Shown here: piece after piece, positions 1 through 42,496 of the stretch
Position numbering within the stretch: the stretch's first letter is position 1
Layout: every line of letters begins with the position of its first letter
Source: Spirochaetaceae bacterium
Lineage (GTDB): Bacteria > Spirochaetota > Spirochaetia > B11-G9
Length of the DNA: 42,496 bases
Reading direction: 5' to 3'
NCBI GenBank assembly: GCA_015493635.1
Contig: WGCU01000047.1
Coordinates: forward strand, 1 to 42,496
Position numbers and translations under genes: made by a program
Notes under the pieces: model-generated
Told to the model about the DNA's origin: nothing
The model's database searches: none
What the model saw: only the letters and a program-made list of their open reading frames with translations

Positions 1-79
1 AAGGGCACCTTTTTTGTGGGGTAAATATTACAAATTTTTGGCTTTTAGATGCTCTAGAGCCTCTTCAGGGCATTCTCTC

Positions 80-101
80 GGGGTAAAATATTTTTGACCC
101 C
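80..101 (+). terminator. weak hairpin, possible terminator from the left
   Basis: A five-base stem (GGGGT at 80-84, ACCCC at 97-101) is followed on the plus strand by a T-rich stretch. It could end a rightward transcript entering the window. On the minus strand it lacks a T-tract, so it is a poor terminator for the leftward gene that ends at 197. Bases 1-196 otherwise hold nothing I can assign. Confidence 0.25.
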
Positions 102-196
102 TTTGTTATTTTCTCTCAGTATAGTAAGTTGGGGTACTTCGCAAAAAGCTCATTTTCCATCTTCATTAATGATGATGCTCCGGGGGCTGCAGACAG

Positions 197-2902
197 TCAG
201 ATAATCAGTACGTACCCTTTATCACCATTTACACGCAATTTCTGACCGGTTTGAATGATCGTTGTAACATCAGGAAGAGAAACAACAGCGGGAATACCAT
301 ATTCCCGGGCAATCACCGAACCGTGCGTCATCTTTCCTCCCACCTCAATAACAACAGCAGCGGCATTGATAAAAAGCGGAGTCCAGGCAGGATCAGTAAA
401 GGGAGCAACGAGTATTTCGCCGGGAAGTAATGATTCTGATTCCGGGTCCCGGATTACCCGTGCTTTCCCTTCCGCAATACCGGCAGAAACACCGGCACCA
501 ATCAGAGCCTCCGGAGGAAAACCTTCTGTCGCGTACGAAGGCCGGGGAATGGTCCCGTCACCAAGTATAACCCGGGGAGGATCAAGTGTCATGGAATCTT
601 CAAAACGTTTTTTTCTTTCTGCAATTTTTTCATTAAGAAGGGCTGTTTCTTTACCGGATAACAAACCGTTACGCTCTATAGTATGCTCAAGTTCCAGCAG
701 CTCGTTATATTCAAGAAACCAGACAGAATCTCTTTCGGAAAGTATCCCTTTTGAAATAAACTCATCGGCTGTAGTCAGTATCTGACGGCGCATGGTATCA
801 AATAACCGCATAAGATAATATTTTCCGTGTTCCCGCAGGGGCATGTATCCCCGGTAAAGGGAAAGCAGTTTTTTTATCCGCCTCTCCCGCCTCATACCTG
901 CAAACTGCGGAGCTGACTGACGGGCTTTACTACAAAGAAAGGATGCTGCCTCTTCAGCTTTTGCGGTGAGAGACTCAAAATGACGGCGGTGGGAACCCTT
1001 TTCATCCCGGGAAACCTGGCTGAGCAGCATGGTAACAAATGAACCGGGACTGTCTTTCCAGCGCTTGTTCCGTATATCGAATTCTCCCATTCCCCGCATT
1101 CCGAAACGTTTCATAAAACGGTCCCAGTAACGGTAGAACAGCTGGGAACCTTCAATTTCCCTTCCCTCCTTGATACGTTCCGGAGTTACCGGCCCGCTTT
1201 TAAACAACGCAACCAACAGAGGATTATCAGACAGAAGGTTCGCCAAATCCCCCGTTTCAAGATCCATAGTCGTTGTAATGTTCCCCACCAGCCCCCGTTC
1301 AACCGCACGGAGGGATTCTTCTACATCCCCGCCGGAAGTCCATTCTTTCATGTATTTATTGATAAACTTCCAGGAAACAAGGGCCGGAAGTATCGATCCA
1401 AGAAGAGGATAGACTTTTTCAACATAGTTCTCGGTATAATCCCGTAAAAGGATCAATCTCTCATACAAAGAAGCTACAGAGCTGCACCTGGTTTCCAGAA
1501 GAGATAGTGACTCTTCCAGATCTCCGGTTACTTTTGCAGCTCTTTCCACAGGACCAACAGCAAAGTATCCTTTTATTATTTCCGGTACCATTTTCAGAAT
1601 TATTGCGAGCAGCGGCCGGAACCTGATCTTCTTTTCGCTCCTTCGTATAGCATCAAGAACCTCCGGCTTCGACAACGCTTCCTGCACACCCCGCCCAAGG
1701 AGCGGATCAATTCCTTCCAGAATGGATGGATACCTTTTCCGTAAAAATTTTCGGGATAAAAGCGGGGTAATGTCTGTGTAGATTCTTTCTCCGACTTCAG
1801 TGATATAGGGATTATACATGCCGGGAACTTTCGGGCGGCCGAAAGGAAGAAACAGCTTTATAACAGACCGTCCCATAGGACTTATGGGAGCAGTCATAAC
1901 CTGTACATGGCCGAGACTGATGAATATACGGTGATCCTTCCTCCCGCGGGGAGAATGGGGGAGCGGGAATAGGGTTGTTACCGGCCGTGCCTGAAGAAGA
2001 TAAAACCGGTTATGCTCCATCCCCCACTCTATATCCTGGGGAGATTGAAAATGATCTTCCACCCTGCAGGCAAGAGTACATAGCTCCTTTATCTGTGAAT
2101 CAGACAACACCCGGGAAAGGGCCTTTTCTTTATCAAGAGTTATCTTCTGTGTTCCGCCTTGCCGGTCGGTATACAGTGCAATCTTTTTCTCTTTTACATC
2201 CACCGACAAAAGATCACACCTTTTTTTGTCCACCGTATAGCTGTCCGGATTGATCAAACCAGAAACAAGCGTTTCCCCAAGGCCGAATCCCGCGTCTATG
2301 GTTATGATGTTCCTGCTCCCCGAAAGGGGGTCCGCGGTAAAGAGGATTCCTGACGCATCGGCTGCAATCATTTTTTGAACAACAACGGCAAGTTTTACAT
2401 CTTTCTGTGAAAATCCGTTTTTATGCCTGTACATCACCGCCCGTTCGGTAAAGAGTGAAGCCCAGCATTTCTGTATGTTTTTTTCAAGAGCGTCACGTCC
2501 CTTGATATTGAGGTACGTATCCTGCTACCCGGCAAAAGAAAACCCCGGAAGATCTTCCGCTGTTGCGCTGGACCGGACTGCGTAATACTCATCCAGACCA
2601 GTCTCCTGCAGCACCGCTTCCAATGCCTGGGATACTTCTACAGGGAAGGGGGCTTCCCGGAGGATATGCCGATATCTTGAGCTTAGTTCCCTGATATGGT
2701 TTTCTTCACCGGTAAAATCCGGTTTTTCGGGAATACCCCTCAGAAATAAATCCCATGCTGCCGTTGTTATACAAAAACCCTCAGGTACGGGGAATCCCGT
2801 CTGTGCAAGCTCTCCAAGGTTTGCCCCTTTACCTCCTGTTATGGAAATCATTGACGCGTCCGCTTCGCTTATTTTCAGTATCAGGCTGTTTTTAGTTTTC
2901 AT
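197..2902 (-). pseudogene. rifampicin-phosphotransferase-like gene with in-frame amber codon
   Basis: Conceptual 901-residue protein read leftward from ATG 2900-2902. The order is an ATP-grasp domain of the PEP synthase/PPDK type (GGKGANLGEL near residue 24, RSSATAEDLPGFSFAG at 110-125), a long central segment with SLGHVQVMTAPISPMG, and a terminal phosphohistidine domain (GGKMTHGSVIAREYG, His about 860). There is no C-terminal PEP-binding barrel, so the layout matches rifampicin phosphotransferase and YvkC-like proteins rather than PEP synthase. Codon 126 is TAG (2525-2527), where the family has Gln (SFAGQQDTYLN); the frame then stays open to 197 with intact sequence (QDTYLNIKGRDALEKN). A single CAG-to-TAG change explains it. 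The rest shows no decay, so the lesion is recent, a sequencing error, or an amber codon that is suppressed. It starts 3 bases after the nuclease stop, so the two are probably cotranscribed. Confidence 0.8.
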
Positions 2903-2905
2903 AAT

Positions 2906-3655
2906 TCACTCTTTTGGAAAATCCCAAAGGGAAAGATTTATACGGGATTCGATTTTTTCCTCTTCAGGATCGGGTAATTTCGGAAAAAAATCCAGTCCGG
3001 TAACTTTTTCCACCTTATCAATAGTAACCGCGTAATCCTCGACCGGATCATCACATTTTTTGTTCGGTATGAGAAACCCTATCCCCTTCAGTACCGGTTC
3101 GGTATCATCCAGGAGCACCTTGTAGTAGTATTCAGGAACCGCCACCTTATCCTTGCCTATGGTGGGATAATACTTTTTGTTCAATACCGGTCCCGTAACA
3201 ATATAGAGGGAACCATTCTCTTCCGCCCACCTGCGTACCAATGTTTCCAGCTCTTTCCAGATACCCCGGTTAAAACCGGGCCGTTGAGGGCTCATGTTGC
3301 TCATAAAAAATGACTCATCCATCGCCTTTGCAGAGAACTTCATATCCCCTGCCGGAGCAAGGTGCCCCCGGTCAAAACCGGAGCGCCTGTAATCGGAAAG
3401 ATCTGCCGACCCTGTCATAACAAAAGGGTCCTCCCTGAAATCATCCTTCCGCTTTACCCTGCCATCAGCCTCTTTTTTTGTCAGCTCGTAAGCCACCCAG
3501 TCAGCCTGCTCATAGCGCTCATCATACTGCAGAGTGTAATTTGTATGCGCTACAACAGCAGAGGGATTCGTTATTTTCGGTATTTCCAAACCGTCAGGGG
3601 TCTGGTGGAACAGAGAGAGAATAATCAGCAGAAGGGATTGAATAAGATGACTCAT
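2906..3655 (-). CDS. secreted DNA/RNA non-specific endonuclease (NUC1 family)
   Basis: About 249 residues from ATG 3653-3655. This start gives a clean signal peptide (MSHLIQSLLLIILSLF); a longer reading from a GTG at 3707-3709 is possible but would bury it. The protein is expected to be exported and to cut nucleic acids with a metal-bound His mechanism. The beta-beta-alpha-metal signature is visible: DRGH at 95-98 with catalytic His98, NMSPQ at 120-124, Asn129 and Glu135 in the NRGIWKELE helix that binds the metal. The length suits the family. The preceding PAVVAHTNYTLQYDERYEQADWVAYEL-type region is typical of bacterial NUC1 proteins. No immunity gene is adjacent, which fits a scavenging nuclease for the periplasm or exterior. 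It runs into the phosphotransferase-like gene downstream. Confidence 0.88.
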   Translation of the reverse strand: MSHLIQSLLLIILSLFHQTPDGLEIPKITNPSAVVAHTNYTLQYDERYEQADWVAYELTKKEADGRVKRKDDFREDPFVMTGSADLSDYRRSGFDRGHLAPAGDMKFSAKAMDESFFMSNMSPQRPGFNRGIWKELETLVRRWAEENGSLYIVTGPVLNKKYYPTIGKDKVAVPEYYYKVLLDDTEPVLKGIGFLIPNKKCDDPVEDYAVTIDKVEKVTGLDFFPKLPDPEEEKIESRINLSLWDFPKE

Positions 3656-3726
3656 ACTGTTTTTGTATACAACTATCACCGTTGTTGCAAGGGGCCCGCC
3701 TGATTTCACTCATTTTTACATCTGCA

Positions 3727-3755
3727 TTGATGGAACCGGTCCTTTTCTATAGAAT
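3727..3755 (+). promoter_or_regulatory. promoter for the PLP enzyme-mtnP operon
   Basis: TTGATG (3727-3732), 17 bases, TAGAAT (3750-3755), followed by a strong GAGGAGG ribosome site at about 3778-3785 and ATG 3791. No SAM riboswitch or S-box is seen between promoter and start. Confidence 0.5.
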
Positions 3756-3790
3756 ACCCGTGTACAGAATCTGTACGAGAGGAGGTACCT

Positions 3791-4969
3791 ATGCGCTTCA
3801 ACACCCTTGCAATCCATGGGAAAGACCATAAAAGAAACGCAGAAAACGCGTTGAATCCGCCGATTTATCAGACATCAACCTTTGTTTTCAATGATATTGA
3901 TCATGTCGAGGCGGTTATGTCCTTTAAAAGCGATGACTATGTCTATACAAGGGGGAACAACCCCACTTTACGGCTTTTTGAGAACAGAATGGCAGCTCTC
4001 GAGCATGGGAACGGGGCCGTGGCATTCGCCTCGGGAATGGCTGCCATCAGTTCGGTACTTTTCTCTTTTCTGAAACCGGGTGATAACGTCATTATCCACA
4101 GAACGATCTATGGTTCTTCCTACAGTGTGGCGACAAAACTTCTGCCGAGATATAATATTTCGTATACAAGTGTTGATCTAAGCATTCCGGAAAACTTTGA
4201 AAGGGCTCTTAAAGAGTCTGCGGATACACTGAAGGTAGTGTATTTTGAATCACCAAGCAACCCGAACCTTTCCATTGTTGATATCCGGAAAATCTCGGAG
4301 ATTGCTCATGAAAATGGAATAAAGGTTGTTATAGACAATACGTTTGCTACCCCTTTTTTTCAGCAGCCCCTAGATGCAGGAGCCGATGTTGTGGTTCACA
4401 GTGCAACAAAGTACATCAGCGGCCACGGTGATGTCATTGCCGGGGTGGCTGTTTCAAAAGATGACGCGTATATTCAGCGGCTGAAATTCGATTACATGGC
4501 GGAGTTCGGCGGAGTTTTAAGCCCCTTTAACGCGTGGCTCCTTCTGCGGGGATTAAAAACGCTGGGAGTACGTATGCGCCAGCATGAGAAAAATGCTCTG
4601 GCGGCAGCTGAATATCTTGAAAATCATCCGGCAGTTACCCGGGTTATGTATCCGGGACTCCCCTCCTTCAACGGATATGAAACAGCCAGGCACCAGATGA
4701 GCGGGTTCGGTGCCATGATAAGTTTTGAGGTTCAGGGAGGACTGGAAGCTGCCAAAAAAGTAATAAACAGCCTCAAGCTGATACAGATTGCCGTAAGCCT
4801 CGGTGACTGCGAGTCCCTGATGGAACTTCCGGCGGCCATGACCCACCGGGGATACGACAGGGAGAAATTGGCGGAATTCGGGCTTTCGGAAAGCATGCTG
4901 CGGATTTCTGTAGGGCTGGAGGATGTTGAAGATATTATTGAAGACCTGAAACAGGCATTGGAGAAATAA
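3791..4969 (+). CDS. trans-sulfuration PLP enzyme (methionine gamma-lyase or homoserine sulfhydrylase type)
   Basis: 392 residues, fold-type I PLP enzyme of the Cys/Met metabolism family. Visible: YTRGNNPT (52-59), Asp182 in DNTFATP, and the PLP-binding Lys207 in SATKYISGHGD. Length and motifs fit methionine gamma-lyase, cystathionine lyase/synthase or O-acylhomoserine sulfhydrylase. In Pseudomonas methionine gamma-lyase the active-site Cys follows Tyr-Gly; here the equivalent YGSS has Ser109, so strict methionine gamma-lyase activity is uncertain. The stop codon overlaps the start of mtnP (TAATG). That pairing suggests a job in the methylthio cycle: either releasing methanethiol from methionine, or, in the sulfhydrylase direction, recapturing methanethiol into methionine. 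Which of these it does cannot be told from the sequence alone. Confidence 0.85.
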   Translation: MRFNTLAIHGKDHKRNAENALNPPIYQTSTFVFNDIDHVEAVMSFKSDDYVYTRGNNPTLRLFENRMAALEHGNGAVAFASGMAAISSVLFSFLKPGDNVIIHRTIYGSSYSVATKLLPRYNISYTSVDLSIPENFERALKESADTLKVVYFESPSNPNLSIVDIRKISEIAHENGIKVVIDNTFATPFFQQPLDAGADVVVHSATKYISGHGDVIAGVAVSKDDAYIQRLKFDYMAEFGGVLSPFNAWLLLRGLKTLGVRMRQHEKNALAAAEYLENHPAVTRVMYPGLPSFNGYETARHQMSGFGAMISFEVQGGLEAAKKVINSLKLIQIAVSLGDCESLMELPAAMTHRGYDREKLAEFGLSESMLRISVGLEDVEDIIEDLKQALEK

Positions 4970-5739
4970 TGATGAGAAGAGCAATAATCGGCGGGACCGG
5001 CGTTTACGGTATAAAAGGCCCGTCAGTCTCCCAAAAAGTATCAACACCCTTTGGGGAAGTAACCGTTGATATTGTAACAAGCGAAGGTACAGAAATAGTA
5101 TTTCTCCCCCGTCACGGCAAGGATCACAGTGTCCCTCCTCATTTAATCAACTACCGGGCAAACATGGCAGCATTGAAACAGCTTGAGGTTACTTATGTAT
5201 ATGCCACTGGTGCTGTGGGTTCCTGCAATACATCCTACGCGCCCGGCGATGTTGTTCTTCTGACAGACTTCCTTGACTTTACCAAAATGAGAATTAGCAC
5301 CTTTCACGACGGCAAAACCGGGGTTAAACATACTGATATGTCCGATCCCTACTGCAGCAATCTCCGTAGACTTCTCATGGAAAAAGCGGGTCAGGCAGGT
5401 ATTCCTTTTGCGGGAGAAGCCGTCTATGTCTGTACCGAAGGCCCCCGGTTTGAAACAGCCGCTGAAATTAAAATGTATCAGGCCATGAGCGGAGACGTTG
5501 TCGGGATGACCAACGTCCCGGAAGTTGTTCTGGCAAAAGAATTGGGAATGTGCTATGCGGCTGCGGGTATCATTACCAACTGGTGTACAGGAATAAAAAA
5601 GGAGGCAATTGCCATGCACGACATAAAAGCATCCATGGATAAAAACAGGCAAAACCTTACCGGCCTGTTTCTTGCCGTCCTTACGGGAAAACTTGACCAG
5701 AATCATTGTTCATGCGCTTCTGCTGTTATGGAGCTGTAG
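4969..5739 (+). CDS. mtnP: S-methyl-5'-thioadenosine/thioinosine phosphorylase (PNP family)
   Basis: 255-256 residues; ATG at 4969 overlaps the upstream stop, ATG 4972 is the alternative. It cleaves a 5'-methylthiopurine nucleoside with phosphate, giving methylthioribose 1-phosphate plus base, and so feeds MtnA without needing MtnK. Motifs: GGTGVYG (8-14), RHGKDHSVPP (48-57) for phosphate and sugar, TEGPRFET (156-163), GMTNVPE (179-185). In human MTAP the purine contact is Asp220 in a TDYD segment; here the segment is TNWCTG with Asn204, the residue type found in 6-oxopurine phosphorylases. Thioinosine or another 6-oxopurine nucleoside is therefore a real alternative to methylthioadenosine. 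It is translationally coupled to the PLP enzyme upstream and faces the ATPase at 5762 convergently with only a 22-base gap. Confidence 0.85.
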   Translation: MMRRAIIGGTGVYGIKGPSVSQKVSTPFGEVTVDIVTSEGTEIVFLPRHGKDHSVPPHLINYRANMAALKQLEVTYVYATGAVGSCNTSYAPGDVVLLTDFLDFTKMRISTFHDGKTGVKHTDMSDPYCSNLRRLLMEKAGQAGIPFAGEAVYVCTEGPRFETAAEIKMYQAMSGDVVGMTNVPEVVLAKELGMCYAAAGIITNWCTGIKKEAIAMHDIKASMDKNRQNLTGLFLAVLTGKLDQNHCSCASAVMEL

Positions 5740-5761
5740 ATGTCCCGGAGGCTCCATATAC

Positions 5762-6928
5762 TTATTCAGACGGCAGGAACAAACCGGAGATGTTTTTCCA
5801 GTTTAGTATAGTGGTATCCTTGTATTTATAGGTCTCTTCGCCGCCATAAATAAGAGATTTTAGAACAGTTCCGGTGTAAATTTTTTCAAAATATTTAAGA
5901 CCCTTGAGAAAATTTTCCTGAAAGGTAGCAGAAGATTTAATTTCAATTGCATCAGCTGATAAAGAATGTTCGATAAGGAGATCAACTTCATGTCCCTGAT
6001 AATCTCTGAAATAATACACATTATCAGGTATTCCATGGTGGTAATAATATTTATAGACTTCTGAAACGACATAGGATTCAAATACAGCTCCCCGGAGAGG
6101 ATGTGTAATAAGCTGCTGAGATTCTGTTATTCCAAGTAAGTAGCACAATAGACCGGAATCAAGGAAGTGAATTTTAGGAGCCTTGATTAATCGTTTATTC
6201 AGGTTTTTATAATACGGGGTAACTCTTTTTATAATGTAGTTTGCTTCAAGTATGGAAACCCAGCTGCGGATGGTATTATGACTGATGCCGCAATCATCGC
6301 TGATTGAGTTCATATTTAATATCTGACCGCTTCGGCCGGCAAGAATCTTTAGAAAATTACCAAAAAGAGAGAGATCTTTAACGTTAATCAGTTTCCTGAC
6401 ATCTCTTTCAAGATAGGTTGAAACATAAAATGACATGGCCTCTGTCGGATTAAGGTTTTTATCAAAAATTCCGGGATAAAAACCGGTATACAACAAATTA
6501 TATAGATCTGAAGGAGACGCGTTTTTATAAACTTCATCATAAGAGAAAGGAAGTAAGGTGACAATTGCTGTTCTTCCGGCGAGTGATTGTGAAAGCGTTT
6601 CCATCATTTCGAACTGCTGACTTCCTGTTAAAATGAACAATCCTTCGGTGTTTTTCTCATCTACAATAGTCTGAATATACGAAAAAAGATCAGGTGCTCT
6701 CTGAATTTCATCAATTACTGCTCCGTCAGGATAACGTGCCAAAAATCCCTTTGGATCCTGTATCGCCTGATTTCTGTTTTCAATATCTTCGAGGGAAACA
6801 TATTTTTTCTCCGGGAAAAGATTCTTGACAAGGGTTGTTTTCCCGGATTGTCTTGGACCTGTAACAGTAACGACAGGATATTGGCCGGCATAACGTTTTG
6901 TTTTATCTGCAATAGTACGGGGATACAT
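5762..6928 (-). CDS. intact AAA_14/DUF4143 ATPase
   Basis: 388 residues. N-terminal P-loop (GPRQSGKTTL, from residue 24), Walker B with the family hallmark VIDEIQRAP (71-79), sensor LTGSQQFEMM, then a winged-helix-like middle and a DUF4143 C-terminus ending in a nuclease-like EVDLLIE...AIEIKSS patch. This is a large family of prokaryotic ATPases, often in many copies per genome and of unknown cellular role; the C-terminal patch resembles PD-(D/E)XK nucleases but activity is unproven. It is the first of several copies in this patch. The annotated ATG (6926-6928) has no clear ribosome site, so the start is approximate. It is convergent with mtnP and not part of the salvage genes. Confidence 0.85.
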   Translation of the reverse strand: MYPRTIADKTKRYAGQYPVVTVTGPRQSGKTTLVKNLFPEKKYVSLEDIENRNQAIQDPKGFLARYPDGAVIDEIQRAPDLFSYIQTIVDEKNTEGLFILTGSQQFEMMETLSQSLAGRTAIVTLLPFSYDEVYKNASPSDLYNLLYTGFYPGIFDKNLNPTEAMSFYVSTYLERDVRKLINVKDLSLFGNFLKILAGRSGQILNMNSISDDCGISHNTIRSWVSILEANYIIKRVTPYYKNLNKRLIKAPKIHFLDSGLLCYLLGITESQQLITHPLRGAVFESYVVSEVYKYYYHHGIPDNVYYFRDYQGHEVDLLIEHSLSADAIEIKSSATFQENFLKGLKYFEKIYTGTVLKSLIYGGEETYKYKDTTILNWKNISGLFLPSE

Positions 6929-6933
6929 AGCTA

Positions 6934-6962
6934 ATTAGAGCAAATTTATAAAAATTTGTCAA
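6934..6962 (-). promoter_or_regulatory. promoter of the 5762-6928 ATPase with inverted repeat
   Basis: Read on the minus strand: TTGACA (6957-6962), 17 bases, TCTAAT (6934-6939). The spacer holds an inverted repeat with seven-base arms CAAATTT/AAATTTG (6941-6958), placed where a repressor would block the promoter. Confidence 0.5.
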
Positions 6963-6982
6963 TTGAATTGCCAATATTTAAA

Positions 6983-7141
6983 AGATAATTGGCACCGGAG
7001 AACAAGGCACGGGTATCAGGTTCATCACCCTTAAGCCGGAGAACTTCAGGATTACCGGTAAACAATTCTTTTAAAAGCGTAGTTTTGCCTGTTGTAACCG
7101 CTAAATACCCGGTTATTTTACGATTACAGCCGGTATTATGC
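6983..7141 (-). pseudogene. remnant of an AAA_14/DUF4143 ATPase (P-loop region)
   Basis: Leftward reading gives KITGYLAVTTGKTTLLKEL followed by TGNPEVLRLKGDEPDTRALFSGAN. This is the Walker A region and the LxGDEPDxRALL segment found just after it in this ATPase family. No start codon, Walker B or C-terminal part follows: the reading stops at the promoter region of the intact copy. I take it as a decayed second copy, perhaps the relic of an insertion or replacement event. Confidence 0.65.
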
Positions 7142-7203
7142 CGTTTTTCAAGATTTTTTCTATATTACCATTTCCGGAAATACGTATAAATCAGACTTCA
7201 TTC

Positions 7204-7237
7204 TTGACATATGTGTCGCAATATGCGACATTAGTAT
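7204..7237 (+). promoter_or_regulatory. higBA promoter and palindromic operator
   Basis: TTGACA at 7204-7209 is followed by a perfect inverted repeat, TGTCGC (7214-7219), AATAT, GCGACA (7225-7230), and a TAGTAT box at 7232-7237. The -35 to TAGTAT distance is 22 bases, too long for ideal sigma-70 use, so the exact -10 is unsure. A perfect palindrome just upstream of a toxin-antitoxin pair is the usual autorepression site for the antitoxin. Confidence 0.6.
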
Positions 7238-7249
7238 CAGGGAGTAGAT

Positions 7250-7549
7250 TTGAGGATCATAGCAAAGAAAACCTTGGTGAAATACGGAACAATATATGCC
7301 GATTCCCGTGCTTCTCTACGGGACTGGTACTTGGAAATGAAGCGTTGTACTGCAGCAAATCCTGCTGAACTTAGACAAACTTTTCCGACAGCTGATCCGG
7401 TGGGAAAGAGTAACAAACAAACTTGCTTCAATATTAAAGGTAATAACTACCGGCTTATTGTTCAGATAATCTACAAAGCGCAGCTTGTATATGTCAATGA
7501 GTTCTTGACCCATGCTGAGTATACCAGGAAATATTGTGGAGGGAAATAA
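7250..7549 (+). CDS. higB: HigB-type mRNA interferase toxin
   Basis: 99 residues starting at TTG 7250-7252, with GGGAG at 7240-7244 as ribosome site. Features of the HigB/RelE fold: an N-terminal helix with a W (SLRDWYLEMKR), a central basic strand (FNIKGNNYRLIVQIIY) and the C-terminal strand VYVNEFLTHAEYTRKY. The family cuts mRNA on the ribosome and is held inactive by the following antitoxin. The stop codon TAA (7547-7549) overlaps the higA ATG, giving the usual toxin-first HigBA order. The protein looks intact. Confidence 0.85.
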   Translation: MRIIAKKTLVKYGTIYADSRASLRDWYLEMKRCTAANPAELRQTFPTADPVGKSNKQTCFNIKGNNYRLIVQIIYKAQLVYVNEFLTHAEYTRKYCGGK

Positions 7550-7932
7550 TGACTTTAACTAAAGAAGTAGTCGAGTTTGCAAATGCTCTACACATTCAGG
7601 ATAATAATCACCTTAAGGAAATAATTGAAGAATCCCGTAAGATTGCTGAAAGAGTAGAAGCCGGTGACGATTCTCTCCTTCCTGTATTGGATATTCTTAT
7701 AGATGCAATCGAAGCCTATGAGGATGACAGCTTTAAGCTTCCGTCAGTATCTCCGGAAGAGATGATGAGATGGCTGATGGAGAAGAATCACCATAAGCAA
7801 ACTGATATGACAGATGTTGCACCCAGGACAGTAATCAATGAAATCCTTAATGGAAAGAGAAAACTAAACCGTTCACATATTGAACGACTTTGTGCAAAAT
7901 ACTCTGTAGACGCAAATTGGTTTTATTCTTAA
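7549..7932 (+). CDS. higA: HigA-type antitoxin with helix-turn-helix
   Basis: 127 residues from ATG 7549-7551, chosen because GGAGGG (7538-7543) sits at the right distance and the ATG overlaps the toxin stop; an upstream TTG at 7534 in the same frame is less likely. The C-terminal half is an XRE-type helix-turn-helix (KQTDMTDVAPRTVINEILNG then KRKLNRSHIERLCAKY), which should bind the palindrome at 7214-7230. The N-terminal half is acidic (VEAGDDSLLPVL...IEAYEDDS) and would neutralise HigB. Typical order and coupling for the pair. Confidence 0.85.
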   Translation: MTLTKEVVEFANALHIQDNNHLKEIIEESRKIAERVEAGDDSLLPVLDILIDAIEAYEDDSFKLPSVSPEEMMRWLMEKNHHKQTDMTDVAPRTVINEILNGKRKLNRSHIERLCAKYSVDANWFYS

Positions 7933-8395
7933 ACGAGTGAGTGGAGCGGAGAAACTTGTTGATCCTGTTTCCTTCTAAAACAACAGACCACACCACAAAT
8001 CCAGGAAAGTTGAATAATACAATACAAGTATACCATTTTCCGTCTCCAGGTCATGCACCAAAATGTATCTGCGAAATATTTTTTTAATAGAGTGGATTTC
8101 CTTGCCTGCCGGGACCCCATAGAAATAATGTTTTGTTCTCTGATAATTTAAGCAGACGTGTGTAATTCTGTGTCATAACATCAATATTTCATGTATATTT
8201 AGTTTTGTACACTAATATTACACAATCTAATAGTTACCAAAAACAGATTGATCCTTCAAAATAATATTGGTTCCGGGGTCGGAAAAGGCAGTAGATTGTA
8301 TTTGATCTGGATGCACTTACCAGACAAGAAAATTGTTTTTTATGATAACAGCCATTACAGTTGGCGTATTTCATGAAATATGCTATAACAGATAG
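7933..8395. other. gene-free stretch with decayed sequence
   Basis: There is no intact gene between higA and the ATPase pseudogene. It contains the minus-strand ATPase relic at 8040-8150 and the palindrome at 8378-8400; the AT-rich part between them shows nothing I can assign. Confidence 0.6.
8040..8150 (-). pseudogene. frameshifted relic of an AAA_14 ATPase N-terminus
   Basis: Three overlapping leftward frames together restore the family N-terminus: RLLKLSENKTLFLWGP in one frame, then RQARKSTLLKKYFADTFW in the next, then HDLET in the third. GPRQxGKSTLLK is the expected P-loop. At least two frameshifts and a damaged Walker A Gly mark it as dead. Confidence 0.6.
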
Positions 8396-8400
8396 CATAT
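8378..8400. repeat. 23-base palindromic site, copy 1
   Basis: Perfect eight-base arms ATATGCTA/TAGCATAT around TAACAGA, directly before the decayed ATPase reading frame at 8396. A near copy lies at 10263-10285. Probably the promoter or operator signature of this ATPase subfamily. Confidence 0.55.
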
Positions 8401-9375
8401 AAACAGAATACTTGAAATAGAACAACTGCTTTCGGAGCGGTCTCTTTTTCTTCTCGGACCAAGGCAATCCGGCAAATCTTCATATATTAAAGAACAGCTC
8501 CGCCCGGCTCCTGCTCTTATCTATAATCTGCTTGATAGAAATCTGCTCCTCAGGCTGCTGGCAGATCCCACAATTCTACGCCAGGAAGTTGAGGCAAGGA
8601 ATCTGAGAAATTGTGTTATTTGTATAGACGAAATACAAAAATGTCCCGAACTTCTTGATGAAGTTCATCTACTGATTGAAGAAAGGCAGATCAGATTTCT
8701 GCTAACTGGTTCAAGTGCCAGAAAGCTGAAAAAAGCAGGTACAAACCTTCTGGGTGGCAGAGGACAAATGCGCAAAATGCATGCTTTCAGCTATATTGAA
8801 TTGAAAGAAGCAGACTTTTCCCTTGAAAAAGTTATGTACAGAGGAATGCTGCCGCCCCATTACCTTTCCCCGAATCCGGATGAAGATCTGGAGGCCTATA
8901 CAAATCTCTATCTAACAGAAGAAATCTCTGCAGAGGGACTGGCAAGGAATCTTCCGGGATTCTCCCGGTTTATGCAGACCATGGCAACAGTGAATATTAA
9001 AAATCATTAATTATACAAATATCGGAAATGATATTCAAATACCACGACAAACAGTTAAACTATGGTTTCAAGTGTTACTGGATACACTGCTGGGATTTGA
9101 ACTTGAACCTTATAAAGCAACAGTAAAACGTAAAGCTATAGAAACTTCCAAATTCTACTTTTTTGATATGGGAATCGTCCGGTCTTTGCGGAGACTGCCT
9201 GTTATTAGTCCGGGATCAGCTGATTATGGTGAGTTTTTTGAACATTTTATATATTTGAAAATTAAAGGTGTCAATTCTTGTATGCACAGAACCCCGCCCC
9301 CGGCTGACAGATGGTATAGAGATCCTTCCCTGGGAATATTTCCTGGATCTATTATGGTCTAACAGTATTGTGTAG
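8396..9375 (+). pseudogene. AAA_14/DUF4143 ATPase, frameshifted and internally deleted
   Basis: The frame opens at 8396 with HINRILEIEQLLSERSLFLLG, where intact relatives begin M-INRIL; the start codon has been lost. P-loop GPRQSGKSS, Walker B CIDEIQKCPELLDEVH and sensor LLTGSSARKLK are intact. At about 9000 the frame shifts from NIKNH-stop to INYTNIGNDIQIPRQTVK, then continues through TVKRKAIETSKFYFFDMGIVRSLR to EHFIYLKIKG at about 9268. The domain that should follow (about 70-100 codons) is missing, and a third frame supplies the natural C-terminus LTDGIEILPWEYFLDLLW, ending at TAG 9373-9375. Three lesions make this a clear pseudogene. Bases 9119-9240 recur at 11750-11871 with about ten mismatches. 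Confidence 0.85.
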
Positions 9376-9380
9376 ATACT

Positions 9381-10207
9381 CTATATTTTTCTCCAGGTAG
9401 CTCCACGCCCTTTTCCAGTACTTTTAACCAGTCCATCTTTACTCATATCTTTTAGAATTTTCCTTATCAGATCAATGCTCACTTCCGGACAAAGTATCTT
9501 AATTTCACTAACGCTAAAGTTACCATGTAAATTACTTATTGCATTTTTTACTATTTTAGTTTTTGCTCCCCGTTCCGGTCCCATATGTGCCACCCTTTCC
9601 TCAAACTCTTTATAAGCGGATTTAAATATAAATAACATGTAATTTATAAACGGCCATGGATTATTTTTTCCTGCATGCCACCCTTTAGACGATTCCTCAA
9701 GGGTTTCATAGTATCTTTCCTTATTTTCTTCAATCACTCTTTCAAGACTGATATAACGTCCCACTTCATATCCATGGTAATATGCCTGAAGGAGCAGCAA
9801 CAATCTTGAAACACGTCCATTTCCATCACGAAAAGGATGGATACAAAGGAAATCAAGATTAAAAAGAAAAATACTGATTAAGGGATGAATCTTTCTTTCC
9901 AGGCTTAACAAATCCCACGTTTTAATTAAATCAGACATCATCTTCGGAGTTTTAACAGCTGATGCTGTTTTAAAACGGACATGGAATCTTCAATTCTGTT
10001 CGAAGATACCACACGCTCTATCACTGCAAATTCTTTTAAAGCTTTAAGTTTCTGAGGCGCCTGCAGTATGAATATCTCCTGCATACCCCGATATTCACTG
10101 ATATCTGAAAGAAGCCACATAGTTGAAGAGGGAATTTGATAAAGTTTTTTATATAACCGTTCTATTGTCTTTATTACCCAATTTAATACCCAATTTAAAC
10201 GATACAA
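9381..10207 (-). pseudogene. Fic family protein with internal deletion and frameshift
   Basis: Leftward. The first part (10207-9938, TTG start, 89 codons) carries the N-terminal region and the self-inhibitory helix motif SSNRIED. The second part (9941-9381, 186 codons) holds the Fic core, CIHPFRDGNGRVSRLL, which matches the catalytic HPFx(D/E)GN(G/K)R motif, plus a C-terminal winged helix. The segment that normally lies between them (about 70-90 residues, including the flap) is gone: the junction reads LKLRR-stop in one frame and TPKMMSDLIKTW in the other, where TP-x-M-xxLI is the usual lead-in to the core. A Fic enzyme would AMPylate a protein target; this one lacks the substrate flap and should be dead unless the core is made alone from ATG 9939-9941. 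Confidence 0.8.
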
Positions 10208-10262
10208 CTTTTTGCGAAGTATAAAAGATTACAAATATCGGGAAAGAACACTACTGCATGAT

Positions 10263-10285
10263 ATATGCTTTAACAGCTGGCATAT
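10263..10285. repeat. 23-base palindromic site, copy 2
   Basis: ATATGCTT, TAACAGC, TGGCATAT: the same design as 8378-8400 with about three changes. No ATPase reading frame follows it here, so it is probably left from a lost copy. Confidence 0.5.
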
Positions 10286-10344
10286 GGAGCCTATAGGAGT
10301 ATTGCCTTGTGTATATTCCGTTAGTAACAATATCCCGCTATTCT

Positions 10345-10402
10345 GTAAAACGTGATATTTTCACTATTTTTTAATAAATTTCGTGATATTTTCACGTTTT
10401 AC
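10345..10402. promoter_or_regulatory. paired palindromes before the 10429 ATPase
   Basis: The 14-base unit CGTGATATTTTCAC occurs at 10351-10364 and again at 10382-10395, 31 bases apart (three helical turns). The second copy is a full palindrome, CGTGA-TATTT-TCACG. The outer bases form a further inverted repeat, GTAAAACGTG (10345-10354) and CACGTTTTAC (10393-10402). The helical spacing and position ahead of ATG 10429 suggest a dimeric or tetrameric operator. Confidence 0.55.
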
Positions 10403-10428
10403 ATATATATTTATAACAGGGGGAAACT

Positions 10429-11736
10429 ATGAAGCGATTTATTGTAGAAAAAATGGTGGATTGGAAAAATCGGAAAAACAGAAAACCCCTTCTCATCAGC
10501 GGGATAAGACAGGTTGGAAAAACATGGATTATCAAAGACTTTGGAGAAAATTACTTCGAAGATTTCCTGTATGTGAACTTTGATCTTGAACCGGATTACA
10601 ATGACATATTTAAAAAATCAAAAAATCCCAAAAAGATTCTGTTTGAATTGTCAGTTATTTTTGAGAGAAAAATAGAACCGGCGAGGACTCTTATCTTTTT
10701 CGATGAAATACAAGAAAGCAACGAAGCCCTTAATGCACTCAAATATTTTTGTGAGGCTTCAGAAGAATACTTTATTATTGGTGCAGGTTCATATTTAGGG
10801 ATAACTTTATCCAGGGGTGCTTCTTTTCCGGTCGGAAAAGTTGAAATGATAGAACTCAAACCAATGACATACAAAGAGTTCCTGATAGCATGCGGGCAGG
10901 AGATGCTTGTTAATTACATTGACTCCATAGATAGAATTGAACCGGTTACTGAACCGATCTTTAACAAGCTAAACGATTACCTGCGTGAATATTACCTTGT
11001 GGGAGGTATGCCGGAAGCAGTAAAAACCTGGTCACAGAGTAGAGACTTCACAAATCTTGCAGTTGTTCAGGAGAATATAATCAATGCCTATTTTAGAGAT
11101 TTTTCAAAATATCCCCCACCCAGCCTGGTACCTAAAATTTGCGCAATTTGGGATTCAATTGTCTCTCAGTTATCAAGGCAGAACAGGAAATTTAAATACA
11201 GTGGAATTAATAAAAATGCCCGGGCAAGAGAGTATGAAAATGCTCTTGAATGGCTGATTGCAGGGAATTATCTGAGTAAAGTTACTATGGCAGATAAGTA
11301 TCAGCTGCCTTTGAAGGGATATGAAAATACCAAACATTTTAAAGTATATATGCCTGATACAGGATTACTTGGAAAAATGGCTGATTATCCTGTTTCCTCA
11401 TTGATGAAAATTACACAAGAAGAGAATATTCCATTTAAAGGAGCTATAGCAGAAAACTTTGTTTTACAGGAATTAAAAGCAGCGGGGATCAGAAAAATCT
11501 ATTACTGGGCAAAAAATAATTATGAAATGGATTTTATCATTCAAAAGGACAACCGCATTCTGCCAATTGAAGTTAAAGCCGGGCAGAATGTAAAATCAAA
11601 AAGCATGACAATGATGCTGGAAAACCTGCAGAAAGGGATCAGAATATCCATGAGAAATCTCACATTCGACGGTAAACTTCTTAATATTCCTTTACCATTA
11701 ACCAGCGAACTTTCAAAGCTGATCGATATGGTTTAA
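10429..11736 (+). CDS. intact AAA/DUF4143 ATPase
   Basis: 435 residues from ATG 10429, with AGGGGG at 10418-10423 as ribosome site. P-loop GIRQVGKTW (25-33), Walker B IFFDEIQES (89-97), a GAGSYLG sensor-like segment, then a helical middle and DUF4143 C-terminus with YYWAKNNYEMDFIIQ...LPIEVKAG, the PD-(D/E)XK-like patch. It belongs to a different subgroup from the copy at 5762-6928 (GIRQVGKT rather than GPRQSGKT) and is longer. Role unknown beyond family membership; such genes often sit among mobile or stress-related loci. It stands alone with its own operator-like repeats. Confidence 0.85.
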   Translation: MKRFIVEKMVDWKNRKNRKPLLISGIRQVGKTWIIKDFGENYFEDFLYVNFDLEPDYNDIFKKSKNPKKILFELSVIFERKIEPARTLIFFDEIQESNEALNALKYFCEASEEYFIIGAGSYLGITLSRGASFPVGKVEMIELKPMTYKEFLIACGQEMLVNYIDSIDRIEPVTEPIFNKLNDYLREYYLVGGMPEAVKTWSQSRDFTNLAVVQENIINAYFRDFSKYPPPSLVPKICAIWDSIVSQLSRQNRKFKYSGINKNARAREYENALEWLIAGNYLSKVTMADKYQLPLKGYENTKHFKVYMPDTGLLGKMADYPVSSLMKITQEENIPFKGAIAENFVLQELKAAGIRKIYYWAKNNYEMDFIIQKDNRILPIEVKAGQNVKSKSMTMMLENLQKGIRISMRNLTFDGKLLNIPLPLTSELSKLIDMV

Positions 11737-11747
11737 TCTGTAATAAA

Positions 11748-11895
11748 ACAGCAGTAAAACGTAAAGCTATCGAAACTTCCAAATTCCATTTTTTTGATAT
11801 GGGAGTCGTCCGGTCTTTACGAAGACTGTCTGTTATTAGCCCGGGTTCAGCTGATTATGGCGAGTTTTTAAGCAGTCAATTCTTGTATAAATAGA
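11748..11895 (+). pseudogene. ATPase C-terminal fragment, duplicate of 9119-9240
   Basis: Reads TAVKRKAIETSKFHFFDMG and continues VVRSLRRLSVISPGSADYGEF before a stop at 11893. The first 118 or so bases match the 8396-9375 pseudogene with about ten mismatches, and a short GTCAATTCTTGTAT string is shared after the coding match ends. Both copies share the deletion endpoint, so the fragment was duplicated after decay began, or both derive from one damaged parent. Confidence 0.7.
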
Positions 11896-11922
11896 ATTCC
11901 GCCCGCATCAGGGAATACCGGT

Positions 11923-12579
11923 TTACTTTCCCTGACCATAGAAGTTCTTTGCAAACTCCTGCATCGCTTTAATATCTTCATCGGAAATAAGATGAGGTGT
12001 TCCGATTGATCTGGCTAAAATGTATATGTGTGCAGTTTTCTCAACAACGAAGATCGTTTTCATGGCAGTTTTGAAATCTCCGCCCACACATACCGTCCCG
12101 TGATTCGGAATCATCGCCGCGTTACGGTCTCCTATGGCTTTTACAAGATTTACCGCCAGTTCTTTTGTTCCCGGTAATGCGTAATCACAGTTAATGATTT
12201 TATCACCGACAAGCTGGACAAAATCCTCACTGACTCCCGGAATATCCTCGTTTAATACACCGAAAACACTTGAGTAGACAGGGTGATAATGTATAACACA
12301 GTGAACATCCTCTCTCGCGTTATAAATCCCGATATGAAAATTGTATTCAATGGAAGGCTTGCGTGTTCCATCGACAATTTTGTAGTCCTTATTCAGAACA
12401 ACAATATCATCCGGAGTAATATCGGGATACGGCATACCGCTCGGTTTTATGTAAATAAGCCCTGTTTCCGTGTCCCGGATACTTATGTTTCCCCAAGTAC
12501 CTACCGTCAGTCCCTGATTAAAAAGGGTCATTCCACCCTCGGATACTGCCTGCTTCAATTCGCTCTTTATTCTATCCAA
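11923..12579 (-). CDS. class II (zinc) aldolase, L-fuculose-phosphate aldolase/Ald2 type
   Basis: 218 residues of the aldolase II/adducin family. Zinc ligands are His97 and His99 (IHYHP) and His160 (PNHG); the catalytic Glu is Glu78 in PSIEY; TWGNIS (28-33) and KPSG (45-48) bind phosphate. The family splits ketose 1-phosphates into DHAP and an aldehyde. In Rhodospirillum rubrum a member (Ald2) cleaves methylthioribulose 1-phosphate and in the DHAP shunt 5-deoxyribulose 1-phosphate. Given MtnP, MtnK and MtnA in this window that is a likely job here, giving DHAP plus methylthioacetaldehyde or acetaldehyde. Fuculose or rhamnulose phosphate are alternatives, but no genes for those sugars are near. 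Monocistronic, divergent from the fluoride-controlled operon. Confidence 0.82.
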   Translation of the reverse strand: MDRIKSELKQAVSEGGMTLFNQGLTVGTWGNISIRDTETGLIYIKPSGMPYPDITPDDIVVLNKDYKIVDGTRKPSIEYNFHIGIYNAREDVHCVIHYHPVYSSVFGVLNEDIPGVSEDFVQLVGDKIINCDYALPGTKELAVNLVKAIGDRNAAMIPNHGTVCVGGDFKTAMKTIFVVEKTAHIYILARSIGTPHLISDEDIKAMQEFAKNFYGQGK

Positions 12580-12621
12580 AAATCTTCTCCTTCATTCACG
12601 TTCCTGTACATAAAGCGACGA

Positions 12622-12650
12622 AGTGTACCACAGGGCAGAACAGTAATCAA
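12622..12650 (-). promoter_or_regulatory. promoter of the class II aldolase
   Basis: On the minus strand: TTGATT (12645-12650), 17 bases, TACACT (12622-12627), followed by a GAAGGAG ribosome site before ATG 12577-12579. Confidence 0.55.
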
Positions 12651-12686
12651 TAACAGCAGAGTGCAATCGGCATCTTTAAAAAGCAG

Positions 12687-12715
12687 TTGACAGCAAAAAT
12701 GAAAAATGATAGGTT
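12687..12715 (+). promoter_or_regulatory. promoter of the fluoride riboswitch operon
   Basis: Perfect TTGACA (12687-12692), 17 bases, TAGGTT (12710-12715). Transcription would begin near 12722, a few bases before the aptamer. Confidence 0.6.
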
Positions 12716-12729
12716 CGTCCAATACCAGT

Positions 12730-12780
12730 GAGGGATGGAGTTCCCCTCTATAACCGCCCTTCAGGGCTAATGACTCCTGC
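12730..12780 (+). ncRNA. fluoride riboswitch aptamer (crcB motif)
   Basis: The sequence fits the crcB-motif consensus closely. Hairpin one pairs GAGGG (12730-12734) with CCCUC (12744-12748) around the loop AUGGAGUUC. The conserved linker UAUAACC follows. Hairpin two pairs GCCC (12756-12759) with GGGC (12764-12767) around UUCA. Then comes the conserved CUAAUGACUCCU. Loop bases GGAGU (12737-12741) pair with ACUCC (12773-12777) as the pseudoknot that encloses the fluoride-magnesium site. In the family, fluoride binding favours the pseudoknot and turns expression on. Published crcB-motif surveys list formate-hydrogenlyase-like genes among the downstream targets, in line with the operon found here. 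Confidence 0.93.
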
Positions 12781-12812
12781 CGTAATTTTTAATGCGGCGG
12801 GGTTTCTCTTTT
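12775..12812 (+). terminator. riboswitch expression platform (intrinsic terminator)
   Basis: Eight base pairs between 12775-12782 and 12795-12802 (with two G-U pairs), a 12-base loop, then a U-rich run (12803-12812). The 5' arm takes ACUCC bases needed for the aptamer pseudoknot, so the two structures exclude each other: terminator without fluoride, read-through with it. Confidence 0.8.
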
Positions 12813-12873
12813 ACGTAAAATTCCGCTGTAAAGCGTTTTTATACCATCATTTTGCGGTAACGAGGAGCGGTTA

Positions 12874-13824
12874 ATGGGTAAGTATCTTCTTTTTAATATT
12901 CTTCAGGTTCTTACGGTTCTTGTTTTTTCCCCTCTGGTAATAGGCGTACTTAACCGCCTTAAGGAAATTGTCCAGTCAAAGCACGGCCCCGGCATCTTAC
13001 AGCCTTACAGAGACCTATGGAAACTCTTTTCCAAAGATGAAGTGGTATCGGAAGAAAGCACATGGATTTTCAGAGCAACCCCTTACGTTGCTTTTGTAAC
13101 ACCTCTTTTTGTAACACTTCTCATTCCCGTACTTACCAGTTACCCGCTTTTCTGGGCATTTATGGCCGATATGGTTGGAGCGGGATTTGTTCTCGCTTTA
13201 GGCGGATTTTTTGCCGCTCTTGCTGCTGTTGACGCCGCCAACCCGTACGGTCCCATGGGAGCAAGCAGAACAAGAATGGTAGGATTTCTCGGGGAACCGA
13301 TCTTTATCATCGTTTTCTTTACGGTTTCCTTTGTCGCCGATTCCACTATTCCTTATATCGTTCAGCAGAAATGGGTAACGCCCCTGTCAAACTTTTTTGA
13401 ACCGGCGCATATACTGCTTCTTATCTCCTTCATCATGCTTATTCTGGCTGAAAAAGGACGAATCCCCGTTGACAATCCGTCAGGACATTTTGAACTGGCT
13501 ATGATAGAAGAATCAAAGGACCTGGAATATTCCGGCAAGGGAGCAGCACTCATGAAGTGGGGAGGATGGATGAAGTTCTTCGTGCTTATGAATATCTTTC
13601 TTAATGTTCTTGTAACTCCCTGGGGGCTTGCATCCACCGTTCAGCTTTCCGCGGTTCTGCTGGCTGTTCCCCTTGTTTTATTTAAAATTCTATTATTTAT
13701 CATATTTCTTGTTCTCATTGAATCCTCTTTGGCCAAACTGAGGTTGTTTAGAATCAGTGAATACATGAGCACTGCGTTTATCATTGCCGTTATTGCAATG
13801 CTAACGAGCGTTTTTACAGGATAA
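12874..13824 (+). CDS. membrane subunit, NuoH/HyfC type, of an Ehr complex
   Basis: 316 residues with about eight membrane spans; GAGGAG at 12862-12867 sets the ATG. Homologous to HyfC/HycD and complex I NuoH, the heel that links the soluble arm to the proton-pumping arm. Conserved loops are visible: SKHGPGILQPYRDLWKLF (acidic and basic residues facing the acceptor site), DAANPYGPMGASR, and the long acidic loop EKGRIPVDNPSGHFELAMIE with the E...D...E residues of the E-channel. These are intact, which argues that the complex still couples electron transfer to ion movement. First gene behind the fluoride riboswitch, 9 bases before the next gene. Confidence 0.88.
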   Translation: MGKYLLFNILQVLTVLVFSPLVIGVLNRLKEIVQSKHGPGILQPYRDLWKLFSKDEVVSEESTWIFRATPYVAFVTPLFVTLLIPVLTSYPLFWAFMADMVGAGFVLALGGFFAALAAVDAANPYGPMGASRTRMVGFLGEPIFIIVFFTVSFVADSTIPYIVQQKWVTPLSNFFEPAHILLLISFIMLILAEKGRIPVDNPSGHFELAMIEESKDLEYSGKGAALMKWGGWMKFFVLMNIFLNVLVTPWGLASTVQLSAVLLAVPLVLFKILLFIIFLVLIESSLAKLRLFRISEYMSTAFIIAVIAMLTSVFTG

Positions 13825-13833
13825 GGAGCGGTT

Positions 13834-14511
13834 ATGCCAGATCTTTTAACCAATTTAAATGAACTTTCCGGAGGCCTTTTTATTATTGCCGCTTTCGGAA
13901 TTGTAGCGGCACGGCAGATGCGCGGATGCATGATATTTTTTATTTTCCAGTCGTTTTTTCTGGCTGCTTCCGCTTTTATCATGGGGATCATCACTTCGTC
14001 AGATCACCTCATGATTGTAGGGGGGATAAACATACTTACAAAAGTGATATTTCTTCCCTGGCTGTTATCCCGGCTTGTTCCCAGAAAGATTGCTACCAAA
14101 CGTGAGATTGTGCAGGTAATCAATATACCGACATCCCTCATTATAGCTCTTCTCCTGACAATAACCGCATATTTTCTCACTGTTCCCTGGCTGAAAGCAG
14201 CACCGGGAGCAGACGCGCTGCATATAAATGTACCAATCGGACTGGCAGGGCTGCTTCTGGGAGCCTATACGCTCAGTGTCCGCCGTGAAGCCGTCCCTCA
14301 GCTCCTTGGTCTGCTGTCCATGGAGAACGGTGCTTTTTTTGCCGGTGTCGCAATTGCTCCAAACCTGCCGCTTATGCTGGAACTGGCTTTAGCTTTTGAC
14401 ATACTTATCATAACCTTCATAGCAGGTATTCTTACGCGAACCGTCCACGAACGGATAGGGACAACAGCAGTGGGAACACTATCAACCCTCAGGGAGGAAC
14501 CCCGTAAATGA
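13834..14511 (+). CDS. membrane subunit, HyfE/NuoK type
   Basis: 225 residues, six or seven membrane spans, length typical of HyfE (about 216). The N-terminal half resembles NuoK/MrpC (LNELSGGLFIIAAFGIVAAR, SDHLMIVGGINILTKVIF), and the C-terminal half repeats a similar pattern (LGLLSMENGAFFAGVAIA), with a Glu in the middle of a span (MEN) as in NuoK. Such subunits carry part of the buried charged chain along the membrane arm. It is preceded by AGGAG and overlaps the next gene by four bases (ATGA), so translation is coupled. Confidence 0.83.
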   Translation: MPDLLTNLNELSGGLFIIAAFGIVAARQMRGCMIFFIFQSFFLAASAFIMGIITSSDHLMIVGGINILTKVIFLPWLLSRLVPRKIATKREIVQVINIPTSLIIALLLTITAYFLTVPWLKAAPGADALHINVPIGLAGLLLGAYTLSVRREAVPQLLGLLSMENGAFFAGVAIAPNLPLMLELALAFDILIITFIAGILTRTVHERIGTTAVGTLSTLREEPRK

Positions 14512-15953
14512 TTTTACTCATTCTTCTTGCCATTCCGCTGGGTGCGGCACTTGTTTCAGTGATCACCAGGAATGATAAAACCGCTTCAACCGTTACCCTT
14601 CTGGGATCGCTGTTTGTTTTTGCCCTTTCCGCCCGGGCTGTTCTGACGGTTATCTCATCCGGAAATCATTCGCTGACAGCGATCCCTCACTGGGTCGTGC
14701 TCGACAGTCTCGGGGCACTTATTCTTATTCTTGTTGCGTTTGTAAGTGTAACGGCCTCTCTCTTTTCTACGGGATACATGAATTTTAAAAAAAACGGGGG
14801 AACCCGCCGATATCATACAAACTTCAACCTGTTTATCTTTTCCATGCTTCTTATTCCTCTCATACAGGAACCGAATGTTGTTTGGATCTCCGTTGAGCTG
14901 ACAACACTCTTTTCAGTACTTCTTGTCGGGTTCGAGAATACCCATGAAGCACTTGAAGCCGCGTGGAAGTATGTTGTCCTTACCCTTATGGGCGCAGCGG
15001 TAGCACTGCTCGGATTTCTTGTTCTGTACTGGGCTGCTCATACCGCCGGAGTAGAAAATTATACCTGGGCAGGTCTTGCAGCAGGAGCTCCAAACATGTC
15101 TCCTGTACTGCTGAAGGGAGCATTTATTCTCATTCTTGTCGGTTTCGGAGCCAAAGTGGGACTTGTCCCCCTGCATACATGGCTTCCCGATGCTCACAGC
15201 CAGGCTCCGACACCGGTATGCGCACTTCTTTCCGGTGTTGAAACAACGGTAATACTGTATGTCCTGCTTCGCCTTATCCCGGTTGTAACAGCTGTCCCGT
15301 CAATTCACGCGGGAACATGGTTCGTTGTCTTCGGACTCATCTCAACGGGAACAGCCGCATTTCTCCTCCTCCGCGTCAGTGATTACAAACGCCTTTTTGC
15401 TTTTTCCACTGTTGAACATATGGGAATCATACTGACAGCTGCCGGCATAGGAGGTGCTTCGGCACATCTCGGCGGAGTACTTCAGATGGTCGGACACGCG
15501 GTAACAAAGTCTTTCTGTTTTTATGCCGCAGGAAGTGTTCTGCTCCTGACGGGAACACGGGATATATCTTCCGTCCACGGACTTATAAGGAAATCTCCCT
15601 GGGCAGGGACAGCGCTGCTTACCGGTGGTCTTGCTATTGCAGGAGCTCCCCCATTCGCTCTCTTTCTCAGTGAATTTTCCATTATCCGGTCAGGGATGCA
15701 TCCCGGTGATTACCTTGCAGCAGGACTGCTCATCCTTTTTATTACTATTGCCTTTTTTGCCATTATGAATCATGTCAGCCGTATGGTGTTTGGTACCGGA
15801 ACAGAGAAACCGGCTGCTGCATATGGAAAATTGCCGGTTAGTGTTAAAATTACGCTGATCGGTGCTGTTATTCCTATCATTCTTTTTGGCTTGTACATAC
15901 CGGAACCGCTGCATAACCTTATTAAGCTTGCCTCGGCAGCAATAGGAGGCTGA
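14508..15953 (+). CDS. antiporter-like subunit, HyfF/NuoL-NuoN type
   Basis: 481 residues, about 13-14 membrane spans of the proton-conducting antiporter fold. Key buried charges are present: Glu130 in SVELTTLF (TM5), Lys216 in GFGAKVGLVPLHTWLPDAH (TM7) and Lys334 in GHAVTKSF (TM8), plus His331 before it. These mark a working ion channel rather than a vestige. Length suits HyfF/HycC-short forms, with no C-terminal lateral helix. ATG 14508 overlaps the upstream stop; the next gene starts 5 bases after its stop. Confidence 0.88.
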   Translation: MILLILLAIPLGAALVSVITRNDKTASTVTLLGSLFVFALSARAVLTVISSGNHSLTAIPHWVVLDSLGALILILVAFVSVTASLFSTGYMNFKKNGGTRRYHTNFNLFIFSMLLIPLIQEPNVVWISVELTTLFSVLLVGFENTHEALEAAWKYVVLTLMGAAVALLGFLVLYWAAHTAGVENYTWAGLAAGAPNMSPVLLKGAFILILVGFGAKVGLVPLHTWLPDAHSQAPTPVCALLSGVETTVILYVLLRLIPVVTAVPSIHAGTWFVVFGLISTGTAAFLLLRVSDYKRLFAFSTVEHMGIILTAAGIGGASAHLGGVLQMVGHAVTKSFCFYAAGSVLLLTGTRDISSVHGLIRKSPWAGTALLTGGLAIAGAPPFALFLSEFSIIRSGMHPGDYLAAGLLILFITIAFFAIMNHVSRMVFGTGTEKPAAAYGKLPVSVKITLIGAVIPIILFGLYIPEPLHNLIKLASAAIGG

Positions 15954-15957
15954 TACA

Positions 15958-17538
15958 ATGAAACTTCAGGAAACGGTTAATCAGATGCAATCGCGCTGGA
16001 ACACCGAATTAAAAATAGACCTGGACCTGTCTGCAGGAACAGCAGTAGTACACTGTGAACGGAATACTGTTCCGCCCCTGTGCGGCTGGCTGTTTAATAC
16101 CATGGAATACCATTTTACCGGTCTTGTTCCAGAAGAAGGGACGGAAGAATGGAAGCTCATCTATTTTTTTACCGGAGAAGCTGATCTCGGATCTATTCAG
16201 GTACAGACTTCGGCGCCCCTTAACGAGGAAACATTTCAAAGTGTAAGTCCGATTGTACATGCCGTGGATTGGCATGAACGGGAAGCCGAAGATCTCTTTG
16301 GTCTGGTCTTTGAAGGACATCCCCGGCTGGGAGATTTTGTACTTCATGATGATGCCTGGCAGGAGGGTCTTGCCCCCATGCGGTCAGGGTTTGATTCCGA
16401 TCTGGCCCACAGTCAGAGAAAGCCGAAGAGTAACTGGAAACCACGGAAGGTTCTTGACGCGCCCGGTGCTTTTGTTATGCCGATAGGTCCTGTTTTTTCC
16501 GGAGAGGCTGAATCCTCCCATTTTCTCCTTGAAACAATCGGTGAGGAGATTGTACGGGCTCTGCCCCGGCTCTTTTTTAAATACCGGGGAGTGGAGAAAC
16601 TGGCAGAGGGGAAATCCATACATGACGCACTTCTGTTATCAGAACGGTTTGCCGGTACCACTGCTTTTTCCCATGCGTTGACCTTCTGTACAGCAGCCGA
16701 AAAACTCAGTGGAGGGCAGATCCCTGAAAGAGCTGAACTCCTGCGTATTTTCTTTGCGGAGATGGAACGTTTCCGGCACCATATTGGTATTATTGAAGGG
16801 ATATGCAGTTCAACCGGTCTTGTCGTTGCTGCAAGCCAGGCTGGTATTCTGGAAGAAAAGATGCTGCGTCTTACGGGAAAATTAACCGGACACCGCTACT
16901 TTTTCGGGCTTGCAGTACCTGGGGGTTTAAGCCGTGATACTGATGATGAAGCAATCAAAGAAGCCCTTAAAGAGATAAAGGGAATTCTCCATGATCTGAA
17001 CACCCTTGAAAAACTTCTTAAAAAGACGAGCAGTTTTCTCGACCGCCTCGAAGATGTAGGCATTATTACGCCCCAGCAGGCGCAGGATTTTGAACTTGCC
17101 GGCCCGATGGCACGGGGTTCACATTTCTGCAATGATGTTCGGAAACTACTGCCCTACGGTATGTACCCTTCCCTTCAATTTGAGGTCCCCTGTGAACGTG
17201 AAGGAGACGGTTATGCACGTTTACGGATTTTCTTTGAGGAAGCACGGCAGGCTGCTGCCTTTATGAATCAGGCTGCTGCCATGATCAAACCGGGGCCGGT
17301 TTATACACCGTATTCCGGCGGCGAAGGAACAGCTTTAGCCGGAGTTGAAACACCGGGAGGGGCTTCCTGGCAGTGGCTCCGGGTTGATAAAAATAACCGC
17401 ATTACGCGCTACCGGATAATGCCCCCTTCTTTTGCCAACTGGCACGGATTTCACCTTGCCGTAGAAAAGTTTGCGTTTCAGGATTTCCCGATCATAAAAG
17501 CCACACTGGGACTTTCAGTAGCTGAAAATGACCGGTAA
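15958..17538 (+). CDS. NuoC-NuoD fused large subunit lacking NiFe ligands (HyfG-like)
   Basis: 526 residues. The first 150 or so are a NuoC-type domain (VDWHEREAEDLFGLVFEGHP, the complex I 30-kDa signature at 103-122); the rest is the NuoD/hydrogenase large-subunit fold (KYRGVEKLAEG at 208-218). Real hydrogenases have ERxCGxC at this point; here the text is ERFAGTT (229-235), so both N-terminal Cys ligands are replaced, by Ala232 and Thr235. The C-terminal DPCxxC is also absent: the protein ends KATLGLSVAENDR, like the GTLDIVFGEVDR end of NuoD. The quinone-binding HPxTHG of NuoD is missing too (PIGPVFSGEAE). It therefore should not bind Ni-Fe and lacks the quinone His, so its electron acceptor or role is open. 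This places it with Ehr complexes, not hydrogenases or formate hydrogenlyase. Confidence 0.88.
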   Translation: MKLQETVNQMQSRWNTELKIDLDLSAGTAVVHCERNTVPPLCGWLFNTMEYHFTGLVPEEGTEEWKLIYFFTGEADLGSIQVQTSAPLNEETFQSVSPIVHAVDWHEREAEDLFGLVFEGHPRLGDFVLHDDAWQEGLAPMRSGFDSDLAHSQRKPKSNWKPRKVLDAPGAFVMPIGPVFSGEAESSHFLLETIGEEIVRALPRLFFKYRGVEKLAEGKSIHDALLLSERFAGTTAFSHALTFCTAAEKLSGGQIPERAELLRIFFAEMERFRHHIGIIEGICSSTGLVVAASQAGILEEKMLRLTGKLTGHRYFFGLAVPGGLSRDTDDEAIKEALKEIKGILHDLNTLEKLLKKTSSFLDRLEDVGIITPQQAQDFELAGPMARGSHFCNDVRKLLPYGMYPSLQFEVPCEREGDGYARLRIFFEEARQAAAFMNQAAAMIKPGPVYTPYSGGEGTALAGVETPGGASWQWLRVDKNNRITRYRIMPPSFANWHGFHLAVEKFAFQDFPIIKATLGLSVAENDR

Positions 17539-17559
17539 GCATAAAACAGGAGTAACAAT

Positions 17560-18267
17560 ATGAGCAATTGGGTTTTAAAAGGACTGCAGTCGGGAGTTGT
17601 TACAACCCGTTACCCCCGAAAAGAAGAAAAAGCTCAGGGAATCTCTCCCGGTTTTCCAGATATTGATAGTCAAGGTGGAGATATTAATGGCAGAGAAGAG
17701 GATGTCTGTCCTACTGCTGCTTTGTACGGGGATTCAAACAGTTTAAAATTAGATAAGGGCCGGTGTATCCATTGCTTCAGGTGTGTCAGAAACACCGGAC
17801 ATCCCGTATCCTGGACCAGCGGCTTTGAATGGGCTTCCTTTACTGAAAAGGGCACCCCCTTCCCAAAGATCTTTCAAAAATCACTGTACATCCGTGTCGT
17901 GGATTCCGGTGACTGCGGAGCATGTCTTAACGAAGTCAAGCTTCTTAACAATCCCCTGTACAATATGCACCGTCTCGGGTTGTTTATTACCCCCACTCCC
18001 CGGCAGGCGGATATTCTCCTCATCGTAGGACCAGTTACCGATCATATGAAAACCGCGCTGCGTAAAACCTACGATGCCATGCCTGAACCGAAACGTGTTA
18101 TGGCGGTAGGGTCATGTGCTCTTACCGGGGGAATATTCAGCTCAGGATTTACCTCCGGTTCCGGAGTATCCAGTCTGATACCCGTTGATATTGAAATCCC
18201 GGGCTGCCCGCCGCCGCCTCTTGCGGTTCTTCACGGGCTGCTTACCCTTGCAGGGAGGACAAAATGA
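17560..18267 (+). CDS. NuoB/HyfI-type small subunit fused to a half-ferredoxin
   Basis: 235 residues, AGGAG before ATG 17560. Residues 1-80 resemble the N-terminus of the ferredoxin subunit HycF/NuoI (SGVVTTRYPRKEE, then CPTAAL and CIHCFRC) but keep only four Cys: Cys50, Cys69, Cys72 and Cys75, enough for one [4Fe-4S] cluster instead of two. Residues 105-235 are the NuoB-like domain with Cys119 and Cys122 (DCGACLNE), Cys186 (GSCALTGG) and Cys216 (PGCPPPP), ligands of the proximal [4Fe-4S] cluster nearest the large subunit. No separate HycF/NuoI or HycB gene occurs in the operon, so this fusion appears to be the whole electron wire. Its stop overlaps the next start by four bases. Confidence 0.86.
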   Translation: MSNWVLKGLQSGVVTTRYPRKEEKAQGISPGFPDIDSQGGDINGREEDVCPTAALYGDSNSLKLDKGRCIHCFRCVRNTGHPVSWTSGFEWASFTEKGTPFPKIFQKSLYIRVVDSGDCGACLNEVKLLNNPLYNMHRLGLFITPTPRQADILLIVGPVTDHMKTALRKTYDAMPEPKRVMAVGSCALTGGIFSSGFTSGSGVSSLIPVDIEIPGCPPPPLAVLHGLLTLAGRTK

Positions 18268-20366
18268 CCACTATCGGAACACTGATACTTTCAGGGCTGG
18301 GAATATACTTTTTAGGAATACTGGGTGTACTTATCTTTCCTAAAAAACGTACGTCTCTTGTCCTTATTTCAGGAGGCGGCGGCTCACTCATTCTTATGGC
18401 CGCAGGTGCAGTTTCGCTTTTTTCTCCAGACATCTTCAGGACGGTACTGTGGACCATTCCGGGATTGGGACCCGTTACAGTTACGGTTGACCATCTTTCC
18501 GCTTTTTTTCTTATTGCCGTTTCCCTTGCTGCTTTTCCCGCATCACTTTATGCAGCACCAAGAATTCACGGCGTACGTTCAGCTCTTTATCTTGGATTAC
18601 TCATCTCACTGGCTCCTGTTGTTATTACAGCGGATGTTTTTTCTTTTCTGGCGGCGTGGGAAATTATGTCCATTTTTCTGTATCTCCTTATCAACAGCGG
18701 GAAAGAGGAGCGTCCCGGATATCTGATGCTTGCCCTGGGAGAAGCAGGAACTCTTGCAGTACTTGCCGCGTTGCTTCTTCTGGCAGGGAATACCGGAGGT
18801 TTAAGTTTTCATGCTCTTAAAGTCAGCAGCATGCATATAACCCCCGGCTTACAGTGGACCGTCTTTATTTTGTCATTTTTCGGATTCGGTGTAAAAGCGG
18901 GCCTGATACCGGTTAACTTCTGGCTGCCGAAAGCATATGCCGCAGCCCCTCCTTCTGTCATTCCTCTTATTGCCGGAGCAACACTGAATCTCGGTTTATA
19001 CGGCATTATACGGATTAACACTGATCTTCTGCCGGTTCACAGTACAGGGATGGGAATTGTCGTCCTTGTTACCGGAGCGGTGACAGCACTTATCGGGATC
19101 CTTTATGCAACAATTGAGGATGATTTAAAGACACTGCTTGCCCATAGTTCCATTGAAAATGCCGGAATTATGACAACAGCTCTTGGTGCCGGAATGATTT
19201 TCCTGGCAACAGGATACAAGGGAGCTGCCGCTATAGCCTTTATCGCTTCCTTCTATCATCTTCTTAATCACTCAGTATATAAAACCCTTCTTTTTATCGG
19301 CGCAGGGACAGTGGAGGAATCTACCGGCCTCCGTAGTCTTGACCGTATGGGAGGCCTTTTAAAAACGTTGCAGTGGACTGGATTTTTCATGCTTATCGGC
19401 GTGCTTTCCATTTCAGCAATACCTCCTTTTAACGGATTTGTCAGTGAATGGCTGACACTGCAGTCGCTGCTGAGAAGTGTCGAGCTGGCATCCCTCGGTA
19501 TAAAAATTGTTTTTGTGGCAGCAGGAGCTGTTCTTGCTCTCACCGCAGGGCTCACCGTAACTTGTTTTGTCAGGGCATTTTCAATGGGTTTCCTGGGTAT
19601 GCCCCGAACTGAAAAACCGGCAGGTATCCGGAAAGCAGGGAAAGCAGCCCTTGTATCCATGGCGTTTCTGGCATTGATTTCCCTCTCTCTGGGAGTACTG
19701 CCGACGTACGTTATTCCTGCCATTGACAAAGCAGTTTCGCCGCTTACCGGTATAAACGGCTCTACCGCACTGATTCCTCCTTTCTTTAATAACGCGCAGG
19801 AAGGGAATGAACTGCCTCAGCATTTTGTATCAGACTTTCAAACAATCGGCGCACAGATCGGTAAAGGAACACTTCCCGGACGGGGACTCGTTGTCATGCA
19901 TCGCGGGGGTAAAAAAAATCCGGTTGTTTTTGCCATGTCAACATCCTATCTCTTTATCATGCTCTTTATCCTTCTTGCTCTTACCTTTCTGATAGTCAAG
20001 TTTGCAACAAGACACCGGAAAACGGTAAAACGTCCCCGATGGGACGGCGGCATAAGGAACCTGCTGCCGGAAATGACATACACAGCAACAGGGTTCGCTC
20101 AACCGGTCAGAGTCATTTTCAATACCATTTTGCGTCCCAAGGTTGTAGACCGCCGTGAAGTTATTATTAAGCATTTCCGTGAAGCAATACATCTTAAACG
20201 GAAAGAAGTCCACCTTATTGACAAACTTGTCCTGTATCCTCTTTCTTCTGCTTCTATGTGGACAGCGGAAAAGCTGGCACGTATGCACAGCGGACGTGTA
20301 AACAGTTACGCAGGTTATGCGTTGTTTATACTTATCCTCTTTCTTGTAATTGCATCATTTATATGA
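18264..20366 (+). CDS. antiporter-like subunit, HyfB/HycC type
   Basis: 700 residues, about 15-16 membrane spans with a soluble C-terminal stretch and a final span. The channel charges are conserved: Glu133 in AAWEIMSIFLY (TM5), Lys211 in GFGVKAGLIPVNFWLPKAY (TM7) and Lys in NHSVYKTLLF (TM8). Together with the subunit at 14508 this makes two pumping-type subunits, as in Hyf, so the complex should move about two ions per cycle if it works like its relatives. Residues after about 580 (TRHRKTVKRPRWDGG) form the basic cytoplasmic segment seen in HyfB. Start ATG 18264 overlaps the previous stop (ATGA). Confidence 0.87.
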   Translation: MTTIGTLILSGLGIYFLGILGVLIFPKKRTSLVLISGGGGSLILMAAGAVSLFSPDIFRTVLWTIPGLGPVTVTVDHLSAFFLIAVSLAAFPASLYAAPRIHGVRSALYLGLLISLAPVVITADVFSFLAAWEIMSIFLYLLINSGKEERPGYLMLALGEAGTLAVLAALLLLAGNTGGLSFHALKVSSMHITPGLQWTVFILSFFGFGVKAGLIPVNFWLPKAYAAAPPSVIPLIAGATLNLGLYGIIRINTDLLPVHSTGMGIVVLVTGAVTALIGILYATIEDDLKTLLAHSSIENAGIMTTALGAGMIFLATGYKGAAAIAFIASFYHLLNHSVYKTLLFIGAGTVEESTGLRSLDRMGGLLKTLQWTGFFMLIGVLSISAIPPFNGFVSEWLTLQSLLRSVELASLGIKIVFVAAGAVLALTAGLTVTCFVRAFSMGFLGMPRTEKPAGIRKAGKAALVSMAFLALISLSLGVLPTYVIPAIDKAVSPLTGINGSTALIPPFFNNAQEGNELPQHFVSDFQTIGAQIGKGTLPGRGLVVMHRGGKKNPVVFAMSTSYLFIMLFILLALTFLIVKFATRHRKTVKRPRWDGGIRNLLPEMTYTATGFAQPVRVIFNTILRPKVVDRREVIIKHFREAIHLKRKEVHLIDKLVLYPLSSASMWTAEKLARMHSGRVNSYAGYALFILILFLVIASFI

Positions 20367-20374
20367 GAGCCGAT

Positions 20375-21736
20375 ATGTATGACTTTATCATTATCGGAGC
20401 CGGTGTTGTCGGTACACATATTGCCAGGGAGTTGAGTAGATACGAAGTTAAGACATGTATTCTTGAAAAGTCAGATGATGTAAGCAATGGAGCGTCCAAG
20501 GCAAACAGCGGTATTATCCACGGGGGTTATGCCGCAAAAAACGGAACGTTAAAAGGAAAACTCAATATCATCGGCAACAGGATGTTTGAACAGCTTAATG
20601 AAGAACTTAACTTTGGATACCGGAAAACCGGGGGTCTCGTTCTCGGATTTGACAGCAGGGATCTTGAGACATTGGAAAATCTTAAAAAGAACGGTATCAA
20701 AAATGGTGTGGCCGATCTTAGAATAATCAAAACAAAAGAAATTATGGATCTTGAACCGAACATCAATCCCGAAGTCAAATACGCACTATATACTGATGAA
20801 CTCGGCGTTATCTCCCCCTATGAGTACAATGTGGCTCTGGCGGAAAATGCCATTACCAACAGTGTTGAACTTTTCCTGAATACCGAAGTATCGGCAATCC
20901 ATGCAGAAAAGGGGCTTTACACCGTAGACACAAACACCCGGACGTTTAGTTCAAAATATATTATAAATGCTTCCGGCCTGTCCTCTGATAAAATAGCACA
21001 GATGGCAGGTATCAGGTACTTTCATCTTACGCCCCGGAAGGGGCAGTACATGCTCTTTCAAAAAGGAACAGGGGATATAGTCAGCAGAGTTATATTTCAG
21101 GTTCCAACCGAACAAGGGAAAGGAATACTTGTTACATCGACATTTCACGGCAATCTTATGATTGGTCCGAACTCGGAAGAAACGGACAACAGAAGTAATA
21201 CTGAAACAGATGAAGATACCCTTGAGTACATTCTCACGACAGCCCGAAAATCCGTACCCGGCCTTGATACAAAACTCCTGTTAAAAACGTTCTCAGGAAT
21301 CCGCCCTACCCCTTCTACAGGAGACTTCATAATAAAAGAAGAATTACCCGGTTTCATCAATGCCGCGGGAATTGAATCACCCGGATTAACATCCAGTCCT
21401 GCCATTGCTAAAATGATCATTGGCCTTATACAGCAGAATTTCACCCTTCATAAAAAACAGTCATTTAATCCTTACCGGAAAGCCATTATTACGAAGAGAA
21501 ATCTCTCAGATGAGGAGCTTGCAAAGCGGGTAAATATGGGCTCATCACCGGAAAAGATTATCTGCCGCTGTGAGCAAGTAACGGAAGGAGAAATAGTCGA
21601 TGCACTGCACCGAAATATACCGGTTAAAACAACATATGCGGTAAAAAAACGTACCCGGGCAGGGATGGGGAGATGCCAGGGCCGTTTCTGCGGTCCGAGA
21701 GTCCAGGAAATTATAGACCGGGAGATAACGAAATGA
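20375..21736 (+). CDS. FAD-dependent oxidoreductase with C-terminal BFD-type [2Fe-2S] domain
   Basis: 453 residues from ATG 20375 (GAGAG upstream); ATG 20363, which overlaps the previous stop, would add four residues. The DAO/GlpA fold is shown by DFIIIGAGVVGTHIAREL at the N-terminus (dinucleotide fold GxGxxG at 8-13), GASKANSGIIHGGYAA and FSGIRPTPSTGDF near the C-terminus. The last 60 residues are a BFD-like cluster domain with Cys397, Cys399, Cys434 and Cys439 (CRCE...CQGRFCG). Relatives oxidise glycerol 3-phosphate or 2-hydroxy acids and pass electrons to an iron-sulfur partner. Its place directly after the Ehr subunits makes it a candidate electron partner for the complex, but that is inference; the substrate is unknown. 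Confidence 0.83.
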   Translation: MYDFIIIGAGVVGTHIARELSRYEVKTCILEKSDDVSNGASKANSGIIHGGYAAKNGTLKGKLNIIGNRMFEQLNEELNFGYRKTGGLVLGFDSRDLETLENLKKNGIKNGVADLRIIKTKEIMDLEPNINPEVKYALYTDELGVISPYEYNVALAENAITNSVELFLNTEVSAIHAEKGLYTVDTNTRTFSSKYIINASGLSSDKIAQMAGIRYFHLTPRKGQYMLFQKGTGDIVSRVIFQVPTEQGKGILVTSTFHGNLMIGPNSEETDNRSNTETDEDTLEYILTTARKSVPGLDTKLLLKTFSGIRPTPSTGDFIIKEELPGFINAAGIESPGLTSSPAIAKMIIGLIQQNFTLHKKQSFNPYRKAIITKRNLSDEELAKRVNMGSSPEKIICRCEQVTEGEIVDALHRNIPVKTTYAVKKRTRAGMGRCQGRFCGPRVQEIIDREITK

Positions 21737-21747
21737 AAGGAATTATC

Positions 21748-22536
21748 ATGGAAACGTTTGTTGAATTAAAAAAAGAACGCGGAACCCTGAGGGGCATGCT
21801 CCATATGCCCGACAATGTTAAAGAGGGGAAAAAAGTTCCGGGAGTTGTTCTGTATCACGGATTTACCGGTAACAGGATGGAACCGAAGTTTATTTTTGTC
21901 CGTTTCTCCCGGCTCCTCGCACAGCATGGCATTGCCAGTGTACGTTTTGACTTTCTCAACAGCGGTGAAAGTGACGGCAGTTTTGATAAAATGACCCTGT
22001 CCGGAGAACTTGAAGATGCAGAGGATATTCTGTCCTGGTTTTCTTCTCTTGAGAGTATTGATTCTGAAAATATTTTCCTTCTGGGATTAAGTATGGGAGG
22101 AACCATAGCCGGTATTACCGCCGGAAAGCATGCATCAAAAATGAAAGGCCTCATCCTCTGGGCACCCGCCGGAGACATGTCCCGCTACATCGAAGAGCGG
22201 GAACAGCAGCTAAAAACCGGTGCACTTACCGGCGATCCCATGGATATCAGCGGACTGATGCTTGGAGAAAACTTCATTTCAGATGTCAAACAACATAATA
22301 CCTTTAGGGAATCATCTCCCTACAGAGGACCTGCGGCTGTTATCCATGGAACGGGAGATACAAGTGTTCCCCCTTCGGTTTCAGAAAAGTACAAAGATCT
22401 GTACGGCGGCAACGCAGAACTCTCCCTCATCGAGGAAGCCGATCACACTTTCCAGGGAGCAGTATGGTCGGCTAAATTATTTGACATCTCTCTCAACTTC
22501 ATAAAACGGCTTACAGCAAAATCACCAGGTTATTAG
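21748..22536 (+). CDS. alpha/beta hydrolase, feruloyl/cinnamoyl esterase-like
   Basis: 262 residues from ATG 21748, chosen for AAGGA at 21737-21741; an ATG at 21733 overlaps the upstream stop and would add five residues. Serine hydrolase triad: Ser115 in GLSMGG, Asp204 in HGTGDTSVPP, His233 in EADHTF; oxyanion region HGFTGN (37-42). The pattern HGFTGNRMEPKF and FDFLNSGESDG resembles bacterial cinnamoyl/feruloyl esterases of the Est1E type, cytoplasmic and without signal peptide. Why an esterase ends a fluoride-controlled operon is unclear; it may be a neighbour carried by read-through. It ends convergent with the cupin, the last four bases overlapping. Confidence 0.82.
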   Translation: METFVELKKERGTLRGMLHMPDNVKEGKKVPGVVLYHGFTGNRMEPKFIFVRFSRLLAQHGIASVRFDFLNSGESDGSFDKMTLSGELEDAEDILSWFSSLESIDSENIFLLGLSMGGTIAGITAGKHASKMKGLILWAPAGDMSRYIEEREQQLKTGALTGDPMDISGLMLGENFISDVKQHNTFRESSPYRGPAAVIHGTGDTSVPPSVSEKYKDLYGGNAELSLIEEADHTFQGAVWSAKLFDISLNFIKRLTAKSPGY

Positions 22537-22889
22537 TCTTCCGGCGTCCACTCCACATCTATCTTGTCCTTCGGATTATAGGGAGCCTTTACAAAAACAG
22601 CTTTCCAGGGTGTATCTCCATTATTTTTCAGATAATGATTGTTCTTTGGAGGAACCTGAATGATATCACCCTCAACAAGCGTTAGTTTCTCATCTCCCAC
22701 ATATATATCAACACTTCCTTCCAGGGTAAAGAAATTCTCTTCAATCTCTGTATGGTAATGCGTATTAAAATCTTCACCCGGCATTAACACTACCAACCCT
22801 ATGTCAACATAAGGCCCTCTTAATAAATATTTTGGTCCTGAGATACCATCAAATCGATAAGGTATATCCTTTTCATTTACAATTTCCAT
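22533..22889 (-). CDS. small single-domain cupin
   Basis: 118 residues, one cupin barrel. Metal ligands are His44, His46, Glu50 or Glu51, and His85 (HYHTEIEEN and NNHYLKN), the second motif GDIIQVPPKNNH being standard. It is the last gene of the lsr operon, 26 bases after lsrK, a position where enteric lsr operons have lsrG. LsrG isomerises phospho-AI-2; no LsrG-like protein is seen, so this cupin might do that step. A second reading comes from the R. rubrum MTA-isoprenoid shunt, where a cupin removes methanethiol from 1-methylthioxylulose 5-phosphate made by an RLP; an RLP is also in this window. A plain sugar-sensor or isomerase cupin remains possible. Confidence 0.8.
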   Translation of the reverse strand: MEIVNEKDIPYRFDGISGPKYLLRGPYVDIGLVVLMPGEDFNTHYHTEIEENFFTLEGSVDIYVGDEKLTLVEGDIIQVPPKNNHYLKNNGDTPWKAVFVKAPYNPKDKIDVEWTPED

Positions 22890-22915
22890 CTTTTTCTCCT
22901 ATACATGTTTTAAAA

Positions 22916-24472
22916 TTATTCTCCCGGTGCTTTCCACATTGAAGTGGTTATCTCCCGATCGGCAAGATCCAATTGCACCCGGTATGCATCTTTCCATTTC
23001 TCATATAATTCTTTGTAAATATTCTGTTTTGTCGAATCAGGATAATATACGGTATCCTTTTTCACATAATTATTAATCTCTTCTCTGATGTCCTTAATGA
23101 TACCTGCTCCCTGCGCTGCAAATACAGCTGCTCCCAAAGCAGTGGCTTCTTTTACCTCTCTTGTTTCGACAGGGACCTGCAAAACGTCTGAAACGATCTG
23201 ACACCAAAGCGGAGATTTGGAAGCACCGCCTGCAAAGATTATCTTTTCCGGAAAAGAACCGGTAAATTCTGCAATTCTGTCAAGATTAGCACGTGTTACT
23301 ATTGCCGCATTTTCAAGGAGGGATCGAAAGAGTGTGGCTCTATCACACACCTCGGCATCAAGGGAAAGGTTTAAAAAAGAAGGAGCTGCATGCCGCCAGT
23401 GTTTATAATCCATCGCATCAGAGAAAACAGGAATTACGTTATTGGATCCTGCCGGTACCTTAGCAGCCATATCAGAAAGAAGATCATACGGATCGCGGTT
23501 CATTTTCAAAGCTTTTTGCTTAATATCCGGACAAATAGCATCACGGAACCATCGGACAACAAGCCCCGGGAAAAAAACAATAGCCTCCGCCTGCCAGAGC
23601 CGCTGCATTGCGTGAAAATTAATACGGATACGTCCGGTTTTATCCACCTTAGGAGAAGAAAGATTTACTTCCTGCTGCCAGAATGATCCGCCGAAAACCG
23701 CAGCATCTCCCGGATTAACAGCACCAACGCCAACTGCACCGAGCTGGGCATCCCCTCCTCCCATAATGATGGGAATTCCCGCCTTCAAACCTGTCTCTAA
23801 AGAACATTTATCTGAAATTTTTCCTATGATTGAACCGGATTCAAAAACCGGAGCAGAAAGTAATGAAGATTTAATACCACACCTATCTGCAAGATCACGA
23901 TCCCATTTCCGTGTTTCAAGATTAAAAAGGCCAGTTGTTCCTCCATTTGAAGGATCAACAGTAAGAGGAGCCCCAAGACGGTGAGAAAGCCAATCGCTGA
24001 GCATAACCGTGTAGGAAGCTCTGGCATAGATATCTTTCAAATGCTCTTTAAGCCAGAGAAGCCGGGGAATCGCTCCCAGGGCAAAAGTCTGTCCAGAAAC
24101 ATCATATATATCTTTTTCCAATTCAGGATACAAATTTCGCAGTTTTTTAACCTGGGATACAGCCCGTGCATCCACATTTGCACATGCCCACAGCTCACGC
24201 TGTTTTTCATCATATACAGCAATTCCCTCCCGCATGCTTGTCGTTGTTACCGCTGCAAGAGAAAGATCATTTACCTGTGACGATACTTCCTTGATACAAT
24301 CACAGATAAATCCCCAGTTTTTTTCCATATTAAAAGTCATGGAACCTGGGTAATCAGGGTTATGCACATGCGTCCATTCCCGGGCAGCAACTGCACATTG
24401 TTTTCCTGTCTCATCAAAAATAACTGCCCTGCCACTGCCGGTACCCGCATCAAGTGCAAGAAGATGCCGCAT
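22916..24472 (-). CDS. lsrK: autoinducer-2 kinase LsrK
   Basis: 518 residues, FGGY kinase family. It matches remembered E. coli LsrK over its length: DAGTGSGRAVIFDE at the N-terminus, CANVDARA, TVDPSNGGTTGLFNL, GGGDAQLGAVGVG, PVFSDAMDYKHWRHAAPSF, and the terminal SMWKAPGE. That degree of shared motif, including the last residues, sets it apart from xylulokinase or glycerol kinase. It phosphorylates imported AI-2 (DPD) on O5, trapping it and making the inducer of LsrR. It follows lsrB after a 58-base gap holding a strong hairpin, and is followed by the cupin. Confidence 0.92.
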   Translation of the reverse strand: MRHLLALDAGTGSGRAVIFDETGKQCAVAAREWTHVHNPDYPGSMTFNMEKNWGFICDCIKEVSSQVNDLSLAAVTTTSMREGIAVYDEKQRELWACANVDARAVSQVKKLRNLYPELEKDIYDVSGQTFALGAIPRLLWLKEHLKDIYARASYTVMLSDWLSHRLGAPLTVDPSNGGTTGLFNLETRKWDRDLADRCGIKSSLLSAPVFESGSIIGKISDKCSLETGLKAGIPIIMGGGDAQLGAVGVGAVNPGDAAVFGGSFWQQEVNLSSPKVDKTGRIRINFHAMQRLWQAEAIVFFPGLVVRWFRDAICPDIKQKALKMNRDPYDLLSDMAAKVPAGSNNVIPVFSDAMDYKHWRHAAPSFLNLSLDAEVCDRATLFRSLLENAAIVTRANLDRIAEFTGSFPEKIIFAGGASKSPLWCQIVSDVLQVPVETREVKEATALGAAVFAAQGAGIIKDIREEINNYVKKDTVYYPDSTKQNIYKELYEKWKDAYRVQLDLADREITTSMWKAPGE

Positions 24473-24492
24473 AAACGCCTCCAGATAAAACA

Positions 24493-24522
24493 GGCAGGCA
24501 GTCTAAACAAGTACTGCCTGCC
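24493..24522 (-). terminator. hairpin between lsrB and lsrK
   Basis: Perfect ten-base arms (24493-24502 and 24513-24522, GGCAGGCAGT/ACTGCCTGCC). Followed on the minus strand by TGTTTTAT, so it is a weak terminator or a 3'-end stabiliser. It would leave lsrB mRNA more abundant than lsrK, as is usual for binding-protein genes. Confidence 0.6.
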
Positions 24523-24529
24523 ATAAAAA

Positions 24530-25573
24530 TTAGAAATTATAGTTATCTATATTATCTTTTGTAAAAACAGTTCTTTCCGGCAGGAGTACAATCCCATTAT
24601 TATCTGCTTCATAACTGTAACCCTGTACGGAGTTAGGCGATATTTCAACTTTTCCAACTCCGGGAACATCAAGCTTATCACCCTTTTTGAAAACCTTACC
24701 TTTTACAAGTTCATTTGCCATATATATAGCCAGTTTACCCTGAACGACAACATCCCAGAGACCGAAACGGTTTACCGTTCCACTATGAACATACTGTTTC
24801 ATTGAGTTAGGAGTTGAAAATCCGGTTATAATTACTTTACCGCCGATACCAAGATTCTCTGCCGCCTGAGCAGCTGCAGGAAGAGCCGTTGAATCAGGAC
24901 AAATTATAGCATCAAGATCAGGATACGTTTTAAAAATATCAGTTGCTGTCTGCAATGATTTTTGAGGATCCTGGTACCCATACTGAGTAGTAACAATATC
25001 CCAATTTTTGTGTTCTGCTTTAATTTTTGCCTTTGCTACTTCTGCCCACTGATTCTGATCAGTAACTTCAGGACTGGAATAGAAGAAAGCAACTTTTCTT
25101 TTACTATTATCAGTTATCTGATCTGCTACCATTTTTACAAGAAGAGCCCCAAGCTGTTTTGGCGTTCCCTGATCAATATAGTAAGACCGGAATTTAGGGT
25201 TAACATCAGAATCCCAGGTAAGAACTTTTACACCTTTATCAGCTGCACGCTTTAATGCCTGATTCAGTCCATCTGGAGAAAGTGCCGAGATTACTATTGC
25301 ATTGTACCCCTGATTAACAAAATTGTTGATGTATTCAATCTGCCCGCTGACACTTGCTTCACTCGGTCCATCATACTTGACTTGAATACCCAGTTCCTTA
25401 CCCATTGCCATGGCACCTTTGGCTCCTGACTCAAAAAAACCATTTCCGGTAATCTTTGGAATAAAGGCTATCTTTGCCGGTCCTTTTTCTTTGCCTCCCT
25501 GGGCAAAAACACCTGCAACGGCAATCATACTTATTAAAAGTACGATTATCATCGTTCTCATTACTTTGGTCAT
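24530..25573 (-). CDS. lsrB: AI-2 periplasmic binding protein LsrB
   Basis: 347 residues with a signal peptide ending near VFAQGG. It is close to enteric LsrB across the whole length ([69 protein letters not shown]). Of the six AI-2 contacts known for Salmonella LsrB, five are kept at the expected offset: Lys40, Asp121, Asp172, Gln173 and Pro226. The sixth, Ala222 there, is Ser228 here (CPDS). It should therefore bind the R-THMF form of AI-2, with a possible change in affinity. It is the fourth gene of lsrACDBK. Confidence 0.93.
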
Positions 25574-25617
25574 ATGTTCCTCCTAAAAATATTATAAATC
25601 CGCATACGCGAATAAAT

Positions 25618-26610
25618 TTACTCAGTTTGAATTTTGCTATTTCCAGAGTTCATTTTCAATTTTGTAAAAAAGAGTTTTGCCGCAACTGCAACTATCAATA
25701 CAAGTCCGATAACTACCTGGGAAACATTATTGGTAACTCCAAGAGCCATGAGACCCTGCTTCAGGATTCCAAGAAAAATTGCCGCAATAAAGGTACCAAT
25801 AATGGTTCCGCTTCCGCCGAGTATATTGGTCCCTCCCAGAACAACTGCTGTTAAAGCAGGAAGAAGTGCTTCAGAACCTAGATCGGAACGGGCAGAAGTA
25901 AAGTAAGAAGTCAAGAGAATTCCGGCAATTGCAGAACCAAGCCCTGTCAGTGTGTAGGTAAGGACAATCACCAACTTTACTTTGATGCCATTATACAATG
26001 CTGTATTCACATTGACACCGATAAGATAGATAGAGCGGCCAAGCCAATGCCGGTGAAGAATAAACCCGAGAAAAAGCGCAAAGAGTATAATATAGATCAT
26101 GGAAGAAGGGATAAAGCCGATACTTCCATACGCAAAAGAGAGAAACCCTTCCGGAAAATCGCCAATTCCATTATATCCGGATGCTCCAAGACTGCCCGCT
26201 ATACCGGTTGCAATTCCGGAATAGAGAAACATGGTTCCAAGCGTAATAACAAGAGGCTGAATATCTGTATAGGCGACCAGGAAACCATTGAATGTCCCAG
26301 CTGCTATACCGCTCAATAAACCAAGGGAAACAGCTACTTGTATAGGAGCACCCAGAGACCAGGTAGAACCAATAACAATTGATGTCAGTCCCATTATTGA
26401 CGCTATCGAAATATCAATTCCGCCGGTAATAATAACTAAAGTTAACGGCAGAGCTACCAGAGAAATATGAGCAAAGTCTGTTGTTGAATAGAGAATATTT
26501 TTAATATTCAAAAAGGAACTGTTAAAAAAACCAAAAACAAGTATCTCCAGCAGCAACAGCAGAAAAATAATAAACTCCCACCTTTTGAATATTTCACCCT
26601 TTATTTTCAT
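25618..26610 (-). CDS. lsrD: AI-2 ABC transporter permease LsrD
   Basis: 330 residues, the same length as E. coli LsrD, about ten membrane spans. Family signs: GGIDISIASIMGLTS, PLVITLGTMFLYSG, GYNGIGDFPEGFLSFA, and the EAA-like loop SARSDLGSEALLPALTAVVLGG. Pairs with LsrC to form the channel for AI-2. Its start overlaps the lsrC stop by four bases, so the two are coupled. A 44-base gap precedes lsrB. Confidence 0.9.
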   Translation of the reverse strand: MKIKGEIFKRWEFIIFLLLLLEILVFGFFNSSFLNIKNILYSTTDFAHISLVALPLTLVIITGGIDISIASIMGLTSIVIGSTWSLGAPIQVAVSLGLLSGIAAGTFNGFLVAYTDIQPLVITLGTMFLYSGIATGIAGSLGASGYNGIGDFPEGFLSFAYGSIGFIPSSMIYIILFALFLGFILHRHWLGRSIYLIGVNVNTALYNGIKVKLVIVLTYTLTGLGSAIAGILLTSYFTSARSDLGSEALLPALTAVVLGGTNILGGSGTIIGTFIAAIFLGILKQGLMALGVTNNVSQVVIGLVLIVAVAAKLFFTKLKMNSGNSKIQTE

Positions 26611-27617
26611 TGCAGTACTCCTGTCTTCTGCCTATCTCTCTTAACATATTTCAGGCGTTCCTGTTTTTCCCTTTCATTGATGAGCATCCTTACTCTAAAG
26701 TCTAAAAGAACAACTATAATAAGAATTGCTCCTGCTATGGCATCATTCCAGAATGCCGGAACCTTCAGAAATACAAGAACACTGTCAATGGTGGTAAGGA
26801 AAAGTCCTCCAACAAGCGCTGAAAGGGGAATACCAACACCTCCCGACAAACTAACTCCTCCCAAAACACACGCAGCTATTGCCCGCAGTTCTTGTCCGGA
26901 TCCCGTCTGCATGGGAATAAATCCGATTCTTGAAACAAATACTATTCCAGCTAATCCTGCAAATAAACCGGCAAGAGAATATGCAACAAACAAACCTTTT
27001 TTAACCGACACTCCCATAAAAAAAGCGCCTTCTTCATTATCACCAATATAGTAAAATATTCGTGCAGCCCTTACTTTCTTCACCAGTACCGTAAGGAACA
27101 CCGCAAGGGCAATAACAATCCAGGCAAAGACGCTTATACCAAGAAATGTAATCCCCGACATACTTTTAAAACCAATAGGAATTGTATCTATCCAGCTTCC
27201 TCCGGTTATGATATACATTAGTCCCCGTAAAGCGCCCATTGTTCCCAGCGTCATGATAATAGGGGGAACTTCAAGAACAGTAACACCGAAACCGTTAAAC
27301 ATTCCCGCGGCAAGGGCAGCTCCCAATGCGTAGATAATGCTTACAGGATAAGATATTCCAGCGTTCAGGCTCAGCCCTGCCACAACAGCACTTAATCCGG
27401 TTATGGCTCCCAAGGAAACATCTATACCAGAAGTGAGAAGTACAAACATCTCTCCGAGAGCAATAAGAACTAATATCAGGGAATTATCCAAAACCCCATT
27501 GAGCGTATCAACTTTCAAAAAAACAGGGTTGACAATTCCTACAGCAACAACGAGAAGAACAAGAAGACTGAAAACGGCAAATTCACGTTTCTTGTATAAA
27601 TCTTTAAAATTATTCAT
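26607..27617 (-). CDS. lsrC: AI-2 ABC transporter permease LsrC
   Basis: 336 residues, ribose-type permease. Distinguished as LsrC by SRIGFIPMQTGSGQELRAI, IAACVLGGVSLSGG, TIDSVLVFLKVPAFWND and the basic tail KQERLKYVKRDRQ, all close to the E. coli protein. Forms the membrane channel with LsrD and is energised by LsrA. The start overlaps the lsrA stop (ATGA), giving coupled translation of all three transporter subunits. Confidence 0.9.
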   Translation of the reverse strand: MNNFKDLYKKREFAVFSLLVLLVVAVGIVNPVFLKVDTLNGVLDNSLILVLIALGEMFVLLTSGIDVSLGAITGLSAVVAGLSLNAGISYPVSIIYALGAALAAGMFNGFGVTVLEVPPIIMTLGTMGALRGLMYIITGGSWIDTIPIGFKSMSGITFLGISVFAWIVIALAVFLTVLVKKVRAARIFYYIGDNEEGAFFMGVSVKKGLFVAYSLAGLFAGLAGIVFVSRIGFIPMQTGSGQELRAIAACVLGGVSLSGGVGIPLSALVGGLFLTTIDSVLVFLKVPAFWNDAIAGAILIIVVLLDFRVRMLINEREKQERLKYVKRDRQKTGVLQ

Positions 27618-29128
27618 CCGGCAACTCCAAAAGCTCCTGAGGTTACTCTTTCTATCGTTGACTCATCCTTTGAAAGCTCTTCAATAATCTCACCCCTATA
27701 CATAACAAGTATACGGTCACTTAGCCGGATAACCTCTTCCAGATCTGATGAGATAAGCAGAATTCCAACGTCCAAATCTATTAAACTCTTTATAATGTCA
27801 TAAACATCTTCACGGGCTTCCGCATCAACACCGCGGGTAGGTTCATCAAGAATAATTACTTTCGGGTTACAGGCCATGGCTCGTGATATAACAATTTTCT
27901 GCTGGTTTCCTCCGGAAAGTGTTCTTGAAATCTGCTTTGGACCATTCGTTTTTATTCCAAGTTTTTTAATAAAATATTCGCCTAATTGTCGTTCTTTTTT
28001 ATTGCTGATAAACAATTTACCCATCTCGGAAAGGATACTTGATGAGGTTGTATAGAGATTTTGTAAATCCAAAAAAATACCATGCGCTGCTCTATCTTCT
28101 GGGACATAGACAATTCCTTTCTTTCTGCTTCTGCCGGGACTCCTTTGAGAAAAAGATTCATTCCCTATAATCACCTCTCCAGTTACATTCTTATCTATTC
28201 CAACTATCCCTTCTGCCAGTTCTGTCCTCCCCGCCCCCACAACACCGGCAAGTCCTACAATTTCACCAGGCATTACTGAGAAAGAAATCCCATTAAAAGC
28301 TTCTCCCGTAAGATTACGAATTTTTAATAAAGGAGCTAGTCCTTCTGCTATTTTCTTTTGAGAGGTTTCTTCAATTTTTTTAGATATCCTGTCATCAGGA
28401 AGCATTGCATTAATCAGTGTTGTTTCATTAAGTTGGGCAACAGGTTTATCAAGGACAAAATTCCCATCCCTTAAAACACTAACACGGTCAGCGATTTCCA
28501 GAATTTCATTAATTCGATGCGAAATAAAAAAAACACCAATACCCTGATTCTTTAAATTTCTTAGTTGTTTAAATAACGACTCTACTTCACGAAAAGTAAG
28601 CGTTGACGTAGGTTCATCAAGAATAAGTATTTTAACATTCCGCAGGAGTCCCCGGAGAATCTCAAGAAGCTGCTGCCCTGCAATACTCAGGATCCCCGCA
28701 GGTCGGGATAAACTTTCAGAAAACCCTAACTGCTGCCCCATCTTTTTAATTTCTTCGGTTTTGCTTCCTAGTGTGTAGGATGTACCGATAATAATGTTTT
28801 CTTCTATTGATAGATTGGGAAATATCTTCGGCTCCTGAGGGACAAGATAGATCCCGCTTTCATGGGCCTGGGAAGGATTTAAAAAGTTACATTCTTCTCC
28901 GCTGATACGTATAGTTCCCGCATTTTTCCGGTAAATCCCAGAAAGTATTTTCATAAGTGTTGATTTCCCTGAACCATTTCCACCAAGTAAAGCATGAATC
29001 TCACCGCTTTTCAGATCCAGATTAACACCTCGTAAAACAGCAACACCATTGAATGACTTCCAGATACCGTTAAGCTCTACAAGATCTTTTCTCATTTCAG
29101 AATCCGGGATTTTCTCTCCATGAATCAT
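27614..29128 (-). CDS. lsrA: AI-2 ABC transporter ATPase LsrA (double domain)
   Basis: 504 residues with two ABC domains, as for ribose-type importers. First: Walker A GGNGSGKST (49-57), signature LSIAGQQLLEI, Walker B ILILDEPTSTL. Second: degenerate Walker A GVVGAGRTEL, signature LSGGNQQKIVISRA, Walker B VIILDEPTRG. The first LSxxQ motif is the altered one, usual in this family. ATG 29128 follows CGGAGCAG; a second Met 11 codons in is less likely. First gene of the leftward operon, from a consensus promoter divergent to lsrR. Confidence 0.91.
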   Translation of the reverse strand: MIHGEKIPDSEMRKDLVELNGIWKSFNGVAVLRGVNLDLKSGEIHALLGGNGSGKSTLMKILSGIYRKNAGTIRISGEECNFLNPSQAHESGIYLVPQEPKIFPNLSIEENIIIGTSYTLGSKTEEIKKMGQQLGFSESLSRPAGILSIAGQQLLEILRGLLRNVKILILDEPTSTLTFREVESLFKQLRNLKNQGIGVFFISHRINEILEIADRVSVLRDGNFVLDKPVAQLNETTLINAMLPDDRISKKIEETSQKKIAEGLAPLLKIRNLTGEAFNGISFSVMPGEIVGLAGVVGAGRTELAEGIVGIDKNVTGEVIIGNESFSQRSPGRSRKKGIVYVPEDRAAHGIFLDLQNLYTTSSSILSEMGKLFISNKKERQLGEYFIKKLGIKTNGPKQISRTLSGGNQQKIVISRAMACNPKVIILDEPTRGVDAEAREDVYDIIKSLIDLDVGILLISSDLEEVIRLSDRILVMYRGEIIEELSKDESTIERVTSGAFGVAG

Positions 29129-29159
29129 TTACTGCTCCGAATAAAAATTGACTAAAGGA

Positions 29160-29188
29160 ATTATACACCTGTTCCGTACACATGTCAA
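29160..29188 (-). promoter_or_regulatory. consensus promoter of lsrACDBK-cupin
   Basis: Minus strand: TTGACA (29183-29188), exactly 17 bases, TATAAT (29160-29165). A perfect sigma-70 match, about as strong as promoters come, so it must be held off by repression, presumably by LsrR without phospho-AI-2. Confidence 0.8.
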
Positions 29189-29218
29189 TTATTTTATGTA
29201 ATTTTTGTTCTTTTTTTA

Positions 29219-29247
29219 TTGTACATTTGTTCATCATATGATATGCT
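29219..29247 (+). promoter_or_regulatory. lsrR promoter with palindromic operator
   Basis: TTGTAC (29219-29224), 17 bases, TATGCT (29242-29247). The ten-base palindrome ATCATATGAT (29233-29242) covers the end of the spacer and the first -10 base. A candidate LsrR site for autoregulation and control of the divergent operon. Confidence 0.5.
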
Positions 29248-29268
29248 CATACATAAAGAAGGGGAATT

Positions 29269-30222
29269 ATGACGCAGACCGATATAAAAAACGCTAAAAT
29301 TGCAAAAGCTGCTTTCCTTTATTATACCAAGGGAAAAACACAACAGGAAATTGCTCGTGAGCTGGGGATAACAAGAGTTGCGGTATCCCGCATTCTTACC
29401 GATGCCCGCACACAAGGTATCGTTGAAATAAACGTTCATTACCCCTGGACATCAAAAGAACTAGAGAAGAAACTTATCAAAAATTTCGGTCTTGAAGATG
29501 CCAAGGTCCTCTATACAGCAACCACAGATCCGGATGAAATAATCAGCGAACTGGGTATCGTTGCTGCAAAATATTTTAAAACCATCATAAAGAACAAACA
29601 GATCATAGGTATCTCGTGGGGGAGAGCCTTACGGGAAATGATCAACTCCATAAAGGAACTTTCAAGACCTAAAACAACCATCGTGCAGCTTATAGGTGCT
29701 TCCGGAACTGAATCGGTTCTCACTGACGGCCCGAAACTGGCTCAGCATTTTTCAGAAAAATTAAATTGTTCAGCCAAATACATGCACTCTCCTTTGATAG
29801 TAGAAAATGAAACCATTAAAACGTCTTTAATTCAGGACAGAATGGTAAGCAGCACCATCGAATTGGCATGTAAAGCTGATCTTGCTTTCGTTGGTATTGG
29901 AGCAACGGAAAAAGAGATATACAGCCTTCTAAAAACAGGCTATGTCAGCGAAAATGAATTTAAAACACTAAAAAAAGCTGGAGTGGTAGGAGATATCTGT
30001 GCACAGCATTTCGATATCAACGGCAACGTTCTTGATATTGCTCTCAATAAGCGTACTATCGGCATCAATCTCGAACAACTGTCAAAGATAAAAACCGTTA
30101 TAGGAATTGCTGGTGACCCCCGCAAAAGTAAAGCAATTCTCGGTGCACTTCGAGGCGGATACATTGACGTTCTTATAACTGATTTTCACGTAGCAAAAAA
30201 TGTTTTGAAGATGTGTAAATGA
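29269..30222 (+). CDS. lsrR: SorC/LsrR-family regulator
   Basis: 317 residues, AAGGGGA at 29259-29265. N-terminal helix-turn-helix (KTQQEIARELGITRVAVSRIL, about residues 23-43) and a C-terminal sugar-phosphate sensing domain (VGIGATEKEIYSLLKTGYVS, GVVGDICAQHFD, ILGALRGGYIDVLITD) as in E. coli LsrR. It should repress lsrA-K until phospho-AI-2 binds. The divergent arrangement with lsrACDBK mirrors the enteric locus. Given its place it might also control the transketolase-RLP operon downstream, which has its own promoter. Confidence 0.88.
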   Translation: MTQTDIKNAKIAKAAFLYYTKGKTQQEIARELGITRVAVSRILTDARTQGIVEINVHYPWTSKELEKKLIKNFGLEDAKVLYTATTDPDEIISELGIVAAKYFKTIIKNKQIIGISWGRALREMINSIKELSRPKTTIVQLIGASGTESVLTDGPKLAQHFSEKLNCSAKYMHSPLIVENETIKTSLIQDRMVSSTIELACKADLAFVGIGATEKEIYSLLKTGYVSENEFKTLKKAGVVGDICAQHFDINGNVLDIALNKRTIGINLEQLSKIKTVIGIAGDPRKSKAILGALRGGYIDVLITDFHVAKNVLKMCK

Positions 30223-30293
30223 TTTCCAAGCTCTTCCCAGAATACATAGCTTGAACTTTAATGTGGTTTTTTGTTGTATCTTGATGTTTTATG

Positions 30294-30323
30294 TTGACTT
30301 TAAAGAAACCAACACAGTATACT
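30294..30323 (+). promoter_or_regulatory. promoter of the transketolase-RLP operon
   Basis: TTGACT (30294-30299), 18 bases, TATACT (30318-30323), followed by AAGGAG (30331-30336) and ATG 30343. Confidence 0.6.
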
Positions 30324-30342
30324 GCTGCATAAGGAGTGTGGA

Positions 30343-31242
30343 ATGAAAGAAACTTTACATACAGCGGAACAAATCAGAAAAAGGGTTCTTGAACATACCA
30401 TTAAGAACAACGGAGGATACCTGAGCCAGGCTTGTTCCTCGGCAGAAATCCTGGCGACCCTGTACCTTAAAATCATGCATCTCGGCAGGAGTCTTGCACC
30501 CATGATTCCTCCGCCTTTCCCGGGTGTTCCATCTGCATCAAATAAAAACTACTTCCGCGGCGGACTCTATAACGGACCGGCGGCCCCTGAATATGACCGG
30601 TTCTACCTTAGCCCGGCCCATTATGCCCTTGTCTTGTATACAACTCTTATTGAAGTCGGAAGAATGGCGCCGGAAGCACTTGATCAGTTCAACAAAGACG
30701 GCAGTACCGTTGAAATGATAGGAGCGGAACATTCTCCGGGATTTGACATGATGGGCGGCAGTCTTGCACAGACGTTGAGTCAGGCAGGAGGTATCGCCTT
30801 AACCAGAAAAAAAAGGAACGAGCCGGGGAAAGTCTGGGTCTTTATGTCAGACGGAGAGTTTCAGGAGGGACAGACATGGGAAGCTGTACAGACACTCTTC
30901 CATTACAAAATTGATAATCTCGGAGTATTTATCGATATAAACGGACAGCAGTGTGACGGTCAGACCTGTGATGTTATGTGTCTGGATCCTCTGGAAGAGC
31001 GTCTGAAAGCCTTCGGTGCTTATACAGTCGCTGTTAACGCCCACGATCCTGAAGCACTTGCACATGCAGCACAGCACAGCCATCCGGACAAACCGCTCTT
31101 TGTCCTCTGTTACAGCGATCCGTGCAGAGGAATGCCGCTGCTGGAGAAAAGAAAACCGAAGCTGCATTATGTCCGATTTACAAGTGAAGCAGAGCGGGAT
31201 GAATACCGCAAATTCCTCAACAATCAGTTTCAAGGAGTCTGA
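30343..31242 (+). CDS. split transketolase, N-terminal subunit
   Basis: 299 residues, the thiamine-diphosphate/Mg-binding half of a two-gene transketolase. ThDP motif: MSDGEFQEG with Asp170, about 30 residues later Asn200 in VFIDING; the usual GDG is SDG here. EHSPGFDMMGGSLAQTLSQA matches the conserved HTPGxExxTGPLGQGL region in relaxed form. Split transketolases make up many bacterial enzymes, including those that act on apulose 4-phosphate. Here it is in one operon with an RLP, so its substrate is likely a product of the RLP rather than standard pentose phosphates. One base separates it from the next start. Confidence 0.85.
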   Translation: MKETLHTAEQIRKRVLEHTIKNNGGYLSQACSSAEILATLYLKIMHLGRSLAPMIPPPFPGVPSASNKNYFRGGLYNGPAAPEYDRFYLSPAHYALVLYTTLIEVGRMAPEALDQFNKDGSTVEMIGAEHSPGFDMMGGSLAQTLSQAGGIALTRKKRNEPGKVWVFMSDGEFQEGQTWEAVQTLFHYKIDNLGVFIDINGQQCDGQTCDVMCLDPLEERLKAFGAYTVAVNAHDPEALAHAAQHSHPDKPLFVLCYSDPCRGMPLLEKRKPKLHYVRFTSEAERDEYRKFLNNQFQGV

Positions 31243-31243
31243 C

Positions 31244-32251
31244 ATGCAAATACTATCAAAAATTCATAACAGAAATCTCGTTTCCTGGGCTGAGAACAGA
31301 CCTGATGTTGTTGTTCTTTCGGCGGATTTGACCAGTTCTACTGAAATAAACGGCTTTCAAAGTGCTTATCCCGACAGATTTTTCTCAATGGGTGTTGCAG
31401 AGCAGAATATGCTTTCTTTTGCGGCCGGTATGGCAAAAGAAGGGTTTGTCCCCATGGTCCATACCTTTGCTGTTTTTATCTACCGGCAGGCCCTCAATCA
31501 GATAAACAGCTCAATCGCTTATTCCAATCTCCCGGTTAAAATGTTCGGGTTCCTTCCCGGTATTACGACACCGGGCGGGGCAACACACCAGGCAATTGAG
31601 GATGTGGCTGTTATGCGCAGTATCCCCAATATGACTATCTTCGAAACGGGGGATGCGACTGAAATTGAAACAATAATGGATGCTGTTTACGAGACTAATG
31701 GGCCGGTATACATCCGCATGCTGCGGGGCGAAGTTCCGCGGCTGTTTGATAAAGAAGACCCTTTTATCCCGAACAAAGCCCGCATTCTCAGCAAAGGGAC
31801 GGATATCACCCTCATTACATCAGGAATATGCACTGAAGAAGCTATGCGTGCTTCTGCTGTTCTGGGATCCAAAGGGGTTTCTGTGGAACACCTCCACGTA
31901 TCGACCCACAAACCCTTTACCGACCCCCGAATACTCGAAGCTGTATCAAAACCGAAATATGGTGTCATCACTATGGAAAATCATACCATTATCGGAGGAC
32001 TGGGAACGGAAGTAGCGGAGGTTATGGCGGAAAACGGCATTGGAAAAAAACTTAAAAGAATAGGCTTGAATGACACGTACGCCCATGGAGGCAGCCGCCA
32101 CTACCTTATGAGGAAATACGGACTTGATTCCATGGCACTTATTACTGGTATAGAAGAATTCATAGAGACCTCCCTGAATATATCTGAAGAGGATCTTGCA
32201 AATATCCGTATCGAGGCTGTCCACAGCAGTGCAAAGGCAGAAGCACTGTAA
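31244..32251 (+). CDS. split transketolase, C-terminal subunit
   Basis: 335 residues from ATG 31244 (AAGGAG at 31232-31237); a longer in-frame reading upstream lies inside the previous gene and is rejected. Carries the pyrimidine-binding half with the ThDP-activating Glu53 (GVAEQNMLSFAAGMA), the TFAVFIYRQALNQI segment and a C-terminal transketolase domain (ITSGICTEEAMRASAVL, ENHTIIGGLGTEVAE). Needs the 30343 subunit for activity. Its TAA stop overlaps the RLP start (TAATG), so the RLP is made by coupled translation, strong evidence for a shared pathway. Confidence 0.87.
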   Translation: MQILSKIHNRNLVSWAENRPDVVVLSADLTSSTEINGFQSAYPDRFFSMGVAEQNMLSFAAGMAKEGFVPMVHTFAVFIYRQALNQINSSIAYSNLPVKMFGFLPGITTPGGATHQAIEDVAVMRSIPNMTIFETGDATEIETIMDAVYETNGPVYIRMLRGEVPRLFDKEDPFIPNKARILSKGTDITLITSGICTEEAMRASAVLGSKGVSVEHLHVSTHKPFTDPRILEAVSKPKYGVITMENHTIIGGLGTEVAEVMAENGIGKKLKRIGLNDTYAHGGSRHYLMRKYGLDSMALITGIEEFIETSLNISEEDLANIRIEAVHSSAKAEAL

Positions 32252-33402
32252 TGGTACCCGGAGGAAAGGATCTTGTGATAAGCGGTGACAGGTTCTCAGT
32301 ACACTATCAGCTTTCATGTCTTCCGGATAAAGCTGCAGTACTGGCCCGGCATATCTGCTATGAACAGACCGTTGAATTCCCCGAAGACCTTATTCCGGAC
32401 GGTGATATAAAAAAATTCTTAACAGGAAGGATAGAGTCCCTTACAGAAATTGGAGACAATACCTTTCTTGCCGAAATAAGCTACGCCTCAGAAGTAACAG
32501 GGATGGAGTTTCCCCAGTTTCTTAATACCCTTTTTGGTAATATAAGCATTCTTCCGGGCATTCGGATTACCGGCATTGTTCTCCCCGAATCGATGTCCGC
32601 CATAAGTACAGGTCCCCGTTTTGGAAGTGCGGGTATAAAAAAACTTCTGCATGCGGAGGGACGGCCTCTTGTCTGTTCCGCACTTAAACCGCTGGGCCTT
32701 TCGTCCGTAGAATTGGCTGACCAGGCATATCAGTTTGCCGCGGGAGGCCTTGATCTTATCAAGGATGACCACGGCATAACAAATCAGCAGTTCAGTCCCT
32801 TTAAAGAGCGGGTACAACGCTGCTCTGATGCCGTACAGGAAGCTAACCTTAAATACGGAACAAAAACACTCTATCTTCCGAATATCAGCGGACCGGTTGA
32901 AAGAATTTTCGAATGGGCCCGCTTTGCAAAAGATGCCGGAGCGGGAGGGCTGCTTATTGCACCGGGACTGACAGGATGGGATACCATGAAAACAATTTCT
33001 GAAGATGGTTCTCTTTCCCTTCCGGTCATGGCGCATCCAGCGTTCACGGGGACATACGTACAGTCACCGGCTTCGGGTCTTTCCCATGGTGTTCTTTACG
33101 GTCTCCTTATGCGTCTGGCAGGTGCCGACATGACTGTTTTCCCTAACTACGGAGGGCGGTTTTCTTTTTCTAAAGAAGAGTGCAGAGATATTATCTCAGG
33201 ATGTATAAAACCATTATCTCAAACAAAACCGATCCTTCCGGCTCCCGGCGGCGGTATGACAACAGAAAAGCTTAAGGATCTTACAGATTTTTACGGAAAA
33301 AATTTTGTTATGCTCATTGGCGGAGGTCTCCACCGGTACAGTCCAAGTCTTATTAACAACAGCAGGTATTTTATGGATGAGGTAAAAAAAGCGTGCCCTT
33401 AA
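32251..33402 (+). CDS. RuBisCO-like protein (form IV)
   Basis: 383 residues with a RuBisCO large-subunit fold. Kept: Lys146 (ALKPLGLS, equivalent of K175), Lys171 and Asp173 (GLDLIKDDHG, K201 and D203), His262 (AHPAF, H294), and phosphate-binding glycine runs 333-335 and 357-359. Changed: Leu148 for K177, His174 for metal ligand E204, and NYGGRF where loop 6 has GK. It thus cannot be a carboxylase. RLPs enolise or isomerise 5-carbon ketose phosphates: MtnW in Bacillus methionine salvage, and the R. rubrum RLP that turns methylthioribulose 1-phosphate into 1-methylthioxylulose 5-phosphate. With mtnK and mtnA nearby, that kind of isomerisation fits. The OiaX-type RLPs of apiose breakdown are an alternative. 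The 3' end overlaps a terminator of the opposing operon. Confidence 0.88.
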   Translation: MVPGGKDLVISGDRFSVHYQLSCLPDKAAVLARHICYEQTVEFPEDLIPDGDIKKFLTGRIESLTEIGDNTFLAEISYASEVTGMEFPQFLNTLFGNISILPGIRITGIVLPESMSAISTGPRFGSAGIKKLLHAEGRPLVCSALKPLGLSSVELADQAYQFAAGGLDLIKDDHGITNQQFSPFKERVQRCSDAVQEANLKYGTKTLYLPNISGPVERIFEWARFAKDAGAGGLLIAPGLTGWDTMKTISEDGSLSLPVMAHPAFTGTYVQSPASGLSHGVLYGLLMRLAGADMTVFPNYGGRFSFSKEECRDIISGCIKPLSQTKPILPAPGGGMTTEKLKDLTDFYGKNFVMLIGGGLHRYSPSLINNSRYFMDEVKKACP

Positions 33403-33412
33403 AAGGGCACGC
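33384..33412 (-). terminator. terminator of the leftward mtn operon, inside the RLP 3' end
   Basis: Eight-base perfect stem GCGTGCCC/GGGCACGC (33391-33398, 33405-33412), loop TTAAAA. On the minus strand it is followed by seven T (33384-33390): a good intrinsic terminator for the leftward genes. On the plus strand no T-run follows. The stem also encodes the last RLP codons. Confidence 0.75.
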
Positions 33413-33439
33413 AAAAGGAGAAAAGGAGTCAGAAAAAAA

Positions 33440-33652
33440 TTACTCTGGTTTTACAACCACGTATCCTTCTTTTATTAACCAGGAATGGAACTCATGAGTT
33501 GTATGAATACAGGCAGTCCTGCACCGGTAACGGACATCTTCATATTCTTTTGACCCTTCCGCATACGACTCCAGCTCAAGCTGAACCGGACACTTTACCG
33601 CCCTGCAGTATTCACGTTTTTGATAATCAACAAATCCTTTTATGGTACTCAT
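33440..33652 (-). CDS. 70-residue Cys/His protein of unknown function
   Basis: 70 residues, starting in the four-base overlap with the dehydrogenase stop. Four cysteines in two pairs (CRAVKC at 16-21, CRTAC at 44-48) followed by IHTTHEFHSWLIKEG with three His. The pattern could hold zinc or a small iron-sulfur cluster. No signal peptide or membrane span. It is the final gene of the leftward operon, so probably helps the zinc dehydrogenase or another enzyme in the pathway. I do not recognise the family. Confidence 0.7.
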   Translation of the reverse strand: MSTIKGFVDYQKREYCRAVKCPVQLELESYAEGSKEYEDVRYRCRTACIHTTHEFHSWLIKEGYVVVKPE

Positions 33653-34695
33653 AATGCGTTATCCAGTTCTACAATTACTTTGAGAGAATTATTACCCTCA
33701 GAATCATGCCCCGTTGCTGTCATTAAAAAACCTTCCTGTATGTCATCAAGGGGTATTTTGTGAGAAATAATCTTTTCAACAGGTACCCGTCCCGCCCGTA
33801 TCAGTTCCATGGATTCCACCGCATCAACGGGAGCGTTACCGTAGGAGGGCATTAATTTTATTTCATTCCTCCAGAAGTCATTCAGCGGAACAGGAAGATC
33901 CTCTCCTGGATTGGATGTCGCAAAAGCAAGAATCGTTCCTCCCCTTTCTACTGCTTTCAAAGCCTGTTTAAATGCAGGAAGAGCACCGGTACACACAAGA
34001 ACAAGATCGGCCAGTTTCCCTCCGTTCACTTTTCTCAGTATTGAGGGAACATCTTCCCTTGCATCTATCGTAACCTCCGCGCCAAGTTGTTTCGCGGTCT
34101 TAAGCCGTTCCTTATTGACGTCTGTTGCAATAATTCTTCCTGCTCCCAGAGTTTTTGCCAGCATAATATGAAGAAGACCGGAAATACCGCTTCCCATTAC
34201 AAGAACTGACTGCCCGGGGCGTATACCCACCAGCCGCTGAGCCCGGACAACACAGGCAAGAGGCTCAATAAAAACAGCCTTGTCATAGGACATCTCATCC
34301 GGGAGGACAAACACCCCCCTGTCCACATTTATCTCAGGAACCCTGATGTACTCCGAAAATCCTCCGGGAAAAAAGTTTGTTGAATGCAGGGTATCGCAGG
34401 CGGTATGGTACCCGTTTAAACAGTAATCACATGTATTACAGGGGACATGATGGGAAACAAAAACCCGCTGCCCAGTACGGTACTTCGTAACACTGCTTCC
34501 AACTTCTACAATTTTTCCCGCCATTTCATGTCCGAGAACAAGGGGGGCCTTTTTTATCCGGTACCATTCCAGAACATCGGAACCGCATATACCGCAGGCT
34601 GCGGCTTTTACCAGTATTTCATTCGGTCCAATTACCGGTTTCGGCATCTCCTCTACCCGGACATCTTTATTATTATAATACATACCAACACGCAT
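33649..34695 (-). CDS. zinc-dependent medium-chain dehydrogenase (sorbitol/threonine dehydrogenase type)
   Basis: 348 residues with AAGGAG before the ATG. Catalytic zinc ligands: Cys37 (CGICGSD), His56 and Glu57 (GHE), Glu144 (FIEPLACV). Structural zinc: Cys86, Cys89, Cys92, Cys100. NAD-binding GSGISG at 168-173 followed by an Asp in ATDVNKER, favouring NAD over NADP. Family members oxidise polyols and reduce aldehydes. In the DHAP shunt an alcohol dehydrogenase reduces methylthioacetaldehyde or acetaldehyde after the aldolase step, which would suit this gene, but a sugar-alcohol substrate brought in by the operon's ABC transporter is as plausible. Confidence 0.85.
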   Translation of the reverse strand: MRVGMYYNNKDVRVEEMPKPVIGPNEILVKAAACGICGSDVLEWYRIKKAPLVLGHEMAGKIVEVGSSVTKYRTGQRVFVSHHVPCNTCDYCLNGYHTACDTLHSTNFFPGGFSEYIRVPEINVDRGVFVLPDEMSYDKAVFIEPLACVVRAQRLVGIRPGQSVLVMGSGISGLLHIMLAKTLGAGRIIATDVNKERLKTAKQLGAEVTIDAREDVPSILRKVNGGKLADLVLVCTGALPAFKQALKAVERGGTILAFATSNPGEDLPVPLNDFWRNEIKLMPSYGNAPVDAVESMELIRAGRVPVEKIISHKIPLDDIQEGFLMTATGHDSEGNNSLKVIVELDNAL

Positions 34696-34710
34696 TTTTT
34701 GTACTCCTTA

Positions 34711-35475
34711 TTAAACTGAATAGAGATGAACAATATTACGGCGCTTAAAAAAATCTTCCCACTCTGCTGAAAGAATTTTATCAGACACGACCGTATCTAC
34801 ATCATTAAAAGTCGAAATGGATGAAAAAGCTGTTTTATCAAACTTTGTTACATCGGCAATAAGAATTCTCTTTGCCGCCTGATGAAACATAATCCTCCTG
34901 ATACTCGCGTCCTGCTCATTAGTATCTGTCAGACCGTGAGCAATGTCAGCTCCTGTACAGGAGACAAACGCCTTATCCGCGAAATACCTGGAAAGGGTCA
35001 TTTCTGCTTCAGGACCGATAAAAGAAAGCGATCTGTTCCGTACGGTGCCGCCGGTGGAAATAATTTTTATTGAACTGTTTTCGGAAAGCGTTGTAACAAC
35101 TTTTACAGCATTCGTAATAACAGTAAGGTGCTCTTTCCCCATTATTTTTTCTGCTATGTGCAGCGCAGTTGTACTCGAATCGAGAATAACCGTATCACCG
35201 TCATCGATCAATTCAGCACAAAGCCTTCCAATATCCTCTTTCCCTTCCCGGTAAAATTCCTCCCGTATATGAATATCAATATCAGGATTCACATTCCCCG
35301 TTATGTAGGCTCCACCGTAGGTCCGTGAAAACCCTCCAGATTGCTCAAGTTTGGCGAGATCCCTCCGTACGGTCTCTTCAGAGACGTTAAACTGTCTGCT
35401 CAGACTACTTACTTTCACTATACCTTCTCTATGCAGTATCTGAAGTATTCTCTTTCGTCTCTCAACAGCCAGCAT
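34711..35475 (-). CDS. DeoR-family transcription regulator
   Basis: 254 residues. N-terminal winged helix (RRKRILQILHREG, then VSSLSRQFNVSEETVRRDL at 22-40) and a DeoR C-terminal sugar-phosphate domain (DGDTVILDSSTTALHIAEKI, VITNAVKVVTTLSEN, FIGPEAEM, VADVTKFDKTAF). Such repressors sense a phosphorylated pathway intermediate, here perhaps methylthioribose or methylthioribulose phosphate. It sits inside the operon between permease and dehydrogenase (12 bases from the permease), so it probably regulates its own transcript. Confidence 0.88.
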   Translation of the reverse strand: MLAVERRKRILQILHREGIVKVSSLSRQFNVSEETVRRDLAKLEQSGGFSRTYGGAYITGNVNPDIDIHIREEFYREGKEDIGRLCAELIDDGDTVILDSSTTALHIAEKIMGKEHLTVITNAVKVVTTLSENSSIKIISTGGTVRNRSLSFIGPEAEMTLSRYFADKAFVSCTGADIAHGLTDTNEQDASIRRIMFHQAAKRILIADVTKFDKTAFSSISTFNDVDTVVSDKILSAEWEDFFKRRNIVHLYSV

Positions 35476-35487
35476 TCTTTTTTTCCG

Positions 35488-36474
35488 TTACCGTTTTTTT
35501 GAAAGGCCGAAGGTAAATGCAAGAGCCGCAACAAGAACACTGCCCTTGATAAAATCCTGCCAAAAGTACTGCATACTGAGCATCGTTAAGCCGTTCATGA
35601 GCATTCCGATAAAAATTGCTCCGAGAATTGTACCGAAAGGGTTCGGCTTACGCACGCCAAGAACCGCATATCCTATGAGAGCCGCGGCTATGGCATCCAT
35701 CAGAAGTGTTCCCTGGGAACCGACATCTCCCCTTCCTACCCGGGCTGCAAGAAGAATACCGGCAAGAGAAGCAATGATGCTGGACGATACGTAAGCAATG
35801 ACCTTGTACTTGTTAACATTTACTCCTACAAGACGGGCGGCTTCCGGATTGCCTCCGATAGCATAAAAAATCCTTCCGTATTTTGTTCTTGAAAGAATAA
35901 TGTATACGATAAGGGCAATAACAATCATTATCAATACAGGTATGGGAATAACCTTGAAAACTCTCCCCTGGCCGAGATATTTAAATCCAGGATCAAAGGT
36001 TCCCATGGCTTCTTTACCGTTTCCCAAAATTGCTCCGGTTCCAATTGATAACCCTCCCGAGGGGATAAGCTGCAGTCCCTGAACAAGAAACATCATACCG
36101 AGGGTTGCGAGAAGATCTGGTATTTTAACCTTTACAATAAGAAAACTGATAAACAGACCGATGACCGCGCCTATGAGTAGAACAATAATAATAGCCACAA
36201 CTCCTGAGAGCTGAAGAACGACCATACTGTACGCTGACATCATAACGGTAATTGCCGCAATAGAACCTATGGAAAGATCCATTCCATCTATAATCAGCAC
36301 AAAAGTTTCTCCAAGCGCCATGGTTCCAAAAATACAAACACTCAACAGAATGTTAAACAGGTTCCCAGCCGAATAAAATGCAGGCTGAAGTACAGAAAAG
36401 GCAACAAACAAAACCCCCATTACAATAAGGAATCCCCACTTTATTGAAAAATCCCTTATTTTTACATTAGCCAT
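35488..36474 (-). CDS. ribose-type ABC transporter permease
   Basis: 328 residues, about ten membrane spans, RbsC family: LIIDGMDLSIGSIAAIT, PDLLATLGMMFLVQG, GRIFYAIGGNPEAARLVGV and the coupling loop RVGRGDVGSQGTLLMDAI. It is the sole permease gene of the operon, so the channel should be a homodimer, unlike the LsrC-LsrD heterodimer. Located between the ATPase and the DeoR gene, with GGAGAAAATA before the ATG. Likely carries a pentose-like compound such as methylthioribose or 5-deoxyribose, judged only by the kinase and isomerase beside it. Confidence 0.87.
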   Translation of the reverse strand: MANVKIRDFSIKWGFLIVMGVLFVAFSVLQPAFYSAGNLFNILLSVCIFGTMALGETFVLIIDGMDLSIGSIAAITVMMSAYSMVVLQLSGVVAIIIVLLIGAVIGLFISFLIVKVKIPDLLATLGMMFLVQGLQLIPSGGLSIGTGAILGNGKEAMGTFDPGFKYLGQGRVFKVIPIPVLIMIVIALIVYIILSRTKYGRIFYAIGGNPEAARLVGVNVNKYKVIAYVSSSIIASLAGILLAARVGRGDVGSQGTLLMDAIAAALIGYAVLGVRKPNPFGTILGAIFIGMLMNGLTMLSMQYFWQDFIKGSVLVAALAFTFGLSKKR

Positions 36475-36484
36475 TATTTTCTCC

Positions 36485-38008
36485 TCAATTTAAAATTTCT
36501 TCCGGCACCTGAGCAGTCCAGTGCACCAGTGTGTCTTTTTCGATTTCTCCGGCCTGCTGCTCACCGGCAATCATGCCGGAATTAAACACAACAACCCTGT
36601 CTGCAACATCCACAACCTCATCAATATCCGTAGCAATGAGAATTGCGGAACTTTTACCTATATGAGCACGGAGATATTTACTTATTTCACTCCGGGATTT
36701 TACATCAACTCCCTGAAAGGGCTCATCAAGAATAACAAGTTTAGGTTCCGTCATAAGCCATCGTGCAACGACAACTTTCTGCTGGTTTCCACCGGACAAA
36801 CTGTCTATCGCCGCTTCCTCGCTTTCGCATTTAATGGTCATGGAGTCAATCATCCTCCGGGCTTCCTTTCTCTCCTTTCCGACGTTCAACAAAGAAAGAC
36901 TGTTTGAAAAAGAATCAAGAAAGGGTGCCACTATATTCTGGCGGATATTGAACTGCGGGAAAACTGCATTGTTGTTCCGGTCCTCAGGAACCATAAAAAT
37001 ACCATGATTAATAGCATCTTTAATATCCACCGGATCATACAGTTTCCCATGAAGAAACATTTCTCCGCTGACCGGTTTATTTATTCCAAAGATAACCTGG
37101 GCAAGTTCCGATTTTCCCGCTCCGATCAGCCCTGTAATACCAAGGACTTCTCCTTCATAAACCTTCAAATTAAGAGGACGGTCCCCTTCCTGTACAACAA
37201 TTCCTTTCAATTCAAGTTTGACAACTTCTTTATTTGCATGGACATCCTCTTTTCTTACCGGTTCATGATCTATATCCCCAACCATGGCGTGAACAATATG
37301 CTGTGCACTAAAAGGAGATTCAAGGACACCGGACTTTTTACCGTCCCGTAAAACCCCGACCCTGTCAGCAAGCCTGGTAATCTCATGGAGCCGGTGCGAC
37401 ACGTAAACAATGGAAACACCCCTGTCCCTCAATTTTTTAAGGGTTACAAAAAGCCTCTCAGCTTCTTTTTCCGAAATGGAGGATGTCGGTTCATCAAGAA
37501 TGAGAAGTTTAGGATCAGAAGCAAGAGCCCTTGCTATACTTATCATCTGCCTGTCGCTCTGGGAGATGGTAAAAACCGGCGCATCCAGATCAAGATAATC
37601 CAGATCCATCATCGACGCAATTTCCCGTGCACGTTTTCTGATACCCTTATAATCATAAAAAATCGGTTGATCCGGAGAAAGCATCTCCTCCAGAGCAAGA
37701 TTTTCCGCTACCGTCATACTTTGAATGACACCCTGATTTATTATCTGATGCACTGTCTGGATTCCCGCATCATAGGCGTCCTTGGGGCAGGTAATGAGAG
37801 CTTCTTTTCCATCTATAAGTATCCGGCCCTCATAACCGCTGTGATAACCGCAGATAATCTTTATAAGGGTTGACTTCCCTGCACCGTTGGCACCCACAAG
37901 AGCCATAATCTCACCAGGAAAAAAATCAAAACTCACATCATCCAGCGCTCTCGTAGCATCAAAAGACATACCGATATTCTTTACTTGTACAATAGGTTTA
38001 GTATCCAC
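36485..38008 (-). CDS. sugar ABC transporter ATPase (double domain)
   Basis: 507 residues, RbsA/MglA family. First domain: Walker A GANGAGKST (39-47), signature ISQSDRQMISIARAL, Walker B LLILDEPTSSI. Second domain: degenerate P-loop GLIGAGKSEL, signature LSGGNQQKVVVARWL, Walker B LVILDEPFQGVD. GGGAGG lies before the ATG. Paired with the single permease downstream and the binding protein at 40463-41527. It is a separate set from LsrA-LsrD, so the window holds two complete importers of the same class. Confidence 0.88.
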   Translation of the reverse strand: MDTKPIVQVKNIGMSFDATRALDDVSFDFFPGEIMALVGANGAGKSTLIKIICGYHSGYEGRILIDGKEALITCPKDAYDAGIQTVHQIINQGVIQSMTVAENLALEEMLSPDQPIFYDYKGIRKRAREIASMMDLDYLDLDAPVFTISQSDRQMISIARALASDPKLLILDEPTSSISEKEAERLFVTLKKLRDRGVSIVYVSHRLHEITRLADRVGVLRDGKKSGVLESPFSAQHIVHAMVGDIDHEPVRKEDVHANKEVVKLELKGIVVQEGDRPLNLKVYEGEVLGITGLIGAGKSELAQVIFGINKPVSGEMFLHGKLYDPVDIKDAINHGIFMVPEDRNNNAVFPQFNIRQNIVAPFLDSFSNSLSLLNVGKERKEARRMIDSMTIKCESEEAAIDSLSGGNQQKVVVARWLMTEPKLVILDEPFQGVDVKSRSEISKYLRAHIGKSSAILIATDIDEVVDVADRVVVFNSGMIAGEQQAGEIEKDTLVHWTAQVPEEILN

Positions 38009-38026
38009 ATATCCTCCCTTCCTTTT

Positions 38027-39310
38027 TTATAAAGGAGAAACCTCTTGAGCAATGGTAATCATTTCCTGGACGGATTTCATTGTTTCTGCCTGGAGAATAA
38101 GTTTTTTTCCTATTGCCAGGGCCATTTTATCCGCTTCCGCCCGGCTGTCCGGATCATCAATAGACGCAATATCAGAAACTTTTGCCAAACCAAGGGTTCT
38201 GCGGATCATTACTGTTCCAGCAAATCCTGCTGTATCATGAAAAATCCGGCTTATTTCTGTCCTGCGGAGTTCCGTAAAAGCATCATCACCGCCGGGGAAA
38301 TCCCACATTGGATCCGGATTTTTTTTCTGATGTTCCTGCCACAGCTTATCATACTTTTCTGCAAAACCTTCCCATATTTCTTTTACAGCACTCAGTACCC
38401 ACCTCCGATAGTCAGCAGGATCATTACCAAGCTTTTTCTGCCAGTACATTTGTCCAATGTACGCAAGGAGCATGTTCCCCAGCAGTAAACCGATATCAAA
38501 CCCTGCAGGACCATAGAAAGCAAACTCGGGATCAATAACATAACTCTCATCCTGATTCGCCATTATACTTCCCGTATGAAGATCCCCATGGAGAAGTACT
38601 TCAGCATTATTCATGAATTTATACCGAAGGAGGGCTACTTTCTGTTTCAGCTCACCATCTTCCTGAATACTCTTTTTATCAGCCTCAGATATCCCGGGAG
38701 GATAGGAATTCGTTTCACTAGGATAGAAAGGATATGAAAAGATAAAATTCTCCGTAAGGTTACAGAGGTCTTCATTTATGAACTGCTTCACCATCTCCTT
38801 CTTCGCTGCTGTATCATGATCAGGCCATTTCTCTGTTTTTCCAGCCATACCCCAATCTGAAGTAAAAAATACCATCCTTGCAAGGAAGGTGGACACATGA
38901 TCCGGCATTTTCGGGAATCTGATACCCTTGTTCATTTCTCCCCTGACAATGGTATGTTTATTCAAATTCTGCATAATAACGAGTGACATCTCACTGTCTG
39001 CATGATACACCTCAGGTACAAGCCCCGGACATATCTCATACTCTTTCTTAAGAGCGGCGACTTCAAAGTTCATCCGCTCTATATCCAGGGGCCACGATTC
39101 ACCGACAACGCGGAGGAAAGGTACTGCCTGCTTCAGAACTACCGTTTCTTCGGGATCTTTATTATTCGAGATAATATACACGTAATTAAGATTTCCATCC
39201 CCTACTTCCTTGACATTCAGGTCATCAAAAGATGAAAAAATCTTTTTCATGGAGTCCAGACTTTTAAGATAGTCGACAACAATCTCTTCAGTAAGCTGTT
39301 TATATGCCAT
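38027..39310 (-). CDS. mtnK: 5-methylthioribose kinase
   Basis: 427 residues, choline-kinase-like fold, length as in Bacillus MtnK (about 400). Glycine-rich loop EVGDGNLNYVY (35-45), ATP Lys60, catalytic HGDLHTGSI (241-249), metal-binding DPEFAFYGP (260-268). HGDLHTGSI is characteristic of MtnK. It phosphorylates methylthioribose on C1 at the expense of ATP; related enzymes also take 5-deoxyribose. Kinase plus importer in one operon points to uptake of free methylthioribose-type sugar, complementing MtnP, which makes the same phosphate inside the cell. Four bases after mtnA. Confidence 0.92.
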   Translation of the reverse strand: MAYKQLTEEIVVDYLKSLDSMKKIFSSFDDLNVKEVGDGNLNYVYIISNNKDPEETVVLKQAVPFLRVVGESWPLDIERMNFEVAALKKEYEICPGLVPEVYHADSEMSLVIMQNLNKHTIVRGEMNKGIRFPKMPDHVSTFLARMVFFTSDWGMAGKTEKWPDHDTAAKKEMVKQFINEDLCNLTENFIFSYPFYPSETNSYPPGISEADKKSIQEDGELKQKVALLRYKFMNNAEVLLHGDLHTGSIMANQDESYVIDPEFAFYGPAGFDIGLLLGNMLLAYIGQMYWQKKLGNDPADYRRWVLSAVKEIWEGFAEKYDKLWQEHQKKNPDPMWDFPGGDDAFTELRRTEISRIFHDTAGFAGTVMIRRTLGLAKVSDIASIDDPDSRAEADKMALAIGKKLILQAETMKSVQEMITIAQEVSPL

Positions 39311-39314
39311 ATCT

Positions 39315-40382
39315 TTACTCTCCGAATACCTTTTTCAAATTCTCTTTGAAGGGAGGATATATAATACCCTTTTCCGTTATAAACCCTGCAATCAGTTCAT
39401 GGGGAGTTACATCGAAAGCCGGATTCCGTACCTTTATACCTTCAGGACCGGTTCTCCGTGCTCCGAAGAAGGTTACCTCTTCAGGATCCCTTTCTTCAAT
39501 AACAATATCATCACCCGATTCGGTTTCAAAATCGATGGTGGATGAAGGACACGCAATGTAAAGGGGCAGATTGAAATGCTGTGCCAGAATGGCAACCCCC
39601 ATCGTCCCTATCTTGTTCGCCGTATCTCCGTTGGCAGCAACCCGGTCACACCCGACAATGGCAAGATCAATCAGTTTCTTTGACATGATAAAGGCAGCCA
39701 TATTATCGGTAATAAGAGTAACATCAATCCCTGACTGCTGCAGCTCCCAGCTGGTAAGCCGTGCGCCCTGCAAGAGAGGCCGCGTTTCATCCGCATACAC
39801 ACGGAACCGGACTCCGTCTTCATGAGCAAGATACATTGGTGCTGTTGCTGTTCCCAGTTCTGAAGTAGCAAGGGAACCTGCGTTGCAGTGCGTCAGGACT
39901 CCCATTCCATCTTTAATAAGAACCTTACCGTTAAGACCGATGTTTCTGCATATTGCCCTGTCCTCATCATGTATAGTGACCGCCTCTTTTTCCAGAGCCG
40001 CATACATCTCGGCAGCGGTACTTTCTTTCATATTTTCAGCAACAGAAACCATTCGTTTAAGGGCCCAGCTTAAATTGACAGCTGTCGGCCGTGATGTATC
40101 AAGATACTCGGCACTTTTTCTGAGCTCCCTTAAAAAGGCTTCCCGGGAAAGATCTGTTTTGTCTTTAACACCGTAGAGGAGCCCGTATGCTCCCGCTATT
40201 CCAATTGCCGGTGCCCCCCGGACTTTTAACTTTTTTATAGAATCCCAGACCTGTTCAATACTTTTCTGTTCTTCAAACTTCACTTCCACAGGAAGCAGCG
40301 TCTGATCGATCAGTGTTAAAACACCATCTTTCCATGAAAGAGTTTGGGCCAATGATGAATAGTCCGCTTTTTTTTCTGACAT
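39315..40382 (-). CDS. mtnA: methylthioribose-1-phosphate isomerase
   Basis: 355 residues from ATG 40380-40382, chosen because AGAGGAG lies just upstream; a longer reading to 40433 has no such site. Signatures: RGAPAIG (55-61), catalytic Cys166 in THCNAGSLATSELGTA, ADETRPLLQGARLT, and Asp246 in GCDRVAANGDTANKIGT. It opens the methylthioribose 1-phosphate ring and isomerises it to methylthioribulose 1-phosphate; homologues do the same for 5-deoxyribose 1-phosphate. Not eIF2B: length and Cys/Asp pair are those of the isomerase. Upstream, a hairpin separates it from the binding-protein gene. Confidence 0.93.
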   Translation of the reverse strand: MSEKKADYSSLAQTLSWKDGVLTLIDQTLLPVEVKFEEQKSIEQVWDSIKKLKVRGAPAIGIAGAYGLLYGVKDKTDLSREAFLRELRKSAEYLDTSRPTAVNLSWALKRMVSVAENMKESTAAEMYAALEKEAVTIHDEDRAICRNIGLNGKVLIKDGMGVLTHCNAGSLATSELGTATAPMYLAHEDGVRFRVYADETRPLLQGARLTSWELQQSGIDVTLITDNMAAFIMSKKLIDLAIVGCDRVAANGDTANKIGTMGVAILAQHFNLPLYIACPSSTIDFETESGDDIVIEERDPEEVTFFGARRTGPEGIKVRNPAFDVTPHELIAGFITEKGIIYPPFKENLKKVFGE

Positions 40383-40413
40383 ATGCACTCCTCTAAACCG
40401 TACGTGTTGTATT

Positions 40414-40440
40414 AAAAGGGGTGCATCACACACCCCTTTT
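40414..40440 (-). terminator. hairpin between binding-protein gene and mtnA
   Basis: Ten-base arms AAAAGGGGTG/CACCCCTTTT (40414-40423, 40431-40440), loop of seven; on the minus strand the stem ends in TTTT. Partial terminator that should leave more binding-protein message than downstream enzyme message. Confidence 0.65.
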
Positions 40441-40462
40441 TATGTACTATCCTACTCTTCTA

Positions 40463-41527
40463 TTATTCCGGTATCCAGGGAGCTAATGCAAGTTTTTGCT
40501 CACTGAACTTCGGAAATTTTGCTTTCAGTTCATCCATATTCTTTACCCCGGCCTTTTTAAGCATATCGTTGGTAAAAAGCATTGGTTCGATAAGGAGATT
40601 ATGAGGTAATGTTGCGCCTGTCAGGAGAAGAGCAATACCACGGACAGAGGTAGCACCGATTACAGAGGGGTTCGTACATGCAGTCGCTCTCCACGGATTG
40701 CCTTCAGTTGTCATTAACTGGATATCCTGAGTGGATATATCGGCGGAGTAAACCTTTATGTCAGTTCTGTTCATCTCTTTCAGTGCCATAACAACACCCT
40801 TTGCAAACTCGTCATAGGGTGAAAAGTACGCATTAATTTCAGGATGAGCCCGTAGTGATGCTTCTACCTGGTTCGCGTTCTTTACAGAAAAAGGAGATTC
40901 AAGAGTTCCTGTCCGGACAATTTCCTTGATTCCGGGATTCTCTTTCTTTATTTTGGTAAAAGCAGCATCTCTCTTGTCCAGCGGGAGGATACCCGAAACA
41001 TACACGTATCCAACGTTTGCTTTACCGTTAAAATCCTTTACAAGCTGTTCCAGTGCCATTCTTCCAAGGGCATGGTCATCCTGGGCAATCTGGGGGATTT
41101 TCGGGTTATGAAGATCAACATCAAAAGCAATAACAGGAATCCCTGCGGCAAGTGCATCAGCAGCCGGCTTCTGCATTGTTTCCGTAAGCCCGTGGTCAAT
41201 AATAATACCGTCAACTTTCATGCTGATGGCCTGATAAACAAAATCAGCTTCCGCTTTGTTATCCATATTTTTACCAAGAACAGTCAGTTTGATACCAAGC
41301 TTTTTAGCCTGTTCTTCAGCCCCCGCTCTCCACATCTGCATAAACTCACCTTCCACCATCTGGCGGACAAGTGCAATATGAACCTGTTTTGAACCGTCAA
41401 AAGGAGCCGGTGCACCGGGAAGTCCTTTTCCTCCGGTTGATCCAGCTTCCTTGCTTCCATTGGCAAACGCCATGGTTGAAAGAAGCACCATCATGAATAC
41501 AACAAGTATTCTCTTCATGTTTTTCAT
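40463..41527 (-). CDS. sugar-type ABC transporter periplasmic binding protein
   Basis: 354 residues from ATG 41525-41527 (AGGAGG upstream; a longer reading to 41551 is unlikely). Signal sequence MKRILVVFMMVLLSTMAFA then NGSKEAG. RbsB-type fold: VHIALVRQMVEGEFMQMW, DGIIIDHGLTETM, GIPVIAFDVDLHNPKI, AYFSPYDEFAKGV, VYSADISTQDI. The ligand cannot be read from sequence, but its operon with mtnA and mtnK suggests methylthioribose or a related 5-modified ribose. It is clearly not a second LsrB: the AI-2 contact motifs of LsrB are absent. Confidence 0.85.
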   Translation of the reverse strand: MKNMKRILVVFMMVLLSTMAFANGSKEAGSTGGKGLPGAPAPFDGSKQVHIALVRQMVEGEFMQMWRAGAEEQAKKLGIKLTVLGKNMDNKAEADFVYQAISMKVDGIIIDHGLTETMQKPAADALAAGIPVIAFDVDLHNPKIPQIAQDDHALGRMALEQLVKDFNGKANVGYVYVSGILPLDKRDAAFTKIKKENPGIKEIVRTGTLESPFSVKNANQVEASLRAHPEINAYFSPYDEFAKGVVMALKEMNRTDIKVYSADISTQDIQLMTTEGNPWRATACTNPSVIGATSVRGIALLLTGATLPHNLLIEPMLFTNDMLKKAGVKNMDELKAKFPKFSEQKLALAPWIPE

Positions 41528-41577
41528 ACGTATCCTCCTATAAATATCCATCTTCTATGAAGATGCTGTAACCTGTA

Positions 41578-42444
41578 TTAATGAATATTGGACTCTTCAA
41601 TATCCTTGTTTGTAACTTCAAACAGTTCCCTGCGTTTGTTTTCATCGTTGCAGAGGCTGTTCACCAGCTCAAGGGCCTGTTTTACCGATTCGTTTCCGTG
41701 AATCACAGCCTTTACTCCCTGTACAATAGCCGCAGGATAATCCGACTGCCAAATGTTTCTACCCATATCCACACCAATGGCCCCTTCGTTTACCGCATTG
41801 TAACAAAGATTCAGGACATCCTCATACGTATCAAGCTTCGGTCCGCCAGCTACGACAATCGGTGCTGTACATTTTGCAACAACTTCACTGAATCCGTCAC
41901 AGTAGTATGTTTTGACAATATCTGCACCAAGTTCCGCAGCAAGACGGGATGCATGGGTTAGATATCTTTTTTCTTTCTTGTCTTTCAGTGCCTTACCTAC
42001 TGCGGTAACACCAAGTACCGGCAGATCAAACCGTGACGCGTCATTTACCATTTCAGCAAGATTCATGATAGTCTGATGGGAATATTCTGCTCCTACAAAG
42101 ATGGATACCGCTACCGCCGAGGCATTCAGCTTTACGGCCTCTTCCGCAGTGAGGATAATCTCTTCGTTATCAATATCCTTGTCAAGAACAGTGTTACCCC
42201 CCGATGCGCGCAGAACAATTCCCTTCCCAAAATCAGTCCGTACATCAGTACGAAGGACTCCCGGTGTCAGCATAAGGGAGTCTACATGAGGGAGAAGGTT
42301 CTTAATAGCCTCAGCAGGTTTTTCCATTCCATGGGTTGCTCCCATAAAGTAACCATGATCAATAGCCAGCATAACCGCCCGCCCATCGGGTGCTACAATC
42401 TGGCTCAAACGTCTTTTCTTTCCCCATCCAGCATATTCAAACAT
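41578..42444 (-). CDS. lsrF: LsrF-type aldolase/thiolase
   Basis: 288 residues from ATG 42442-42444 (GGAGG at 42449-42453; a longer reading to 42465 lacks one). Very like E. coli LsrF: RRLSQIVAPDGRAVMLAIDHGYF, GADIVKTYYCDGF with the active Lys178, PIVVAGGPKL, GVDMGRNIWQSDYPAAI. In enteric bacteria LsrF transfers the acetyl group of 3-hydroxy-2,4-pentanedione 5-phosphate to CoA, giving acetyl-CoA and DHAP, the last step of AI-2 breakdown. Here it heads the mtn operon instead of the lsr operon 12 kb away, tying the two pathways together or indicating a changed substrate. The operon's promoter lies at the window edge. Confidence 0.88.
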   Translation of the reverse strand: MFEYAGWGKKRRLSQIVAPDGRAVMLAIDHGYFMGATHGMEKPAEAIKNLLPHVDSLMLTPGVLRTDVRTDFGKGIVLRASGGNTVLDKDIDNEEIILTAEEAVKLNASAVAVSIFVGAEYSHQTIMNLAEMVNDASRFDLPVLGVTAVGKALKDKKEKRYLTHASRLAAELGADIVKTYYCDGFSEVVAKCTAPIVVAGGPKLDTYEDVLNLCYNAVNEGAIGVDMGRNIWQSDYPAAIVQGVKAVIHGNESVKQALELVNSLCNDENKRRELFEVTNKDIEESNIH

Positions 42445-42489
42445 ACATCCTCCAATTACATGCACTTTTGTTCTTTTATTTTACGATAT

Positions 42490-42495
42490 ATTATA
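42490..42495 (-). promoter_or_regulatory. -10 element of the lsrF-mtn operon
   Basis: TATAAT on the minus strand, about 46 bases before the lsrF ATG. The -35 box would lie beyond the end of the window. Confidence 0.4.
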
Positions 42496-42496
42496 C

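Follow-up and report, generated by a model that had tools for sequence, protein, structure and literature searches.

A split transketolase-like enzyme and a RuBisCO-like protein form a conserved gene unit linked to 5-substituted-ribose salvage

In the 42,496-nucleotide stretch of spirochaete DNA analysed here (the window; contig WGCU01000047.1), the two halves of a split transketolase-like enzyme (TK-N and TK-C, together the TK pair) are encoded directly upstream of a RuBisCO-like protein (RLP). We found that TK-N, TK-C, and RLP constitute a conserved three-gene unit, whose place in 5-substituted-ribose (MTA/MTR) salvage is strongly supported and whose chemistry we infer. The three genes are as follows:

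30343..31242, + strand: TK-N, N-terminal ThDP/Mg-binding half of the split transketolase-like enzyme (Pfam Transketolase_N, 2.7e-17)
31244..32251, + strand: TK-C, pyrimidine-binding and C-terminal half (Pfam Transket_pyr, 8.8e-33; Transketolase_C, 1.3e-19)
32251..33402, + strand: RLP of the DeepYkr type, predicted 5-methylthioribulose-1-phosphate 1,3-isomerase (Pfam RuBisCO_large, 4e-27)

The TK-N stop (TGA, 31240-31242) is separated by 1 nt from the TK-C ATG at 31244, and at the following TAATG junction the TK-C stop (TAA, 32249-32251) shares 1 nt with the RLP ATG (32251-32253). This overlap, from which the first-pass annotation had argued that transketolase and RLP belong to one pathway, recurred at 25 of 56 homologous junctions, mostly without any other candidate start, suggesting coupling beyond chance. 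The window offers a second possible RLP start, the in-frame GTG at 32275, for which the ribosome site GGAGGAAAGG at 32260-32269 is better placed. The comparison of RLP-transketolase neighbourhoods proposed by the same annotation placed the TK pair next to the RLP at 74 of 97 RLP loci, and this conserved adjacency, with the recurring overlap, bears out the assignment of both enzymes to one pathway.

A phylum survey of 393 genomes found TK-C and RLP together in 12 (p = 5e-20), RLP without TK-C in 2 (both contig-end cases), and TK-C without RLP in 1. Among the sampled loci, TK-linked RLPs occurred in Spirochaetota, Bacillota, Chloroflexota, Planctomycetota, Nitrospirota, Pseudomonadota, Myxococcota, Acidobacteriota, and Elusimicrobiota, and in a Lokiarchaeota bin. 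Three TK loci (L131, L139, and L146) had no adjacent RLP, indicating that the TK enzyme is not bound to the RLP. These loci were without mtnA and carried a ribulose-5-P 4-epimerase-like protein, joined in two of them by a xylulokinase-like kinase; kinase and epimerase-like protein could plausibly be an alternative supply of 1-substituted xylulose 5-P. A natural fusion of TK-N and TK-C was seen at L069. A fusion-like long gene upstream of TK-C at L091 turned out to be DNA polymerase III, an ordinary neighbour.

An importer-kinase operon for AI-2 (lsr) is divergently oriented to the unit, and an mtnA-mtnK operon runs convergently towards it. The neighbouring lsr-type genes are lsrR-like, lsrA, C, D, B, and K; lsrF and lsrG are missing from the lsr operon. 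Other features of the window are:

3791..4969, + strand: PLP-dependent Cys/Met enzyme (best match methionine gamma-lyase, below cut-off)
4969..5739, + strand: MTA phosphorylase-like protein, which would supply MTR-1-phosphate (TIGR01694, 261 bits, cut-off 275)
11923-12579: class II aldolase, outside the mtn operon
29269..30222, + strand: SorC-family sugar-phosphate-responsive regulator (LsrR/DeoR-like), upstream of TK-N (PF04198, 1.4e-72; NF053881 at 248 bits and LsrR at 180 bits, each under its cut-off)
33649..34695, - strand: Zn-dependent dehydrogenase, mtn operon
35488..38008, - strand: permease and ATPase of an ABC sugar importer, mtn operon
38027..39310, - strand: MtnK, 5-methylthioribose kinase (TIGR01767, 489 bits, cut-off 275)
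39315..40433, - strand: MtnA, 5-methylthioribose-1-phosphate isomerase (TIGR00512, 440.6 bits, cut-off 279)
40463..41551, - strand: substrate-binding protein of the mtn-operon ABC importer
41578..42465, - strand: LsrF-type class I aldolase, first in the mtn operon (PRK08227, 393 bits, cut-off 297)

Several members of the mtn operon recur near the unit elsewhere. Homologues of the ABC importer accompany it at four loci (L040, L042, L043, and L045) and on rhizobial plasmids, and homologues of the dehydrogenase (53% identity), which may serve in aldehyde reduction, adjoin it at L048 and L108. The LsrF-type aldolase, probably a parallel aldol route, was found with MtnA again at L063, L083, and L108.

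The link to salvage extended well beyond the window. Rhizobial plasmids carry direct mtnK-mtnA-TKN-TKC-RLP operons, and a Ponticoccus operon has the order PNP-amidohydrolase-mtnA-TK-RLP. MtnA was present in 13 of 14 RLP genomes versus 200 of 379 others (p = 0.002) and, in a separate count, in 28 of 30 RLP genomes; MtnA lay beside 13, and MtnK beside 10, of the 97 other RLP loci. By contrast, LsrK/LsrB homologues (>38% identity) lay beside none of these 97. The adjoining lsr genes, the missing lsrF and lsrG, and a substrate chemically close to that of MtnW had raised the question of whether the TK pair and RLP replace LsrG/LsrF in breakdown of phospho-AI-2 (a 2,3-diketone phosphate), a role rejected as extremely unlikely on this neighbourhood comparison. 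Further neighbours included MetX with Cys/Met PLP enzymes (L100), Cys/Met enzymes (L030, L099, and L112), and a BisC-type S-oxide reductase adjoining the TK pair (L144 and L146). These S-oxide reductase and methionine-synthesis neighbours favour methylthio-sugars over deoxy-sugars. The initial proposal of a route from methylthioribose or deoxyribose gained support as a case of 5-substituted-ribose (MTA/MTR) salvage, from the mtnK/mtnA linkage across phyla and from the RLP type, with the deoxy-sugar part the less favoured.

The closest PDB match of the RLP was 3qfw (1.2e-71), which we take to be R. palustris RLP1 and which clusters with a cupin-linked RLP inside the RLP tree. RLPs of the DeepYkr type have proven activity as MTRu-1P 1,3-isomerases (PMC5893883), and by its clade the window RLP would turn MTRu-1P into MTXu-5P. 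Assignment as the MtnW enolase of canonical methionine salvage was rejected (TIGR03332, 164 bits versus a cut-off of 514; acireductone dioxygenase absent), as was the apiose-pathway protein OiaX (74 bits versus 700). Acireductone dioxygenase was absent from 26 of 28 genomes, including the window's own.

The known MTA-isoprenoid shunt continues from the RLP with a cupin, the MTXu-5P methylsulfurylase. This cupin stood beside the RLP, in place of the TK pair, at 5 of the 97 loci, and cupin and TK pair occurred together at none; 13 RLP loci having flanks had neither. A genome-wide search for the cupin found it absent from 26 of 27 TK-type genomes, with one weak match, and likewise from the window's own genome. 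In the RLP tree, a quick tree without bootstrap, cupin-linked RLPs were nested among TK-linked ones, with at least 2 forced changes and 4 by parsimony, indicating that the RLP has swapped partners. The TK pair thus occupies the cupin's place, by partner exchange, and the ThDP enzyme outnumbers the studied cupin as partner of the DeepYkr-type RLP in the 97-locus sample.

The shared genomic slot could also mean that the TK pair yields the cupin's product, 1-deoxyxylulose 5-P (DXP), or otherwise handles the RLP product without C2-C3 cleavage, and TK-C resembles DXS about as much as it does TK. We consider this very unlikely, since SCH3 can be removed reductively only with electrons from a donor, which a ThDP enzyme does not furnish, and the genome already encodes its own DXS (669 bits). 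TK-C itself scored 171 bits on the DXS profile and did not reach the family cut-off of 466.

The two halves were folded apart because MAFFT had placed the N halves onto the C half of the L069 fusion in the alignment. The TK-N model (pLDDT 90.7) was nearest among solved structures to the split transketolase 6yak, and the TK-C model (pLDDT 88.7) to 6yaj, then to human TK and DXS. The transketolase fold, the ThDP/Mg motif (GDG...N), and the catalytic Glu are present, and family motifs were GGYLSQACS and EMIGAEHSPG in TK-N and GFLPGITTPGGATHQ in TK-C. The His, Asp, and Arg residues holding normal sugar phosphates are missing from the family. In human TK numbering, we recorded H37Y and H110I in 50 of 50 sequences (H110 lying in a loop of uncertain alignment) and H416L and D424G in 62 of 62; R318 was replaced throughout, and E366, R474, and the ThDP motif were retained. 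The remodelled loops are the lowest-confidence parts of both models. The active site is so heavily altered that these sequences give no ground for assuming plain phosphate binding of the X5P type. The split transketolase of Carboxydothermus hydrogenoformans (6YAJ/6YAK) is alike in two-gene layout, fold, and ThDP/Mg motif, but retains the canonical residues for substrate, where the present family has invariant replacements. The fold and ThDP motifs would equally suit an ordinary pentose-phosphate transketolase lying by chance beside the RLP, yet we give this explanation next to no credence and rejected it, given the invariant residue losses, the conserved linkage, and the normal 656-aa TK elsewhere in the genome.

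In the mechanism that we propose, MTA or imported methylthioribose would be converted to MTR-1-P by MTAP or MtnK, and MtnA would convert this to 5-methylthioribulose 1-P (MTRu-1P), from which the RLP would form 1-methylthio-D-xylulose 5-P (MTXu-5P). A TK-N/TK-C heterotetramer would add ThDP at C2 and cut C2-C3, releasing glyceraldehyde 3-phosphate (GAP) and leaving a two-carbon ThDP enamine that bears SCH3. The enamine might then expel methanethiol in phosphoketolase style to give an acetyl unit, or be protonated to methylthioacetaldehyde. We judge MTXu-5P to be a likely substrate of the TK pair and, given that substrate, C2-C3 cleavage to be very likely; for the whole reading, in which the RLP makes MTXu-5P and the TK pair cleaves it to GAP and a C2 ThDP adduct, we hold a modest preference. 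That the split enzyme is a methylthio-phosphoketolase, converting MTXu-5P to GAP, methanethiol, and acetyl-phosphate or acetate, is a tentative extension. In phosphoketolase itself, ThDP cleavage of xylulose 5-P expels a leaving group from C1. That enzyme offers a model for methanethiol expulsion, although it is one long chain of a different family.

Some observations count against the MTXu-5P reading. D424, H416, and R318, the residues by which normal TK grips the distal sugar and its phosphate, are gone although the distal end of MTXu-5P is the same as that of X5P. DXS, whose profiles TK-C matches and whose C2-C3 chemistry on the 1-deoxy-xylulose 5-P skeleton is expected to be alike, retains the Asp at the D424 position and a His at the H37 position, both lost here. 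The window's LsrF-type aldolase may also be another MTRu-1P sink. The lost ligands of the C1-OH and the distal phosphate would fit a C1 phosphate and a phosphate-free tail, as expected if the TK pair acted directly on MTRu-1P or 5-deoxyribulose-1-P, parallel to the RLP; PMC8102628 cites a suggestion of transketolase-like 5dRu-1P cleavage in M. jannaschii. Retention of R474, the composition of the RLP-less TK loci, and the exchange with a cupin that uses MTXu-5P make such direct action unlikely. The TK pair might instead be a true transferase that takes a methylthio- or deoxy-C2 unit off the RLP product and hands it to a second aldose, forming a new deoxy- or methylthio-ketose instead of degrading the product. 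Transfer is normal TK chemistry, and the S. elongatus TK gives 7-deoxysedoheptulose from 5-deoxyribose (PMC8102628); we nevertheless regard this role as improbable, as the acceptor-side D424, H416, and R318 are lost and no recurrent downstream gene suits a heptulose product.

With MTXu-5P cleavage as the favoured reading, the unit shares MtnA, the RLP type, independence from oxygen, and proposed MTXu-5P with the MTA-isoprenoid shunt of R. rubrum and R. palustris (PMC5893883), and differs in its ThDP enzyme instead of the cupin and its predicted exit to GAP and C2 instead of DXP. The DHAP shunt for 5-deoxyribose disposal (PMC6079011, PMC10986504) has MtnK, MtnA, and the goal of triose phosphate plus C2 in common, but its class II aldolase splits the 1-phosphate to DHAP, without RLP or ThDP enzyme. 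Like the TK pair, 6-deoxy-6-sulfofructose transketolase is found in a catabolic operon for an unusual sugar phosphate, but with another sugar and other neighbours, and such genes are not beside the unit. The same holds for apulose-4-phosphate transketolase, which likewise belongs to a catabolic operon for an unusual sugar phosphate. Like the first-pass annotation, which knew of no described pathway of this form, our literature search, with subscription papers outside its reach, gave no account of an RLP-transketolase unit.

RLPs are the closest relatives of RuBisCO that do not fix CO2, and the enzyme after the RLP determines the fate of carbon and sulfur from S-adenosylmethionine by-products. 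The unit points to an undescribed, oxygen-independent recycling of S-adenosylmethionine-derived sugar waste, testable in culturable rhizobia, Heliobacterium, and Alkalispirochaeta. If the proposed reading is true, it would amount to anaerobic MTA salvage yielding methanethiol or a C2 unit, and to a new substrate class for a textbook enzyme fold. If the enzyme is a methylthio-phosphoketolase, MTA would be channelled to central metabolism and reusable sulfur, in bacteria and in at least one bin of archaea, by a route that is redox-neutral and uses no oxygen.

The two halves of a split transketolase-like enzyme (TK-N and TK-C, together the TK pair) and the RuBisCO-like protein (RLP, DeepYkr type), all three identified as open reading frames with Pfam domains, lie in the window with the following neighbors.

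30343-31242, + strand: TK-N, N-terminal transketolase half
31244-32251, + strand: TK-C, second transketolase half
32251-33402, + strand: RLP
22916-29128: AI-2 importer/kinase set lsrA, C, D, B and K, adjoining the TK-RLP unit
3791-5739: MTAP-like gene and Cys/Met PLP enzyme

Base 32251 is common to the TAA stop of TK-C and the ATG of RLP. This overlap, already read from the window in the first-pass annotation, recurred as a 1-nt overlap at 25 of 56 homologous junctions, mostly as the sole candidate start there; in the window, an in-frame GTG at 32275, preceded by GGAGGAAAGG, is an alternative. Upstream of TK-N is a SorC-family regulator gene, from which the AI-2 set diverges, with LsrB and LsrK above NCBIfam cut-offs and no lsrG or lsrF in the operon. 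The presence of the lsr set beside the TK-RLP unit is unexpected given the spirochaete relatives of this genome. Convergent with RLP is an operon encoding an LsrF-type aldolase, a substrate-binding protein, MtnA, MtnK, an ABC ATPase and permease, a DeoR regulator and a Zn-dehydrogenase. A hydrogenase-4/formate-hydrogenlyase-like membrane complex with Nuo/Hyf-type subunits, judged by eye from translations, occupies 12874-20366.

RLP relatives were drawn from genomes of the same phylum and from GTDB genomes, giving 97 loci, of which the 80 from GTDB are best matches only and tilt the sample to close relatives; one genome is included twice (L073/L119), and L012, which comes from the window's own genome, is an outgroup RLP. 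The neighborhood comparison proposed earlier bore out the pairing, with TK-N and/or TK-C adjacent to RLP on the same strand in 74/97 loci. In some Spirochaetia the two halves are naturally fused, as in a 644-aa protein (L069, 8052-9983). Three loci (L051, L115 and L053) have RLPs of the window's type with DhaK/DhaL dihydroxyacetone-kinase-like genes, and L051 and L115 also have an FGGY kinase and an ABC importer, without TK or cupin. L012 (contig C51, 8975-10294) is a distant second RLP, whose operon also encodes a UPF0261/Tm-1-like protein, RpiB, a class II aldolase, a SorC regulator and an importer of the ABC sugar type (some names assigned by eye), a separate, uncharacterized sugar pathway.

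Phospho-AI-2 was suspected first as the substrate, because lsr genes adjoin the unit, and was rejected when no LsrK or LsrB homologue of >38% identity was found at any of the 97 loci. In R. rubrum and R. palustris, DeepYkr RLPs convert 5-methylthioribulose 1-phosphate to 1-methylthioxylulose 5-phosphate (MTXu-5P), and a cupin methylsulfurylase acts next in this MTA-isoprenoid shunt (PMC5893883). Window-type loci have the TK pair in the cupin's stead. A cupin homologue adjoined RLP in 5 of the 97 loci, none of which had TK, and no TK locus had the cupin. Genome-wide, the cupin was not found in 26 of 27 TK-type genomes searched, the remaining one giving a single weak match. Cupin-linked RLPs were dispersed among TK-linked ones, and partner changes numbered at least two as forced by well-supported branches and four by parsimony (quick tree, SH-aLRT only). 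Most simply, the TK pair and the cupin would act on the same RLP product. The closest solved relative of the window RLP, 3qfw, clusters with a cupin-linked RLP within this tree, and we infer by analogy that the window RLP would catalyze the same conversion to MTXu-5P.

The order ABC importer, mtnK, mtnA, TK-N, TK-C, RLP was found on plasmids annotated in Shinella, Mariluticola, Rhizobium rosettiformans, Pararhizobium and NT-25, and Ponticoccus has nucleoside phosphorylase, amidohydrolase, mtnA, S/N-oxide reductase, TK-N, TK-C and RLP. Within ~10 kb of RLP, MtnA was present in 13/97 loci and MtnK in 10/97, both minima since many loci end at contig ends. Among 393 genomes of the phylum, MtnA occurred in 13/14 with RLP versus 200/379 others (p = 0.002). 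The canonical oxygen-dependent pathway is largely missing: of 28 RLP genomes, 2 gave an acireductone dioxygenase, and the window's own is among the other 26. An LsrF-type aldolase/thiolase, as at 41578-42465 in the window, recurs with MtnA in L063, L083 and L108, and is accompanied by a Zn-dehydrogenase in L048 and L108. None of these four loci has lsrK or lsrB, and the proteins named LsrF may therefore act as class I aldolases on methylthioribulose 1-phosphate.

Structure searches returned the split transketolase 6yak as nearest to TK-N, and for TK-C 6yaj first, followed by human TK and DXS, which confirms the transketolase fold of the modeled halves. In normal transketolase, H37, H110, H416, D424 and R318 make contacts with the phosphate and with three hydroxyls (C1-OH, the scissile C3-OH and the C2-OH of the acceptor). 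An alignment of the family with human TK (whose numbering is used), the split TK of C. hydrogenoformans and the TK and DXS of the window's genome showed that the catalytic Glu (E366), R474 and the ThDP-Mg motif were kept. H37 was replaced by Tyr and H110 by Ile in 50/50 sequences, H416 by Leu and D424 by Gly in 62/62, and R318 mostly by Ser, Thr or Ala. Of these replacements, that of H110 is the least certain, because the comparators align one residue off in this loop and model confidence is lowest in both remodeled loops. H258 could not be mapped on the human TK sequence used, and its column was left out.

The C2-C3 splitting proposed in the first-pass annotation can be written for MTXu-5P: the TK pair would leave the enamine CH3S-CH2-C(OH)=ThDP, which could expel methanethiol to give acetyl-ThDP, as phosphoketolase expels water, or be protonated to methylthioacetaldehyde. 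A C1-SCH3 substrate would agree with the family's loss of the C1-OH ligand. MTXu-5P, whose distal end is that of xylulose 5-phosphate, does not account for the missing D424 and H416, and for this reason we consider MTXu-5P a probable substrate and rate it no higher. The closest competing explanation, that the TK pair acts directly on the 1-phosphate, has its weak point in the TK loci without mtnA.

TK pairs with the same family motifs also occur without an adjacent RLP (L131, L139 and L146). In L139 and L146 the TK pair occurs together with a xylulokinase-like kinase (FGGY), a Zn-dehydrogenase, a class II aldolase/ribulose-5-P 4-epimerase-like protein and a molybdopterin oxidoreductase (in L146 a BisC-type S/N-oxide reductase). 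L131 has the 4-epimerase-like protein and the Zn-dehydrogenase, and neither RLP nor MtnA was found in its whole genome at the thresholds used. These neighbors suggest another upstream module able to deliver a 1-substituted D-xylulose 5-phosphate, possibly in the catabolism of another 1-substituted pentulose. An S-oxide reductase adjoins one MtnA-type and one RLP-less TK unit, and MetX and Cys/Met enzymes adjoin other units. Because of these neighbors we favor thioether substrates over 5-deoxy sugars, so that of the route first proposed, from methylthioribose or deoxyribose, the methylthio side gains and the 5-deoxy side is disfavored.

No description of an RLP-transketolase unit was found in the open-access literature searched, and an earlier mention elsewhere is possible. 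The unit differs from known RLP-dependent salvage of MTA, a by-product of S-adenosylmethionine, in carrying a ThDP enzyme family, and we rate it as a newly seen variant of that salvage with an undescribed family of ThDP enzymes.
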